Below are positions 1 through 37,889 of a stretch of DNA of 37,889 nt, one piece after another. Within the stretch, counting starts at the first letter, position 1. Each line of letters opens with the position of its first letter. The stretch is from Oscillospiraceae bacterium (GTDB taxonomy: Bacteria; Bacillota; Clostridia; Oscillospirales; Ruminococcaceae), in contig WQYC01000026.1 in assembly GCA_009781425.1 (NCBI GenBank), positions 1-37,889 of the forward strand, written 5' to 3'. The notes under the pieces were generated by a model that had not been told where the DNA came from, searched no databases, and saw only the letters and a program-made list of their open reading frames with translations. A program made the translations under genes and the position numbers.

Positions 1-1
1 A

Positions 2-29
2 CCCGCTTTCACTTCTCCGAAGTGTCGGG
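2..29. other. Hairpin at left edge, possible element transfer or terminator structure
   Basis: The arms CACTTC (10-15) and GAAGTG (19-24) face each other across a 3-base loop, and CCCG (2-5) and CGGG (26-29) can extend the stem. It lies just downstream of the minus-strand gene ending at 46. In elements of this type a relaxase gene and its transfer origin often follow the DUF3847-like gene, so an oriT arm is conceivable. No U-tract supports a terminator. The role is a guess because the window ends here. Confidence 0.3.
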
Positions 30-45
30 AGAACCCGAACCCCTG

Positions 46-405
46 CTACTGTTGCGATTCCGCACTTTTATTTCTTCTCTTTTTCAGTTTTGAGAAGTAA
101 TCAAGCGGAATAATTTCCTCACCACGATTTATATAAATCGTCAGCAGTTTCATAATCACGGCGGGTTCGACACCGTAAAAATAAATCGAAGCGTTTTCGT
201 CACCCTCGTAGTTGAAAACTCTGCTGTGCGTGAGGATTTTTTCTTTCAGACGGATAGCCTGTTTACTCTGTGTAGTTTCACCGATTATTTTCTCACTTGC
301 GATAAAAAAATCGAGTGCAGTCATCAGCGTATTAAATAATTCGTGCGGGAGATATAATTCTGTGTCGGGTTTATTCCTCGTCATTTTCTGTGTCATTTTC
401 GTCAC
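46..405 (-). CDS. Hypothetical mobile-element protein
   Basis: This 119-residue protein is of no family I recognise. It has no signal peptide or membrane segment, a middle part predicted to be helical, and a basic C-terminus (LKKRRNKS). The start overlaps the end of the DUF3847-like gene by 35 bases in another frame, so the two are probably translated together. It sits after the recombinase and DUF3847-like genes in the same direction, a position where integrative elements of Clostridia usually carry small accessory genes before the relaxase. The function is unknown. The coding call rests on the compact arrangement and open frame. An in-frame ATG four codons further in is an alternative start. 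Confidence 0.6.
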   Translation of the reverse strand: MTKMTQKMTRNKPDTELYLPHELFNTLMTALDFFIASEKIIGETTQSKQAIRLKEKILTHSRVFNYEGDENASIYFYGVEPAVIMKLLTIYINRGEEIIPLDYFSKLKKRRNKSAESQQ

Positions 406-685
406 CTCCCTCCGTCAAAATACCACCCTGCATTTCTGCGGGTGGTGGTGCAAGTTTTATTTCGGGGAATGTGATTTTATCCATGTATTTCTCATATTCC
501 GTTTCCGACATTCCCGAAATATGCGGGGCTATTTTTTCGAGATACACACCCCGATTAAACAGCCGTTGCTTTTTAGCTTTTTCGGCTTCTGCCTTTTGCT
601 TTTGAAGAAGTTTCCTCTGCTCGTTTTTTAGTTTCTGCATTTGCTCGTTCTTGTCAATGATTTGTTGCTCTAATGATTTTGCCAT
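371..685 (-). CDS. DUF3847-like mobile-element protein
   Basis: A 104-residue protein. Residues 1-45 form a charged coiled-coil-like helix rich in K, E and Q (LEQQIIDKNEQMQKLKNEQ). It is followed by a KKQRLFNRGVYLEKIAP segment that resembles the conserved core of DUF3847 proteins (helical N-terminus, then R-(L/K)-x-N-x-G-x-x-x-E). The C-terminus is acidic (GGDENDTENDEE). In the family, such proteins sit next to relaxase genes in integrative and mobilizable elements. The gene starts 18 bases after the recombinase stop codon. A role in mobilization is inferred from context only, and the family match is from memory of the pattern, so it is moderate. Confidence 0.6.
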   Translation of the reverse strand: MAKSLEQQIIDKNEQMQKLKNEQRKLLQKQKAEAEKAKKQRLFNRGVYLEKIAPHISGMSETEYEKYMDKITFPEIKLAPPPAEMQGGILTEGGDENDTENDEE

Positions 686-703
686 AGTAATGTCCTCACT
701 TTC

Positions 704-1729
704 TTAAATATGATTTTTGTTGTATTTGTTGTAATAGAAAAGCGGCTCACGATTTTTACAAATCATAATCCAATCCTTTTGTGCCGACTTTTTATTGCAA
801 CCTTTCCGTTTCTTTGCCGTCACGCATTTATAATAGCGATGGACTTTCATCGTGCGACTTGTACCGCTTTCCCCAACCATAAACGCTCCACATTTTCCGC
901 ATAAAAGCTTAGTTGTTAGAAGATAGTCGTCCTCTGCTTTAAACCGAGCAGGGGCTTTTTTATTTTTTGCCATTTGTTCCTGTACTTGTTCAAATAAATC
1001 AAGCGGAACTAACTGCGGAACACCGCCGGGAATAATATGTGTGCTGTATTTATATTCCCCGATGTACACACGATTTTTGAACATTCTTTGAACTGCATCT
1101 ATACGAAGTGTGCCGCCTCGACAATGCCTAACACCTTTATCGGCGAGGAATTTTACAATATTAACTATTTTATCACCCTCGCTATATTTCTTAAATGCTT
1201 CAAGAATAATAGGTGAAGTCAACGGGTCAATCTGCAACTTTCTTTCTTCGTCAATCACATAACCAACAGGAAAACTTCCATTATTCCATTTACATTTAAG
1301 CGCATTTTCGGTTTGACCACGCTTGACTTTTTCGCTCAATTCGGCTGAATAAAATTCTGCATAACCCTCAAGAAGTGATTCTAAAAGTATGCCTGTTGCA
1401 TCTTCTGAAATTGGCTCGGTTGCCGAAACAACTTTAACACCGTTCTTGCGGAGAATGGCTTTATAATGTGCCGAATCGTAACGGTTTCTCGCAAATCTAT
1501 CTAATTTCCAAACTATAATCACATCGAAAAGACCTTTTGCGCTATCTTTAATCATTTTTTGAAATTGTGGACGATTATCGGTTTTTGCCGACAATGCACG
1601 GTCAATATATGTCCCAAAAATCGTCATCCCTTTTCGTTCGGCATATTCTCTCGATTCACGGATTTGCCCCTCGATACTTTCTTCCCGTTGATTATCGGAA
1701 CTATAACGACAGTATAATACAGCTTTCAT
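704..1729 (-). CDS. Large serine recombinase, C-terminally truncated
   Basis: Residues 1-140 are a resolvase/invertase catalytic domain with the nucleophile region YCRYSSDNQ (Ser10) and the conserved KLDRFARNRYDS segment (75-86). Residues about 155-250 are the recombinase DNA-binding domain. Residues 277-311 form the zinc ribbon (Cys277, Cys280, Cys302, Cys311). Intact relatives run to about 500-550 residues, with a long coiled-coil C-terminus after a KDWI-E-D motif. Here the frame leaves the family right after KDWI (318-321) and stops 20 residues later, so about 180 residues are missing. The start overlaps the XRE gene by four bases (ATGA). The truncation suggests the element can no longer integrate or excise on its own, though the catalytic domain is intact. 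Confidence 0.9.
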   Translation of the reverse strand: MKAVLYCRYSSDNQREESIEGQIRESREYAERKGMTIFGTYIDRALSAKTDNRPQFQKMIKDSAKGLFDVIIVWKLDRFARNRYDSAHYKAILRKNGVKVVSATEPISEDATGILLESLLEGYAEFYSAELSEKVKRGQTENALKCKWNNGSFPVGYVIDEERKLQIDPLTSPIILEAFKKYSEGDKIVNIVKFLADKGVRHCRGGTLRIDAVQRMFKNRVYIGEYKYSTHIIPGGVPQLVPLDLFEQVQEQMAKNKKAPARFKAEDDYLLTTKLLCGKCGAFMVGESGTSRTMKVHRYYKCVTAKKRKGCNKKSAQKDWIMICKNREPLFYYNKYNKNHI

Positions 1730-2079
1730 TCAACACCGCCTTTCATCATTTGCAACAAAGTATCTTTCAACTTACCGCTCATAGGCGAGTTCGGGTCAAA
1801 GCACATTTCGATAAACCGCTTCATGTCCTCGTTATCTTCAATCTTTGGTTTAAAATCGTACAGCTTCCCCTCGGGCTTGTCCGTTCGCCCGTATAAATAA
1901 TCGAGAGAAACATCAAACAAATCTGCATACACCAACATAGTTTTATACGAAGCTTCCGCTTGATTATTCTCATAACGATTAATCCCTGATTGAGTTAATC
2001 CAACTTTTTCTGCAAGTTCTTTTTGAGAAAGCATTGTGCCTTTCCTCAACGCTTTCATTCTTTCAGCTACAATTTTCAT
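1726..2079 (-). CDS. XRE-family helix-turn-helix regulator
   Basis: A 117-residue protein with an N-terminal Cro/C1 helix-turn-helix (about residues 5-60). The recognition part LSQKELAEKVGLTQSGINRY is followed by the DLFDVSLDYLYGRTD segment common in phage- and element-type repressors. The C-terminus is family-specific. The start was set at ATG 2079 because GGAGG lies seven bases upstream. A longer frame from 2109 would read through the promoter -10 region. The gene overlaps the recombinase start by four bases and has its own strong promoter with an inverted repeat, so it probably represses itself and controls the recombinase. Confidence 0.9.
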   Translation of the reverse strand: MKIVAERMKALRKGTMLSQKELAEKVGLTQSGINRYENNQAEASYKTMLVYADLFDVSLDYLYGRTDKPEGKLYDFKPKIEDNEDMKRFIEMCFDPNSPMSGKLKDTLLQMMKGGVE

Positions 2080-2107
2080 GTACCAACCTCCATGTTTCGA
2101 TAATAAC

Positions 2108-2149
2108 ATTATAGCCGATTATGTGGTATTTGTCAACCCTATAATCGGC
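2108..2149 (-). promoter_or_regulatory. XRE/recombinase promoter with inverted-repeat operator
   Basis: On the minus strand there is a perfect consensus promoter: -35 TTGACA (2131-2136), a 17-base spacer, and -10 TATAAT (2108-2113). A perfect 9-base inverted repeat, GCCGATTAT (2114-2122) and ATAATCGGC (2141-2149), brackets the -35 box. One arm fills the spacer directly beside the -10. Binding there would block RNA polymerase, as expected for autorepression by the XRE protein it transcribes. The promoter and repeat are seen directly; the identity of the repressor is inference. Confidence 0.85.
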
Positions 2150-2204
2150 AATATTAAATTTATTTTTCAAATACGTGCATAGCACCGAGCGAAGCGATTG
2201 CAGG

Positions 2205-2299
2205 GGTTTGGGTGCAACCCAACAAGCAAAAGCGAAGCAGTTTGACACAAAGGGTACCATTGTGTCATGCTTGCTTTTTGCAAAATGGTATCATTTTGC
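2205..2299. other. Cluster of hairpins, oriT-like
   Basis: This gap between the radical-SAM gene and the XRE gene holds three clear hairpins: TTGGGT-GCA-ACCCAA (2208-2222), GACACAA with TTGTGTC (2244-2250 and 2260-2266, 9-base loop), and GCAAAATG-GTAT-CATTTTGC (2280-2299). CAAGCA (2223-2228) and TGCTTG (2268-2273) can add an outer stem to the second. The layout resembles transfer-origin regions of mobilizable elements in Clostridia. No relaxase gene is next to it, so the oriT assignment is inference. Confidence 0.4.
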
Positions 2300-2355
2300 G
2301 TTGCTTGCTATTCTACCCAATCGCTACCGCAAAAGACAATTTTTTATTCAAGAGT

Positions 2356-3147
2356 TTAAACAGAACATATCATACAAGGTGTTTGCGTTCCATCTTTAAT
2401 ATGATAGGCAATATCATTTTCAAGGCAAAACTCAATTACTACCTCGCTTAATTCATTATAAAAAGCCTTATGCTTTTTATAGCTTGAAATCTCTTTATTA
2501 TAATTGGTTCGTCCAAAAATTATCTTATCAACGAAAGAAACCGCTTCCAGTATTTCGTTTAATTCTTGCTCAATAATATTGGGTGTAGGGTAAGGTTCAA
2601 TACTAACCCATGTTTTACACCCACGTTCATGCAATTCCCACAACCGCTTTATTCTTTCAACGTATGACACCGCACCGGGTTCTATGCGTTCTCGAAATTT
2701 TTCATCTAACGAAATTAAGGTTATGCCATATTCGTTTTCATCGGATAAGTCGGCTAATTCCAACGGAAGCAATCCTTTTGTCAGAGCTGTGCATTTAATT
2801 CCCGATTTGTTCAGCGTGGATATAATTTTAAAACTCATTTTGCATATATCATCATAACCGTACATGAATGGGTCGGTAGTGAAACATAAATGAACAGATT
2901 CTATTCTTTGTTTTAACTTCGGGATTTCTTTTTCCAAGAGTTCATGTGCGTTTGTAACAATTTTAGGTTCTATCCATTCTTCATAGGTTTTTACTTTACC
3001 AAATCGTTTAGCCAACAGGAAAGCATAGCATGGATATTTACACCCATGAGAACAGCCTTGAACATGGTTGAGCGTATAATCTCCGTACTCTACTCCGGTT
3101 TTATACAGGAGGGTTTTGCGTTCTATACAGCCAAGAGTTTTATTCAT
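2356..3147 (-). CDS. Radical-SAM-like protein with CxxxCxxxC motif (TcmP partner)
   Basis: A 263-residue protein with Cys32, Cys36 and Cys40 in the context GCSHGCKYPCYAF, a CxxxCxxxC motif instead of the usual radical-SAM CxxxCxxC. The surroundings (LNHVQGCSHGC, then FTTDPFMYGYDD, LTKGLLP, ITLISLDE, WVSIEPYPTPN) fit the barrel core of spore-photoproduct-lyase-like and phage Gp37/Gp68-like radical SAM proteins. It should bind a 4Fe-4S cluster and S-adenosylmethionine; the substrate is unknown. Its start overlaps the stop of the tcmP gene by four bases (ATGA). Family knowledge names TcmP as the standard partner of this three-Cys protein, and that pairing is seen here. It is the last gene of the five-gene operon. 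Confidence 0.85.
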   Translation of the reverse strand: MNKTLGCIERKTLLYKTGVEYGDYTLNHVQGCSHGCKYPCYAFLLAKRFGKVKTYEEWIEPKIVTNAHELLEKEIPKLKQRIESVHLCFTTDPFMYGYDDICKMSFKIISTLNKSGIKCTALTKGLLPLELADLSDENEYGITLISLDEKFRERIEPGAVSYVERIKRLWELHERGCKTWVSIEPYPTPNIIEQELNEILEAVSFVDKIIFGRTNYNKEISSYKKHKAFYNELSEVVIEFCLENDIAYHIKDGTQTPCMICSV

Positions 3148-4262
3148 ATCGCACCCCTCTTAACGAGGGTTTGCTTTGATTCTACATACCCATAAATATT
3201 TTTTAGTTCTTTCTTAATTTCGTTTCTATAACCATCAGATGGAAATATTGGGTGTTCGTCTAATACCCTCCACATATCTTCGAGAGGTATTTCCGAGTAT
3301 TCTTTGAACTTTGCATACAAATATTCTGCAATGTCTTTGACAAAATAGCAGTTTTCGTCTTTTACTGTTTTCAATTCATCAACAGAAATATCATCGCCAA
3401 CATCCAATACGAGTTGCATATTTGCATTTGCCGTTTTTGATGAAGATTTATCGCCAAATGTTTTCCAAGCAGTTGACTTAAATAACTTAAACCCTTCGAT
3501 ATTTCCACTACAATGGAGAAGATTATATATCAATGCGTTCGTTGTATTGAAAAAAGGGAATGAGGCAATGTAATATGGTTTGCTTGACGTACCACGTAAT
3601 GCAGTTATTATTTCACGAATACGCTTTTCGTAGGCACTTCTGTCATTACCAAACGTGAGTAATTCTTCGATGTTCGACAAATAGGTTTGTTCATATTTTT
3701 CTATAGCAGACTCACTTTTTGCCTGTGAAGCTCCGCGAATTGTATCAGAAACCATATGATTTATAATGACCTCCCCCCAATTGCGGAAAAACGGCAACAA
3801 TGCTTCCCACTTTACAGCAGCATGATAAGGGTCATAAATAAGCAAATAATGCAGGTTTTTCTTGAGGTCAATTTTAGAAGCAACATCTTTTAACAATTCA
3901 TTGCCGTCACCAACACGTGCTTCAATATGTAGATTGTTTGTGTTGTCAGGCAGGTGTGTTTTTAAAAGTTCTATCTTTTTGCTATCTAAATCATTAAACA
4001 ATAGCCACGCTTTTTTTGTAGGATACTTTTCCATGATTTTTGCAAAATAGTTTGCAACACGAATAGGTGTTCCAAGAATATTATTGTTATAAATACCACT
4101 GTTGCACATACAGTCGATGAATACAAGCCCGTTACACTTCGTACCCTTTAAAACCTTATGTGTCCACGCTTCCACATATTTTTCAATCAATTCAAATTTT
4201 TTAATTGTATGCGGCTTTGCCGTGTCAATTTTTATTTCTGTGGTTTTATTGATTGCCATCAT
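3144..4262 (-). CDS. tcmP: Three-Cys-motif partner protein TcmP
   Basis: A 372-residue protein. The N-terminal part (HTIKKFELIEKYVEAWTHKV, then VFIDCMCNSGIYN and GTPIRVANYF) matches the TcmP pattern of a helix followed by a Rossmann-type strand-loop that resembles the SAM-binding loop of class I methyltransferases. A second strand carries LLIYDPYHAAVKW. The activity is not established for the family. The gene overlaps the upstream DGNHR-fusion gene by 17 bases and the downstream radical-SAM gene by four. Two ATG codons (4260 and 4257) follow a G-rich site; the first is used here. Presence in a restriction-modification operon suggests a part in DNA modification or defence, which is inference. 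Confidence 0.85.
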   Translation of the reverse strand: MMAINKTTEIKIDTAKPHTIKKFELIEKYVEAWTHKVLKGTKCNGLVFIDCMCNSGIYNNNILGTPIRVANYFAKIMEKYPTKKAWLLFNDLDSKKIELLKTHLPDNTNNLHIEARVGDGNELLKDVASKIDLKKNLHYLLIYDPYHAAVKWEALLPFFRNWGEVIINHMVSDTIRGASQAKSESAIEKYEQTYLSNIEELLTFGNDRSAYEKRIREIITALRGTSSKPYYIASFPFFNTTNALIYNLLHCSGNIEGFKLFKSTAWKTFGDKSSSKTANANMQLVLDVGDDISVDELKTVKDENCYFVKDIAEYLYAKFKEYSEIPLEDMWRVLDEHPIFPSDGYRNEIKKELKNIYGYVESKQTLVKRGAI

Positions 4263-5796
4263 TCACACCCCCATTAATTCCATAAAAAGCTTTTAGTTCA
4301 CACTCAAGGTCTTGTGCTAATTTAATAACACTATTTCCATCATTCTTATAAGGAATAACTTTATAATGTTCTACATCAAATTTTGTTTCTGCGAATGGTT
4401 CGTTTGGCTTTTTGGGGTTGCTTATAAGATATAATATATTTGCAGAATCTCCTAATTTCGCCCTAATTAACCCTTGAGCAAAGCCTGCTTCGTAGTAAAC
4501 ATTCGCATTTTGGTTTGTTAAATCCGCTATTAAAAGCCCAGCACTTTCGATTTTCAAAAGAATTTCTTCTACAATATCATATGAAAATCCGACAATCTGC
4601 TTGTCAATGCGTACAGGTGCAGGCAAATCAAGCCCTTCGTTATCGTTATTTATCTTTGCAACCGCACTTACAATTGCTTCAAATACAAAATCTAAAGAAT
4701 CCATAAATGGCATAGCGACAAAAATTTGTTTTCTTCTTATTTCAAATATATTATCAAATACTCTAATAATACTCGCAGGGTCAAAATTCTTTAGTTTATA
4801 TAGTTTATTATTGATGAACCAAGTTGTGTAAGCATCCAATTTTACTTTTGGTTTATCCTCTGAAAGAGAATAATAAACATACGGCACAATCGAAAAACGA
4901 TTAGCGCATTTTTGCAATTTGCACACATCTTCAAAGTACGTGTTGTTCAGCTTTGAGAAAATTTCAGCTAATTTGTCCGCTGTAATTTCAATATTGCGGT
5001 CAAGCAAAAATTTGACACAGAAAAGCACTGCATCGTCTTTTTCTTTAAAAAATGCACTCATATTTCTTAACGGTAATTCTTCATGCCTGTTCAAATACTC
5101 TTTAGTAATGGCGAACGCCTCATCGAAATCACGCAATTCATCAACATCAAATAAGTTTAATAACCCCCTGCATTGCTCAACTTCTGTTAGAGGTTTTGCT
5201 TTGGCATTTATGTTGTGAAAAATAGTCATTTCTGATTGTTTTGCACGTTGTTCATCGGACGATTTTTCGAGCAATATGATACTAAACGGAATATTTTCCC
5301 CCTTAAATCTATGCCCCAATTCCTCAAAAGCCATTAAACGGTGGTTTCCGTCAATGCGTTTGAATGGCTTGGCGTTAAGCGTTTCGGGTAACAACATTGT
5401 TATGAAACTTGAACTTTTGTATTTTAGAAACTTGACCCCTGCTTTATCAACAAGTTCAACAGGTTTACGCGATGACTTTTCAAGTAGACTCTTAGTTAAA
5501 TAATCTATTGGTCTAAAAATCTCAAACTCCCCCGTTGCTTCCGAAAAGTCGGGATTAATTTCTTTGTCATACCAATCATTTGTTCTGTAAGCTAACGTAA
5601 CTTCGGGAGTGTAAACCGATTTCCCATCCTCGATAAACTTTTTAATGTTGTCGACGTGAACTTTGTCCTCGGTTCGTTGATACTCTCCTACAGCTTCCGA
5701 ATATTTAACTATTGTGGATGCAGGTGCGAAACCTCTAAATACATAGAAGCCATCGTAGCAACGGTCTATCGTGCCAAATATTTTTACACTTGCCAT
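4246..5796 (-). CDS. DGQHR (DndB-like) domain fused to a nucleoside deoxyribosyltransferase/TIR-like domain
   Basis: A 516-residue protein with two parts. Residues about 1-350 look like a DGQHR-domain protein of the DndB group: FKRIDGNHRLMAFEEL holds the signature as DGNHR (149-153), and FHNINAKAKPLTEVE (193-207) is the second conserved block. Residues about 355-505 form a Rossmann-like domain, starting IFVAMPFMDSLDFVF (358-372), continuing through IVEEI, and ending LLIADLTNQNANVYYEAGF (421-439). This is the pattern of nucleoside 2-deoxyribosyltransferase-like and TIR-like nucleotide-cleaving domains, with Glu436 at the catalytic position. A good ribosome site (GGGAGG) lies in the end of the specificity gene, five bases upstream. 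I infer a DNA-sensing N-terminus joined to a nucleotide-acting effector. Confidence 0.8.
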   Translation of the reverse strand: MASVKIFGTIDRCYDGFYVFRGFAPASTIVKYSEAVGEYQRTEDKVHVDNIKKFIEDGKSVYTPEVTLAYRTNDWYDKEINPDFSEATGEFEIFRPIDYLTKSLLEKSSRKPVELVDKAGVKFLKYKSSSFITMLLPETLNAKPFKRIDGNHRLMAFEELGHRFKGENIPFSIILLEKSSDEQRAKQSEMTIFHNINAKAKPLTEVEQCRGLLNLFDVDELRDFDEAFAITKEYLNRHEELPLRNMSAFFKEKDDAVLFCVKFLLDRNIEITADKLAEIFSKLNNTYFEDVCKLQKCANRFSIVPYVYYSLSEDKPKVKLDAYTTWFINNKLYKLKNFDPASIIRVFDNIFEIRRKQIFVAMPFMDSLDFVFEAIVSAVAKINNDNEGLDLPAPVRIDKQIVGFSYDIVEEILLKIESAGLLIADLTNQNANVYYEAGFAQGLIRAKLGDSANILYLISNPKKPNEPFAETKFDVEHYKVIPYKNDGNSVIKLAQDLECELKAFYGINGGVNDGNQ

Positions 5797-5801
5797 TATT
5801 T

Positions 5802-7163
5802 TCAGCCTCCCAACAGTTCCTTTTCAAACCTTTCTTTTGCGTTCGCCCATTCTGTTTCAGCTTCATGTTTGAGTGTTAAAGCTTTTTCTCGACGTTTTTT
5901 TACCTCGCAAACGATAAAATTTTGTGTTTCTGTCGATAAAAAAGGTAACTTTAAATTTAACATATCCTCACGATTCAAACGATAACGGCTTGGAGTAGAG
6001 CCGCGAGTTTTTGAATACATAAGTTCCTTAAAATATGTTGTCCTTATAACCCACATAAGCGCAGTAGGGGAACAGTTTTCTTTACATCGAAGCACCAAAA
6101 ATTCCGCTGAAGCCAATGTTCTGCGATATGTTTCATTAACAACAACAACTTTTTGATTTAATATAGTTGGTCCTAATCGCGCGACAAGAACATCGCCAGT
6201 TTCGACGACGAAAAAAGACCCCTCCATTTCGCTTGCAAATAAAGTGCGGACTTCTCCAATTTCCCAAGGTTTATTAGATAAATCGTCAATTCGTATCCAA
6301 TCGACAATTTCTTCATTTAGATTTTTAACATTTACCTTGTTTTCAATAATATTGCAATAACTTATGATTTTAGCCATGTTTTCATTTATGCTTACACTCT
6401 GATAACGCTTTGCACTTATGACACCATCTAAGTTTTTATATTTTATTGCAAAGCATATTTTATTCACTTTGTTTTTTGAGGGTAAACCTATCAATTCCGA
6501 AACAAACCCGTCTATCCCCTCAAGCAACTCATCAGCTTTGCAGAGTTTTTCATTATATTTTTTCAGAGCAATAGACATTTCGGTTGCAAGGCGTGTTTGT
6601 GTTTCTCTTGATGGTAGAACTACTTCGAGAGATTTGTATTCTTCTTTGTTGATGTTGGGTTGCCCCGACGGACGTTGTGATTTGCGAACCCACTCTGCGT
6701 ACTTTTGTGTTTTTGTATACCAATATACATATTCGGGTATAGCTTTCGTAGGGTCAATTACAAATCGAATACAGTACCCTGCAAAAACAGCTAACCCTAA
6801 TGTTTTTTTGTGTTGATATGTTTTGCCAACTGTCGCTCCACTTCGTGCAAACAAAATGTCGTTGTCGTTCAAAACGTGTTTAGGCAAATAATCGGCAACG
6901 GTTGTAAATGTATGCTTTTCTTCTATTCCGTTGTCGGAAAAGTCGGTAATGCGTATATATTTGGGTTGTGATTTGTCGGTTCGCTCTATTGCGGTTGCTG
7001 ATATGCCATAATCGGCTTCACGCAAGCACAACGACCCCAACGAAACGCTACCTATTGTTTCATTTTCAATGGGTTTAGGTAAATTATATCTTACATCAAA
7101 CCTTTTCCCTATCTCCCCCGACTTAACCGCAAATACACATAGTTCATCTGCGGCGGGGGTCAT
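5802..7163 (-). CDS. hsdS: Type I-like restriction-modification specificity subunit (HsdS)
   Basis: A 453-residue protein with two target-recognition domains and two helical spacers. TRD1 covers about residues 30-190 and holds YIRITDFSDNG, ILFARSGATVGKTY and the typical SGQPNINKEEYKSLEVVLPS end. A helical spacer follows (about 190-230). TRD2 covers about 240-420 (WIRIDDLSNK, GDVLVARLGPT, TPSRYRLNREDMLNLKLPF), then a C-terminal helix. Two different TRDs imply a split, asymmetric recognition sequence that cannot be read from the protein. The gene begins within the stop of the methyltransferase gene (ATGA overlap) and should form a complex with it. The length is normal for HsdS. Confidence 0.93.
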   Translation of the reverse strand: MTPAADELCVFAVKSGEIGKRFDVRYNLPKPIENETIGSVSLGSLCLREADYGISATAIERTDKSQPKYIRITDFSDNGIEEKHTFTTVADYLPKHVLNDNDILFARSGATVGKTYQHKKTLGLAVFAGYCIRFVIDPTKAIPEYVYWYTKTQKYAEWVRKSQRPSGQPNINKEEYKSLEVVLPSRETQTRLATEMSIALKKYNEKLCKADELLEGIDGFVSELIGLPSKNKVNKICFAIKYKNLDGVISAKRYQSVSINENMAKIISYCNIIENKVNVKNLNEEIVDWIRIDDLSNKPWEIGEVRTLFASEMEGSFFVVETGDVLVARLGPTILNQKVVVVNETYRRTLASAEFLVLRCKENCSPTALMWVIRTTYFKELMYSKTRGSTPSRYRLNREDMLNLKLPFLSTETQNFIVCEVKKRREKALTLKHEAETEWANAKERFEKELLGG

Positions 7164-8980
7164 ACAAAAAAAGGTTTTGGATTCCTTTGAAACTCCTCGA
7201 ACTGTTTTACAACTTCGGGTAACTGCGAGTTGTCATTTTCACGCCCCGTTGCGTCATATCCTATATTTTCGGGAGCTGCCATAAAGATTGTTTCATAATC
7301 ACTCGCCACTTCGTTATCGCCCCTTTTGCGAACGAATATAACTGAGGCTTTAACTCCTGCACCAAAATGAGCAAATGCGGCTTGTGGTAAACTTACAACG
7401 GCAAGCAGTTGAAACTTTTCAAGGACAAAATCACGAACATATTGCATACTGCTATTAGTCAATATGCCGTCGGGCAAAACAATTGCCGCCCGTCCTGTGT
7501 CAGATTTTAAAAATTCCCATATACGCTCAATAAAAAGGACTTCGGAGCTTTGATTTTTACGAACTTTAGCTTTTCCTTTTTTATCGTAAGTATTACCAAG
7601 TTCAAATGAGCCGAGATAAGGACGTTCAGCGGCATTTATTTGAGAACCAAATGGCGGATTAGTCAATATTAAATCAAACTTATTACGGGCAAATCCACGA
7701 TTTTGTGCGGTCATTTTCTCAATATTTTCGAGAGCATCAAAGCTAATAACATTCGTGTGTCCGTCATCATGAACAATCATATTCATTTTAGCAACACGAG
7801 CAATTTCATCGTTAATTTCTATGCCGAATAATCGTTTTTCAGCAAAATCATGCCAATATTTATAATGTTCTTTTGTATCTCTATCGGCGTATTCATCGGC
7901 TTGCTTGCGTATACAATCCAAAGCATACAAAAGAAAGCCACCCGAACCACACGAAGTATCGAGAACAAAATCGTCTTTATCGGGCTTCAGCATATCAATT
8001 GAAAATTCTATGATAGGGCGAGGTGTGAAGTATTGTCCGAAATCACCTTTGAAAAAGCTATCCATAAACCTTTCAAATGCAACTCCTTTAACGTCAAGGT
8101 CGGTTTTATTAAGATTGGTGCTTTCAAGATGGGAAACAACAGTACGCAGAACCCGGTCATCAACTTTAATTGATTCGGTAAAAACTTCGGGGTCGCGTTT
8201 CTTTTGCTCATCATATAATTTGTTTATTCTTTTCGCAAGCGAAGAAGAAGGTTCGTATGTTTTAAGTTGAAACTCGTAAGGTTCACCTTTTTTTCGAGGT
8301 TTTTGCTCATCGCTTATTTTTACGAAGATTAACTTGCATAATTCGCCGAACGCTGTGGGTGGCGATAAACGTCCGCCACCCCAAAGAGTTTGGTGGCATT
8401 TTTTTATGGTAGAAATAAGGTCTTCTCGCGATACAGGTTGAATATCGTTATGTTTATCACCTTTATAAAATCGAAATTCTTGCGGTTTACCGTATGCTTT
8501 AGGAAGGTCAGCAAGAATATTAATATCGCGTTCCATTGCCCCATATTTATCAGAAACATCAAGAACACGACGAGTTGCACCTGCAACAATCAAAACATAA
8601 TCTGCACGAAGTTTTACCCAAGTTGCATTACCCACTCCCTGTTCGATAGCTTGGTTGAACTCTGCATCAGAAACACCTTCCTTTTTGCACTCAACCACAG
8701 CGAAAGGTCGTTTACAAGCATCATCGCGAAATATAACAATGTCTGCTCTATCCGTCGGTAAACGGTCGGGGATAGTAACTTCTATTTTTATACGGTTTGC
8801 AGGATATTCATAATGATATATGAGTTCTGCCCACACCTCTGCACGGACTTTTTCCTCCGGGTCATCAAAACGTTCGCTATGATTGGCGGCAGAAACATAT
8901 GTAATTTTTTGTTTACCCTCTATACCTGTTATGTGAGCATAACCATCTTTGATTGCCTGTTTTAAATATAACATAGACAT
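7160..8980 (-). CDS. N6-adenine DNA methyltransferase with N-terminal nuclease-like domain (BcgI-like or HsdM)
   Basis: A 606-residue protein. Residues 1-140 resemble the HsdR N-terminal/PD-(D/E)XK fold: Glu52, Asp80 in RADIVIF, Glu97-Cys-Lys99 in VVECKKE, then QAIEQGVGNA. Residues about 190-600 are an HsdM-type methyltransferase: motif X GQYFTPR (315-321), motif I DTSCGSGGF (341-349) and motif IV NPPF (441-444). A cleavage domain and a methylase in one chain with a separate specificity subunit is the layout of type IIB BcgI (A and B subunits); no helicase-type HsdR is present. The first ATG has AGGAG five bases upstream. The gene opens the five-gene operon. Whether the nuclease domain cuts DNA is not shown by the sequence. 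Confidence 0.9.
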   Translation of the reverse strand: MSMLYLKQAIKDGYAHITGIEGKQKITYVSAANHSERFDDPEEKVRAEVWAELIYHYEYPANRIKIEVTIPDRLPTDRADIVIFRDDACKRPFAVVECKKEGVSDAEFNQAIEQGVGNATWVKLRADYVLIVAGATRRVLDVSDKYGAMERDINILADLPKAYGKPQEFRFYKGDKHNDIQPVSREDLISTIKKCHQTLWGGGRLSPPTAFGELCKLIFVKISDEQKPRKKGEPYEFQLKTYEPSSSLAKRINKLYDEQKKRDPEVFTESIKVDDRVLRTVVSHLESTNLNKTDLDVKGVAFERFMDSFFKGDFGQYFTPRPIIEFSIDMLKPDKDDFVLDTSCGSGGFLLYALDCIRKQADEYADRDTKEHYKYWHDFAEKRLFGIEINDEIARVAKMNMIVHDDGHTNVISFDALENIEKMTAQNRGFARNKFDLILTNPPFGSQINAAERPYLGSFELGNTYDKKGKAKVRKNQSSEVLFIERIWEFLKSDTGRAAIVLPDGILTNSSMQYVRDFVLEKFQLLAVVSLPQAAFAHFGAGVKASVIFVRKRGDNEVASDYETIFMAAPENIGYDATGRENDNSQLPEVVKQFEEFQRNPKPFFV

Positions 8981-9147
8981 TGAATCTCCTATAATATTAT
9001 TTTCGCAAACCGAAGTTTCTTGTTTAGTTTATACGGTTCATCAATACAAAAATGCTACCAAAAATGTAAATTTAAATCATTAAATTTTACTTCTTTGGTT
9101 ATCATTTTTACTTTGAATTTGTATGTTAATATGTTTTGACTTGTCTA

Positions 9148-9176
9148 ATTATACCAAATATTGCGATAAAAGTCAA
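9148..9176 (-). promoter_or_regulatory. Promoter of the methyltransferase-to-radical-SAM operon
   Basis: On the minus strand TTGACT (9171-9176), a 17-base spacer and TATAAT (9148-9153) make a near-consensus promoter. Transcription would start near 9141, leaving a leader of about 160 bases before the ATG at 8980. The leader is AT-rich and holds an imperfect inverted repeat near 9066-9090. I see no other promoter between the five genes. Confidence 0.8.
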
Positions 9177-9211
9177 CGAAAATTTTAAAACATATAAATA
9201 TGAGAGCCAAG

Positions 9212-9298
9212 GGTATCATGGGTATCAAGAGTATCATATTAGCAAAACCCATATATAGGTTTTTTTGGTAAAATCCCAATAATATCCCAATTTTGGGA
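9212..9298. repeat. Tandem 9-base repeats and palindromes between divergent promoters
   Basis: The 366-base gap 8981-9346 has no gene. Between its two divergent promoters lie three 9-base tandem units, GGTATCATG, GGTATCAAG and AGTATCATA (9212-9238). Next is a weak hairpin AAAACC...GGTTTT with a T-run (about 9245-9267). Then come two copies of ATCCCAAT (9273-9280 and 9284-9291), the second in a palindrome TCCCAA-TT-TTGGGA (9285-9298). They sit just upstream of the rightward -35 box. They look like operators or iterons; no binding protein can be named. Confidence 0.6.
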
Positions 9299-9303
9299 AA
9301 TGC

Positions 9304-9332
9304 TTGACAAATCGCATTTTATGTGTTATAAT
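9304..9332 (+). promoter_or_regulatory. Promoter of the small element ORF
   Basis: TTGACA (9304-9309), a 17-base spacer and TATAAT (9327-9332) form a perfect consensus promoter reading right. AGGAGG follows at 9342-9347, about ten bases after the -10. The palindrome at 9285-9298 ends five bases before the -35, so a bound regulator would touch RNA polymerase. Confidence 0.85.
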
Positions 9333-9346
9333 GATGAACATAGGAG

Positions 9347-9523
9347 GTGGTCGTTGCGAGAGAAGCAGTCAACATAATAACCGAAATCCCCACCGAAGCC
9401 ATAGAATCACTGGCGAGGTGTTTATTACCGGAAATACAAAAATATTTTGAAAGCGAAGAAGGTAAAAGGGAATTCGAGGAATGGAAACTTAAAAATGCTA
9501 ATCAAGCCGCACAAGCGGCGTAA
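9347..9523 (+). CDS. Small conserved mobile-element ORF, start degraded
   Basis: The frame reads about 58 residues from GTG 9347 (VVAREAVNIITEIPTEAIES, then a LARCLLPEIQKYFESEEGK block, ending QAAQAA). From memory, short proteins with this AREAV-x-IIT-x-IP core are common in clostridial integrative elements, where they usually begin TTG-GC(A/G)-AGA. Here the TTG at 9354 is out of frame by one base. The only in-frame initiator, GTG 9347, overlaps the ribosome site itself. A one-base loss at the start is likely, so expression is doubtful despite the excellent promoter. The function is unknown. The nearby terminator hairpin supports a real transcription unit. Confidence 0.5.
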   Translation: MVVAREAVNIITEIPTEAIESLARCLLPEIQKYFESEEGKREFEEWKLKNANQAAQAA

Positions 9524-9531
9524 TAGATATA

Positions 9532-9559
9532 GCGGACGGGAGCAAAGGCTTCCGTCCGC
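9532..9559 (+). terminator. Terminator-like hairpin after the small ORF
   Basis: A 12-base stem, GCGGACGGGAGC with GCTTCCGTCCGC (one G-U pair), closes on a 4-base loop. It lies nine bases after the small ORF stop and is followed by a T-rich but not pure T stretch. It probably ends that transcript. Confidence 0.65.
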
Positions 9560-9643
9560 CACTATTATTTTATACAGGGTAGCGGTATTTTACCGTTGCC
9601 TTTCTTTTTGGAATTAAAGTTCGGATATTTTATATAAAGCATA

Positions 9644-9690
9644 AATCCGAACGCTTCCCCAATAATTTTCAATTCGGGGTGGTTCGGATT
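9644..9690 (-). terminator. Hairpin downstream of tRNA-Leu
   Basis: AATCCGAAC (9644-9652) and GTTCGGATT (9682-9690) pair perfectly, with an inner CCCC/GGGG pair. The tRNA 3' end is 13 bases away on the minus strand, and the sequence beyond the hairpin on that strand is AT-rich. A further copy of GTTCGGAT lies at 9619-9626. It may end the tRNA transcript. It is also close to where the mobile element should stop, so a junction repeat is possible. Confidence 0.45.
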
Positions 9691-9702
9691 ATATACTTTA
9701 CC

Positions 9703-9786
9703 TGCGGCTGAGAGGACTTGAACCTCCACCCGATTGACTCGGACCGGCACCTGAAGCCGGCGCGTCTGCCATTCCGCCACAACCGC
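9703..9786 (-). tRNA. tRNA-Leu (anticodon CAG)
   Basis: An 84-base cloverleaf can be drawn. The acceptor stem is GCGGTTG with CAGCCGC and discriminator A. The D arm is GGCGGAATGGCAGAC. The anticodon stem is CCGGC/GCCGG with loop TTCAGGT, giving CAG. There is a long variable arm (CCGAGTCAATCGG) and a T arm GGAGG-TTCAAGT-CCTCT. The long variable arm and G73-equivalent A fit leucine. CCA is not encoded. Confidence 0.93.
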
Positions 9787-9913
9787 ATTTGATATTTTCG
9801 TCTGCACGACCCTTGTATTTCTGGCAGACATTTTCGTAAAATTTGAAATCTCGTTTCTCGTGTAACCCGCATAAATACAGGGTTTTAGGGGCTTTCGCCC
9901 GAAAATGCGCGTT

Positions 9914-9955
9914 AGTACCTGAACCGTACGTGTCTGCCAATTCCACCATATCCGC
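9914..9955 (-). pseudogene. 5' half of a second tRNA-Leu
   Basis: On the minus strand the sequence runs GCGGATA, then a normal class II D arm GTGGAATTGGCAGAC and the anticodon region GTACGGTTCAGGTAC. After this it stops resembling a tRNA. The anticodon stem cannot close, no T arm with TTCRA follows, and no TATCCGC acceptor end is found before the intact tRNA-Leu. A GGGC-GAAA-GCCC hairpin (about 9888-9899) replaces the variable arm. It looks like a tRNA broken at the anticodon arm. Confidence 0.7.
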
Positions 9956-9963
9956 GAATTATT

Positions 9964-10359
9964 TTATTTTACGAAAGCTTCCAAAGCCTCGGCTACCGCT
10001 TCTCTGTCTAAATACTGCTCGTTGTGGACGTTTTCAACTGCGAAAAACGGCGTAATAACAAGCAAAATCCAGATAATTATTCCCGCGGCGTTAAGCGCGA
10101 TTGCGAGCCTGCGCTTGCTTTTTACTGCAAGCGGCAAGCCGATTATACCGAAAATAATCATAAAATATACAGCGATTGAATCCAATAAGCCTGCGAGAAA
10201 CACCGAAAAAATCGTCAGTACAGGCGTAAGCATACATATACCAAGGAAAACGCCCGCCTTGTAAAACCGCGGAATCATTACGTGCGCGGTGTTCGCTTCG
10301 CAGTGCTCGCACTCTAAAGCCGCTTCGTCAATTTTCAAACCGCATTTGTAGCAATACAT
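9964..10359 (-). CDS. Zinc-ribbon membrane protein
   Basis: A 131-residue protein. An N-terminal zinc ribbon has Cys3, Cys6, Cys17 and Cys20 (YCYKCGLKID...CEHCE). Three hydrophobic membrane spans follow (about 33-58, 60-78 and 85-106), then a short polar C-terminus. Proteins of this kind (zinc-ribbon domain plus small membrane part) are common in Firmicutes and have no assigned reaction. GGAG lies nine bases before the ATG. The gene has its own promoter and ends nine bases before the broken tRNA-Leu. Confidence 0.8.
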   Translation of the reverse strand: MYCYKCGLKIDEAALECEHCEANTAHVMIPRFYKAGVFLGICMLTPVLTIFSVFLAGLLDSIAVYFMIIFGIIGLPLAVKSKRRLAIALNAAGIIIWILLVITPFFAVENVHNEQYLDREAVAEALEAFVK

Positions 10360-10383
10360 CGCATAACTCCAATCAACTCTAAA

Positions 10384-10412
10384 AGTATAGCATAAAGTTT
10401 GCGGGTTGTCAA
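10384..10412 (-). promoter_or_regulatory. Promoter of the zinc-ribbon membrane protein
   Basis: On the minus strand TTGACA (10407-10412), a 17-base spacer and TATACT (10384-10389) lie about 25 bases before the gene start. Confidence 0.8.
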
Positions 10413-10464
10413 TAAAAATATTTTTTATTATTTTTCATATTTCGACATTATTTATGGAAAATTA

Positions 10465-10473
10465 TGGTATAAT
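10465..10473 (+). promoter_or_regulatory. Extended -10 promoter of the metalloprotease gene
   Basis: TGG-TATAAT (10465-10473) is an extended -10 element about 56 bases before the ATG at 10529. No good -35 box is seen at 16-18 bases, which is usual for extended -10 promoters. Confidence 0.6.
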
Positions 10474-10528
10474 AGACTTACATGAAGCATATGCAGTTTG
10501 TGAAAAATTAAAAAAGGATGGTAAAAAC

Positions 10529-11176
10529 ATGAAGAAGTTCAGAAAAATCATATCCTGCGTTATGGCGTGCATTATATTGCTTAGCGCAGGAATGATACAG
10601 GCAAGCTCATGTACAAATTCATACCACACAGGGACTGTTTGGTATAGCGGAACAAATCTTAGGATAGGGGTTAATTCAAGCGCAATGAACTCCATACTTA
10701 CGTTCAATGTTTACAACAGCGTTACCACAAGTGGAGGATGGAACAACCTTCACACACCGGCGAGGATACACATATCTAATGTTATACATTTAGGTGCGGC
10801 ACCATCCGCTACTCGGGATATTGATGTTGTAGCATGGTATTACGGCTCAAGTAATAAGTTAGGAGAAGTAGTGCCTTATGACAGTTTTGGCAATGTCACG
10901 GGTGAATGGGGTAATTGGAGTAGTGCAGTAATTCGCATGACCGATTGTACGAGCATTTGGGGTGACGGAGGTGTATCTGCTACTATACGAACAGAGCGTG
11001 CCAGAAAAACATTTATTCATGAAGTGGGTCATGTTTTTAGGCTGTCACATCCGAATTGTAGCAATATATCCGGTCCATTAGCAGTGATGAGACAGGAAGC
11101 TGCAGATTTGAGCGCAACAACATCTGCAACGGTAGTAACGCACGATGAAAACAATATAGCAGCAAGGTGGAGGTGA
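10529..11176 (+). CDS. Secreted metzincin-like zinc metalloprotease
   Basis: A 215-residue protein. Residues 1-27 are a signal peptide (basic MKKFRK, hydrophobic core, cleavage near MIQA-SS). The zinc motif HEVGHVFRLSH (164-174) matches HExxHxxxxxH of matrixin/metzincin peptidases, and Met187 in AVMRQE fits the Met-turn. The part between is a small secreted domain of no family I can name. The start was taken at 10529 because AAGGATGG precedes it and the signal peptide begins there; an upstream frame from 10406 would put a non-signal leader in front. The next gene begins five bases after the stop, so protease and lipoprotein are one operon. Confidence 0.82.
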   Translation: MKKFRKIISCVMACIILLSAGMIQASSCTNSYHTGTVWYSGTNLRIGVNSSAMNSILTFNVYNSVTTSGGWNNLHTPARIHISNVIHLGAAPSATRDIDVVAWYYGSSNKLGEVVPYDSFGNVTGEWGNWSSAVIRMTDCTSIWGDGGVSATIRTERARKTFIHEVGHVFRLSHPNCSNISGPLAVMRQEAADLSATTSATVVTHDENNIAARWR

Positions 11177-11181
11177 CAGAA

Positions 11182-12108
11182 ATGAAAAAAATAATAATTA
11201 TAAGTATATTAATATTCGCGTTATTTTTGACAGCTTGCTCAAATACAGAAACTCTCTCAGATACAATTGCCGGTACATTTGAAATCACGGAAGTTATTTC
11301 TACTTCCGGAATGGCAAGCAGAATAGTTTATAACTCATTACAAAAGTTATTAGAGCCGGCAAATTGGGGCGCGGGAGTTCTTGAAGATTACAGCGCAGAC
11401 ATAGCAGTTATCGGTGAATTTATAGAAGATGCAAATGCCGGATTTCGTTATGAATACAATGAACATTTTGGGAAAGATGTTGTGGTTGACGCTTTTGCAA
11501 GAGGGCAGTTTCTTGTAACTGAAGTATTACACGGGGATATCAAAAGCGGAGAAATTATTACTATAATTCAACGTTATGCTTTTGACGAAGAACGCAAAGC
11601 ATTAATTTCATTCAGCGAATTAACCCCCATGCACAAAGGCGACGGCTGGATTTATTTTTTAAACCGCAATGGAGATGTATACGATGTTGTATCAGAGGCT
11701 GACGGCAGATATCCCATTCCCGATAAAGAGCTGACACAATTCATTAATGAAGTTTCGTCGATAATGAACGCAATAGAAGAATGGGCACACAGCAAAGAGC
11801 AAGTCGAAAGTATAGCAAGCGACAAAGAAGAGTGGAGATACTACAGAGATAGACAAGGTAGCCTTTATCGCTTTACGGAAGAAGAAGCAGAAGAATTAGA
11901 TGATTTTTCTATTGCAATTCATGACCTTTTGGAAAAGATTGACGCTTCCGCGTTAGGCGTAATTAATCGCTACGATTTTAATTATATCATATATTCTGAA
12001 ATTATTGAGTATTTTAAAATTGAAACGCGGGACTGGGTGAATCCGGGACGAGAATTTGACGCAAAAATAATTGAAATTTTTGAAAAGCAATTTAAAGAGT
12101 TTTCATAA
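11182..12108 (+). CDS. Lipoprotein of unknown function
   Basis: A 308-residue protein with a type II signal peptide; the lipobox LTAC puts the lipidated cysteine at residue 19. The core has alternating strands, including a VTEVLHGDIKSGEIITI segment seen in many uncharacterised clostridial lipoproteins, and a charged helical C-terminal third. GGAGGTGA precedes ATG 11182 by seven bases. It is translated right after the metzincin-like protease, so it may act with, localise or inhibit that enzyme at the cell surface. This is inference from the operon alone. A perfect hairpin terminator follows. Confidence 0.8.
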   Translation: MKKIIIISILIFALFLTACSNTETLSDTIAGTFEITEVISTSGMASRIVYNSLQKLLEPANWGAGVLEDYSADIAVIGEFIEDANAGFRYEYNEHFGKDVVVDAFARGQFLVTEVLHGDIKSGEIITIIQRYAFDEERKALISFSELTPMHKGDGWIYFLNRNGDVYDVVSEADGRYPIPDKELTQFINEVSSIMNAIEEWAHSKEQVESIASDKEEWRYYRDRQGSLYRFTEEEAEELDDFSIAIHDLLEKIDASALGVINRYDFNYIIYSEIIEYFKIETRDWVNPGREFDAKIIEIFEKQFKEFS

Positions 12109-12113
12109 AACAA

Positions 12114-12148
12114 ATCAAAACCTCCGCGCATTGCGCGGAGGTTTTGAT
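12114..12148. terminator. Bidirectional terminator
   Basis: Perfect 16-base arms (12114-12129 and 12133-12148) with a GC-rich core CCTCCGCGC and a three-base loop are flanked by A and T runs on both sides. It serves the rightward lipoprotein gene and the leftward SpoIID gene, which converge here. Confidence 0.93.
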
Positions 12149-12152
12149 TTTC

Positions 12153-13496
12153 CTACCTTATTACCGTCCCCGGATAATAAAACGCCAAAATCTGCTTATA
12201 ATCATATCCGTGGTGTCTTGCTAATATATTCGCGCCGTTTTGACTGAGTCCGACGCCGTGCCCGTAGCCGTAGGTGGTGAAGGTAAAGCGTTCGGTCGCG
12301 CTGTCGTATGTAAAATCAAACGCGGCAGAGCGCAGCTTCATTGTACCTATTATGTCGCGGAAACGCCTGCCCGTAAATTTAATTTCCTGCCCGTTCGCCG
12401 CGGTGTAGGACGAATGTCCGCCGACGGTCATGTCGCCCACATATACAGTATCGACGCGGTTTAAAACCTGCAGCCATGAAGCGGGGTCGCCTGTAAGATT
12501 AATTCCTGTGCGTTCGAGAACCGCGACTCTAATGTCAGTCGGGGTGAAGGTCGCAGTCAGTCCGTAGTTCGGGTCGTGCTCCTTGTCAAAGGCAGTCTGC
12601 ACGCTTCTCAAATAAGGTATATCGCCGCCCCAGACGTTCGAGGAGCTCGAGGTATAGCCCGCGCTGGACGCGTAATAAACAGCCGCTATGTAATCGCCGT
12701 TATAATAAATCGCCTGCCCCAAAACATCTCTGACGATTCCGATTATTTTGTCGGAAGCCGCTGTAGCGAGCTCGGCGTTCGCAACGCCGCCTTGATTTTG
12801 ATAGTGCATAACATAGGTGTAAGCCGCGACGGCTTGCGCCTTTATTGCTTCCTCATGAAAGGAACTGTTGATTTCTAATTGCACTATTCGCGAAACGATA
12901 TTGAGCGCGGTGTCCGATACCTGTCCGCTTGAGGTTTGAACAGTAAGCCGCTGTGCAAGCGCAGGACTCGCGACTGTTTCGTTGTTGCTTGAAATTACTT
13001 CAGGCTCGGGCTCGGGTGCAGGAATGACAACAGGCGGAGCAGTCGTAGTTACTTCAGGAATTACAACAGGCTCAGGTGTAGGCGACGAAGCCGCAGTTGT
13101 CACTTCGGGAGCCGCCGTCGTCGTTATTTCGGGAATCGGCGTTACAATCTCAGTCTCAACTGTCAACTGTCCACTATCCACTGTCAACTGAAAAGGCACT
13201 GTATCCGCGTAAATATTATAATCCTCTTTCAGCGCGGGCGAGTCACTGCCCGGCAAATCAGCGAAGCTTGGCTTCGGGTCGTTTGCGGGGTTAATACTGA
13301 GGTTCGTGCCTGTTAAAAACTCGTCTTCTTCGCTCGGCTCTTGCGGGTTATCCAAAGTGCGCGGGGTTTCAAGCCCCGCATCGGCGAAAGCCGGAGGCAT
13401 ATCACCCTCGATTACGCCGGTGATTCCGAACAGCCATATATATGCCGACAGCACTAAAAATGCCGCCGCACAGCGGATTAATGACGAATTGCTCAT
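12153..13496 (-). CDS. SpoIID/LytB-domain cell-wall protein
   Basis: A 447-residue protein. An N-terminal membrane anchor (residues 5-28) is followed by a long low-complexity stretch rich in Pro, Thr and Val (about 95-175). Residues about 195-447 are a SpoIID domain: SSFHEEAIKAQAVAAYTYVM, YYASSAGYTSSSSNVWGG, PYLRSVQ, GHGVGLSQNGA and the final YYPGTVIR. SpoIID is a lytic transglycosylase that acts on peptidoglycan during engulfment; many vegetative relatives exist, and this one lies in a sortase cluster, not with sporulation genes. Residues encoded at 13156-13190 come from a 7-base tandem repeat. The gene follows sortase 1 by 16 bases. Confidence 0.9.
   Translation of the reverse strand: MSNSSLIRCAAAFLVLSAYIWLFGITGVIEGDMPPAFADAGLETPRTLDNPQEPSEEDEFLTGTNLSINPANDPKPSFADLPGSDSPALKEDYNIYADTVPFQLTVDSGQLTVETEIVTPIPEITTTAAPEVTTAASSPTPEPVVIPEVTTTAPPVVIPAPEPEPEVISSNNETVASPALAQRLTVQTSSGQVSDTALNIVSRIVQLEINSSFHEEAIKAQAVAAYTYVMHYQNQGGVANAELATAASDKIIGIVRDVLGQAIYYNGDYIAAVYYASSAGYTSSSSNVWGGDIPYLRSVQTAFDKEHDPNYGLTATFTPTDIRVAVLERTGINLTGDPASWLQVLNRVDTVYVGDMTVGGHSSYTAANGQEIKFTGRRFRDIIGTMKLRSAAFDFTYDSATERFTFTTYGYGHGVGLSQNGANILARHHGYDYKQILAFYYPGTVIR
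13156..13190. repeat. 7-base tandem repeat inside the SpoIID gene
   Basis: There are five units: TCAACTG, TCAACTG, TCCACTA, TCCACTG and TCAACTG. They lie in the linker region and encode QLTVDSGQLTVE. The same unit occurs at 37252-37286 and 37343-37377. Confidence 0.9.
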
Positions 13497-13512
13497 AAAA
13501 ATTTAACCTCTA

Positions 13513-14691
13513 TTAATAATTATCGAAATCTTTAATATAATCCGGGTCCCAGCTGCGTCCTGCCCAGCCTGCAGGGTAGCGCAGATTGTAATACGCTTCA
13601 AACATTTTACGGTTCAGCTGACCGTCCTCGTTGACGCCGCGGTTGTCGATAAAGGCGTCGATTTCCGCTTCGGTAAAGCCCGCGAACTCGTTATCGCGGA
13701 CGCGCCGCGCCACGACAACAAGCCGAACGCTCGAATCCGCGCCGTTGGAAAAGACCGAGAAGTCGCAGGTGGACAGCATTAAAAGCTCGTCGCCGTACTC
13801 AATGTCAACGTTGGTATAATACATACTCATGTCGAGAATATCCGCGACAAAGTTATCAAAATGCGGCTTGTTTCTGAAATAAACGTAATCCCAGTAGTGG
13901 AAAACATCGCCCTGCGTCCGCTCGACATTGGTTTGAATTACCGCGAAGATTTTATAGTTTCCGCGCTCATAAAGCGTATCGAAAACTATAGTAGGATTCA
14001 GCTTTAAAAACTCAAACGAGTCCATGCTTGAGGTATTATTCGGACGATAATTTAACAGCGGCTGAAAGAGGTTTTTGGTTTGCAGATTATGCCCGTAAAC
14101 AATCGTAGTATGCGGGCGTTCGTCAGGGGTGAAGCGTCCCTCCCAGTCAGTGAAAATCGTGCCGTTTGTAGTGGGCCATCTTTCATGGTTATGATTGAGG
14201 TAAAAGTCGTTGTTGCCTATTCTTACGCCGTCCTCGTTATACTCTCTGTACTGGTAAACAGGATACTGCACAATCGGGTAAATTTCAAGCCAGCCCACGA
14301 AGTCGTCGTTCATTTCATAGAACTCTAAATACTCGCCGATTACCTGTACCTGCTCGCCCACAAGGTCAGAGCCATGGGGGAAGCCGGGAATATGCATGAG
14401 CAGATATTCTTCGCTGTCGTAGTCAATGCGGATTCTCACGAGCTCTGCGCGCTCTCTGTCGGTGCGTATGTCGCGCAGAATGTAATAATCCACTATTTGC
14501 ATACCTGCCCAAATGAGCAGAGCTAATGAGCCGAGCAGGATTAATTTGCGTACTATATCGCCGCCCTTATCGCCCTTCCACGGAAAAAGCCCGCGAAGAA
14601 TCGAAACGGCAATGTTTTCCTTGCGTCTTGCAACTGTTCTGCGTCCGCCGTGTCTTTTTCTGTTCACGGGTCGTCTATCGAATTCCGGCAT
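13513..14691 (-). CDS. Class B sortase 1
   Basis: A 392-residue membrane-anchored transpeptidase that should join surface proteins to peptidoglycan or to each other. It has a basic cytoplasmic N-terminus, the shared motif LFPWKGDKG (35-43), one membrane span (about 48-66) and an extracellular sortase domain with His201 (VYGHN), Cys309 (LSTCDF) and Arg323 (SVRLVVVARR). NDFYLNHNHE and TIFTDWEGRF fit class B. AAGGAG lies five bases before the ATG, within the end of the sortase 2 gene. It is the third of three tandem sortases in one transcript and is followed by the SpoIID gene. Confidence 0.92.
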   Translation of the reverse strand: MPEFDRRPVNRKRHGGRRTVARRKENIAVSILRGLFPWKGDKGGDIVRKLILLGSLALLIWAGMQIVDYYILRDIRTDRERAELVRIRIDYDSEEYLLMHIPGFPHGSDLVGEQVQVIGEYLEFYEMNDDFVGWLEIYPIVQYPVYQYREYNEDGVRIGNNDFYLNHNHERWPTTNGTIFTDWEGRFTPDERPHTTIVYGHNLQTKNLFQPLLNYRPNNTSSMDSFEFLKLNPTIVFDTLYERGNYKIFAVIQTNVERTQGDVFHYWDYVYFRNKPHFDNFVADILDMSMYYTNVDIEYGDELLMLSTCDFSVFSNGADSSVRLVVVARRVRDNEFAGFTEAEIDAFIDNRGVNEDGQLNRKMFEAYYNLRYPAGWAGRSWDPDYIKDFDNY

Positions 14692-14700
14692 TTTTACTCC

Positions 14701-16023
14701 TTAATGCAAATAATATAATCTTGTGTCTGCTTCGGGGTTTTCAAGCAGGAACTCGTCTAAGCCGATAACCTTGCTTGTGTCCCAGTTTCTCCCGCCCCAC
14801 GCGCCGCCGAATCTTTGATACCAAAGCTTGAAATAAAACGGGCTGGGGTTCACCCATGCGGCGTCAATGTCGAAGCCGTCGGGGCTTTCACCCACGCGTA
14901 ATCTGCGTGCGAATACCGCGACGCGCGCGTCTACCTGCTCGCCGAGCGGATAGTGGCAGGTTGAGAGCGTGAGTATTTCGTCGCCGTACTGAATGTCTAC
15001 GTCAGTATAAAACGAACTCCTGTCCATGATGTTCTGCATGAAGTCGTAAAATTCTTCTCTGCTTGAGAAGTTGCGCTTTCTGAAATAATCATAAACATCG
15101 TCGTATTTATCTTCCTCGGTATGTACAAAGATTGCAGCGAAGACTTTATAATAATTATGCTCATATAAAGTGCTGAACTCGACAATCGGGTGCGCAGTAT
15201 AGTGCCGTAGATGCCCCGGGTTCGCATAGTAGTAGGAATAATAACGCACTACAGGGTGGAACATTGAGCCGTCGTTCATGTTATGCGCGTAAAGAACCGT
15301 GTTGTCGGGGCGCGTTTCGGAGGTGAAGGCATTGCGCCAATCTGCATAAACCGAGCCGTAAGCAGACCGCACATGGTCAATCGTATATTTCAAATAGTAA
15401 TGATTATCTTCAAGATTTTGCAAAACGGGATAATCTATTTTTGTATCATCGATTTTGAGCCAGCCGACGAGGTCGTGATTCCTGTCGTATGTAGTGATAA
15501 ACTGCGGGAGAATCCCCGGTCTTTCAATTAATATTTCAAGAATCCGCTCCGCCGGCAAGTCGATAACCTCAGCTAATTCATTAGCGTAGGCGCGCAGAGC
15601 CTCGGGGTCTTGCGTGAGCATTTCGCGAGTTGCGGCGGCAGGCAGGTGAATCTGCCCCGAAAGCTCGAACAGCTCAGCCGAGCGTTCAACCTCGCTGCGT
15701 ACCTCCTGATATGTAGCGTTATGCTTCTGCCCCTGCAGATTACGGCTGAAAATAAACGAAAGACAGACGATTGCAACCACGAGCGAAACGGCGAAGATTA
15801 TCTTACGCACGATTTCAAACGGGGTGTCTGTTTTTGAGGGGAAAAGAGATTTTAAAAGTTTTGCGCGCTTGCGCCCGAAGGAAACCCGCTCATATGAATC
15901 GTCAGCAAAAACAGGCAGAACCTCCACTGTGTAGGGCTCCACTTTGGGCTTCGGCTTTACTGCCGTGCCTGCTTTTTTGCTTTCTACTTCGTCTAATATA
16001 ACTTGAAGCATCATATCGTCCAT
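14701..16023 (-). CDS. Class B sortase 2
   Basis: The longest of the three sortases, with an acidic and then basic cytoplasmic N-terminus, LFPSKTDTPFEIVRKI (a variant of the shared pre-membrane motif) and one membrane span. An extra helical stalk with DLPAERILEILIE precedes the sortase domain. Counting from an upstream ATG at 16032, the catalytic residues are His250 (YAHN), Cys359 (LSTCHY) and Arg370. I prefer the ATG at 16023 because the ribosome site AAAGGA abuts the 16032 ATG with no spacer and is nine bases before 16023. The gap to sortase 3 is 18 bases with this start and 9 with the other. Substrates are not evident in the window. Confidence 0.9.
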   Translation of the reverse strand: MDDMMLQVILDEVESKKAGTAVKPKPKVEPYTVEVLPVFADDSYERVSFGRKRAKLLKSLFPSKTDTPFEIVRKIIFAVSLVVAIVCLSFIFSRNLQGQKHNATYQEVRSEVERSAELFELSGQIHLPAAATREMLTQDPEALRAYANELAEVIDLPAERILEILIERPGILPQFITTYDRNHDLVGWLKIDDTKIDYPVLQNLEDNHYYLKYTIDHVRSAYGSVYADWRNAFTSETRPDNTVLYAHNMNDGSMFHPVVRYYSYYYANPGHLRHYTAHPIVEFSTLYEHNYYKVFAAIFVHTEEDKYDDVYDYFRKRNFSSREEFYDFMQNIMDRSSFYTDVDIQYGDEILTLSTCHYPLGEQVDARVAVFARRLRVGESPDGFDIDAAWVNPSPFYFKLWYQRFGGAWGGRNWDTSKVIGLDEFLLENPEADTRLYYLH

Positions 16024-16041
16024 GCGCGTCATTCCTTTCTT

Positions 16042-17178
16042 TTAATCACCGTCATAGCTTAAAAGATAAGTTTCATAGTCCCAAACTCTGCCTACCCAGT
16101 TGCTTCCGTAGCTTCTCGCTTGTAATTCATAGGGCAGGAACTGGCGGTTAATATGCGCTTTTTCAACATCAACGAACAAGCTTTCACCGTCGCGCACTCT
16201 GCGCGCGAAAACAACCGCGCGTTCAGCTTCCGTTTGCGGCCAGAAGCAGGTCGAAAGCGTCAGAATATGGTCGCCGTATTCTAAGTCAACATCAGTGAAA
16301 ATAACGCTTCTGTCCATGATGTCTAAAATATAAGTGTGAAAGTGGTCGGCGTCTGTGAACTCGTGAACTACGTGATAGTTATAAACCTCGCCGTATCTTT
16401 CGTCCGTGTTGAATAAAACAACAGCGAAAATCTTCCAGTCGTGCCGCTCATAAAGCGTATTAAAATGCACAATCGGGTGCTTTTGATAATAAGAAATACC
16501 GTGCCCGTAGTAGTAGGCTTTGTAATAATCCGCTACCTTCGCAAACATATTTCCCGTGTAGATATTATGCCCGTAAAGCACGGTGTTTCCCGGGAGAACC
16601 CCGTCGTCCTCAAAGCCGTGGCGGTAGTCCGCGAAGATTGAGCCGCCCGCGCTCCTTGCGCCGTCGAAATTGTGATTAAGATAATATTCGTTATCCCCGA
16701 TTCTTCTGCTTCCGCTGTCATTGTACTCTACGCGCTGGTAGACAAGGTAGTTCATGACATGGCGGTTGAGGTCGCTGTAGGGCAGGCTTGAGGTCATATC
16801 GGGAATAAGAATATGCCCGACTAAGTCGTTGTTATAGCTCCAGTGCTCAATATATTCGTCAAGCATGGGGAGCTGTCTGCCGCGGTTGACTTCATTGCGC
16901 ATTTCATCAGAAACGTTAGGGTTAAAAATCCCTTCTAACTTTTGGTCAATTTTGATTTGCTGATAATGGTCGTTCAGAAAAATATACGCTTCTGAGCCGC
17001 CGAAGTAAATCAGCGCGGTCAGCGCAATCAGAAACACGCATTTTCTGCCCATTTCAAACTTGCTGTCGCCCTTCCAAGGGAGCAGACGCATAATAAAGCG
17101 AACGAAAAAATTGCGCTTTTTCCCGTCGACATAGATACCTGTCGGGCGCGGTCTTGTGTTGTAAGCTATTGTTGCCAT
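16042..17178 (-). CDS. Class B sortase 3
   Basis: A 378-residue protein, first gene of the sortase cluster. It has LLPWKGDSKFEMGRK (32-46) before one membrane span (about 47-66), then the sortase domain with His204 (YGHN), Cys311 (LSTCFW) and Arg320 (ERAVVFARR). GAGGAAA precedes the ATG. The promoter is not clear: the 90 bases upstream are taken up by a palindromic repeat element (17192-17277) that reaches the end of pncC. The cluster may therefore be read from the iscS-thiI-pncC operon or from a promoter inside the element. Confidence 0.92.
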   Translation of the reverse strand: MATIAYNTRPRPTGIYVDGKKRNFFVRFIMRLLPWKGDSKFEMGRKCVFLIALTALIYFGGSEAYIFLNDHYQQIKIDQKLEGIFNPNVSDEMRNEVNRGRQLPMLDEYIEHWSYNNDLVGHILIPDMTSSLPYSDLNRHVMNYLVYQRVEYNDSGSRRIGDNEYYLNHNFDGARSAGGSIFADYRHGFEDDGVLPGNTVLYGHNIYTGNMFAKVADYYKAYYYGHGISYYQKHPIVHFNTLYERHDWKIFAVVLFNTDERYGEVYNYHVVHEFTDADHFHTYILDIMDRSVIFTDVDLEYGDHILTLSTCFWPQTEAERAVVFARRVRDGESLFVDVEKAHINRQFLPYELQARSYGSNWVGRVWDYETYLLSYDGD

Positions 17179-17191
17179 AAAATTTCCTCGT

Positions 17192-17277
17192 TGTAGGGAA
17201 CGGATTTATCCGTTCCGTTAATTTCCGCGGAACGCATGGCGGTTTCCAAAGAAAACGCCGAAATGCAGTTCCCTACA
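17192..17277. repeat. GTAGGG-family palindromic element with terminal inverted repeats
   Basis: The 86-base element begins TGTAGGGAAC (17192-17201) and ends with its exact inverse GTTCCCTACA (17268-17277). Inside are the palindrome GGAACGGATTTATCCGTTCC (17197-17216) and a longer imperfect hairpin with a GGAACGCAT arm. Its right end supplies the TAG stop of pncC. A shorter relative is at 36029-36080. It resembles a miniature inverted-repeat element; no target-site duplication was recognised. Confidence 0.85.
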
Positions 17278-17794
17278 GAATCGTATTAAGTATCAAAATT
17301 AATGCTTGCCTGACTGATTCTAAGCGAATATATTCTCTGTTATCGCTGTTTATTTGTAAGTGTAAAATATTAGTTTTTTCTTCACAAGTGCAAGCGAAAT
17401 AAACTGTTCCTACGGGCTTTTGCGGCGTTCCGCCGCCGGGACCGGCGATGCCTGTGATTGAGATTCCAACCACCCCGTCCGCTTCGCGTCCACCCCTCCA
17501 CGGAGGGGAATTTTTCGCGAGTTTTCGTGCGCCTGCCGCCATTTCTGCGGCGCACTCTGCGCTTACTGCGCCATGAATTTCAAGCGTTTCGGGCTTAACG
17601 CCGAGCATTTTTTCTTTGATTTCGTTGGCGTAAGCGACTATTCCGAGGTTGAAAACCTCCGAGCTTCCCGCAATCGCCGTAACTGCGCCCGACAGAAGCC
17701 CGCCTGTACAGCTTTCGGCTGTGCAGAGCGTCAATTTCTTCTCACGTAATAATTGTACTACATTTTGTGCCGTTTTGTCAAGATTATAATGCAT
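17273..17794 (-). CDS. pncC: Nicotinamide-nucleotide amidohydrolase PncC (CinA C-terminal domain)
   Basis: A 173-residue protein corresponding to the C-terminal amidase domain of CinA without the N-terminal domain. It deamidates NMN to nicotinate mononucleotide in the pyridine nucleotide cycle. Conserved parts are TAESCTGGLLS (25-35), AYANEIKEKMLGV, HGAVSAECAAEMA and ITGIAGPGGGT (112-122). About 14 residues (NSPPWRGGREADGV, 95-108) have no counterpart in the family and are encoded by a palindromic insertion. The stop codon TAG belongs to the neighbouring repeat. The gene starts 21 bases after thiI with a weak ribosome site (GCGGAACTT). Confidence 0.9.
   Translation of the reverse strand: MHYNLDKTAQNVVQLLREKKLTLCTAESCTGGLLSGAVTAIAGSSEVFNLGIVAYANEIKEKMLGVKPETLEIHGAVSAECAAEMAAGARKLAKNSPPWRGGREADGVVGISITGIAGPGGGTPQKPVGTVYFACTCEEKTNILHLQINSDNREYIRLESVRQALILILNTIL
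17493..17508. repeat. In-frame palindrome inside pncC
   Basis: CCCCTCCACGGAGGGG is a near-perfect palindrome encoding part of SPPWRGG in the extra loop of PncC. Similar coding insertions with a PPWRGG- or PPLKGG-like peptide are known from palindromic repeats in many bacteria. Confidence 0.75.
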
Positions 17795-17815
17795 ATTGTT
17801 AATAAGTTCCGCTCT

Positions 17816-18988
17816 TTAAAATGCTTTTATGGTAGTTTTTTCCATAAAATTCTCGATTAAATCAGCGTTTAAGCGTTCTTCGAGCTTTTTTATGTCGCTT
17901 AAAAAAGGCTTGAGCTTAGGGCGGCGCGGCGTGAAAACCGTACAGCAGTCCTCGTAAGGCAGCGTTGAAATGTCAAAAGTGCCGATTTTGCGCGCGATTG
18001 CAGTTATTTCAATTTTATCCATGCCGATGACAGGGCGGTAAACAGGCAGGGGCGACGCGTCGTCCGTACAGATAATTGCGGCAGGTGTCTGGCTCGCGAC
18101 CTGCCCTACGCTCTCGCCTGTAATTATCGCTGAGCAGTAATTTTTCGCGCTCAGCTTAGCGGCAATCTTCATCATAACCCGCCGCAGTAAAACCGTCATG
18201 TATTCCTCGGGCGCGTTGTCGCGGATATCCTCCTGCGCTTCGGTTAAATTCACGCAGTACAGATTGATTTCGCCGCAGTATTCAGCGAGCTTTTCGCATA
18301 AGCTTTCGACCTTCATCAGCGCGCGCTCAGAGGTATACGGCGGACTTTGAAAGTGAAGCATATCGAGAGTCATGCCGCGCTTTGCCATCATGTACGCGGC
18401 GACAGGGCTGTCGATTCCGCCCGACAGCAGAACTAATGCCCGCCCCGAAGCACCTACGGGAATTCCGCCCGCGCCTTGCAGCTTATTAGGGCAAAGGTAA
18501 GCATGAGTGTCGCGGATTTCAAGATAGACTACAACATCGGGATTGTGCAAATCTACCTCCAAAGGCTTCTGCTTCTTTTGATATGCTTCCCAAATTTCGC
18601 CGCCGAATTCCCTCATTAATTCCATTGAATTCATCGGAAAGGTTTTGTCGGCGCGCTTGGCTTCTACCTTGAAGGTTTTCGCGTTTGCAAGGGCTTTTTC
18701 TAAGTAAGGTACGCCGAGCCGAACTATTTCTTCGTAGTTTTTCGGCAGAGCAAGCGAACGCTGAACCGCGCCGATTCCGAAGACAGTGAGCAATCGCCGT
18801 TCGATTTCGTTAAAATCTGCTGTTTCCGACTTCGGCGTTATGTAGAGCGTGGACTGCGCGCGGCTGTACTTAAAATCGCCTAAGCCGCTCAATCTGTGTT
18901 TTATATTTCTGACCATGCGCTCCTCGAAGAGCCGCTTGTTGTTGCCTTTGAGGGCGATTTCGCCGTATTTTGCCATGAAAACTTCCAT
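17816..18988 (-). CDS. thiI: tRNA 4-thiouridine synthase/sulfurtransferase ThiI
   Basis: A 390-residue protein of normal length for bacterial ThiI without a rhodanese domain. It has an N-terminal ferredoxin-like domain, a THUMP domain (about 60-165) and the PP-loop pyrophosphatase domain with SGGIDSPVA (189-197). The DCCTVFTPRRPKL block near the end is conserved in the family. It adenylates uridine 8 of tRNA and transfers sulfur from a cysteine desulfurase; the gene for such an enzyme lies directly upstream. GGAGG lies six bases before ATG 18988. An earlier ATG at 19009 lies in the palindromic repeat and has no ribosome site. Confidence 0.95.
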   Translation of the reverse strand: MEVFMAKYGEIALKGNNKRLFEERMVRNIKHRLSGLGDFKYSRAQSTLYITPKSETADFNEIERRLLTVFGIGAVQRSLALPKNYEEIVRLGVPYLEKALANAKTFKVEAKRADKTFPMNSMELMREFGGEIWEAYQKKQKPLEVDLHNPDVVVYLEIRDTHAYLCPNKLQGAGGIPVGASGRALVLLSGGIDSPVAAYMMAKRGMTLDMLHFQSPPYTSERALMKVESLCEKLAEYCGEINLYCVNLTEAQEDIRDNAPEEYMTVLLRRVMMKIAAKLSAKNYCSAIITGESVGQVASQTPAAIICTDDASPLPVYRPVIGMDKIEITAIARKIGTFDISTLPYEDCCTVFTPRRPKLKPFLSDIKKLEERLNADLIENFMEKTTIKAF

Positions 18989-18996
18989 GTATCCTC

Positions 18997-19023
18997 CACG
19001 GACGCGCACTGCGCGCCCCTACC
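18997..19023 (-). repeat. GTAGGGG-family palindrome between iscS and thiI
   Basis: On the minus strand GTAGGGGCGCGC-AGT-GCGCGTCC forms a short GC-rich hairpin. Its second to fourth bases are the TAG stop of iscS (19019-19021). It resembles the copies at 29829, 34793 and 26953. Confidence 0.7.
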
Positions 19024-20149
19024 GTTTAAATCTATTTATTCCCGCTTTTAATATTTCAGCGAATATTTCAATTTCATCTATAGTATTCTCTGCCGAGAAG
19101 CTTAGGCGCAGTGCGGAATCTGCGTCCTTTTCAGTCACGCCGAAGTCGAGCAGTGTGCGGCTTTTTTTGTTCCTTGCGCAAGCCGAGCCGCTCGAAATAA
19201 GTATATCATTTTCCGCAAAATAGTGCAGAAGAATCTCGCTTTTCACGCCATTCACCGAGAAATTCACGATATGCGGCAGGCTTTCGGAGCCTGCTCTGCT
19301 GTTCAGCCTATAATTAACACCGTCGAAATTCTCCAAAAGTTTCGCCAAATGCTCTGAAAGTTCGGTGAAATGCGGGTGATTATACGTGAAATTCTCGACT
19401 GCCGCGCCAAAAGAAGCAATCAGCGCCGTCGGCTCTGTTCCCGAGCGCAAGCCGCCTTGCTGTCCGCCGCCGCGAATCCGCGGATTCAAACGCTTTTGGA
19501 TTCCGTCGCGGACAAAAAGCCCGCCGATGCCTTTGATTCCGTGGATTTTATGCGCGCTGATACTGATTAAATCGCCGTTAACAGGAACCTTCATGAACCC
19601 CTGCGCCGCGTCGATATGCACAATGCAATTCGGGACTCTGCTCTTGACAGCTTCGTAAAGCTTCACAGTGTCGATGATGAAGCCCGTTTCGTTATTAACC
19701 GCCATGACGCTTATAAGGTGAACATCTTGGTCTAAAGCCTCGATGATTCTGTCCTCAAGGCTCTGGTTTTTTGTGGGCGAAAGCCGCAGAACACTGACCG
19801 AGGACGAGCCCGTGAAGCCGAAGCGTTCGATTTCGGCAATCGGCTCGGCGACTGACGGGTGCTCTATTGCGGTTGTTATAATTTTGCGCTGTTTTTCGTT
19901 TTTAGGGGCTTTTAAGCCGAAGAGCGCAAGGTTATTGCTCTCCGTTCCGCCCGACGTGAAAACCAAGTCGCCGCCTGCAGGAAGCTTCGAGAGAATAGTT
20001 TTTTTCGCCGCGTTGATAATTTTTTCAGCTTCAATCCCGCCCTTGTGCAACGAGGACGGATTGGAGTAATTATCAGTAAGCGCGCGGTTTAAGGCTTCGA
20101 CTGCCGCCCTGCACGGGCGAGTCGAAGCGGCGTTATCAAAATATATCAT
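19019..20149 (-). CDS. iscS: Cysteine desulfurase (IscS/NifS family)
   Basis: A 376-residue pyridoxal-phosphate enzyme that takes sulfur from cysteine to give alanine and a persulfide. It has YFDNAAST at the start, TSGGTESNN (65-73), the cofactor lysine Lys201 in SAHKIHG, RGGGQQGGLRSGTEP (227-240) and the persulfide Cys324 in SSGSACARN. It is followed by thiI, so its likely job is feeding sulfur for 4-thiouridine and possibly thiamine. A TATAAT box sits six bases before the ATG with no room for a ribosome site, so the mRNA is predicted to be leaderless. The TAG stop belongs to a repeat. Confidence 0.94.
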   Translation of the reverse strand: MIYFDNAASTRPCRAAVEALNRALTDNYSNPSSLHKGGIEAEKIINAAKKTILSKLPAGGDLVFTSGGTESNNLALFGLKAPKNEKQRKIITTAIEHPSVAEPIAEIERFGFTGSSSVSVLRLSPTKNQSLEDRIIEALDQDVHLISVMAVNNETGFIIDTVKLYEAVKSRVPNCIVHIDAAQGFMKVPVNGDLISISAHKIHGIKGIGGLFVRDGIQKRLNPRIRGGGQQGGLRSGTEPTALIASFGAAVENFTYNHPHFTELSEHLAKLLENFDGVNYRLNSRAGSESLPHIVNFSVNGVKSEILLHYFAENDILISSGSACARNKKSRTLLDFGVTEKDADSALRLSFSAENTIDEIEIFAEILKAGINRFKR

Positions 20150-20155
20150 ATTTTC

Positions 20156-20183
20156 ATTATACCATAAAACGTGTGAATTTCAA
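20156..20183 (-). promoter_or_regulatory. Promoter of iscS, predicted leaderless
   Basis: On the minus strand TTGAAA (20178-20183), a 16-base spacer and TGG-TATAAT (extended -10; core 20156-20161) are followed by GAAAAT and then the ATG. The expected start of transcription coincides with the start codon. Confidence 0.75.
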
Positions 20184-20236
20184 ATAGTATATTTAGAAAA
20201 TTTTGTGAAAAAATAGAAAAAATGGGGGATATTATA

Positions 20237-21508
20237 ATGCTAAATATTTCAAAACGCGCCTTTGTGCGTATAATTGCGTTCACAGCGTCAATAATTACAG
20301 TGCTTTTGATTATGGTGCTGACAGGCTTTGCGGAAGCCGAGCAGGTCAAGCTTGAGCTTCGTAATAACCAAAATCGCGCTGCTGCTGAGCTTTCCCGAAG
20401 CTTCGAGAACATAAAAAATACGCTCCTAAAAGCGCAGTACAGCGGTTCTCACGAGTTCCTAAACGAGCTTGCAGTGCGGCTCGGCAACGATACTGCGGCG
20501 GCGAAAGCGAATTTAGCACAGCTTCCGCTTTCGGACTTGAACCTTGTTAACACGAATAAGTTTTTGTCGCAGGTCGGGAACTACGCAAAGGCGTTAGCTC
20601 TCGGCGGCGCGGAAATAAGCGCGGAAGACCGCGAAAACTTGAAATTGCTTTATGATTATGCGGTTTTGCTGACCGAGCAGGCTTGGGATAGCGGCGGTGA
20701 ACCGCCGCCCGATGTAACCGACGGCTTCAAGGAGCTTGAGGATACTTTCGCGGAGTATCCGATGCTGATTTATGACGGACCTTTTTCCGACCATATAATG
20801 CAAAAAGAGCCGTTAATGCTGATTGGTGCAGGGATTATAAGCGAGGAAGCGGCTCTTGAAAAAGCAGTGCGAATATCGGGTGCACAGGGCTTAACACTGC
20901 TGACCGAGGAAGACGGCAGAATGGCTTCTTATGTTTTCGCGGACGGGAGCAGGACGATTGCGATAACAAAAGCGGGAGGGCATTTAAGCTATATGCTGGG
21001 CTACAGAGCCGTCGAAAGCGAGAGAATATCAGCCTCACAAGCCACACGCGCGGCGAAGATTTACCTCGAAAAGCTCGGCGTGACGGAAATCATCGAAACG
21101 TATTACGAAACGCGGGGAGGCGTCTGCATAATTAATTTTGCGGGAAAGCAGGGCGACATCACGCTTTACACGGATTTAATCAAGGTTGCAGTGGCTATGG
21201 ATACGGGCGAGATTTTAAGCGTCGATAAGCGGGGTTGGCTCGTGAATCACAACCCGAACGGGCGCGAAATAAACGAACCGCTACTGAGCGCGGAGCAAGC
21301 GAGAGCGCGGGTTTCGCCGTTTCTTACGACAGAAAGCGCAAGGCTCTGCATAATTCCATCGGACGGCATGAACGAGCGGCTTTGCTACGAATTCCGGTGC
21401 GTTTCGCAGGACGGGCGGCAGGTTTTAGTGTATATCAATGCAAATACAGGCAGAGAAGAGCAGATTTTCCTGCTTGAAATCAGCCAAAACGGGACTTTAG
21501 TTGTATAA
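20237..21508 (+). CDS. ypeB: YpeB-type spore germination protein
   Basis: A 423-residue protein with a short cytoplasmic N-terminus, one membrane span (residues about 10-28), a helical region, and C-terminal PepSY-like repeats (SEEAALEKAVRISG, SASQATRAAKIYLEKLGV, SAEQARARVSPFL). This is the layout and near the length of YpeB (about 450). In spore formers YpeB is needed for the lytic enzyme SleB to sit in the spore. No sleB is next to it here, whereas the two usually form an operon. GGGGGAT precedes ATG 20237; an earlier ATG at 20222 overlaps that site. It suggests the host makes spores. Confidence 0.85.
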   Translation: MLNISKRAFVRIIAFTASIITVLLIMVLTGFAEAEQVKLELRNNQNRAAAELSRSFENIKNTLLKAQYSGSHEFLNELAVRLGNDTAAAKANLAQLPLSDLNLVNTNKFLSQVGNYAKALALGGAEISAEDRENLKLLYDYAVLLTEQAWDSGGEPPPDVTDGFKELEDTFAEYPMLIYDGPFSDHIMQKEPLMLIGAGIISEEAALEKAVRISGAQGLTLLTEEDGRMASYVFADGSRTIAITKAGGHLSYMLGYRAVESERISASQATRAAKIYLEKLGVTEIIETYYETRGGVCIINFAGKQGDITLYTDLIKVAVAMDTGEILSVDKRGWLVNHNPNGREINEPLLSAEQARARVSPFLTTESARLCIIPSDGMNERLCYEFRCVSQDGRQVLVYINANTGREEQIFLLEISQNGTLVV

Positions 21509-21545
21509 AGTCGAAATTTGTAATAAAATTGTAAACAAAAAACAC

Positions 21546-21574
21546 TTGAAATTTAATACAATATATGGTAGAAT
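21546..21574 (+). promoter_or_regulatory. Promoter of the NlpC/P60-like lipoprotein
   Basis: TTGAAA (21546-21551), a 17-base spacer and TAGAAT (21569-21574) lie about 50 bases before the ATG. Confidence 0.65.
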
Positions 21575-21626
21575 GTAAAAAAGGACATACTTTTTGAAGT
21601 CATTGAAGCCATAAAAAAGGTAACTT

Positions 21627-22214
21627 ATGAAAAAAATCTTATTAATAATAGCGGTTGCTTTGCTTTTCGCGGGTTGCAGCGAACACGGAAATCGCGGCGA
21701 ATACGGCGAGTATGAATTCCCCGCGCCGAATTCGGACAACGCTGATAACCTGAAGGAAAACGAGCGCGTTCAGCGGCAGAACGGCGCGGGCGCGCCGCTT
21801 GCGGACGAGAAGAACAGTGAGCTTATTGTCTCACCGTTTGAGGAAAATCAAATAGTGCTGACGGCGCAGTCCCTGCTCGGAGTAGAGTTTAACGACGGCG
21901 GAAGCAGTCCCGACGAGGGCTTCGACAATTCGGGGTTCATTCATTACGTTTTGCGGCAGAACGGCTACGTCAACAGCCCGCGCGGATTGCAAGAGCAGGC
22001 GGTCATGGGCAACGCGGTCGGTTCGATTTCGGAGCTTATTTCGGGAGATTTGGTCTTCTTCTCCGATAACGGCGAGCGGGCGGCTTTCGGCGGGATTTAC
22101 ATTGGTGACGGCTTGATGATTAGCTGTCGTATGCCGGGCGAGGCTGTGCGCGAGGTTGATATAACCGTAAAATATTACATGGACAGCTTTTTCACCGGGG
22201 TTCGGGTGATGTAA
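21627..22214 (+). CDS. NlpC/P60-like lipoprotein, catalytically degenerate
   Basis: A 195-residue lipoprotein (lipobox FAGC, Cys17) with a disordered linker and an NlpC/P60 fold from about residue 75. The usual block GFDCSGF reads GFDNSGF, so the catalytic cysteine is Asn101. The HVGIY histidine block reads FGGIY, so the catalytic His is Phe154. The third polar site is Ser166. The rest of the fold (GDLVFF, GIYIGDG) is well kept, so the protein probably binds cell wall or a partner without cutting peptidoglycan. Active relatives are gamma-D-glutamyl-diamino acid peptidases. AAAAAAGG lies seven bases before the ATG. Confidence 0.85.
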   Translation: MKKILLIIAVALLFAGCSEHGNRGEYGEYEFPAPNSDNADNLKENERVQRQNGAGAPLADEKNSELIVSPFEENQIVLTAQSLLGVEFNDGGSSPDEGFDNSGFIHYVLRQNGYVNSPRGLQEQAVMGNAVGSISELISGDLVFFSDNGERAAFGGIYIGDGLMISCRMPGEAVREVDITVKYYMDSFFTGVRVM

Positions 22215-22233
22215 TCTTGTTTGAATAAAAAAT

Positions 22234-22257
22234 AAACCCCCGCTTAGGCGGGGGTTT
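22234..22257 (+). terminator. Intrinsic terminator
   Basis: AAACCCCCGC and GCGGGGGTTT form a perfect 10-base stem with a TTAG loop, with A and T runs at the ends. It lies between the convergent NlpC-like and dockerin genes and can serve both. Confidence 0.92.
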
Positions 22258-22272
22258 AAAACTGTATAGATT

Positions 22273-23061
22273 TTAGTGGTCGTGGTCGTCGTCGCAATCA
22301 TCGTCAAGGCAGGGAGCTTCCATTAAGCCTGCCGCGATTCTGAGAATGATTACAGCGTCTGCTGTGTTGATTTCGCCGTCGCCGTTGAGGTCATAAACCT
22401 TTTTCATATCGTCGGTAGCTTCGAGAAGACCTGCCGCGATTCTGAGGATATTCAGCGCGTCGGAGGTTTTGTATGTGCCGTCAAACTCAACAATAGCTGC
22501 GGGAGCTGCGGGTTCAGAAGGTTTTTCAGGTTCGGGAGCAGTTGTGCCGCCGCCTGCTCTTGCGATTTCTGCACCGGTGTTGTCAAGGTATTTGTGGTTT
22601 ACAACGTTGAAATCGCCCCAGTCGCTCGCGATTAACATTTCAATATAAACGTTTTCTGTAGCCCAATTTGCTGCTGTGAATAACTGAACTGTGCGGCTCC
22701 AGAATCTTACGCTGTAAGTAGTTCCTTCAACTAAGGTAGCCGTAATAGCTTTATCTGCGCCGTCGTTACCCCACTCAGAAACCGTTCTCCAGCCGCCAAC
22801 GTTGTCATTAATTACAACACGTCCTCCAAAGCCGCCGTCAAGCGGGCTTGTAACGTTGATAATGAATTCAATGCCGAAGATTTTCATTGTATCTTCTTTT
22901 GTAAGGTCATGAGCGTTCTCGCCGTGGAAAGGTCTTGCGCACCAGTCTTGTCCGCCTGAGCCGAAGTTAGAGTTTCCGATTTTTGCGCTTGCGGGAATCA
23001 CCATAAAGCCTGCCGCAATTGCACACACTACTAAAACTGCCAAAAGTTTCTTTAATCTCAT
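22273..23061 (-). CDS. Secreted dockerin-domain protein
   Basis: A 262-residue protein with a signal peptide (1-26, ending ASA). The N-terminal domain (about 27-170) is beta-rich and of no family I can name; it may bind carbohydrate. A Pro/Glu linker follows, then a type I dockerin. Its second repeat is canonical, DLNGDGEINTADAVIILRIAAG, with calcium-binding D-N-D. The first repeat (FDGTYKTSDALNILRIAAG) lacks the leading D-x-N-x-D. The C-terminus ends in CLDDDCDDDHDH, unusual for dockerins. Dockerins dock to cohesins in cellulosome-like complexes; none is in the window. GGAGG lies eight bases before ATG 23061, which also begins the signal peptide. Confidence 0.88.
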   Translation of the reverse strand: MRLKKLLAVLVVCAIAAGFMVIPASAKIGNSNFGSGGQDWCARPFHGENAHDLTKEDTMKIFGIEFIINVTSPLDGGFGGRVVINDNVGGWRTVSEWGNDGADKAITATLVEGTTYSVRFWSRTVQLFTAANWATENVYIEMLIASDWGDFNVVNHKYLDNTGAEIARAGGGTTAPEPEKPSEPAAPAAIVEFDGTYKTSDALNILRIAAGLLEATDDMKKVYDLNGDGEINTADAVIILRIAAGLMEAPCLDDDCDDDHDH

Positions 23062-23114
23062 TTTGAATCCTCCGTTTAATTTAATTTTCATGACCGAAGT
23101 CATTCGTAATTTCA

Positions 23115-23143
23115 ATTATACATTTTTATTAAACAATTTTCAA
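23115..23143 (-). promoter_or_regulatory. Promoter of the dockerin gene
   Basis: On the minus strand TTGAAA (23138-23143), a 17-base spacer and TATAAT (23115-23120) lie 54 bases before the ATG. Confidence 0.78.
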
Positions 23144-23204
23144 TTAGCATATTGTACAAAATTTGAGCTGAAATTTTGGAGCGGTGGTTTTTTGCGTGAC
23201 TACA

Positions 23205-23233
23205 TTGACAAAAATTCGACGCTTTGCTATAAT
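23205..23233 (+). promoter_or_regulatory. Promoter of the methyltransferase gene, predicted leaderless
   Basis: TTGACA (23205-23210), a 17-base spacer and TATAAT (23228-23233) are a perfect consensus. The ATG begins at 23240, six bases after the -10, so transcription should start at the codon itself and no ribosome site is transcribed. Confidence 0.85.
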
Positions 23234-23239
23234 TAACAT

Positions 23240-23824
23240 ATGTTTACAGAAACAATTAACGGAATCAGCTTGACTTTTGAAACTGCGGACACGTCTTTCT
23301 CGCCGCTCGGCGCGGATTTAGGTACACTTGCCATGCTTTCGGCGGCGTTCAGCGAGAACGCGGTCATTAACGCAGGGGCAACCCTACTGGACTTAGGGTG
23401 CGGCTACGGCTTGGTCGGCGTTTACGCCGCGAAGCTTATCGGCGCAGAGAACATAGTCATGAGCGATGTTTGCGAGGACAGTGTCGCATTGGCGCGAAAA
23501 AATGCCGATTTGAACAATGTCGGCGGCGTGAAAATTATTCAAAGCGACGGCTTCCGCGATATACGCGACAGCGGCTTCTCGCTGATTCTTTCTAATCCGC
23601 CTTATCACACGGACTTTTCTGTGGCGAAGCACTTCATCGAAAAAGGCTTCAACAGGCTCGTTATCGGCGGAAAAATGTTCATGGTGACCAAGCGGCGGGA
23701 CTGGTATAAAAATAAGCTGTCTTCTGTCTTCGGCGGCGTGAGAATCACGGAAACAGACGGTTATTACGTATTTTGTGCAGAAAAGCGCAATGCGAATTAC
23801 GCAAAAAGGAGAAAACATGATTAA
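23240..23824 (+). CDS. RsmC/TrmN6-like class I methyltransferase
   Basis: A 194-residue SAM-dependent methyltransferase. Motif I is LLDLGCGYGLVGVYA, the acidic residue after strand 2 is in MSDVCEDS, and the catalytic block is SNPPYHTDF, followed by FIEKGFNRLVIGGKMFMV. The NPPYHTDF form is typical of RsmC-like small methyltransferases that act on guanine N2 of 16S rRNA. The short length matches the single-domain Firmicute group rather than two-domain RsmC of E. coli. The gene has no ribosome site and probably gives a leaderless mRNA. It overlaps the esterase gene by eight bases, so the two are co-expressed although their roles seem unrelated. Confidence 0.88.
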   Translation: MFTETINGISLTFETADTSFSPLGADLGTLAMLSAAFSENAVINAGATLLDLGCGYGLVGVYAAKLIGAENIVMSDVCEDSVALARKNADLNNVGGVKIIQSDGFRDIRDSGFSLILSNPPYHTDFSVAKHFIEKGFNRLVIGGKMFMVTKRRDWYKNKLSSVFGGVRITETDGYYVFCAEKRNANYAKRRKHD

Positions 23825-25403
23825 ATTATCACGACTATTTTCAGACAACATGATTCTGCAAAGGAACGCAGAAATAATTATGCGCGGATTTTCCGCGCCG
23901 AATGAATTTGCTACGGTTAATTTTGCGGGGAAAACAGCGAGCGCAAAAGCCGACGACAAGGGCTTTTGGAGCGTTTCTCTCGGTGAATTCGCGGCGAATT
24001 CCGAGCCGCAGAGCATAATAATTACATCGGGCGGCGAAACGCTTGAAATCCGCAATGTGCTTATCGGCGACATTTGGGTTTGCGGCGGTCAGTCGAACAT
24101 GGAGCTCGCGCTGAACCGCACCTGCCATAATTTCCCCGATGAGCTGGCAATCACGAACCCGCTCATAAGGCAGTTTAAAGTTCCGCAGGTTTATAATTTT
24201 GACGCGCCTGCCGATGAATTTTCGCTCGCGAACTGCGGTTGCGGCTGGGAGCACTTCTGTCCCGAAAACGCGCAGAATTTCACGGCTGTCGGCTACTTCT
24301 TCGCGAAGAAGCTGACAGAAAAATACGGCGTGCCTGTCGGATTATTGAATACTGCAGTCGGCGGGACGCCTGTTGCGGCGTGGATGAGCCGCGAAATGCT
24401 CGAGGAATTAGGCTTAAAAGAAGAGCTTGCCGAAGCCGAAAAGTGCAAAGACAAGCAATACATAGAGCAGACCTTGAAGGACGAAGACGCGAACACGACA
24501 GATTATCACTCGCGGCTCTGGAAAGCTGACCCCGGCTGTCAAGAAAAATGGCGCAGTGCGGACTTTGACGACAGCGACTGGGAAGAAATCCCGCTCTGCA
24601 AGGACGTTGACAAGGGCACAGGGACGTATTGGTACAGGAAAACTGTCGAGATTCCCGAGGAGCTTCGCGGACAGGAAGCGACGATTTTCTTAGGGCTTGC
24701 GGTTGATATGGACGAGGTTTTCATTAACGGTGAAAAGCTCGGCGCGACCTATTACCGCTATCCGCCGCGCGAGTATAAATTCACACTGCCGCAGGAAAAA
24801 TCGCTGACAATCGTGGTGCGCCTGCTCTGCTTCAACGGCTTCGGCGGATTTACTGCGGGCAAGAATTATTTTATCGCGACTGAAACTCGCACAATTGACA
24901 TAGGCGGAGCGTGGAAACGCCGCCACGGAACGGAATTCGAGAGCCCGAAGCCTATGGCGTTCTTCCAGTACAAACCGACAGGCGTTTACAACGGCATGAT
25001 TTCGCCGCTGTTTAATTACGCAATGAAAGGCATAATCTGGTATCAGGGCGAGTCTGACGCCTGGAATTACACCCGCTACGCCGAGAAGCTCACGGCTGTA
25101 ATTAACGGCTGGCGAGAAGCTTGGGCGACTGTTAAGGACGAAAAAACTGCGCCTTTTATTCAGACGCAGTTGGTATATTATGCATTGACGGGCGACACAG
25201 ACTGGGATTTAATCCGCGAACAGCAGAAGAAGTGCCTTGCACTGCCCTGCACAGGGCTTGCAGGAGGCTATGACCTCGGCGAATACAACGACCTGCATCC
25301 GCAGAACAAGCGCGACGTAGGCGAGCGGCTTGCGCGGCTCGCAATGCGCTTAGCTTACGGCGAGAAAATGCCGCCGAATGTGTTTGAAATGTATAATTGT
25401 TAA
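23817..25403 (+). CDS. Sialate O-acetylesterase-like protein
   Basis: A 528-residue SGNH-type esterase. GGQSNMELAL (90-99) holds the nucleophile Ser93, and a late DLHPQNKRDVG block supplies the Asp and His. In between, residues about 250-330 look like a galactose-binding jelly-roll inserted in the esterase (DDSDWEEIPL, WYRKTVEIPEE), as is usual for the family. It removes O-acetyl groups from sialic acid or plant glycans. There is no signal peptide, so it acts inside the cell on imported sugars. AAGGAG precedes ATG 23817, which lies in the end of the methyltransferase gene. Its stop codon shares bases with that of the convergent lipoprotein gene. Confidence 0.9.
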   Translation: MIKLSRLFSDNMILQRNAEIIMRGFSAPNEFATVNFAGKTASAKADDKGFWSVSLGEFAANSEPQSIIITSGGETLEIRNVLIGDIWVCGGQSNMELALNRTCHNFPDELAITNPLIRQFKVPQVYNFDAPADEFSLANCGCGWEHFCPENAQNFTAVGYFFAKKLTEKYGVPVGLLNTAVGGTPVAAWMSREMLEELGLKEELAEAEKCKDKQYIEQTLKDEDANTTDYHSRLWKADPGCQEKWRSADFDDSDWEEIPLCKDVDKGTGTYWYRKTVEIPEELRGQEATIFLGLAVDMDEVFINGEKLGATYYRYPPREYKFTLPQEKSLTIVVRLLCFNGFGGFTAGKNYFIATETRTIDIGGAWKRRHGTEFESPKPMAFFQYKPTGVYNGMISPLFNYAMKGIIWYQGESDAWNYTRYAEKLTAVINGWREAWATVKDEKTAPFIQTQLVYYALTGDTDWDLIREQQKKCLALPCTGLAGGYDLGEYNDLHPQNKRDVGERLARLAMRLAYGEKMPPNVFEMYNC

Positions 25404-26320
25404 TTTAAGACAACGAAGGCATATTCCGCTTCATTGCTAAATTCGTTATCCCAATAAAAGAACATTCTGTAGCCGATGAAAACGACGTCGGAAGTCTCCG
25501 CCTTTTCAAACGGAAAATCGAATCTGTAAACGCCGAGCTCGCGGGTTTGCCTAAAAAGAACTTCTTCTCTTTCGGCTATATCGTCTCCGTCCTCGTCAAG
25601 GAAGCATTTCTGTATTCTGATGTTATCGGGGCGGTGTTCGTAGTCGGTAACTTCAACCGCGATTATCGCTCCTGTTTCCAAAACTGCGGAATTTTCCCGA
25701 AGAAACGGCATATCGCGTATTAAATCCGTGCGGTCATAAATCGAGCCGTTCCACATATTAGGCGCGGCGGAATAAATCAGCTCTTCACCGTCTGCCGTCA
25801 GTAGGATTGCAGGCGGTTTGTCCATAAATGCCGATGCTTGCGGAGGGCTGTAAACCTGCCCTGTCCCTGCGAACGGCTCGCCGAGCGTGTTGCTCAGAAA
25901 ATCAAGCACCCACGCTTCATTTCCGACATAAAACACAATGATTCTGCCCTGTATGAAAAAATGCGGATATGAAATCCACGAGACCTGAACCCCTCTGCCG
26001 TCGCGGTAATTGAAGCCGTGACCGCTTTCGTTGACAATTTTTGTGTCGGCTTGCGCTTTGCTGTTACTGCTGTAGGAATAAACCGTGAAGTGTTCTTCCT
26101 GTTCGCCGCTTCGCACAATTATTGTTTCGGCTTTTCCCGTCAGCAGGTCTTCGTCCCACGTTATTTCCGAGATTTCATGCTCAAAGCCTGCGGCGGTAAT
26201 CGCGTTCAGCAGTGCTTCAAGGTCGGAATTCCCTGTATTTTCCGCGCAAGCTGCGCAGACTGAAAGTATTATCGCAGAAATTAAAAACAAGCATAATAGC
26301 TTTTTCATATTTATCTTCAT
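25400..26320 (-). CDS. Lipoprotein of unknown function
   Basis: A 306-residue protein with a type II signal peptide (MKKLLCLFLISAIILSVCAAC). The rest is of no family I recognise. It has a region of alternating strands, a central FFIQGRIIVFYVGNEAWVLDFL segment and a Cys-free C-terminal domain ending AEYAFVVLN. ATG 26320 was chosen because GAGGTG lies six bases upstream; an in-frame GTG further upstream overlaps that site. The gene begins 27 bases after the VanY-like carboxypeptidase gene and is probably co-transcribed with it, suggesting a cell-envelope role. Confidence 0.75.
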   Translation of the reverse strand: MKINMKKLLCLFLISAIILSVCAACAENTGNSDLEALLNAITAAGFEHEISEITWDEDLLTGKAETIIVRSGEQEEHFTVYSYSSNSKAQADTKIVNESGHGFNYRDGRGVQVSWISYPHFFIQGRIIVFYVGNEAWVLDFLSNTLGEPFAGTGQVYSPPQASAFMDKPPAILLTADGEELIYSAAPNMWNGSIYDRTDLIRDMPFLRENSAVLETGAIIAVEVTDYEHRPDNIRIQKCFLDEDGDDIAEREEVLFRQTRELGVYRFDFPFEKAETSDVVFIGYRMFFYWDNEFSNEAEYAFVVLN

Positions 26321-26347
26321 ATTTTTCACCTCAACTGTAACACAAAG

Positions 26348-27166
26348 CTACTCTGCATAAAGTTGCATTAAAAATTCTTCTAATGTCAGTCCCGACTCGG
26401 CAAGCTCCCGCGCTCGTTCCACCCCCACGAATCGCCAGTGCCAAGGCTCGTAGATGAAGCCTGTGATGTGCATTGCGTCCTCGGGGTAGCGCAGAATAAA
26501 GCCGTAGTCGTGCGCGTTTTCCGCGAGCCATGCGAACTCGCGCGTGTTTTCAAAGGAATACACGTCATAGCTTCCGCTCGCGAAGTCTATCGCGATTCCC
26601 GCGTTATGCTCGCTTGCGCCCGGATAGGCAACCTCAGTCCCTGCGACAAGCTCGGACTGCGCGAGGTTTAAGCCCAGCCCAAGGTAGTAATTAATCCTGC
26701 GGTCGTAGATTTCCTGCTGTCTTTCAATCGTGCGGAAGCCCTCGATTATCACAATATGTATGCCGTCAAGCCTTGCGGCTTCAAGCATTTGCAGGGCGTA
26801 TTCCGCAAGCCGTTCGTCAATCTCGCGCCACCATTCGTCTTCCTCTCCGAGCGAATACAAAGCGATTTCAAAGTCGTCGGGAAGCGGATTTTGTCGGTCT
26901 ATGAGGTAAAAAGCCCACTCGTTGTCGTATATTTTTTCGGGCGGAATTTCTTCCGGGACGTCGAGGACGCCGCCCCCTACGTCTTTTAATGACGATTCTG
27001 TTGCGGGCTCGGCTTCAATCGTTAACTGAACTAACGCCGATTGTGTCATAACCGGCGCATCTATTGTTACAAGTTTTATTGCTTCTATGGCAGGTTGTTC
27101 GTCAGGCGAAGCTACAAAAAACACTGTCAGCATTGCACTGATAAGCATGATTATTTTACGTTTCAT
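26348..27166 (-). CDS. VanY-type D-alanyl-D-alanine carboxypeptidase
   Basis: A 272-residue zinc peptidase, exported by an N-terminal hydrophobic segment (4-20). After a linker of about 100 residues come the LD-carboxypeptidase motifs: GFRTIERQQEIY (143-154), SEHNAGIAID with His187 and Asp194 (zinc ligands), and EPWHWR with Glu240 and His243. It trims the terminal D-Ala from peptidoglycan stem peptides. Residues 62-73 (DVGGGVLDVPEE) are encoded by an in-frame copy of the GTAGGGG repeat. The ATG follows a TATAAT box by six bases with no ribosome site, so the mRNA is predicted to be leaderless. Confidence 0.9.
   Translation of the reverse strand: MKRKIIMLISAMLTVFFVASPDEQPAIEAIKLVTIDAPVMTQSALVQLTIEAEPATESSLKDVGGGVLDVPEEIPPEKIYDNEWAFYLIDRQNPLPDDFEIALYSLGEEDEWWREIDERLAEYALQMLEAARLDGIHIVIIEGFRTIERQQEIYDRRINYYLGLGLNLAQSELVAGTEVAYPGASEHNAGIAIDFASGSYDVYSFENTREFAWLAENAHDYGFILRYPEDAMHITGFIYEPWHWRFVGVERARELAESGLTLEEFLMQLYAE
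26953..26980 (-). repeat. GTAGGGG-family repeat inside the VanY-like gene
   Basis: On the minus strand it begins GTAGGGGGCGGCGTCCTCG and ends ACGTCCCGG. By eye it agrees at 21 of 27 positions with the copy after dapA at 29830-29856. It lies in the linker between the signal segment and the catalytic domain. Confidence 0.75.
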
Positions 27167-27172
27167 AAAGCA

Positions 27173-27201
27173 ATTATATAAAATAACGGCAGTTTTGTCA
27201 A
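27173..27201 (-). promoter_or_regulatory. Promoter of the VanY-like gene, predicted leaderless
   Basis: On the minus strand TTGACA (27196-27201), a 17-base spacer and TATAAT (27173-27178) are a perfect consensus, followed by six bases and the ATG at 27166. Confidence 0.85.
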
Positions 27202-27223
27202 GAGCCACGCTTGACAAAACTGC
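27189..27223. promoter_or_regulatory. Inverted repeat joining two divergent -35 boxes
   Basis: GCAGTTTTGTCAA (27189-27201) and TTGACAAAACTGC (27211-27223) are exact 13-base inverted repeats separated by nine bases. Each holds the -35 box TTGACA of one of the two divergent promoters. A regulator bound here could control the carboxypeptidase and the lysine operon together. Confidence 0.85.
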
Positions 27224-27239
27224 ATTTTTATGGTACATT
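27211..27239 (+). promoter_or_regulatory. Promoter of the asd-dap operon
   Basis: TTGACA (27211-27216), a 17-base spacer and TACATT (27234-27239) lead to a leader of about 45 bases before the asd ATG. The leader is too short for a lysine riboswitch or T-box, and I see none. Confidence 0.75.
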
Positions 27240-27288
27240 TATTAAAAAGAATAATAATATAGATTACAAAATGTGTAGGAGAAAGATT

Positions 27289-28368
27289 ATGAAAAAACTA
27301 AACGCCGGAATTATCGGCGCGACAGGCATGGTTGGTCAGCGGTTCGCGTTGCTGCTTGAAAATCACCCGTGGTTTGAGGTCACTGCGCTTGCGGCTTCGC
27401 CGCGCTCGGCAGGCAAGACTTACGGCGAAGTCGTAAAAGACCGCTGGATGATGGATTCGCCGATTCCCGAAAAGATGAAAAGCATGACGATTCTTGACGC
27501 TTCGGACGTGAAGGCGGTCACTGAAAAGGTCGACTTTGTTTTCTGTGCCGTGGATATGAAAAAGGACGAAATCCGCGCACTTGAGGAAGCGTATGCAAAG
27601 GCGGAATGTCCTGTTGTTTCCAATAACTCGGCGCACAGAATGACGCCCGACGTGCCTATGCTGATTCCCGAGATTAACGCCGAGCACGCAGAAATTATTG
27701 AAGCACAGCGAAAACGTCTCGGCACTAAGCGCGGCTTCATCGCGGTGAAAAGCAATTGCTCGATTCAAAGCTATGTTCCAGCTCTGCACCCGCTGTTGGG
27801 GTTCGGCATAAAAGATGTTCTCGTTTGCACTTATCAGGCGGTTTCGGGCGCAGGCAAGAAGCTCAAGGACTGGGTGGAAATGCAGGACAATGTAATCCCT
27901 TTTATCGGCGGCGAGGAAGAAAAATCCGAGCAGGAGCCGCTCAAAATTTGGGGTAAAATCGAAAACGGCAAAATCATCGACGCGACAGGCATAAATATAA
28001 CGTCGCAGTGCATACGCGTTCCTGTGTCTGACGGGCATTTGGCGGCAGTTTTCGTGCGTTTTGCCGATAAAAATAATAAACCGAGCAAGGAAGAAATTAT
28101 AGAAATCTGGCACAACTTCGGCGGCGTTTCGGAAACCTTACCGTCTGCGCCTTGGAATTTCTTGAATTATTTTAACGAGGATAATTTTCCGCAGACGAAG
28201 CTGCACCGCGGCTTAGAGAACGGCATGGCTGTTTCAATCGGGCGGCTTCGCGAGGACTCGCAATACGATTATAGATTTATCGGGCTTTCACACAATACGC
28301 TGAGAGGCGCGGCGGGCGGCGCGGTGCTGATGGCGGAGCTGTTGAAATCTAAGGGCTATTTTGATTAA
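27289..28368 (+). CDS. asd: Aspartate-semialdehyde dehydrogenase
   Basis: A 359-residue NADP-dependent enzyme that reduces aspartyl phosphate to aspartate semialdehyde, the branch point to lysine/diaminopimelate, threonine and methionine. It has the nucleotide-binding GIIGATGMVGQRF (8-20), SNNSAHRM (111-118) and the catalytic Cys157 in VKSNCSIQ. The length and these blocks match the archaeal/fungal-type Asd rather than the E. coli type. AGGAG lies eight bases before ATG 27289; an upstream frame from 27211 would include the promoter. It is the first gene of a plus-strand operon running to the MATE gene at 32975. Confidence 0.95.
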   Translation: MKKLNAGIIGATGMVGQRFALLLENHPWFEVTALAASPRSAGKTYGEVVKDRWMMDSPIPEKMKSMTILDASDVKAVTEKVDFVFCAVDMKKDEIRALEEAYAKAECPVVSNNSAHRMTPDVPMLIPEINAEHAEIIEAQRKRLGTKRGFIAVKSNCSIQSYVPALHPLLGFGIKDVLVCTYQAVSGAGKKLKDWVEMQDNVIPFIGGEEEKSEQEPLKIWGKIENGKIIDATGINITSQCIRVPVSDGHLAAVFVRFADKNNKPSKEEIIEIWHNFGGVSETLPSAPWNFLNYFNEDNFPQTKLHRGLENGMAVSIGRLREDSQYDYRFIGLSHNTLRGAAGGAVLMAELLKSKGYFD

Positions 28369-28376
28369 GGAGAATT

Positions 28377-28643
28377 ATGCCGACATTATCAATGTTTCTT
28401 GGGATTCTCGTGAAAATGAACTGGAAAGATACAGGGCAACATAAATTACCTCACTTCCATGCTTTTTATGCCGAGCATGAAGCATCATTCGGTCTTGACG
28501 GTGAGATTATAGCCGGAAGTTTTCCAAAGAAGCAAGCCGCATTTGTAAAAGCTTGGGCTTTACTTCACGAAGATGAACTGCTTGCTAACTGGAAGTTAGC
28601 CTTGGACGGTGAGGAAATATTTAGAATTGAACCGTTGAAATAG
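28377..28643 (+). CDS. DUF4160 protein, partner of DUF2442
   Basis: An 88-residue protein: MPTLSMFLGILVKM, LPHFHAFYAEHEASFGLDGEIIAGSFPKKQ, then AFVKAWALLHEDELLANW. This is the complete DUF4160 pattern. DUF4160 and DUF2442 genes usually occur as a pair, often on mobile or accessory DNA, and are suspected toxin-antitoxin-like modules; no activity is established. AAGGAG lies four bases before the ATG, nine bases after asd. It stands between asd and dapA in the lysine operon with intact spacing. Confidence 0.9.
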   Translation: MPTLSMFLGILVKMNWKDTGQHKLPHFHAFYAEHEASFGLDGEIIAGSFPKKQAAFVKAWALLHEDELLANWKLALDGEEIFRIEPLK

Positions 28644-28652
28644 GAGGTTTAT

Positions 28653-28928
28653 ATGCGCGAACAAGAAGATATTATTTTTGGCAAACCTTTAAACCCGCGC
28701 GTTTTAGATGTTTTACCGACTGAGGATTATAAATTATTTCTCACATTTAATAATGGCGAAAAGCGTGTGTTTGATGTTAAAAATATTTTAAATTTACCTG
28801 CATTTAAAAAGCTTTCAAACAAAGAATTCTTTAAAGCAGTTAAAACAGAATACGGCACGATTGCGTGGGGCAACGATATTGATTACTGCCCTGATACACT
28901 GTACAATGAAAGCGTGCTTATAAATTAA
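28653..28928 (+). CDS. DUF2442 protein, partner of DUF4160
   Basis: A 91-residue protein with the DUF2442 core: PRVLDVLPTEDYKLFLTFNNGEKRVFDV, then LPAFKKLSNKEFFKAVKTEYGTIAWGNDIDYCPDTLY (two blocks of the known pattern). It follows the DUF4160 gene by nine bases with AGGAGG before the ATG. dapA begins 17 bases after its stop. Its AT-richer codons differ from asd and dapA, which supports insertion of the pair into an existing operon. Confidence 0.9.
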   Translation: MREQEDIIFGKPLNPRVLDVLPTEDYKLFLTFNNGEKRVFDVKNILNLPAFKKLSNKEFFKAVKTEYGTIAWGNDIDYCPDTLYNESVLIN

Positions 28929-28945
28929 TAATAAGGAGCAAAACT

Positions 28946-29833
28946 ATGAGAAATCCAATTTACACCGGCTCGGGCGTGGCGATAGTCACCCCCATGAACG
29001 AAAACGGAAGTATAAATTATCCGCTGTTTGGCGAGCTGATTGAACGGCAGATTAAGGGCGGCACGCAGGGCTTGATTATCTGCGGAACTACGGGCGAAGC
29101 AAGCACCATGAGCGACGACGAGCATATCGAGTGCATACGCTTTGCAGTCGAGAAAAACGCGAAGCGCGCGGCTGTTGTCGCGGGGACAGGAAGCAACGAC
29201 ACGGCTTATATGGTCGAGCTGTCCGAAAAAGCCGAGAAAGCCGGCGCAGACGCACTTTTACTTATGTCGCCTTATTACAACAAAACCTCGCAGAGAGGGC
29301 TTGTAAAGCACTTCGGCGCGGTCGCTGATAAGGTAAAAATCCCGATAATGCTGTATAATATCCCCTCAAGAACAGGCATGAACATTGAGCTTGCGACGTT
29401 TAAGGAACTTGCCGAGCGTCCGAACATAACAGCTGTAAAAGAATCGGGCGGCGATGTTAAATATTTCTCGACGCTGATTAACGAATCGGGCTTGGACGTT
29501 TACAGCGGCGACGATTACATGAATGTGCCTGCAATGGCTCTCGGCGCAGTCGGGACGGTTTCGGTCATGGCGAATGTAATCCCCGAAATCGCGGCACAAA
29601 TCTGCACGCTTTGCGCGGAGAACAACGTTCTCGAAGCGGGCAGGCTCAATCAGAAATACGCGCGCTTCATGGGCTCTGAGGGACTCTTCATGGACGTGAG
29701 CCCTATTCCCGTCAAGCACGCGCTGAAGCTGCTCGGCATAAACGCGGGAAGCCCGCGCCTGCCGCTGTGCGACATGGACGACGCAAAAATCGCGCTTTTA
29801 AAAGCAGAAATGGAAAAAGTAGGTTTATTGTAG
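28946..29833 (+). CDS. dapA: 4-Hydroxy-tetrahydrodipicolinate synthase
   Basis: A 295-residue aldolase that condenses pyruvate with aspartate semialdehyde, the first step specific to lysine and diaminopimelate. It has CGTTGEAST (46-54), YYNKTSQRGL (110-119), YNIPSRTG with Tyr137, and the Schiff-base Lys165 in AVKESGGD. The length is normal. AAGGAG precedes the ATG. The TAG stop is the start of a GTAGGGG palindrome. Confidence 0.95.
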   Translation: MRNPIYTGSGVAIVTPMNENGSINYPLFGELIERQIKGGTQGLIICGTTGEASTMSDDEHIECIRFAVEKNAKRAAVVAGTGSNDTAYMVELSEKAEKAGADALLLMSPYYNKTSQRGLVKHFGAVADKVKIPIMLYNIPSRTGMNIELATFKELAERPNITAVKESGGDVKYFSTLINESGLDVYSGDDYMNVPAMALGAVGTVSVMANVIPEIAAQICTLCAENNVLEAGRLNQKYARFMGSEGLFMDVSPIPVKHALKLLGINAGSPRLPLCDMDDAKIALLKAEMEKVGLL

Positions 29834-29856
29834 GGGACGCTGTCCTCAGCGTCCCG
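29829..29856 (+). repeat. GTAGGGG-family palindrome at the end of dapA
   Basis: TGTAGGGGACGC is followed by TGTCCTCA and GCGTCCCG. GGGACGC (29834-29840) and GCGTCCC (29849-29855) pair. TAG at 29831-29833 ends dapA. There is no T-tract, so it should not terminate, and dapB follows. Confidence 0.85.
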
Positions 29857-29879
29857 AAAATAAAAAGGAACATGATAAA

Positions 29880-30641
29880 ATGACAAAAATTGCATTATCC
29901 GGCGCGTGCGGAAGAATGGGGCGCGTGATTGCGACGCTCGCCGCAGGGCGCAGTGACTGCGAAATAAGCGCAGGAATCGACTGCCGCTGTGAGAAATACG
30001 CCGAGTTTGAAATGTATTGCAGCATCAGCGAAATAGGGGAAAAGCCCGATGTTGTGATTGATTTTTCACACCCGTCTTCGCTTGATGATATTCTTTCGTT
30101 TTGCAAGGCGCGCGGCGTTCCTGCTGTGCTTGCGACTACGGGCTATTCGGAGGAAGAAGTTGAAGCTATTAAATCCGCGGCGGAGCAGATTCCCGTGTTT
30201 TTTACGGGGAATATGTCGCTTGGGATTAATCTGCTTGCGGACTTAGCAAGGCGCGCGGCGAAAATTTTAGGAAGCCAGTACGACACGGAAATCATCGAGA
30301 GACACCACAACCGCAAGGTGGACGCGCCTTCAGGCACGGCGTTCATGCTGGCTGATGCGATTAACGAGGTGCGCGCGAATACTTTAAAATACGTTTACGG
30401 GCGCGGCGGAAAGCACCAGCCGCGCACTCAGAACGAGCTTGGAATTCACGCGGTTCGAGGTGGGACTATAGTTGGCGAGCACGAGATTATTTTTGCGGGG
30501 CATGACGAGATTATTTCCTTGTCACATTCTGCACTTTCGCGGGAGGTTTTCGCGAACGGTGCGATTAACGCCGCGCTTTTCCTCGCAAAAAAACAAAAAG
30601 GTTTGTATGATATGTCTGACTTATTAAATTCTGTAAAATAA
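29880..30641 (+). CDS. dapB: 4-Hydroxy-tetrahydrodipicolinate reductase
   Basis: A 253-residue NAD(P)H-dependent reductase that acts on the product of DapA. It has the dinucleotide site LSGACGRMGRVI (6-17), VIDFSHPSS (59-67), TTGYS (86-90) and the catalytic IERHHNRKVDAPSGTA with His142/His143 and Lys146. AAGGA lies ten bases before the ATG; an out-of-frame ATG at 29872 in between opens only a three-codon frame. Confidence 0.95.
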   Translation: MTKIALSGACGRMGRVIATLAAGRSDCEISAGIDCRCEKYAEFEMYCSISEIGEKPDVVIDFSHPSSLDDILSFCKARGVPAVLATTGYSEEEVEAIKSAAEQIPVFFTGNMSLGINLLADLARRAAKILGSQYDTEIIERHHNRKVDAPSGTAFMLADAINEVRANTLKYVYGRGGKHQPRTQNELGIHAVRGGTIVGEHEIIFAGHDEIISLSHSALSREVFANGAINAALFLAKKQKGLYDMSDLLNSVK

Positions 30642-30652
30642 AGGAGATTAAA

Positions 30653-31105
30653 ATGGCTACTCAAATAATTACCACGCCGGGCGTTTCGATTGTTACGTTT
30701 AACAACGTGGCGGTTTCGCACCAGAATACGTTTATCTGCGAGGTTTTCGAGCAGTCCGCAAATGCGGGCATAAACATCGACATGATTTCGCAGGCTCCCG
30801 CCGCATCGGAAAAAATCAGCTTCGGTTTTACTTTTTCCGATGAAGATATGCCTAAGTTAATTTCGATAATTAATCAGATTTCAAGAAACCTCACACCTAT
30901 GATAAACGTAGGCAACGTCAAGGTTACAATCAAGTCGAGCGAAATGGTAAGCAATACGGGCTTCGCTTCGCGCGTCATGAATGTTCTGCGTGATATGGAC
31001 TGCCTACCGCTACTTGTTACTACGGGGATTGACGAGATTTCGGTGCTTGTTTATGAAAGCGAGTGCGCGGATTTGGAAAAGAAGCTGAAGGAAGCGTTTG
31101 CGTAA
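30653..31105 (+). CDS. Stand-alone tandem ACT-domain protein, aspartokinase regulatory type
   Basis: A 150-residue protein with two ACT domains (about 5-75 and 85-150): FICEVFEQSANAGINIDMISQ and FASRVMNVLRDMDCLPLLVTTGIDEISVLV are the blocks seen in the regulatory half of aspartate kinase. There is no kinase part. Its place after dapB suggests it senses lysine and adjusts an aspartokinase encoded elsewhere, or acts as the small subunit of such an enzyme; this is inference. AAGGAG precedes the ATG. Confidence 0.82.
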   Translation: MATQIITTPGVSIVTFNNVAVSHQNTFICEVFEQSANAGINIDMISQAPAASEKISFGFTFSDEDMPKLISIINQISRNLTPMINVGNVKVTIKSSEMVSNTGFASRVMNVLRDMDCLPLLVTTGIDEISVLVYESECADLEKKLKEAFA

Positions 31106-31122
31106 GTAGAAAAGAGGTTTTT

Positions 31123-31350
31123 ATGACAAACAAGGATTTATGTATTGAAATTATTAGCGGGTTCGGCGAAGAGCAGCTGAAAAATGTTGTTGTGATGTTA
31201 CAGAGCATAAAAAATATCGCGGCTGAAGCCGCAGATGATGCTTTCTGTTTGCAATTAGCAGAGGATTATGAAAATGACCTCACCGCTGACAAGAGCGAAA
31301 CGATGTCAATCCAAGACTTTTCAAAGGAACTGGGGATTGAGCTTGAATGA
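31123..31350 (+). CDS. Putative antitoxin of a RelE-type pair
   Basis: A 75-residue acidic protein with a helical body (LCIEIISGFGEEQLKNVVVML) and a C-terminal MSIQDFSKELGIELE segment, fitting a short antitoxin that wraps a toxin. No DNA-binding motif is clear. GAGG lies before ATG 31123; an upstream frame from 31063 lies in the ACT gene. The stop overlaps the toxin start by four bases (ATGA). Confidence 0.8.
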   Translation: MTNKDLCIEIISGFGEEQLKNVVVMLQSIKNIAAEAADDAFCLQLAEDYENDLTADKSETMSIQDFSKELGIELE

Positions 31351-31598
31351 ATTACAACATTTCCATAACGAAAAAAGCGCGGAAATTCATAGCTTCTCAA
31401 CCTAAAAACAGACAGGAGCAATTACTGCGTGCGATTTATAAATTGCCGCAGGGTGACGTTAAAGCTGTTACGAATAAAAAAGATATGTATCGCTTGCGTG
31501 TCGGTGATTATAGAGTGATTTATACATTATATATGAACACTCTGACAATCACAGTTGTCAACGTCGGTAATCGCGGGCAGATATACAACGATTTATAA
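31347..31598 (+). CDS. RelE/ParE-family toxin
   Basis: An 83-residue basic protein with the RelE fold pattern: ISITKKARKFIASQPKNRQEQLLRAI, MYRLRVGDYRVIYTLY and TVVNVGNRGQIYNDL. Relatives cut mRNA on the ribosome or poison gyrase. Its gene overlaps the putative antitoxin gene by four bases. It lies between the ACT gene and the MATE gene in the lysine operon. Confidence 0.9.
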   Translation: MNYNISITKKARKFIASQPKNRQEQLLRAIYKLPQGDVKAVTNKKDMYRLRVGDYRVIYTLYMNTLTITVVNVGNRGQIYNDL

Positions 31599-31616
31599 AT
31601 TAAGGGAACAACTAAA

Positions 31617-32975
31617 GTGGTTCGAGATATGACAAAGGGCAGACCTCTGCCCATAATGATAAGGTTTACAATCCCGCTCCTGCTCGGGACAATCTTTCAA
31701 CAGCTCTACAACATGGCGGACACCGTAATAGTAGGGCGGTTCATAAGCCCTGACGCACTCGCGGCAGTCGGCACAACAGGCGCGCTGAACTTCCTTGTGC
31801 TCGGCTTTACTATCGGCTTGTGCAGTGGCTTTTGCATACCTGTTTCACAGCGGTTCGGGGCGGGCGATATAAACGAAATGCGGCGTTTCGCGGCGAACGC
31901 CGTTTATCTTTGCGCTTTTTTCGCGGTAATACTGACAACGCTCACCATGCTTTTCACAAGGCAGTTGTTGCAATTCATGGACGTACCCGAAGAAATTATT
32001 GATATGTCTTATTCCTACATAATTTTCATCTTCGGCGGGATTCCCGTCGCGATTGTTTATAATATTCAAGCCTGCCTGCTCCGCGCGCTCGGCGACAGCA
32101 AAACACCGCTGTATTTTCTCGCGCTGTCTTCGCTTATAAACATAGTGCTGAACCTGCTGTTCGTGGTGGTTTTAGGCTTACATGACGTGCGTTATATCGG
32201 GCTCGGAACTGTAATAGCGCAGTCTGTTTCTGCAATTTTGTGCTTTATTTATATAAGACGAAGCTTTCCTATTTTGCGCTTTACTAAAGAAGAAATGAAA
32301 TTCTCTGCAAAACACGCGAAAAAACTGCTGTCCATGGGCGTGCCGATGGGCTTGCAGTTCTCAATTACTGCGCTTGGCTCGCTGATTCTGCAAAAGGCAA
32401 TCAACGGACTCGGGACAATTGCGATGGCTTCGCTCACGACCGGCAACAGAATCTCGCTGTTCCTGTTCATGCCAATGGAAACTGTAGGGCTTACGATGGC
32501 TACCTTCTGCGGGCAGAATCTCGGCGCGCAGAAGCTTGCACGAATACGGCAAGGAATCCGCATTTCAATGCTTGTTCAGCTTGCTTACAGCGTGCTTGTC
32601 GCGGGGGTAGTTTCATGGTTCTTCGGGCGCAGTCTTGCCGCGATTTTCGTAGGTGCGGCGGAAACGCAAATCATTGAGAACGTCGCTTTTCAGCTTCGGG
32701 TAATGGCAGTTTCGTTCTTCTCAATAGGCGTATTGTTCATTTTCCGCAATTCACTGCAAGGCTTGGGCTATAGCATGATGGCAATGACGGCGGGGTTTTG
32801 CGAGCTTGCGGCGCGGCTGTTCGTGGCGTTTTTCCTTGTGGAACGCTTCGGGTTTCAAGGTGCGGTTTTCGCGGGTCCGCTTTCGTGGGTGCTCGCGGAC
32901 ATTGTGCTGATTCCCGCTTATTTCGTGATTATGAAACGGTTGAAGAAAAAAATAGAAACAGCGGGGCTTTTCTAA
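31617..32975 (+). CDS. MATE-family efflux transporter
   Basis: A 452-residue membrane protein with about 12 spans. The opening VRDMTKGRPLPIMIRFTIP and the following LLLGTIFQQLYNMADTVIVGRF are typical of MATE exporters that use Na+ or H+ to expel organic cations and drugs. The start is GTG at 31617: AAGGGA is nine bases upstream, and the conserved DMTKGRPL block starts four codons later. It closes the operon; its stop codon lies within the terminator hairpin. Confidence 0.93.
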   Translation: MVRDMTKGRPLPIMIRFTIPLLLGTIFQQLYNMADTVIVGRFISPDALAAVGTTGALNFLVLGFTIGLCSGFCIPVSQRFGAGDINEMRRFAANAVYLCAFFAVILTTLTMLFTRQLLQFMDVPEEIIDMSYSYIIFIFGGIPVAIVYNIQACLLRALGDSKTPLYFLALSSLINIVLNLLFVVVLGLHDVRYIGLGTVIAQSVSAILCFIYIRRSFPILRFTKEEMKFSAKHAKKLLSMGVPMGLQFSITALGSLILQKAINGLGTIAMASLTTGNRISLFLFMPMETVGLTMATFCGQNLGAQKLARIRQGIRISMLVQLAYSVLVAGVVSWFFGRSLAAIFVGAAETQIIENVAFQLRVMAVSFFSIGVLFIFRNSLQGLGYSMMAMTAGFCELAARLFVAFFLVERFGFQGAVFAGPLSWVLADIVLIPAYFVIMKRLKKKIETAGLF

Positions 32976-32982
32976 GCCCCGC
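32961..32982 (+). terminator. Terminator overlapping the MATE stop codon
   Basis: GCGGGGCTT (32961-32969) and AAGCCCCGC (32974-32982) pair around a TTCT loop, followed by CTTTCATTT. The TAA at 32973-32975 is inside the hairpin. Confidence 0.85.
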
Positions 32983-33004
32983 CTTTCATTTGCACAACTA
33001 ACTA

Positions 33005-33307
33005 TTATTCTTCGTCTTCTTCGGCTTCATCTTCGCCTTCTTCATTGATTTCGCCGTCTGTGTCATTTTCGTCCGCTTCGCCGTCAGCGTCTTCGTCGTT
33101 TTCGTCCGCTTCGCCGTCAGCATCTTCATCGATTTCATCTGCGTCAACGTCTTCGTCGTTTTCGTCCTCGTTGTCGATGTCGTCAACAGGATTTGCGGGA
33201 GCGATTACCTCGGGTTCTTCGGTTTCGGGCTTACTGTTTTCACAGCCGACTAAAAATACCGAAAGAGAAAGTGCTAAAATCGTGATAAGTAAAACTGCTT
33301 TTTTCAT
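33005..33307 (-). CDS. Small acidic repeat lipoprotein
   Basis: A 100-residue lipoprotein: signal MKKAVLLITILALSLSVFLVGC with Cys22, then almost only Asp, Glu, Asn and Gly, including the repeated DENDEDADGEA. A 33-base DNA repeat (33066-33131) encodes the duplicated part. It should be a disordered, strongly negative surface protein; calcium or cation binding is possible but unproven. GGAGG precedes the ATG. Confidence 0.8.
   Translation of the reverse strand: MKKAVLLITILALSLSVFLVGCENSKPETEEPEVIAPANPVDDIDNEDENDEDVDADEIDEDADGEADENDEDADGEADENDTDGEINEEGEDEAEEDEE
33066..33131. repeat. 33-base tandem duplication in the acidic lipoprotein
   Basis: Two adjacent 33-base units (33066-33098 and 33099-33131) begin TTTTCGTCCGCTTCGCCGTC and differ at two positions. 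The unit length keeps frame. Confidence 0.88.
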
Positions 33308-33375
33308 GTTAATTTCCTCCGTTTGTTTTAAATTTTTTCTTGATTGCGGAAGACGTTTTTGTCTTGCCTGCTTTT

Positions 33376-33404
33376 ATTATATTCGCTGAAAAACCGCCTG
33401 TCAA
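33376..33404 (-). promoter_or_regulatory. Promoter of the acidic lipoprotein
   Basis: On the minus strand TTGACA (33399-33404), a 17-base spacer and TATAAT (33376-33381) are a perfect consensus 69 bases before the ATG. Confidence 0.85.
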
Positions 33405-33451
33405 GCGAATATCTGAATTGTAACCGCGGCGTTTCCAAACTGTAATAAAGA

Positions 33452-33473
33452 AGCGCGATTTTGTAATCGCGCT
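33452..33473. other. Hairpin between divergent promoters
   Basis: AGCGCGATT (33452-33460) and AATCGCGCT (33465-33473) form a perfect 9-base stem with a TTGT loop. There is no T-run after it on either strand. It may be an operator or an insulating structure. Confidence 0.6.
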
Positions 33474-33527
33474 GTAAATATTTGAAACCGCTTTGTAATA
33501 AAAAACGAAAAAAATTCCAAAAAACGC

Positions 33528-33556
33528 TTGACAAATAAAAATCAATATGATATGAT
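33528..33556 (+). promoter_or_regulatory. Promoter of the SPFH gene
   Basis: TTGACA (33528-33533), a 17-base spacer and TATGAT (33551-33556) lie 35 bases before the ATG. AGGAGG precedes the ATG at 33592. Confidence 0.8.
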
Positions 33557-33591
33557 AATGATATTAAATACATATACAGGAGGAAATTAAT

Positions 33592-34587
33592 ATGTCTAAC
33601 AAAAATGTAAATGTTGAAATTGCCGCAAAAGCGGCGAGCGGCATGGCGGTTTTGGTTATAAACATACTGCTGATTATTGCGTCGGTTTTCGGGATTATTT
33701 TCGGTGTAATTGCTCTCGAAGACGGTAATGATGGCATCGGCTCGCTTCTGCTGATTTTGAGCGGGCTGCACTTAGGTGTGATTTGCTGGGTTTTGTTCGC
33801 GGGACTGCGAATTTTAAAGCCGAACGAGGCGTTGGTGCTTACGCTTTTCGGGAAGTATTACGGAACTCTTAAAGGTGACGGCTTCTTTTATGTGAATCCG
33901 TTTGTAAGTGCGGTGAATCCTGCGGCAACTACAACGACGATTACGCAGACAAGTGAAAAAATTGCAATCGGTACAAATACGTCAATTTCCATACCCAACA
34001 AAAGAATATCTCTGAAAAACATGACGCTTTCAAACGAACAGCAGAAAATCAACGACCTGCTCGGAAACCCTGTGGTAGTCGGCATTAACGTGATTTGGCG
34101 AGTGACGAATACAGCTAAGGCAGTATTCTGCGTGGATAATTACAAGGAGTTTTTGTCGATTCAGTGCGATTCCGCGCTTCGTAACATTATAAGACTTTAT
34201 CCCTATGACGTGGCGGATGGCGACAACGAGAAATCACTGCGCGGAAGCTCGCAGGAAATTGCGGATAAAATCAAGGCTGAAATTCAGGAAAAGGTAGACG
34301 TAGCGGGGCTCGAAATCATTGAAGCGAGAATCACGAACTTAGCTTACGCAAAAGAAATCGCCGCGATTATGCTGCAAAGACAGCAGGCGTCCGCCATTGT
34401 AGACGCGCGCAAAATGATAGTTGAGGGCGCGGTCGGCATGGTCGAATTGGCTCTCAAAAAGCTGAACGAGGAAGATATTGTAACGCTTGACGAGGAGCGC
34501 AAGGCCGCAATGGTGAGCAATTTGTTAGTTGTGCTCTGCGGAAACAGGGACGCACAGCCGGTTGTAAACAGCGGAAGCTTGTATTAA
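33592..34587 (+). CDS. SPFH/band 7 membrane protein
   Basis: A 331-residue protein with two N-terminal membrane spans (about 18-40 and 48-70), followed by an SPFH domain ([33 protein letters not shown], shown in part) and a helical C-terminal part with [29 protein letters not shown] proteins build ring-like membrane scaffolds, often with stress or protease functions. A tiny Arc-like protein is encoded directly downstream, an arrangement I recall from other Firmicutes. Confidence 0.92.
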
Positions 34588-34601
34588 GGGGTTGGTGTTA
34601 A

Positions 34602-34772
34602 ATGTCAGCTTCCGAAAAGGGCGATAAAAACGAAAAAAAGCAAATACCTTTGCGTCTTTCCGCTCCGCTCTGGCGGGAACTAAGCGCGTGGGCGGAGGAC
34701 GACTTCCGCTCGCTTAACGGACAGATTGAGTATCTGCTCTCCGAGTGTGTGAAGAAACGTAAAAAAATGTAG
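34602..34772 (+). CDS. Small Arc/ribbon-helix-helix-like protein
   Basis: A 56-residue protein: a charged N-terminus, then KQIPLRLSAPLWRELSAWA and SLNGQIEYLLSECVKKRKKM. One strand (QIPLRLS) followed by two helices, with N-G-Q-I in the turn, is the ribbon-helix-helix pattern of Arc-type DNA-binding proteins. It starts 14 bases after the SPFH stop with an AAGGGG site. Its TAG stop again begins with a GTAGGG sequence. Regulation of the SPFH operon is a possibility. Confidence 0.8.
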   Translation: MSASEKGDKNEKKQIPLRLSAPLWRELSAWAEDDFRSLNGQIEYLLSECVKKRKKM

Positions 34773-34790
34773 GGTTAAATAGCACGAAAA

Positions 34791-34818
34791 AAGGGACGCC
34801 ACACAGGGCGTCCCCTAC
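34791..34818 (-). terminator. Terminator made from a GTAGGGG-family repeat
   Basis: On the minus strand GTAGGGGACGCC-CTGTGT-GGCGTCCC is followed by TTTTTT. GGCGTCCC (34807-34814) and GGGACGCC (34793-34800) form the stem. It ends the CofE-like gene, whose stop is four bases away, and is a copy of the palindromic repeat family. Confidence 0.85.
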
Positions 34819-34821
34819 TAT

Positions 34822-36015
34822 TTAATTTGAATAATTATCAAAATACCCCTGCACAAGCACTATCGGCGTGCCTTTGTCGCCGCTCCCCGACGTTAAGTCG
34901 GCGAGTGAGCCCAGTAAATCCGTAAGGTAGCGCGGGGTTGTCCCCTCTGCCGCCATGTCGCCCTTTAAGTCGTCTTTTTTATTTTTAATCCGCTCGAAAA
35001 TCGCGCTTTCAAGCGCGTCGCCCGAAAGCTCTGAAAACTCGTTGTCCGCGAAGTATTTAAGCTTGATTTCGTTCGTAGTGCCCGTGAGTCCGCTTGTGAA
35101 CGCAGGAGAAACTACAGGGTCAGCAAGTTCCCAGATGAAGCCTACAGGGTCTTTAAACGCGCCGTCGCCGTAAATCATAACTTCGATTTTTTTGCCGGTT
35201 TTTTTAAGGAAAGCCGCCGCAACCTCGCGCACGAAAATATCGCAGTTACGCGGGAAAAGCTTGATTCTGTCCTCGGTTGCTTTGTTGAAGCCGAGCACGC
35301 CGTATTCGGGATTGAAGCCCGAGTTGTTCACAGAATCGCTCAGTATATTATCCAAGCCGAAAACCTTGTTCGCGCCTGCTTTTACGAGCTTTTCCTTGGT
35401 TAATTTTCTTGTGTGAATATCCGCGCAGATTACGTTTTTTGTGTAGTTCAGAATCGCTGTCGGATTATTCGCGAAGATTATTTCAGCTTCTGCGCCTGCT
35501 TCGGTGATGATTTCCTTGTAGTATTTGATGTAATCAACACCTGTGAAAATATGTTTTTCGTAGCCAAAATGCTTTCTGAAATCCGCTTCGCTGAGTATGT
35601 CCGCGTATGGATTCACTCCGCTGTCGATGAGCTGTTCCGCAGTTATGAGATGATTCCCGACTTCATCGGACGGATAGCTCAGCATGAGAATTATTTTTTT
35701 CGCGCCGAGTGCAATCCCGCGCAAAGCGATCGCAAACCTGTTGCGGGAAAGAATCGGGAAAATCACGCCAATTTCAGAATCGGCAGGGAACTTGCTCTTC
35801 ACGTCGTCCGCTATGTCCTGTACATTTGCGTAGTTGCCCTGTGCGCGGGCAACGATTGACTCCTTGACGGCGACGACGTCGCGGTCATGCAGTGTGAAAT
35901 TATTCTCGCTTGCGGCTTCAAGCACGCATTTTACGATTGTTTCAACTAAATTATCGCCTTCTTTAATAATCGGGGCTTTGATTCCTCTCGAAATTGTACC
36001 GAGTGTTTTTGACAT
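34822..36015 (-). CDS. CofE-like protein (coenzyme F420:L-glutamate ligase family)
   Basis: A 397-residue protein. The N-terminal GIKAPIIKEGDNLVETIVKCV and DRDVVAVKESIVARAQGNY blocks match the F420_ligase fold (CofE), as do MIYGDGAFKDP and SGLTGTTNEIKLKYFADNE. In methanogens and actinobacteria CofE adds glutamate to F420. Clostridial members are longer (about 400) and occur where F420 synthesis is not expected, so the substrate is probably another acid-amino acid pair. AAAGGAAA lies before ATG 36015. Upstream is a palindromic repeat; the gene ends at a terminator made of another copy. Confidence 0.82.
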   Translation of the reverse strand: MSKTLGTISRGIKAPIIKEGDNLVETIVKCVLEAASENNFTLHDRDVVAVKESIVARAQGNYANVQDIADDVKSKFPADSEIGVIFPILSRNRFAIALRGIALGAKKIILMLSYPSDEVGNHLITAEQLIDSGVNPYADILSEADFRKHFGYEKHIFTGVDYIKYYKEIITEAGAEAEIIFANNPTAILNYTKNVICADIHTRKLTKEKLVKAGANKVFGLDNILSDSVNNSGFNPEYGVLGFNKATEDRIKLFPRNCDIFVREVAAAFLKKTGKKIEVMIYGDGAFKDPVGFIWELADPVVSPAFTSGLTGTTNEIKLKYFADNEFSELSGDALESAIFERIKNKKDDLKGDMAAEGTTPRYLTDLLGSLADLTSGSGDKGTPIVLVQGYFDNYSN

Positions 36016-36028
36016 ATATTTTCCTTTC

Positions 36029-36080
36029 TGTAGGGAACGCATTAATGCGTTCCGCCGGAACGGATAAATCCGTTCCCTAC
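36029..36080. repeat. GTAGGG-family double-hairpin element
   Basis: This 52-base element runs TGTAGGGAAC to GTTCCCTAC. It contains two palindromes: GGAACGCATTAATGCGTTCC (36034-36053) and GGAACGGAT-AA-ATCCGTTCC (36057-36076). Its right end supplies the TAG stop (36077-36079) of the transglutaminase-like gene. It is a compact relative of 17192-17277. Confidence 0.88.
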
Positions 36081-37324
36081 GGTCTTCTATATCTGAAAAT
36101 TATAATAACCATAATTATCGCCGCTAAAGACAGCGCGCCGATAGTCATGAAAAGGTAGATGTAGTCTTCGTCCGCAGTTGAAATTGGCGGCAGTGTTGTG
36201 ACGATTGGGGTGGTAATTACAGGCGTTTCGATTTCAATTTCATCAAGCGGGACGACATGAGTCGAATCCTGCGAGGAGAACTCGTCCCCTACGTTTACGG
36301 GGAAGAATTGTCTGAGCTCGGCGCGGTCGCCGCGGTGGTCAAAGGACAGCGCGAGCCCCGAAATATCGAAGTGTTTAATCACAGGAGTTCTCATGTGATA
36401 GCTGCCGTTCTCGAAAAAGCCCTGCCTGTCCCACGTCGGGTCAGCGTAAACCCAACGGCTTTCCGCTTCGTACCAAAAAGCAACCCACTCGTGGACGATT
36501 GTTTCTGTCGGCAGAAGCTCGTAGGGAACGCCCTCAAACGGATTCGCAATGCCGCCTTTTATGTTCAGCACTTTTAAGCCCGCCGCTTCCAACAAAGCCG
36601 CATAAGTATTGGCGATTCCGATACAAACACTGCGCCGCAGGCGGAGCGTCTGCGCTATAGAAACAGTTTCCTCTGTGACGTCATTATCTCTTGCGTCGCG
36701 GTCGTAAACTATATTCTCGGCGACCCAGTAGTTCAAGGCTTTGGCTATTTGATAATCGTCATCGGGGTCAATCCCCTCTGTCTCTTCTGCGACAATCTGC
36801 ATTAAAACCGCGCGTGTTTCGGCGAGCTCGCGCGGGTCAAGGCTTGCGCTTAGGTAATTCTCGCTAATTTCGGGCGGAATCACGCGGTAGTCTTCGAGCG
36901 CGGCGGCAGTTCTCGCGGCAAGATTATTATCGCCGAAAAACCAGCCGTCATCGGAATTATATTCAACACGATAGTTCAAAGTCGAGCCGTCGTCAAACCT
37001 TATGACGGCGAGGGCGTTCGTAGCTTCGGGGACTGCGCTGTACTCGGCGGTGAATGAGCCGTCAGAGCTTCGCGAGAAGCGGCTTTCCGTGCCGCGCAGG
37101 GAAGAACCGCTGATGAAAAACTCTTCAACTACGCTGTCCTTGAAATAGCCCTCCGCGTGAATTGTGTTGCCGTCGACGGTGAGAATCGCGAAGCGGTCGG
37201 GGTCGTGAGAGGTTTTAAGCGTGTAGACACGCCCAAGCGGAGCCTGATAGGCAGTTGACAGTTGAGAGTTGACAGTTGACAGTATAAATAATATGCAAAC
37301 AAGTGTAATCTTTATAGCTTTCAT
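36077..37324 (-). CDS. Secreted transglutaminase-like protein with C-terminal membrane anchor
   Basis: A 415-residue protein. A signal peptide (1 to about 26) is followed by an extracellular domain, then a transglutaminase-like core with Cys234 (RRSVCIGIANTYAALLEAAG), His278 (VHEWVAFW) and Asp295 (VYADPTWD). A linker and a membrane span (about 385-410) end in RYRRP. Bacterial members usually act as cysteine peptidases or cross-linkers at the cell surface. A 7-base repeat encodes TVNSQLST at the signal-peptide end. The ATG follows a TATACT box by six bases with no ribosome site. The stop codon TAG is part of a palindromic repeat. Confidence 0.88.
   Translation of the reverse strand: MKAIKITLVCILFILSTVNSQLSTAYQAPLGRVYTLKTSHDPDRFAILTVDGNTIHAEGYFKDSVVEEFFISGSSLRGTESRFSRSSDGSFTAEYSAVPEATNALAVIRFDDGSTLNYRVEYNSDDGWFFGDNNLAARTAAALEDYRVIPPEISENYLSASLDPRELAETRAVLMQIVAEETEGIDPDDDYQIAKALNYWVAENIVYDRDARDNDVTEETVSIAQTLRLRRSVCIGIANTYAALLEAAGLKVLNIKGGIANPFEGVPYELLPTETIVHEWVAFWYEAESRWVYADPTWDRQGFFENGSYHMRTPVIKHFDISGLALSFDHRGDRAELRQFFPVNVGDEFSSQDSTHVVPLDEIEIETPVITTPIVTTLPPISTADEDYIYLFMTIGALSLAAIIMVIIIFRYRRP
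36248..36292 (-). repeat. GTAGGGG-family repeat inside the transglutaminase-like gene
   Basis: On the minus strand it begins GTAGGGGACGAGTTCTCCTC and ends CATGTCGTCCCG, with a 16-base insert relative to the short copies. It encodes part of NVGDEFSSQDSTHVV, before the final linker. Confidence 0.6.
37252..37286. repeat. 7-base tandem repeat, second array
   Basis: Units CAGTTGA, CAGTTGA, GAGTTGA, CAGTTGA and CAGTATA lie in the signal-peptide end of the transglutaminase-like gene. Confidence 0.9.
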
Positions 37325-37330
37325 GCACTT

Positions 37331-37360
37331 AGTATAACATGAATAACTGTCAACTGTCAA
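37331..37360 (-). promoter_or_regulatory. Promoter of the transglutaminase-like gene, -35 within the tandem repeat
   Basis: On the minus strand TTGACA (37355-37360), provided by the 7-base repeat, an 18-base spacer and TATACT (37331-37336) are followed by AAGTGC and the ATG at 37324. Other repeat units also offer TTGACA but at wrong spacing (11 or 25). Confidence 0.65.
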
Positions 37361-37377
37361 CTGTCAACTGTAAACTA
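37343..37377. repeat. 7-base tandem repeat, third array
   Basis: About five units of TCAACTG (outer ones variant) lie at the end of the DUF4830 gene. They encode its last residues LQLTVDS, supply its stop codon (TGA, 37350-37352) and supply the -35 box of the next gene. Confidence 0.9.
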
Positions 37378-37805
37378 TCAAAGCTCGTCATAAAGCCGTT
37401 AATTGAGAACGAGCATATATCCCCGCCGATGATTCGCCCGCGGAAAACCAAAACATTCGCGAAAACATCGCCGCTTGCAGGGTGGTTTAATATGCGGAAG
37501 GTGTAGCTTTCAACTATGTCCGCGCGGTACCGCGACAGGTCGAAGCCCTGCTGTTTTTGCAAGCTGTTGTAGTTTTGATAGGTTTCGGTGAATTTTGCAG
37601 GGATTTGCAGGTTCTTAATCGTCACCGGCTCGGGTTCAACCGCCCAGCCGAAGGTGTTCAGGTAGGCGATTATGTCGGGGACGCCCTGCACACGCACCGA
37701 CGCGCCATGAAGCGCGGCACAGCGAACAGCGAACAGCATGGTAATCATCATGATTACAGCGAGAATAATCAGCCTTTTTCGATTAATTCGGGTAGATTTA
37801 TACAT
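37350..37805 (-). CDS. DUF4830 membrane-anchored protein
   Basis: A 151-residue protein. An N-terminal membrane segment (about 11-27) is followed by IIAYLNTFGWAVEPEPV, IPAKFTETYQNYNSLQKQQGFDLSRY and the GGDICSFSINGFM block, the pattern of DUF4830, found mainly in Clostridia. The function is unknown. The C-terminal LQLTVDS is encoded by the 7-base repeat and is probably an add-on. The start at 37805 gives the basic-hydrophobic anchor; the ribosome site is weak (GGTGCTT). It lies upstream of the transglutaminase-like gene on the same strand. Confidence 0.82.
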   Translation of the reverse strand: MYKSTRINRKRLIILAVIMMITMLFAVRCAALHGASVRVQGVPDIIAYLNTFGWAVEPEPVTIKNLQIPAKFTETYQNYNSLQKQQGFDLSRYRADIVESYTFRILNHPASGDVFANVLVFRGRIIGGDICSFSINGFMTSFDSLQLTVDS

Positions 37806-37889
37806 ATAAGCACCAGCCTTTTTATAGATATTGTATACTTTCAATGTATATGGTACAAGATTGAACAAAATTCACAGCCTTGTATTGTC

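Follow-up and report, generated by a model that had tools for sequence, protein, structure and literature searches.

A three-gene restriction-modification-like unit, probably an undescribed anti-virus system, and a separate TcmP and radical-SAM pair at a tRNA-Leu locus of an Oscillospiraceae bacterium

Restriction-modification enzymes of type IIB, such as BsaXI and BcgI, make a double cut, one on either side of a bipartite site, and pair a fused nuclease-methyltransferase chain with a separate specificity chain, and to our knowledge they have no third subunit. Proteins with a DGQHR domain are recognised by a QR pair, an FxxxN motif and the DGQHR pentapeptide, as set out in the accessible part of one report (PMC4619093), and DndB, the DGQHR protein of the Dnd system, is described as a transcription regulator in Salmonella in the accessible part of another (PMC4507180). 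A gene for TcmP, the three-Cys-motif partner protein, is listed in Sinorhizobium meliloti adjoining the phage-defence gene Hna (PMC12445080, accessible part). Relatives of these proteins are encoded side by side in the DNA considered here, a window of 37,889 nucleotides that comprises the whole of the stretch analysed and in which an earlier note had proposed a single system of five parts. The relevant features are as follows.

704-1729, minus strand: serine recombinase, downstream of R (Resolvase 4e-32, Recombinase 2.5e-13)
1726-2109, minus strand: XRE-type regulator, downstream of R, a label read from the sequence
2356..3147, minus strand: R, radical-SAM protein with a CX3CX3C motif, 263 aa (Radical_SAM)
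3144..4262, minus strand: T, three-Cys-motif partner protein TcmP, 372 aa (TIGR04474)
4246..5796, minus strand: D, putative DGQHR/DndB-like domain plus NDT-like domain, 516 aa (motifs and profile comparison)
5802..7163, minus strand: S, HsdS-like specificity subunit, 453 aa (Methylase_S)
7160..8980, minus strand: M, nuclease-methyltransferase, 606 aa (HSDR_N_2 and N6_Mtase)
9148..9176, minus strand: promoter-like site before M, TTGACT-17-TATAAT, 11/12 consensus, in itself not evidence of function
9702..9787, minus strand: tRNA-Leu (CAG), where synteny with a same-genus genome ends

The ORF list bears out a compact arrangement in which all five cassette genes lie on the minus strand in the order M, S, D, T, R, with a 4-base overlap between M and S, a 5-base gap between S and D, a 17-base overlap between D and T (14 bases when counted from the second ATG of T, the start that the 371-aa record P0121 would use) and a 4-base overlap between T and R. 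What had been called a strong promoter survives as a consensus match only, a consensus scan of both strands of positions 2100-9700 giving 36 such sites as against 27.4 +/- 5.0 in shuffles. Beyond the tRNA, no RNA family was found in positions 1-14000. The GC content of the five genes is 0.35-0.39 compared with 0.45-0.48 in the flank, the five genes are missing at this tRNA-Leu from the genome that matches best among 31 of the same genus, and the serine recombinase and XRE-type regulator are probably mobile-element genes; a search of the window, whose first base is also the first of its contig, for a repeat of the tRNA-Leu 3' end gave only a 12-base match.

By their domains, M and S are a restriction-modification-like pair, as had been proposed. 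M matches the Pfam families HSDR_N_2 (3.2e-13) and N6_Mtase (1.3e-38); residues D80, E97 and K99 of its N-terminal domain suggest a PD-(D/E)XK nuclease, and N441-P-P-F444 forms the methyltransferase motif. Relatives keep both motifs: in 58 aligned sequences, window included, the three nuclease residues are conserved in 55, 55 and 56, respectively, and NPPF is present in all. The nearest solved chain to M is RM.BsaXI (E 1.1e-37), matched over M residues 157-560. S is matched by Methylase_S (1.3e-8) and by the PADLOC model Specificity_I (1.1e-29), and no HsdR translocase was found with Pfam among the five window genes.

The DGQHR and NDT labels of D were drawn from motifs and profile comparison because D falls below the Pfam and NCBIfam cut-offs: it scores 44.4 bits against TIGR03187 (DGQHR; cut-off 58.85) and 17.5 against PF14072 (DndB; cut-off 29.1), a search of its own genome with PF05014 (NDT) did not retrieve it, and its PADLOC match is weak. 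Among 57 aligned D sequences, window included, FxxxN is found in all and the QR pair in at least 56, while the pentapeptide reads DGNHR, with N for the Q of DGQHR, in all 57; D149, G150, N151, H152 and R153 are invariant, as is E436. In pairwise hhalign comparisons, made without a background library, the C-terminal domain was matched to three NDT-like proteins, among them L192, which exceeds the PF05014 cut-off, with a probability of 99.6 and to six canonical NDT proteins with one of 83, and E436 aligns with the Glu of the NDT-like proteins. A reading of the C-terminus as a CAP12-type TIR was rejected (hhalign probability 15), and searches of solved-structure sequences with D, T and R gave chance matches only.

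These features lead us to favour D as a third subunit, in which the DndB/ParB-like DGNHR domain would provide a nucleotide- or DNA-dependent switch and the NDT-like domain an N-glycosidase-type effector working through E436. Alternatively, D may be a DndB-like regulator of M-S expression or activity, with the NDT-like domain serving as a ligand sensor for an ordinary type IIB-like enzyme. The Salmonella precedent of DndB and the intact nuclease and methylase motifs of M are in keeping with this alternative, the more so since M, having its own nuclease motif, would not need a second effector for restriction. We nevertheless consider it unlikely, since a pure sensor has no need of a Glu that is invariant in 57/57 sequences and aligned with that of NDT-like proteins, and since no clearly outstanding operator-like palindrome precedes M, where 15 imperfect inverted pairs were listed. 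Less likely again is that D acts on DNA, its NDT-like domain removing or exchanging bases at sites chosen by M-S, given that the substrates of the NDT enzymes characterised so far are free nucleosides. The accessible text of PMC3710099 proposes that an NDT domain joined to abortive-infection domains attacks DNA in the manner of a base-removing toxin, which would favour such an activity, while that of PMC13174449 assigns the related DUF4062 domain as an NADase, which speaks against it.

Evidence that D, as a third subunit, belongs with M and S comes from other genomes. A search with D gave 112 matches, of which 80 were kept, representing 79 loci; 61 of these (L002-L061 and L068), whose match takes in the DGNHR part or, in L024, is truncated where the contig stops, were counted, and the other 18, whose match is limited to the C-terminal part of D, were set aside as a control in which neither M nor S was matched. 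In 58 of the 61 D loci, spread over many phyla, M is encoded on the strand of D at a distance of no more than 6 kb, a figure that describes loci chosen via D, M-S pairs without D being hardly sampled. The order is M-S-D in 44 and M-D-S in 14, and S was assigned in all 58, in 10 of them solely via a second-round profile. One or two extra ORFs separate S from D or M from D in L003, L005, L015, L017, L021 and L032, L002 is without M, and 11 of the 61 run out of sequence in less than 1.5 kb. Eight viral D loci were also found, one of which (L081) is arranged like L002 and was left out of the count; neither M nor S was seen in the other seven. ORFs of at least 850 aa occur within 4 kb in 16 of the 61 D loci, and four on the same strand (L002, L003, L010, L041) were scanned, yielding one ResIII helicase of PLD type and no HsdR N-domain, with others, such as L013 (1144 aa) and L018 (914 aa), outside the scan. 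Identities of M and D are correlated across 55 members including the window (Mantel r 0.74; 0/2000 permutations as high). M and D are co-inherited, and this, like the gene content, the linkage of D to M and S, the motifs and the modularity, is a direct observation on these loci.

Such tight linkage could also be read as that of a guardian: D would then resemble PrrC beside a type I enzyme, staying silent as long as M-S works and killing or stalling the cell once a phage antirestriction protein disables M-S. Nearly every D locus counted also encodes M and S, with D between them in 14, and an add-on would be expected to be missing, as D is, from more distant plasmid relatives of M: six plasmid records contain such relatives, and D accompanies the nearest of them, from Leisingera (49% identity), but was found in none of the five at 30-34% identity; D occurs in one plasmid record overall. 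Of two viral M loci, one has D, and the sequence of the other stops 281 bases past S. Known guardians are optional and are not known to be co-inherited as tightly as M and D, whose identities correlate at r 0.74; in addition, no PrrC-like domain was matched in D with Pfam or NCBIfam. The accessible part of PMC12707154 presents PrrC and PARIS as guardians of restriction, and we regard the extension of that role to D by analogy as improbable. M, S and D are found as one three-gene unit across many bacterial groups, probably forming an undescribed anti-virus system.

The slot behind this unit varies. Among 50 loci with room for a further gene it is empty in 18, and a type IV-like restriction gene comes first in 10: Mrr in L002, L006, L009, L055 and L061, GmrSD in L007, L008 and L011, and an AAA ATPase followed by McrC in L010 and L014. 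GmrSD is the second gene in L003, which lies outside the 10. A Pfam scan covered 20 of the 32 first genes; five more (L008, L009, L011, L014, L035) were assigned from their BLAST cluster and their sequence, and seven are without assignment. Similar cores may carry different slot genes, the D proteins of L006 (Mrr) and L008 (GmrSD) being 85% identical.

In the window the slot holds T and R. T scores 97.3 bits against TcmP TIGR04474 (cut-off 53) and matches the PADLOC candidate family PDC-M30A (9.6e-16) as well as M41A. R, which adjoins TcmP, matches Radical_SAM (1.7e-9) and, weakly, PDC-M41B (1.8e-5) and PDC-M30B (1.8e-4); the canonical radical-SAM motif is CX3CX2C, and that of R, CX3CX3C, is present in 20 of 21 aligned proteins. 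The sequences FIDCMCNSG and DPY in T resemble methyltransferase motifs I and IV, the former appearing as YIDAFAGSG or YVDCFAGKG in other TcmP proteins; a class-I methyltransferase identity is not claimed, because hhalign against an RsmD profile gave a probability of only 2.

TcmP and R form a separate pair, found in many other places and often beside DNA-restriction genes. Of 35 fetched loci with TcmP of the window's type (L115-L136, L153-L160, L227-L231), 17 have a restriction neighbour (L115-L118, L122, L124-L128, L132, L133, L159, L160, L228, L230, L231), in six the sequence stops with the pair (L119-L121, L123, L131, L227), and in the other 12 no restriction neighbour was found by a screen that used only proteins of kinds already met and covered all of these loci but L135 and L136. 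L159 and L160, whose TcmP proteins are 100% identical, represent a single case in which HsdS is convergent; L230 has type III genes ahead of TcmP and a DUF5131 protein as the TcmP partner; and the restriction link of L231 consists of a match resembling HsdM plus two ORFs that were left unscanned. Clustered at 80% identity, the TcmP proteins of 23 of the 35 loci form 17 groups excluding the window, 10 of them with a restriction neighbour, and TcmP proteins 91% identical may have different neighbours (GmrSD in L115, HindIII in L118). A search anchored on R gave 31 loci, 11 on contigs already covered, one without an R ORF and 19 further viral ones; a restriction or modification gene comes next in three of the 19 (L236, L251, L259), and others adjoin recombinase or integrase genes. 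The upstream ORFs scanned in 10 of these loci all exceed the TcmP cut-off. TcmP was found in one annotated phage record, where it is without annotation, and in no plasmid.

The proposal of one system of five parts fares poorly against these data, and we judge it very unlikely. Coupling of D and T through their overlap speaks for it, as does the origin of P0005, related to D, and P0243, related to R, each from a single 10,529-base ENA contig, probably the same one, which suggests D-R linkage at least once more. However, TcmP and R occur in 0/61 D loci, the slot is often empty, the pair is found elsewhere beside other restriction types or none, and the window's genome is the only one of 398 from the phylum with both D and TcmP. 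A conserved five-gene operon was accordingly rejected: of the last three genes, D recurs beside the methyltransferase and TcmP and the radical-SAM protein do not. Nor is there support for the idea that TcmP and R make or repair a modification gating D as a dedicated mechanism, given the same 0/61 and the recurrence of the pair elsewhere, with restriction neighbours or without. Gating of the fusion effector by methylation state, proposed in the same note, is retained below as a hypothesis.

Taken together, these data favour two modules on a presumed shared transcript, a reading to which we assign a probability of roughly 0.37. The first, M-S-D, would be a self-standing restriction-type defence system in which M and S together recognise a bipartite sequence, methylate it in host DNA and cut or engage its unmethylated copies, type IIB-like as in BsaXI, and in which D would hydrolyse NAD+ or a (deoxy)nucleotide once M-S encounters foreign DNA that is unmethylated or protected. 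The second, TcmP-R, would be a portable defence accessory, most likely altering nucleic-acid or nucleotide chemistry such that restriction works on modified phage DNA or the host is spared. A more specific version, in which the methylation-reading complex directly switches on a nucleotide-destroying NDT-like effector and so links restriction-modification to abortive infection, the slot is exchangeable between type IV enzymes and TcmP-R, and TcmP-R is a mobile accessory performing radical chemistry on modified DNA, is doubtful. If the favoured reading is true, standard annotation, which would record a hypothetical protein next to an "incomplete" restriction system, conceals a defence system of three genes in many phyla, DNA methylation reading is tied to an N-glycosidase effector, a link without description in the literature surveyed, and the TcmP/radical-SAM pair gains a context testable jointly with restriction enzymes and phage.

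Neither the profile libraries searched nor the literature surveyed gave a named counterpart of the arrangement, in agreement with the earlier note, and several described systems resemble parts of it. M matches MAD2 of MADS at 321 bits (cut-off 720) and S matches MAD5 at 63 bits (cut-off 400), mad2 and mad5 being the only MADS models among the best 25 of 66 matches for M and the best 25 of 81 for S; these scores are far under the cut-offs, no MADS model in PADLOC matched D, T or R, and MADS was rejected. The PADLOC candidate pairs PDC-M30 and PDC-M41 would, judging from the matches of T and R, be TcmP and radical-SAM pairs, which here are joined to M-S-D. The type IV enzymes GmrSD, McrBC and Mrr fill the same slot in other hosts, whereas TcmP and R match none of these families. 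TIR-like and NDT-like effectors, Swarozyc (DUF4062) among them, belong to a related superfamily of N-glycosidases in which a Glu is conserved (accessible part of PMC13174449); D is of a different family, with a DndB-like fusion in place of a phage-portal sensor. With DndB and DpdB of the Dnd and Dpd systems, D shares the QR pair and FxxxN, with DGNHR standing where the domain has DGQHR; it differs in this N and in its NDT-like fusion, and methylation genes, M-S, replace those for sulfur or deazaguanine. Lastly, M and S resemble type IIB enzymes in their chain composition, and the third gene encoded with them in 58/61 D loci argues against plain membership of that type.

The five-gene cassette described in the earlier note is present at 8980-2356 on the minus strand, and a listing of open reading frames returns the junctions as they had been given there. 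Its genes, in order and with the letters used for them below, are as follows.

Within 8980-2356, minus strand: M, nuclease-methyltransferase, 606 aa; HSDR_N_2 and N6_Mtase by library scan
Within 8980-2356, minus strand: S, HsdS subunit, 453 aa; Methylase_S by library scan
Within 8980-2356, minus strand: D, DGQHR/DndB-like and NDT-like fusion, 516 aa; weak library matches
Within 8980-2356, minus strand: T, TcmP (three-Cys-motif partner protein), 372 aa; TcmP by library scan
2356-3147, minus strand: R, radical-SAM protein, 263 aa; Radical_SAM by library scan

A promoter-like site with 11 of 12 consensus positions lies 168 bases before M, in a region where such sites are frequent (36 observed versus 27.4 +/- 5.0 in shuffles). 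GC content is 0.35-0.39 across the five genes versus 0.45-0.48 to the right of 9964. Synteny with G747, the best-matching of 31 same-genus genomes, is kept from the tRNA-Leu gene (9702-9787) rightwards, and the 13.5 kb examined to the left of the tRNA-Leu synteny block in G747 hold no match to the window. Given the GC shift and the halt of synteny at tRNA-Leu, the cassette region looks foreign to its host genome; its left end lies outside the contig, since the window starts at base 1 of that contig. Also found here are, within 9304-9559 (plus strand), a perfect TTGACA-17-TATAAT promoter match pointing away from the cassette, a 58-aa open reading frame after it (9347-9523) and, beyond that frame, a terminator-like hairpin; at 9208-9237, upstream of the promoter-like site of M, three 12-base near-repeats (CAAGGGTATCAT) with a spacing of 9 bases; and, downstream of R, a second perfect promoter match at 2136-2108 (minus strand), directly before an XRE-type gene and a serine recombinase of only 341 aa.

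The proposal that all five genes compose one system is supported for D with M and S and not supported for TcmP-R. A search with an alignment of 35 D proteins against one genome from each of 84,980 species gave 79 loci, 61 of which were counted, namely those matching the DGNHR part of D and L024, which a contig end cuts. An M homologue lies within 6 kb of D on the same strand in 58 of the 61; 44 of these read M-S-D, M being split in two of them, and 14 read M-D-S. Ten S genes had diverged too far to be picked up with a single sequence and were assigned with a profile built from the other S proteins. M is missing from two contig fragments (L024 and L031) and from one odd locus, L002. As an internal control, none of the 18 loci matching only the C-terminal domain of D has a match to M or S. 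By record titles, the M-bearing loci include members of Clostridia, alpha-, beta- and gammaproteobacteria, Bacteroidota, Campylobacter, Thermotoga, Spirochaetales, Lentisphaeria, Desulfobacterales and Balneolaceae; the metagenome-assembled genome of L046, titled Rickettsia typhi, is probably mislabelled. Identities of M and of D are correlated across 55 members (Mantel r 0.74; 0 of 2000 permutations as high), M retains D80 (55/58 sequences), E97 (55/58), K99 (56/58) and NPPF (58/58), and D retains DGNHR and E436 in 57 of 57. Linkage, correlated identities and kept motifs together mark M-S-D, by sequence, as an active-looking, co-inherited trio.

The 61 loci were chosen by D, a choice that hardly samples M-S pairs lacking it, and more distant relatives of M do occur without D. 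Six plasmid records contain M relatives at E 1e-60 or better: the nearest, from Leisingera at 49% identity, carries the sole plasmid D match, and the other five, at 30-34% identity, carry none. Searching viral contigs with the M alignment yielded two loci: L233, with M then D, and L232, where an M 78% identical is followed by S and the sequence ends 281 bases after S. At L002 (4135-12584; also L081), the D relative shares 54% identity with D of the window and lies downstream of an HsdS reading frame that has sigma-70 region 2 and region 4 domains at its N-terminus and is preceded by a 1016-aa frame containing an RdRP domain and by one of 280 aa; an M match is absent from the locus. A phage may have inserted into the trio here, or the sigma-HsdS fusion may be genuine.

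What follows the trio varies. Where 1.5 kb or more of sequence lies behind the core (50 loci), and counting genes on the same strand, of at least 100 aa and within 100 bases, this slot is empty in 18 and filled in 32. A type IV-like restriction gene occupies it in 10: Mrr (L002, L006, L009, L055, L061), GmrSD (L007, L008, L011) or a McrB-like gene with McrC behind (L010, L014); GmrSD is the second gene in L003. Other occupants include SIR2 (L005), a CoiA-like nuclease (L019), FokI/Mrr (L038), T5orf172 (L057) and further kinds. Similar cores carry different partners: D of L008 (GmrSD) is 85% identical to D of L006 and 83% identical to D of L055, both followed by Mrr. TcmP and R fill the slot in the window and in 0 of the 61 D loci.

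Across 398 genomes from the phylum, 7 have TcmP and 3 have a D match that includes the DGNHR part (G000, G116 and, weakly, G325); the window's genome alone combines the two. Among 35 TcmP loci gathered from genomes and viral contigs, TcmP adjoins a restriction or modification gene in 17, no such neighbour is seen in 12, and the sequence ends at the pair in 6. The neighbours comprise GmrSD (L115, L117), HindIII plus a DUF1156 methylase (L116, L118), type III genes (L122, L124-L128, L133, L228, L230; AIPR is also present in three cases), and type I genes (L132; L231 by HsdM match; L159 and L160 by HsdS only). Grouping 23 of the 35 at 80% TcmP identity leaves a restriction neighbour in 10 of 17 groups, and L115 and L118, whose TcmP proteins are 91% identical, have different restriction enzymes. 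A scan with R added 19 viral loci, only 3 of which (L236, L251, L259) have such a gene as neighbour; others among them adjoin recombinase, integrase or ImmA-like genes. The TcmP proteins of these loci belong to other subfamilies, and 10 of 10 scanned exceed the TIGR04474 cut-off. The TcmP-R pair is thus constant; TcmP of the window's type is strongly tied to restriction (17 of 35 TcmP loci), and the link is loose overall (3 of 19 R-scan loci).

T and, weakly, R match PADLOC candidates (PDC-M30, PDC-M41). The canonical radical-SAM cluster motif is CX3CX2C, unlike the CX3CX3C of R (2356-3147, minus strand), which is kept in 20 of 21 aligned proteins; several R relatives are named 'DNA repair photolyase' in one source, a name that is annotation and not evidence of function. 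In L122, L125-L127 and L228, TcmP and R are separated by a further TcmP-like gene, divergent in sequence and coding for 286-313 aa, and the operons also hold type III restriction genes. Five loci of one genus (L139-L142 and L145; G458, G476, G504, G501, G502) have one in-frame TAG per TcmP copy; these are either broken copies or the product of a phage decoding TAG as an amino acid. In viral contigs L252, L255 and L263, an integrase or serine recombinase gene follows the pair, and the vicinity of such genes is a usual site of phage-borne accessory genes. In S. meliloti, the TcmP gene SMa2243 is listed beside the phage-defence gene Hna, SMa2245 (PMC12445080).

D falls under the cut-offs of the DGQHR (44.4 bits; 58.85) and DndB (17.5 bits; 29.1) models and has two weak matches in PADLOC (E 0.02-0.04). 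Its N-terminal half holds all three motifs described for the DGQHR domain, namely QR, FxxxN and the pentapeptide (PMC4619093), the last with N for Q throughout 57 aligned D proteins. In profile comparisons, its C-terminal domain matches three NDT-like proteins with a probability of 99.6, one of which (L192) exceeds the PF05014 cut-off, versus 83 for six canonical nucleoside deoxyribosyltransferases and 15, hardly a match, for CAP12-type TIR. In the profile alignments, E436 aligns with the Glu of the NDT-like proteins, and NDT enzymes use a Glu as nucleophile (Glu98; reference cited in PMC3710099). A related family, DUF4062, acts as an NADase in phage defence (PMC13174449). The NDT-like match, the position of E436 and the kinship with DUF4062 suggest that D is most likely an N-glycosidase-type effector.

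With linkage, motifs and modularity as observations, we infer gating, a substrate for D and a chemistry for TcmP-R. Adenine methylation by M-S would mark host DNA, and M-S would engage unmethylated sites; D, co-produced with M-S, would turn on its N-glycosidase activity once that engagement signals foreign DNA, supplementing DNA cleavage with a cell-level defence. TcmP-R may alter the chemistry of nucleic acids or nucleotides as part of this defence. There is a hint of a second cassette: a D relative (P0005) and an R relative (P0243) each come from one ENA contig of 10,529 bases, probably the same one. The 120 TcmP records listed, of 1550, include none from a contig of this length.

Taken together, these data suggest that M-S-D is probably a defence system of the restriction type, so far undescribed, whose tail can be exchanged. 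Among the open-access matches listed, titles and abstracts describe neither a methylase-HsdS-DGQHR/NDT system nor TcmP as a defence accessory. D, T and R match no MADS model in PADLOC, whereas M resembles MAD2 of MADS (321 bits, under the cut-off of 720) and S is similar to MAD5 (63 bits, under the cut-off of 400). A Pfam scan finds no HsdR gene among the five. Among solved chains, that of the type IIB enzyme RM.BsaXI comes nearest to M (E 1.1e-37, M residues 157-560); type IIB enzymes combine nuclease with methylase in a single chain and have a separate chain for specificity.
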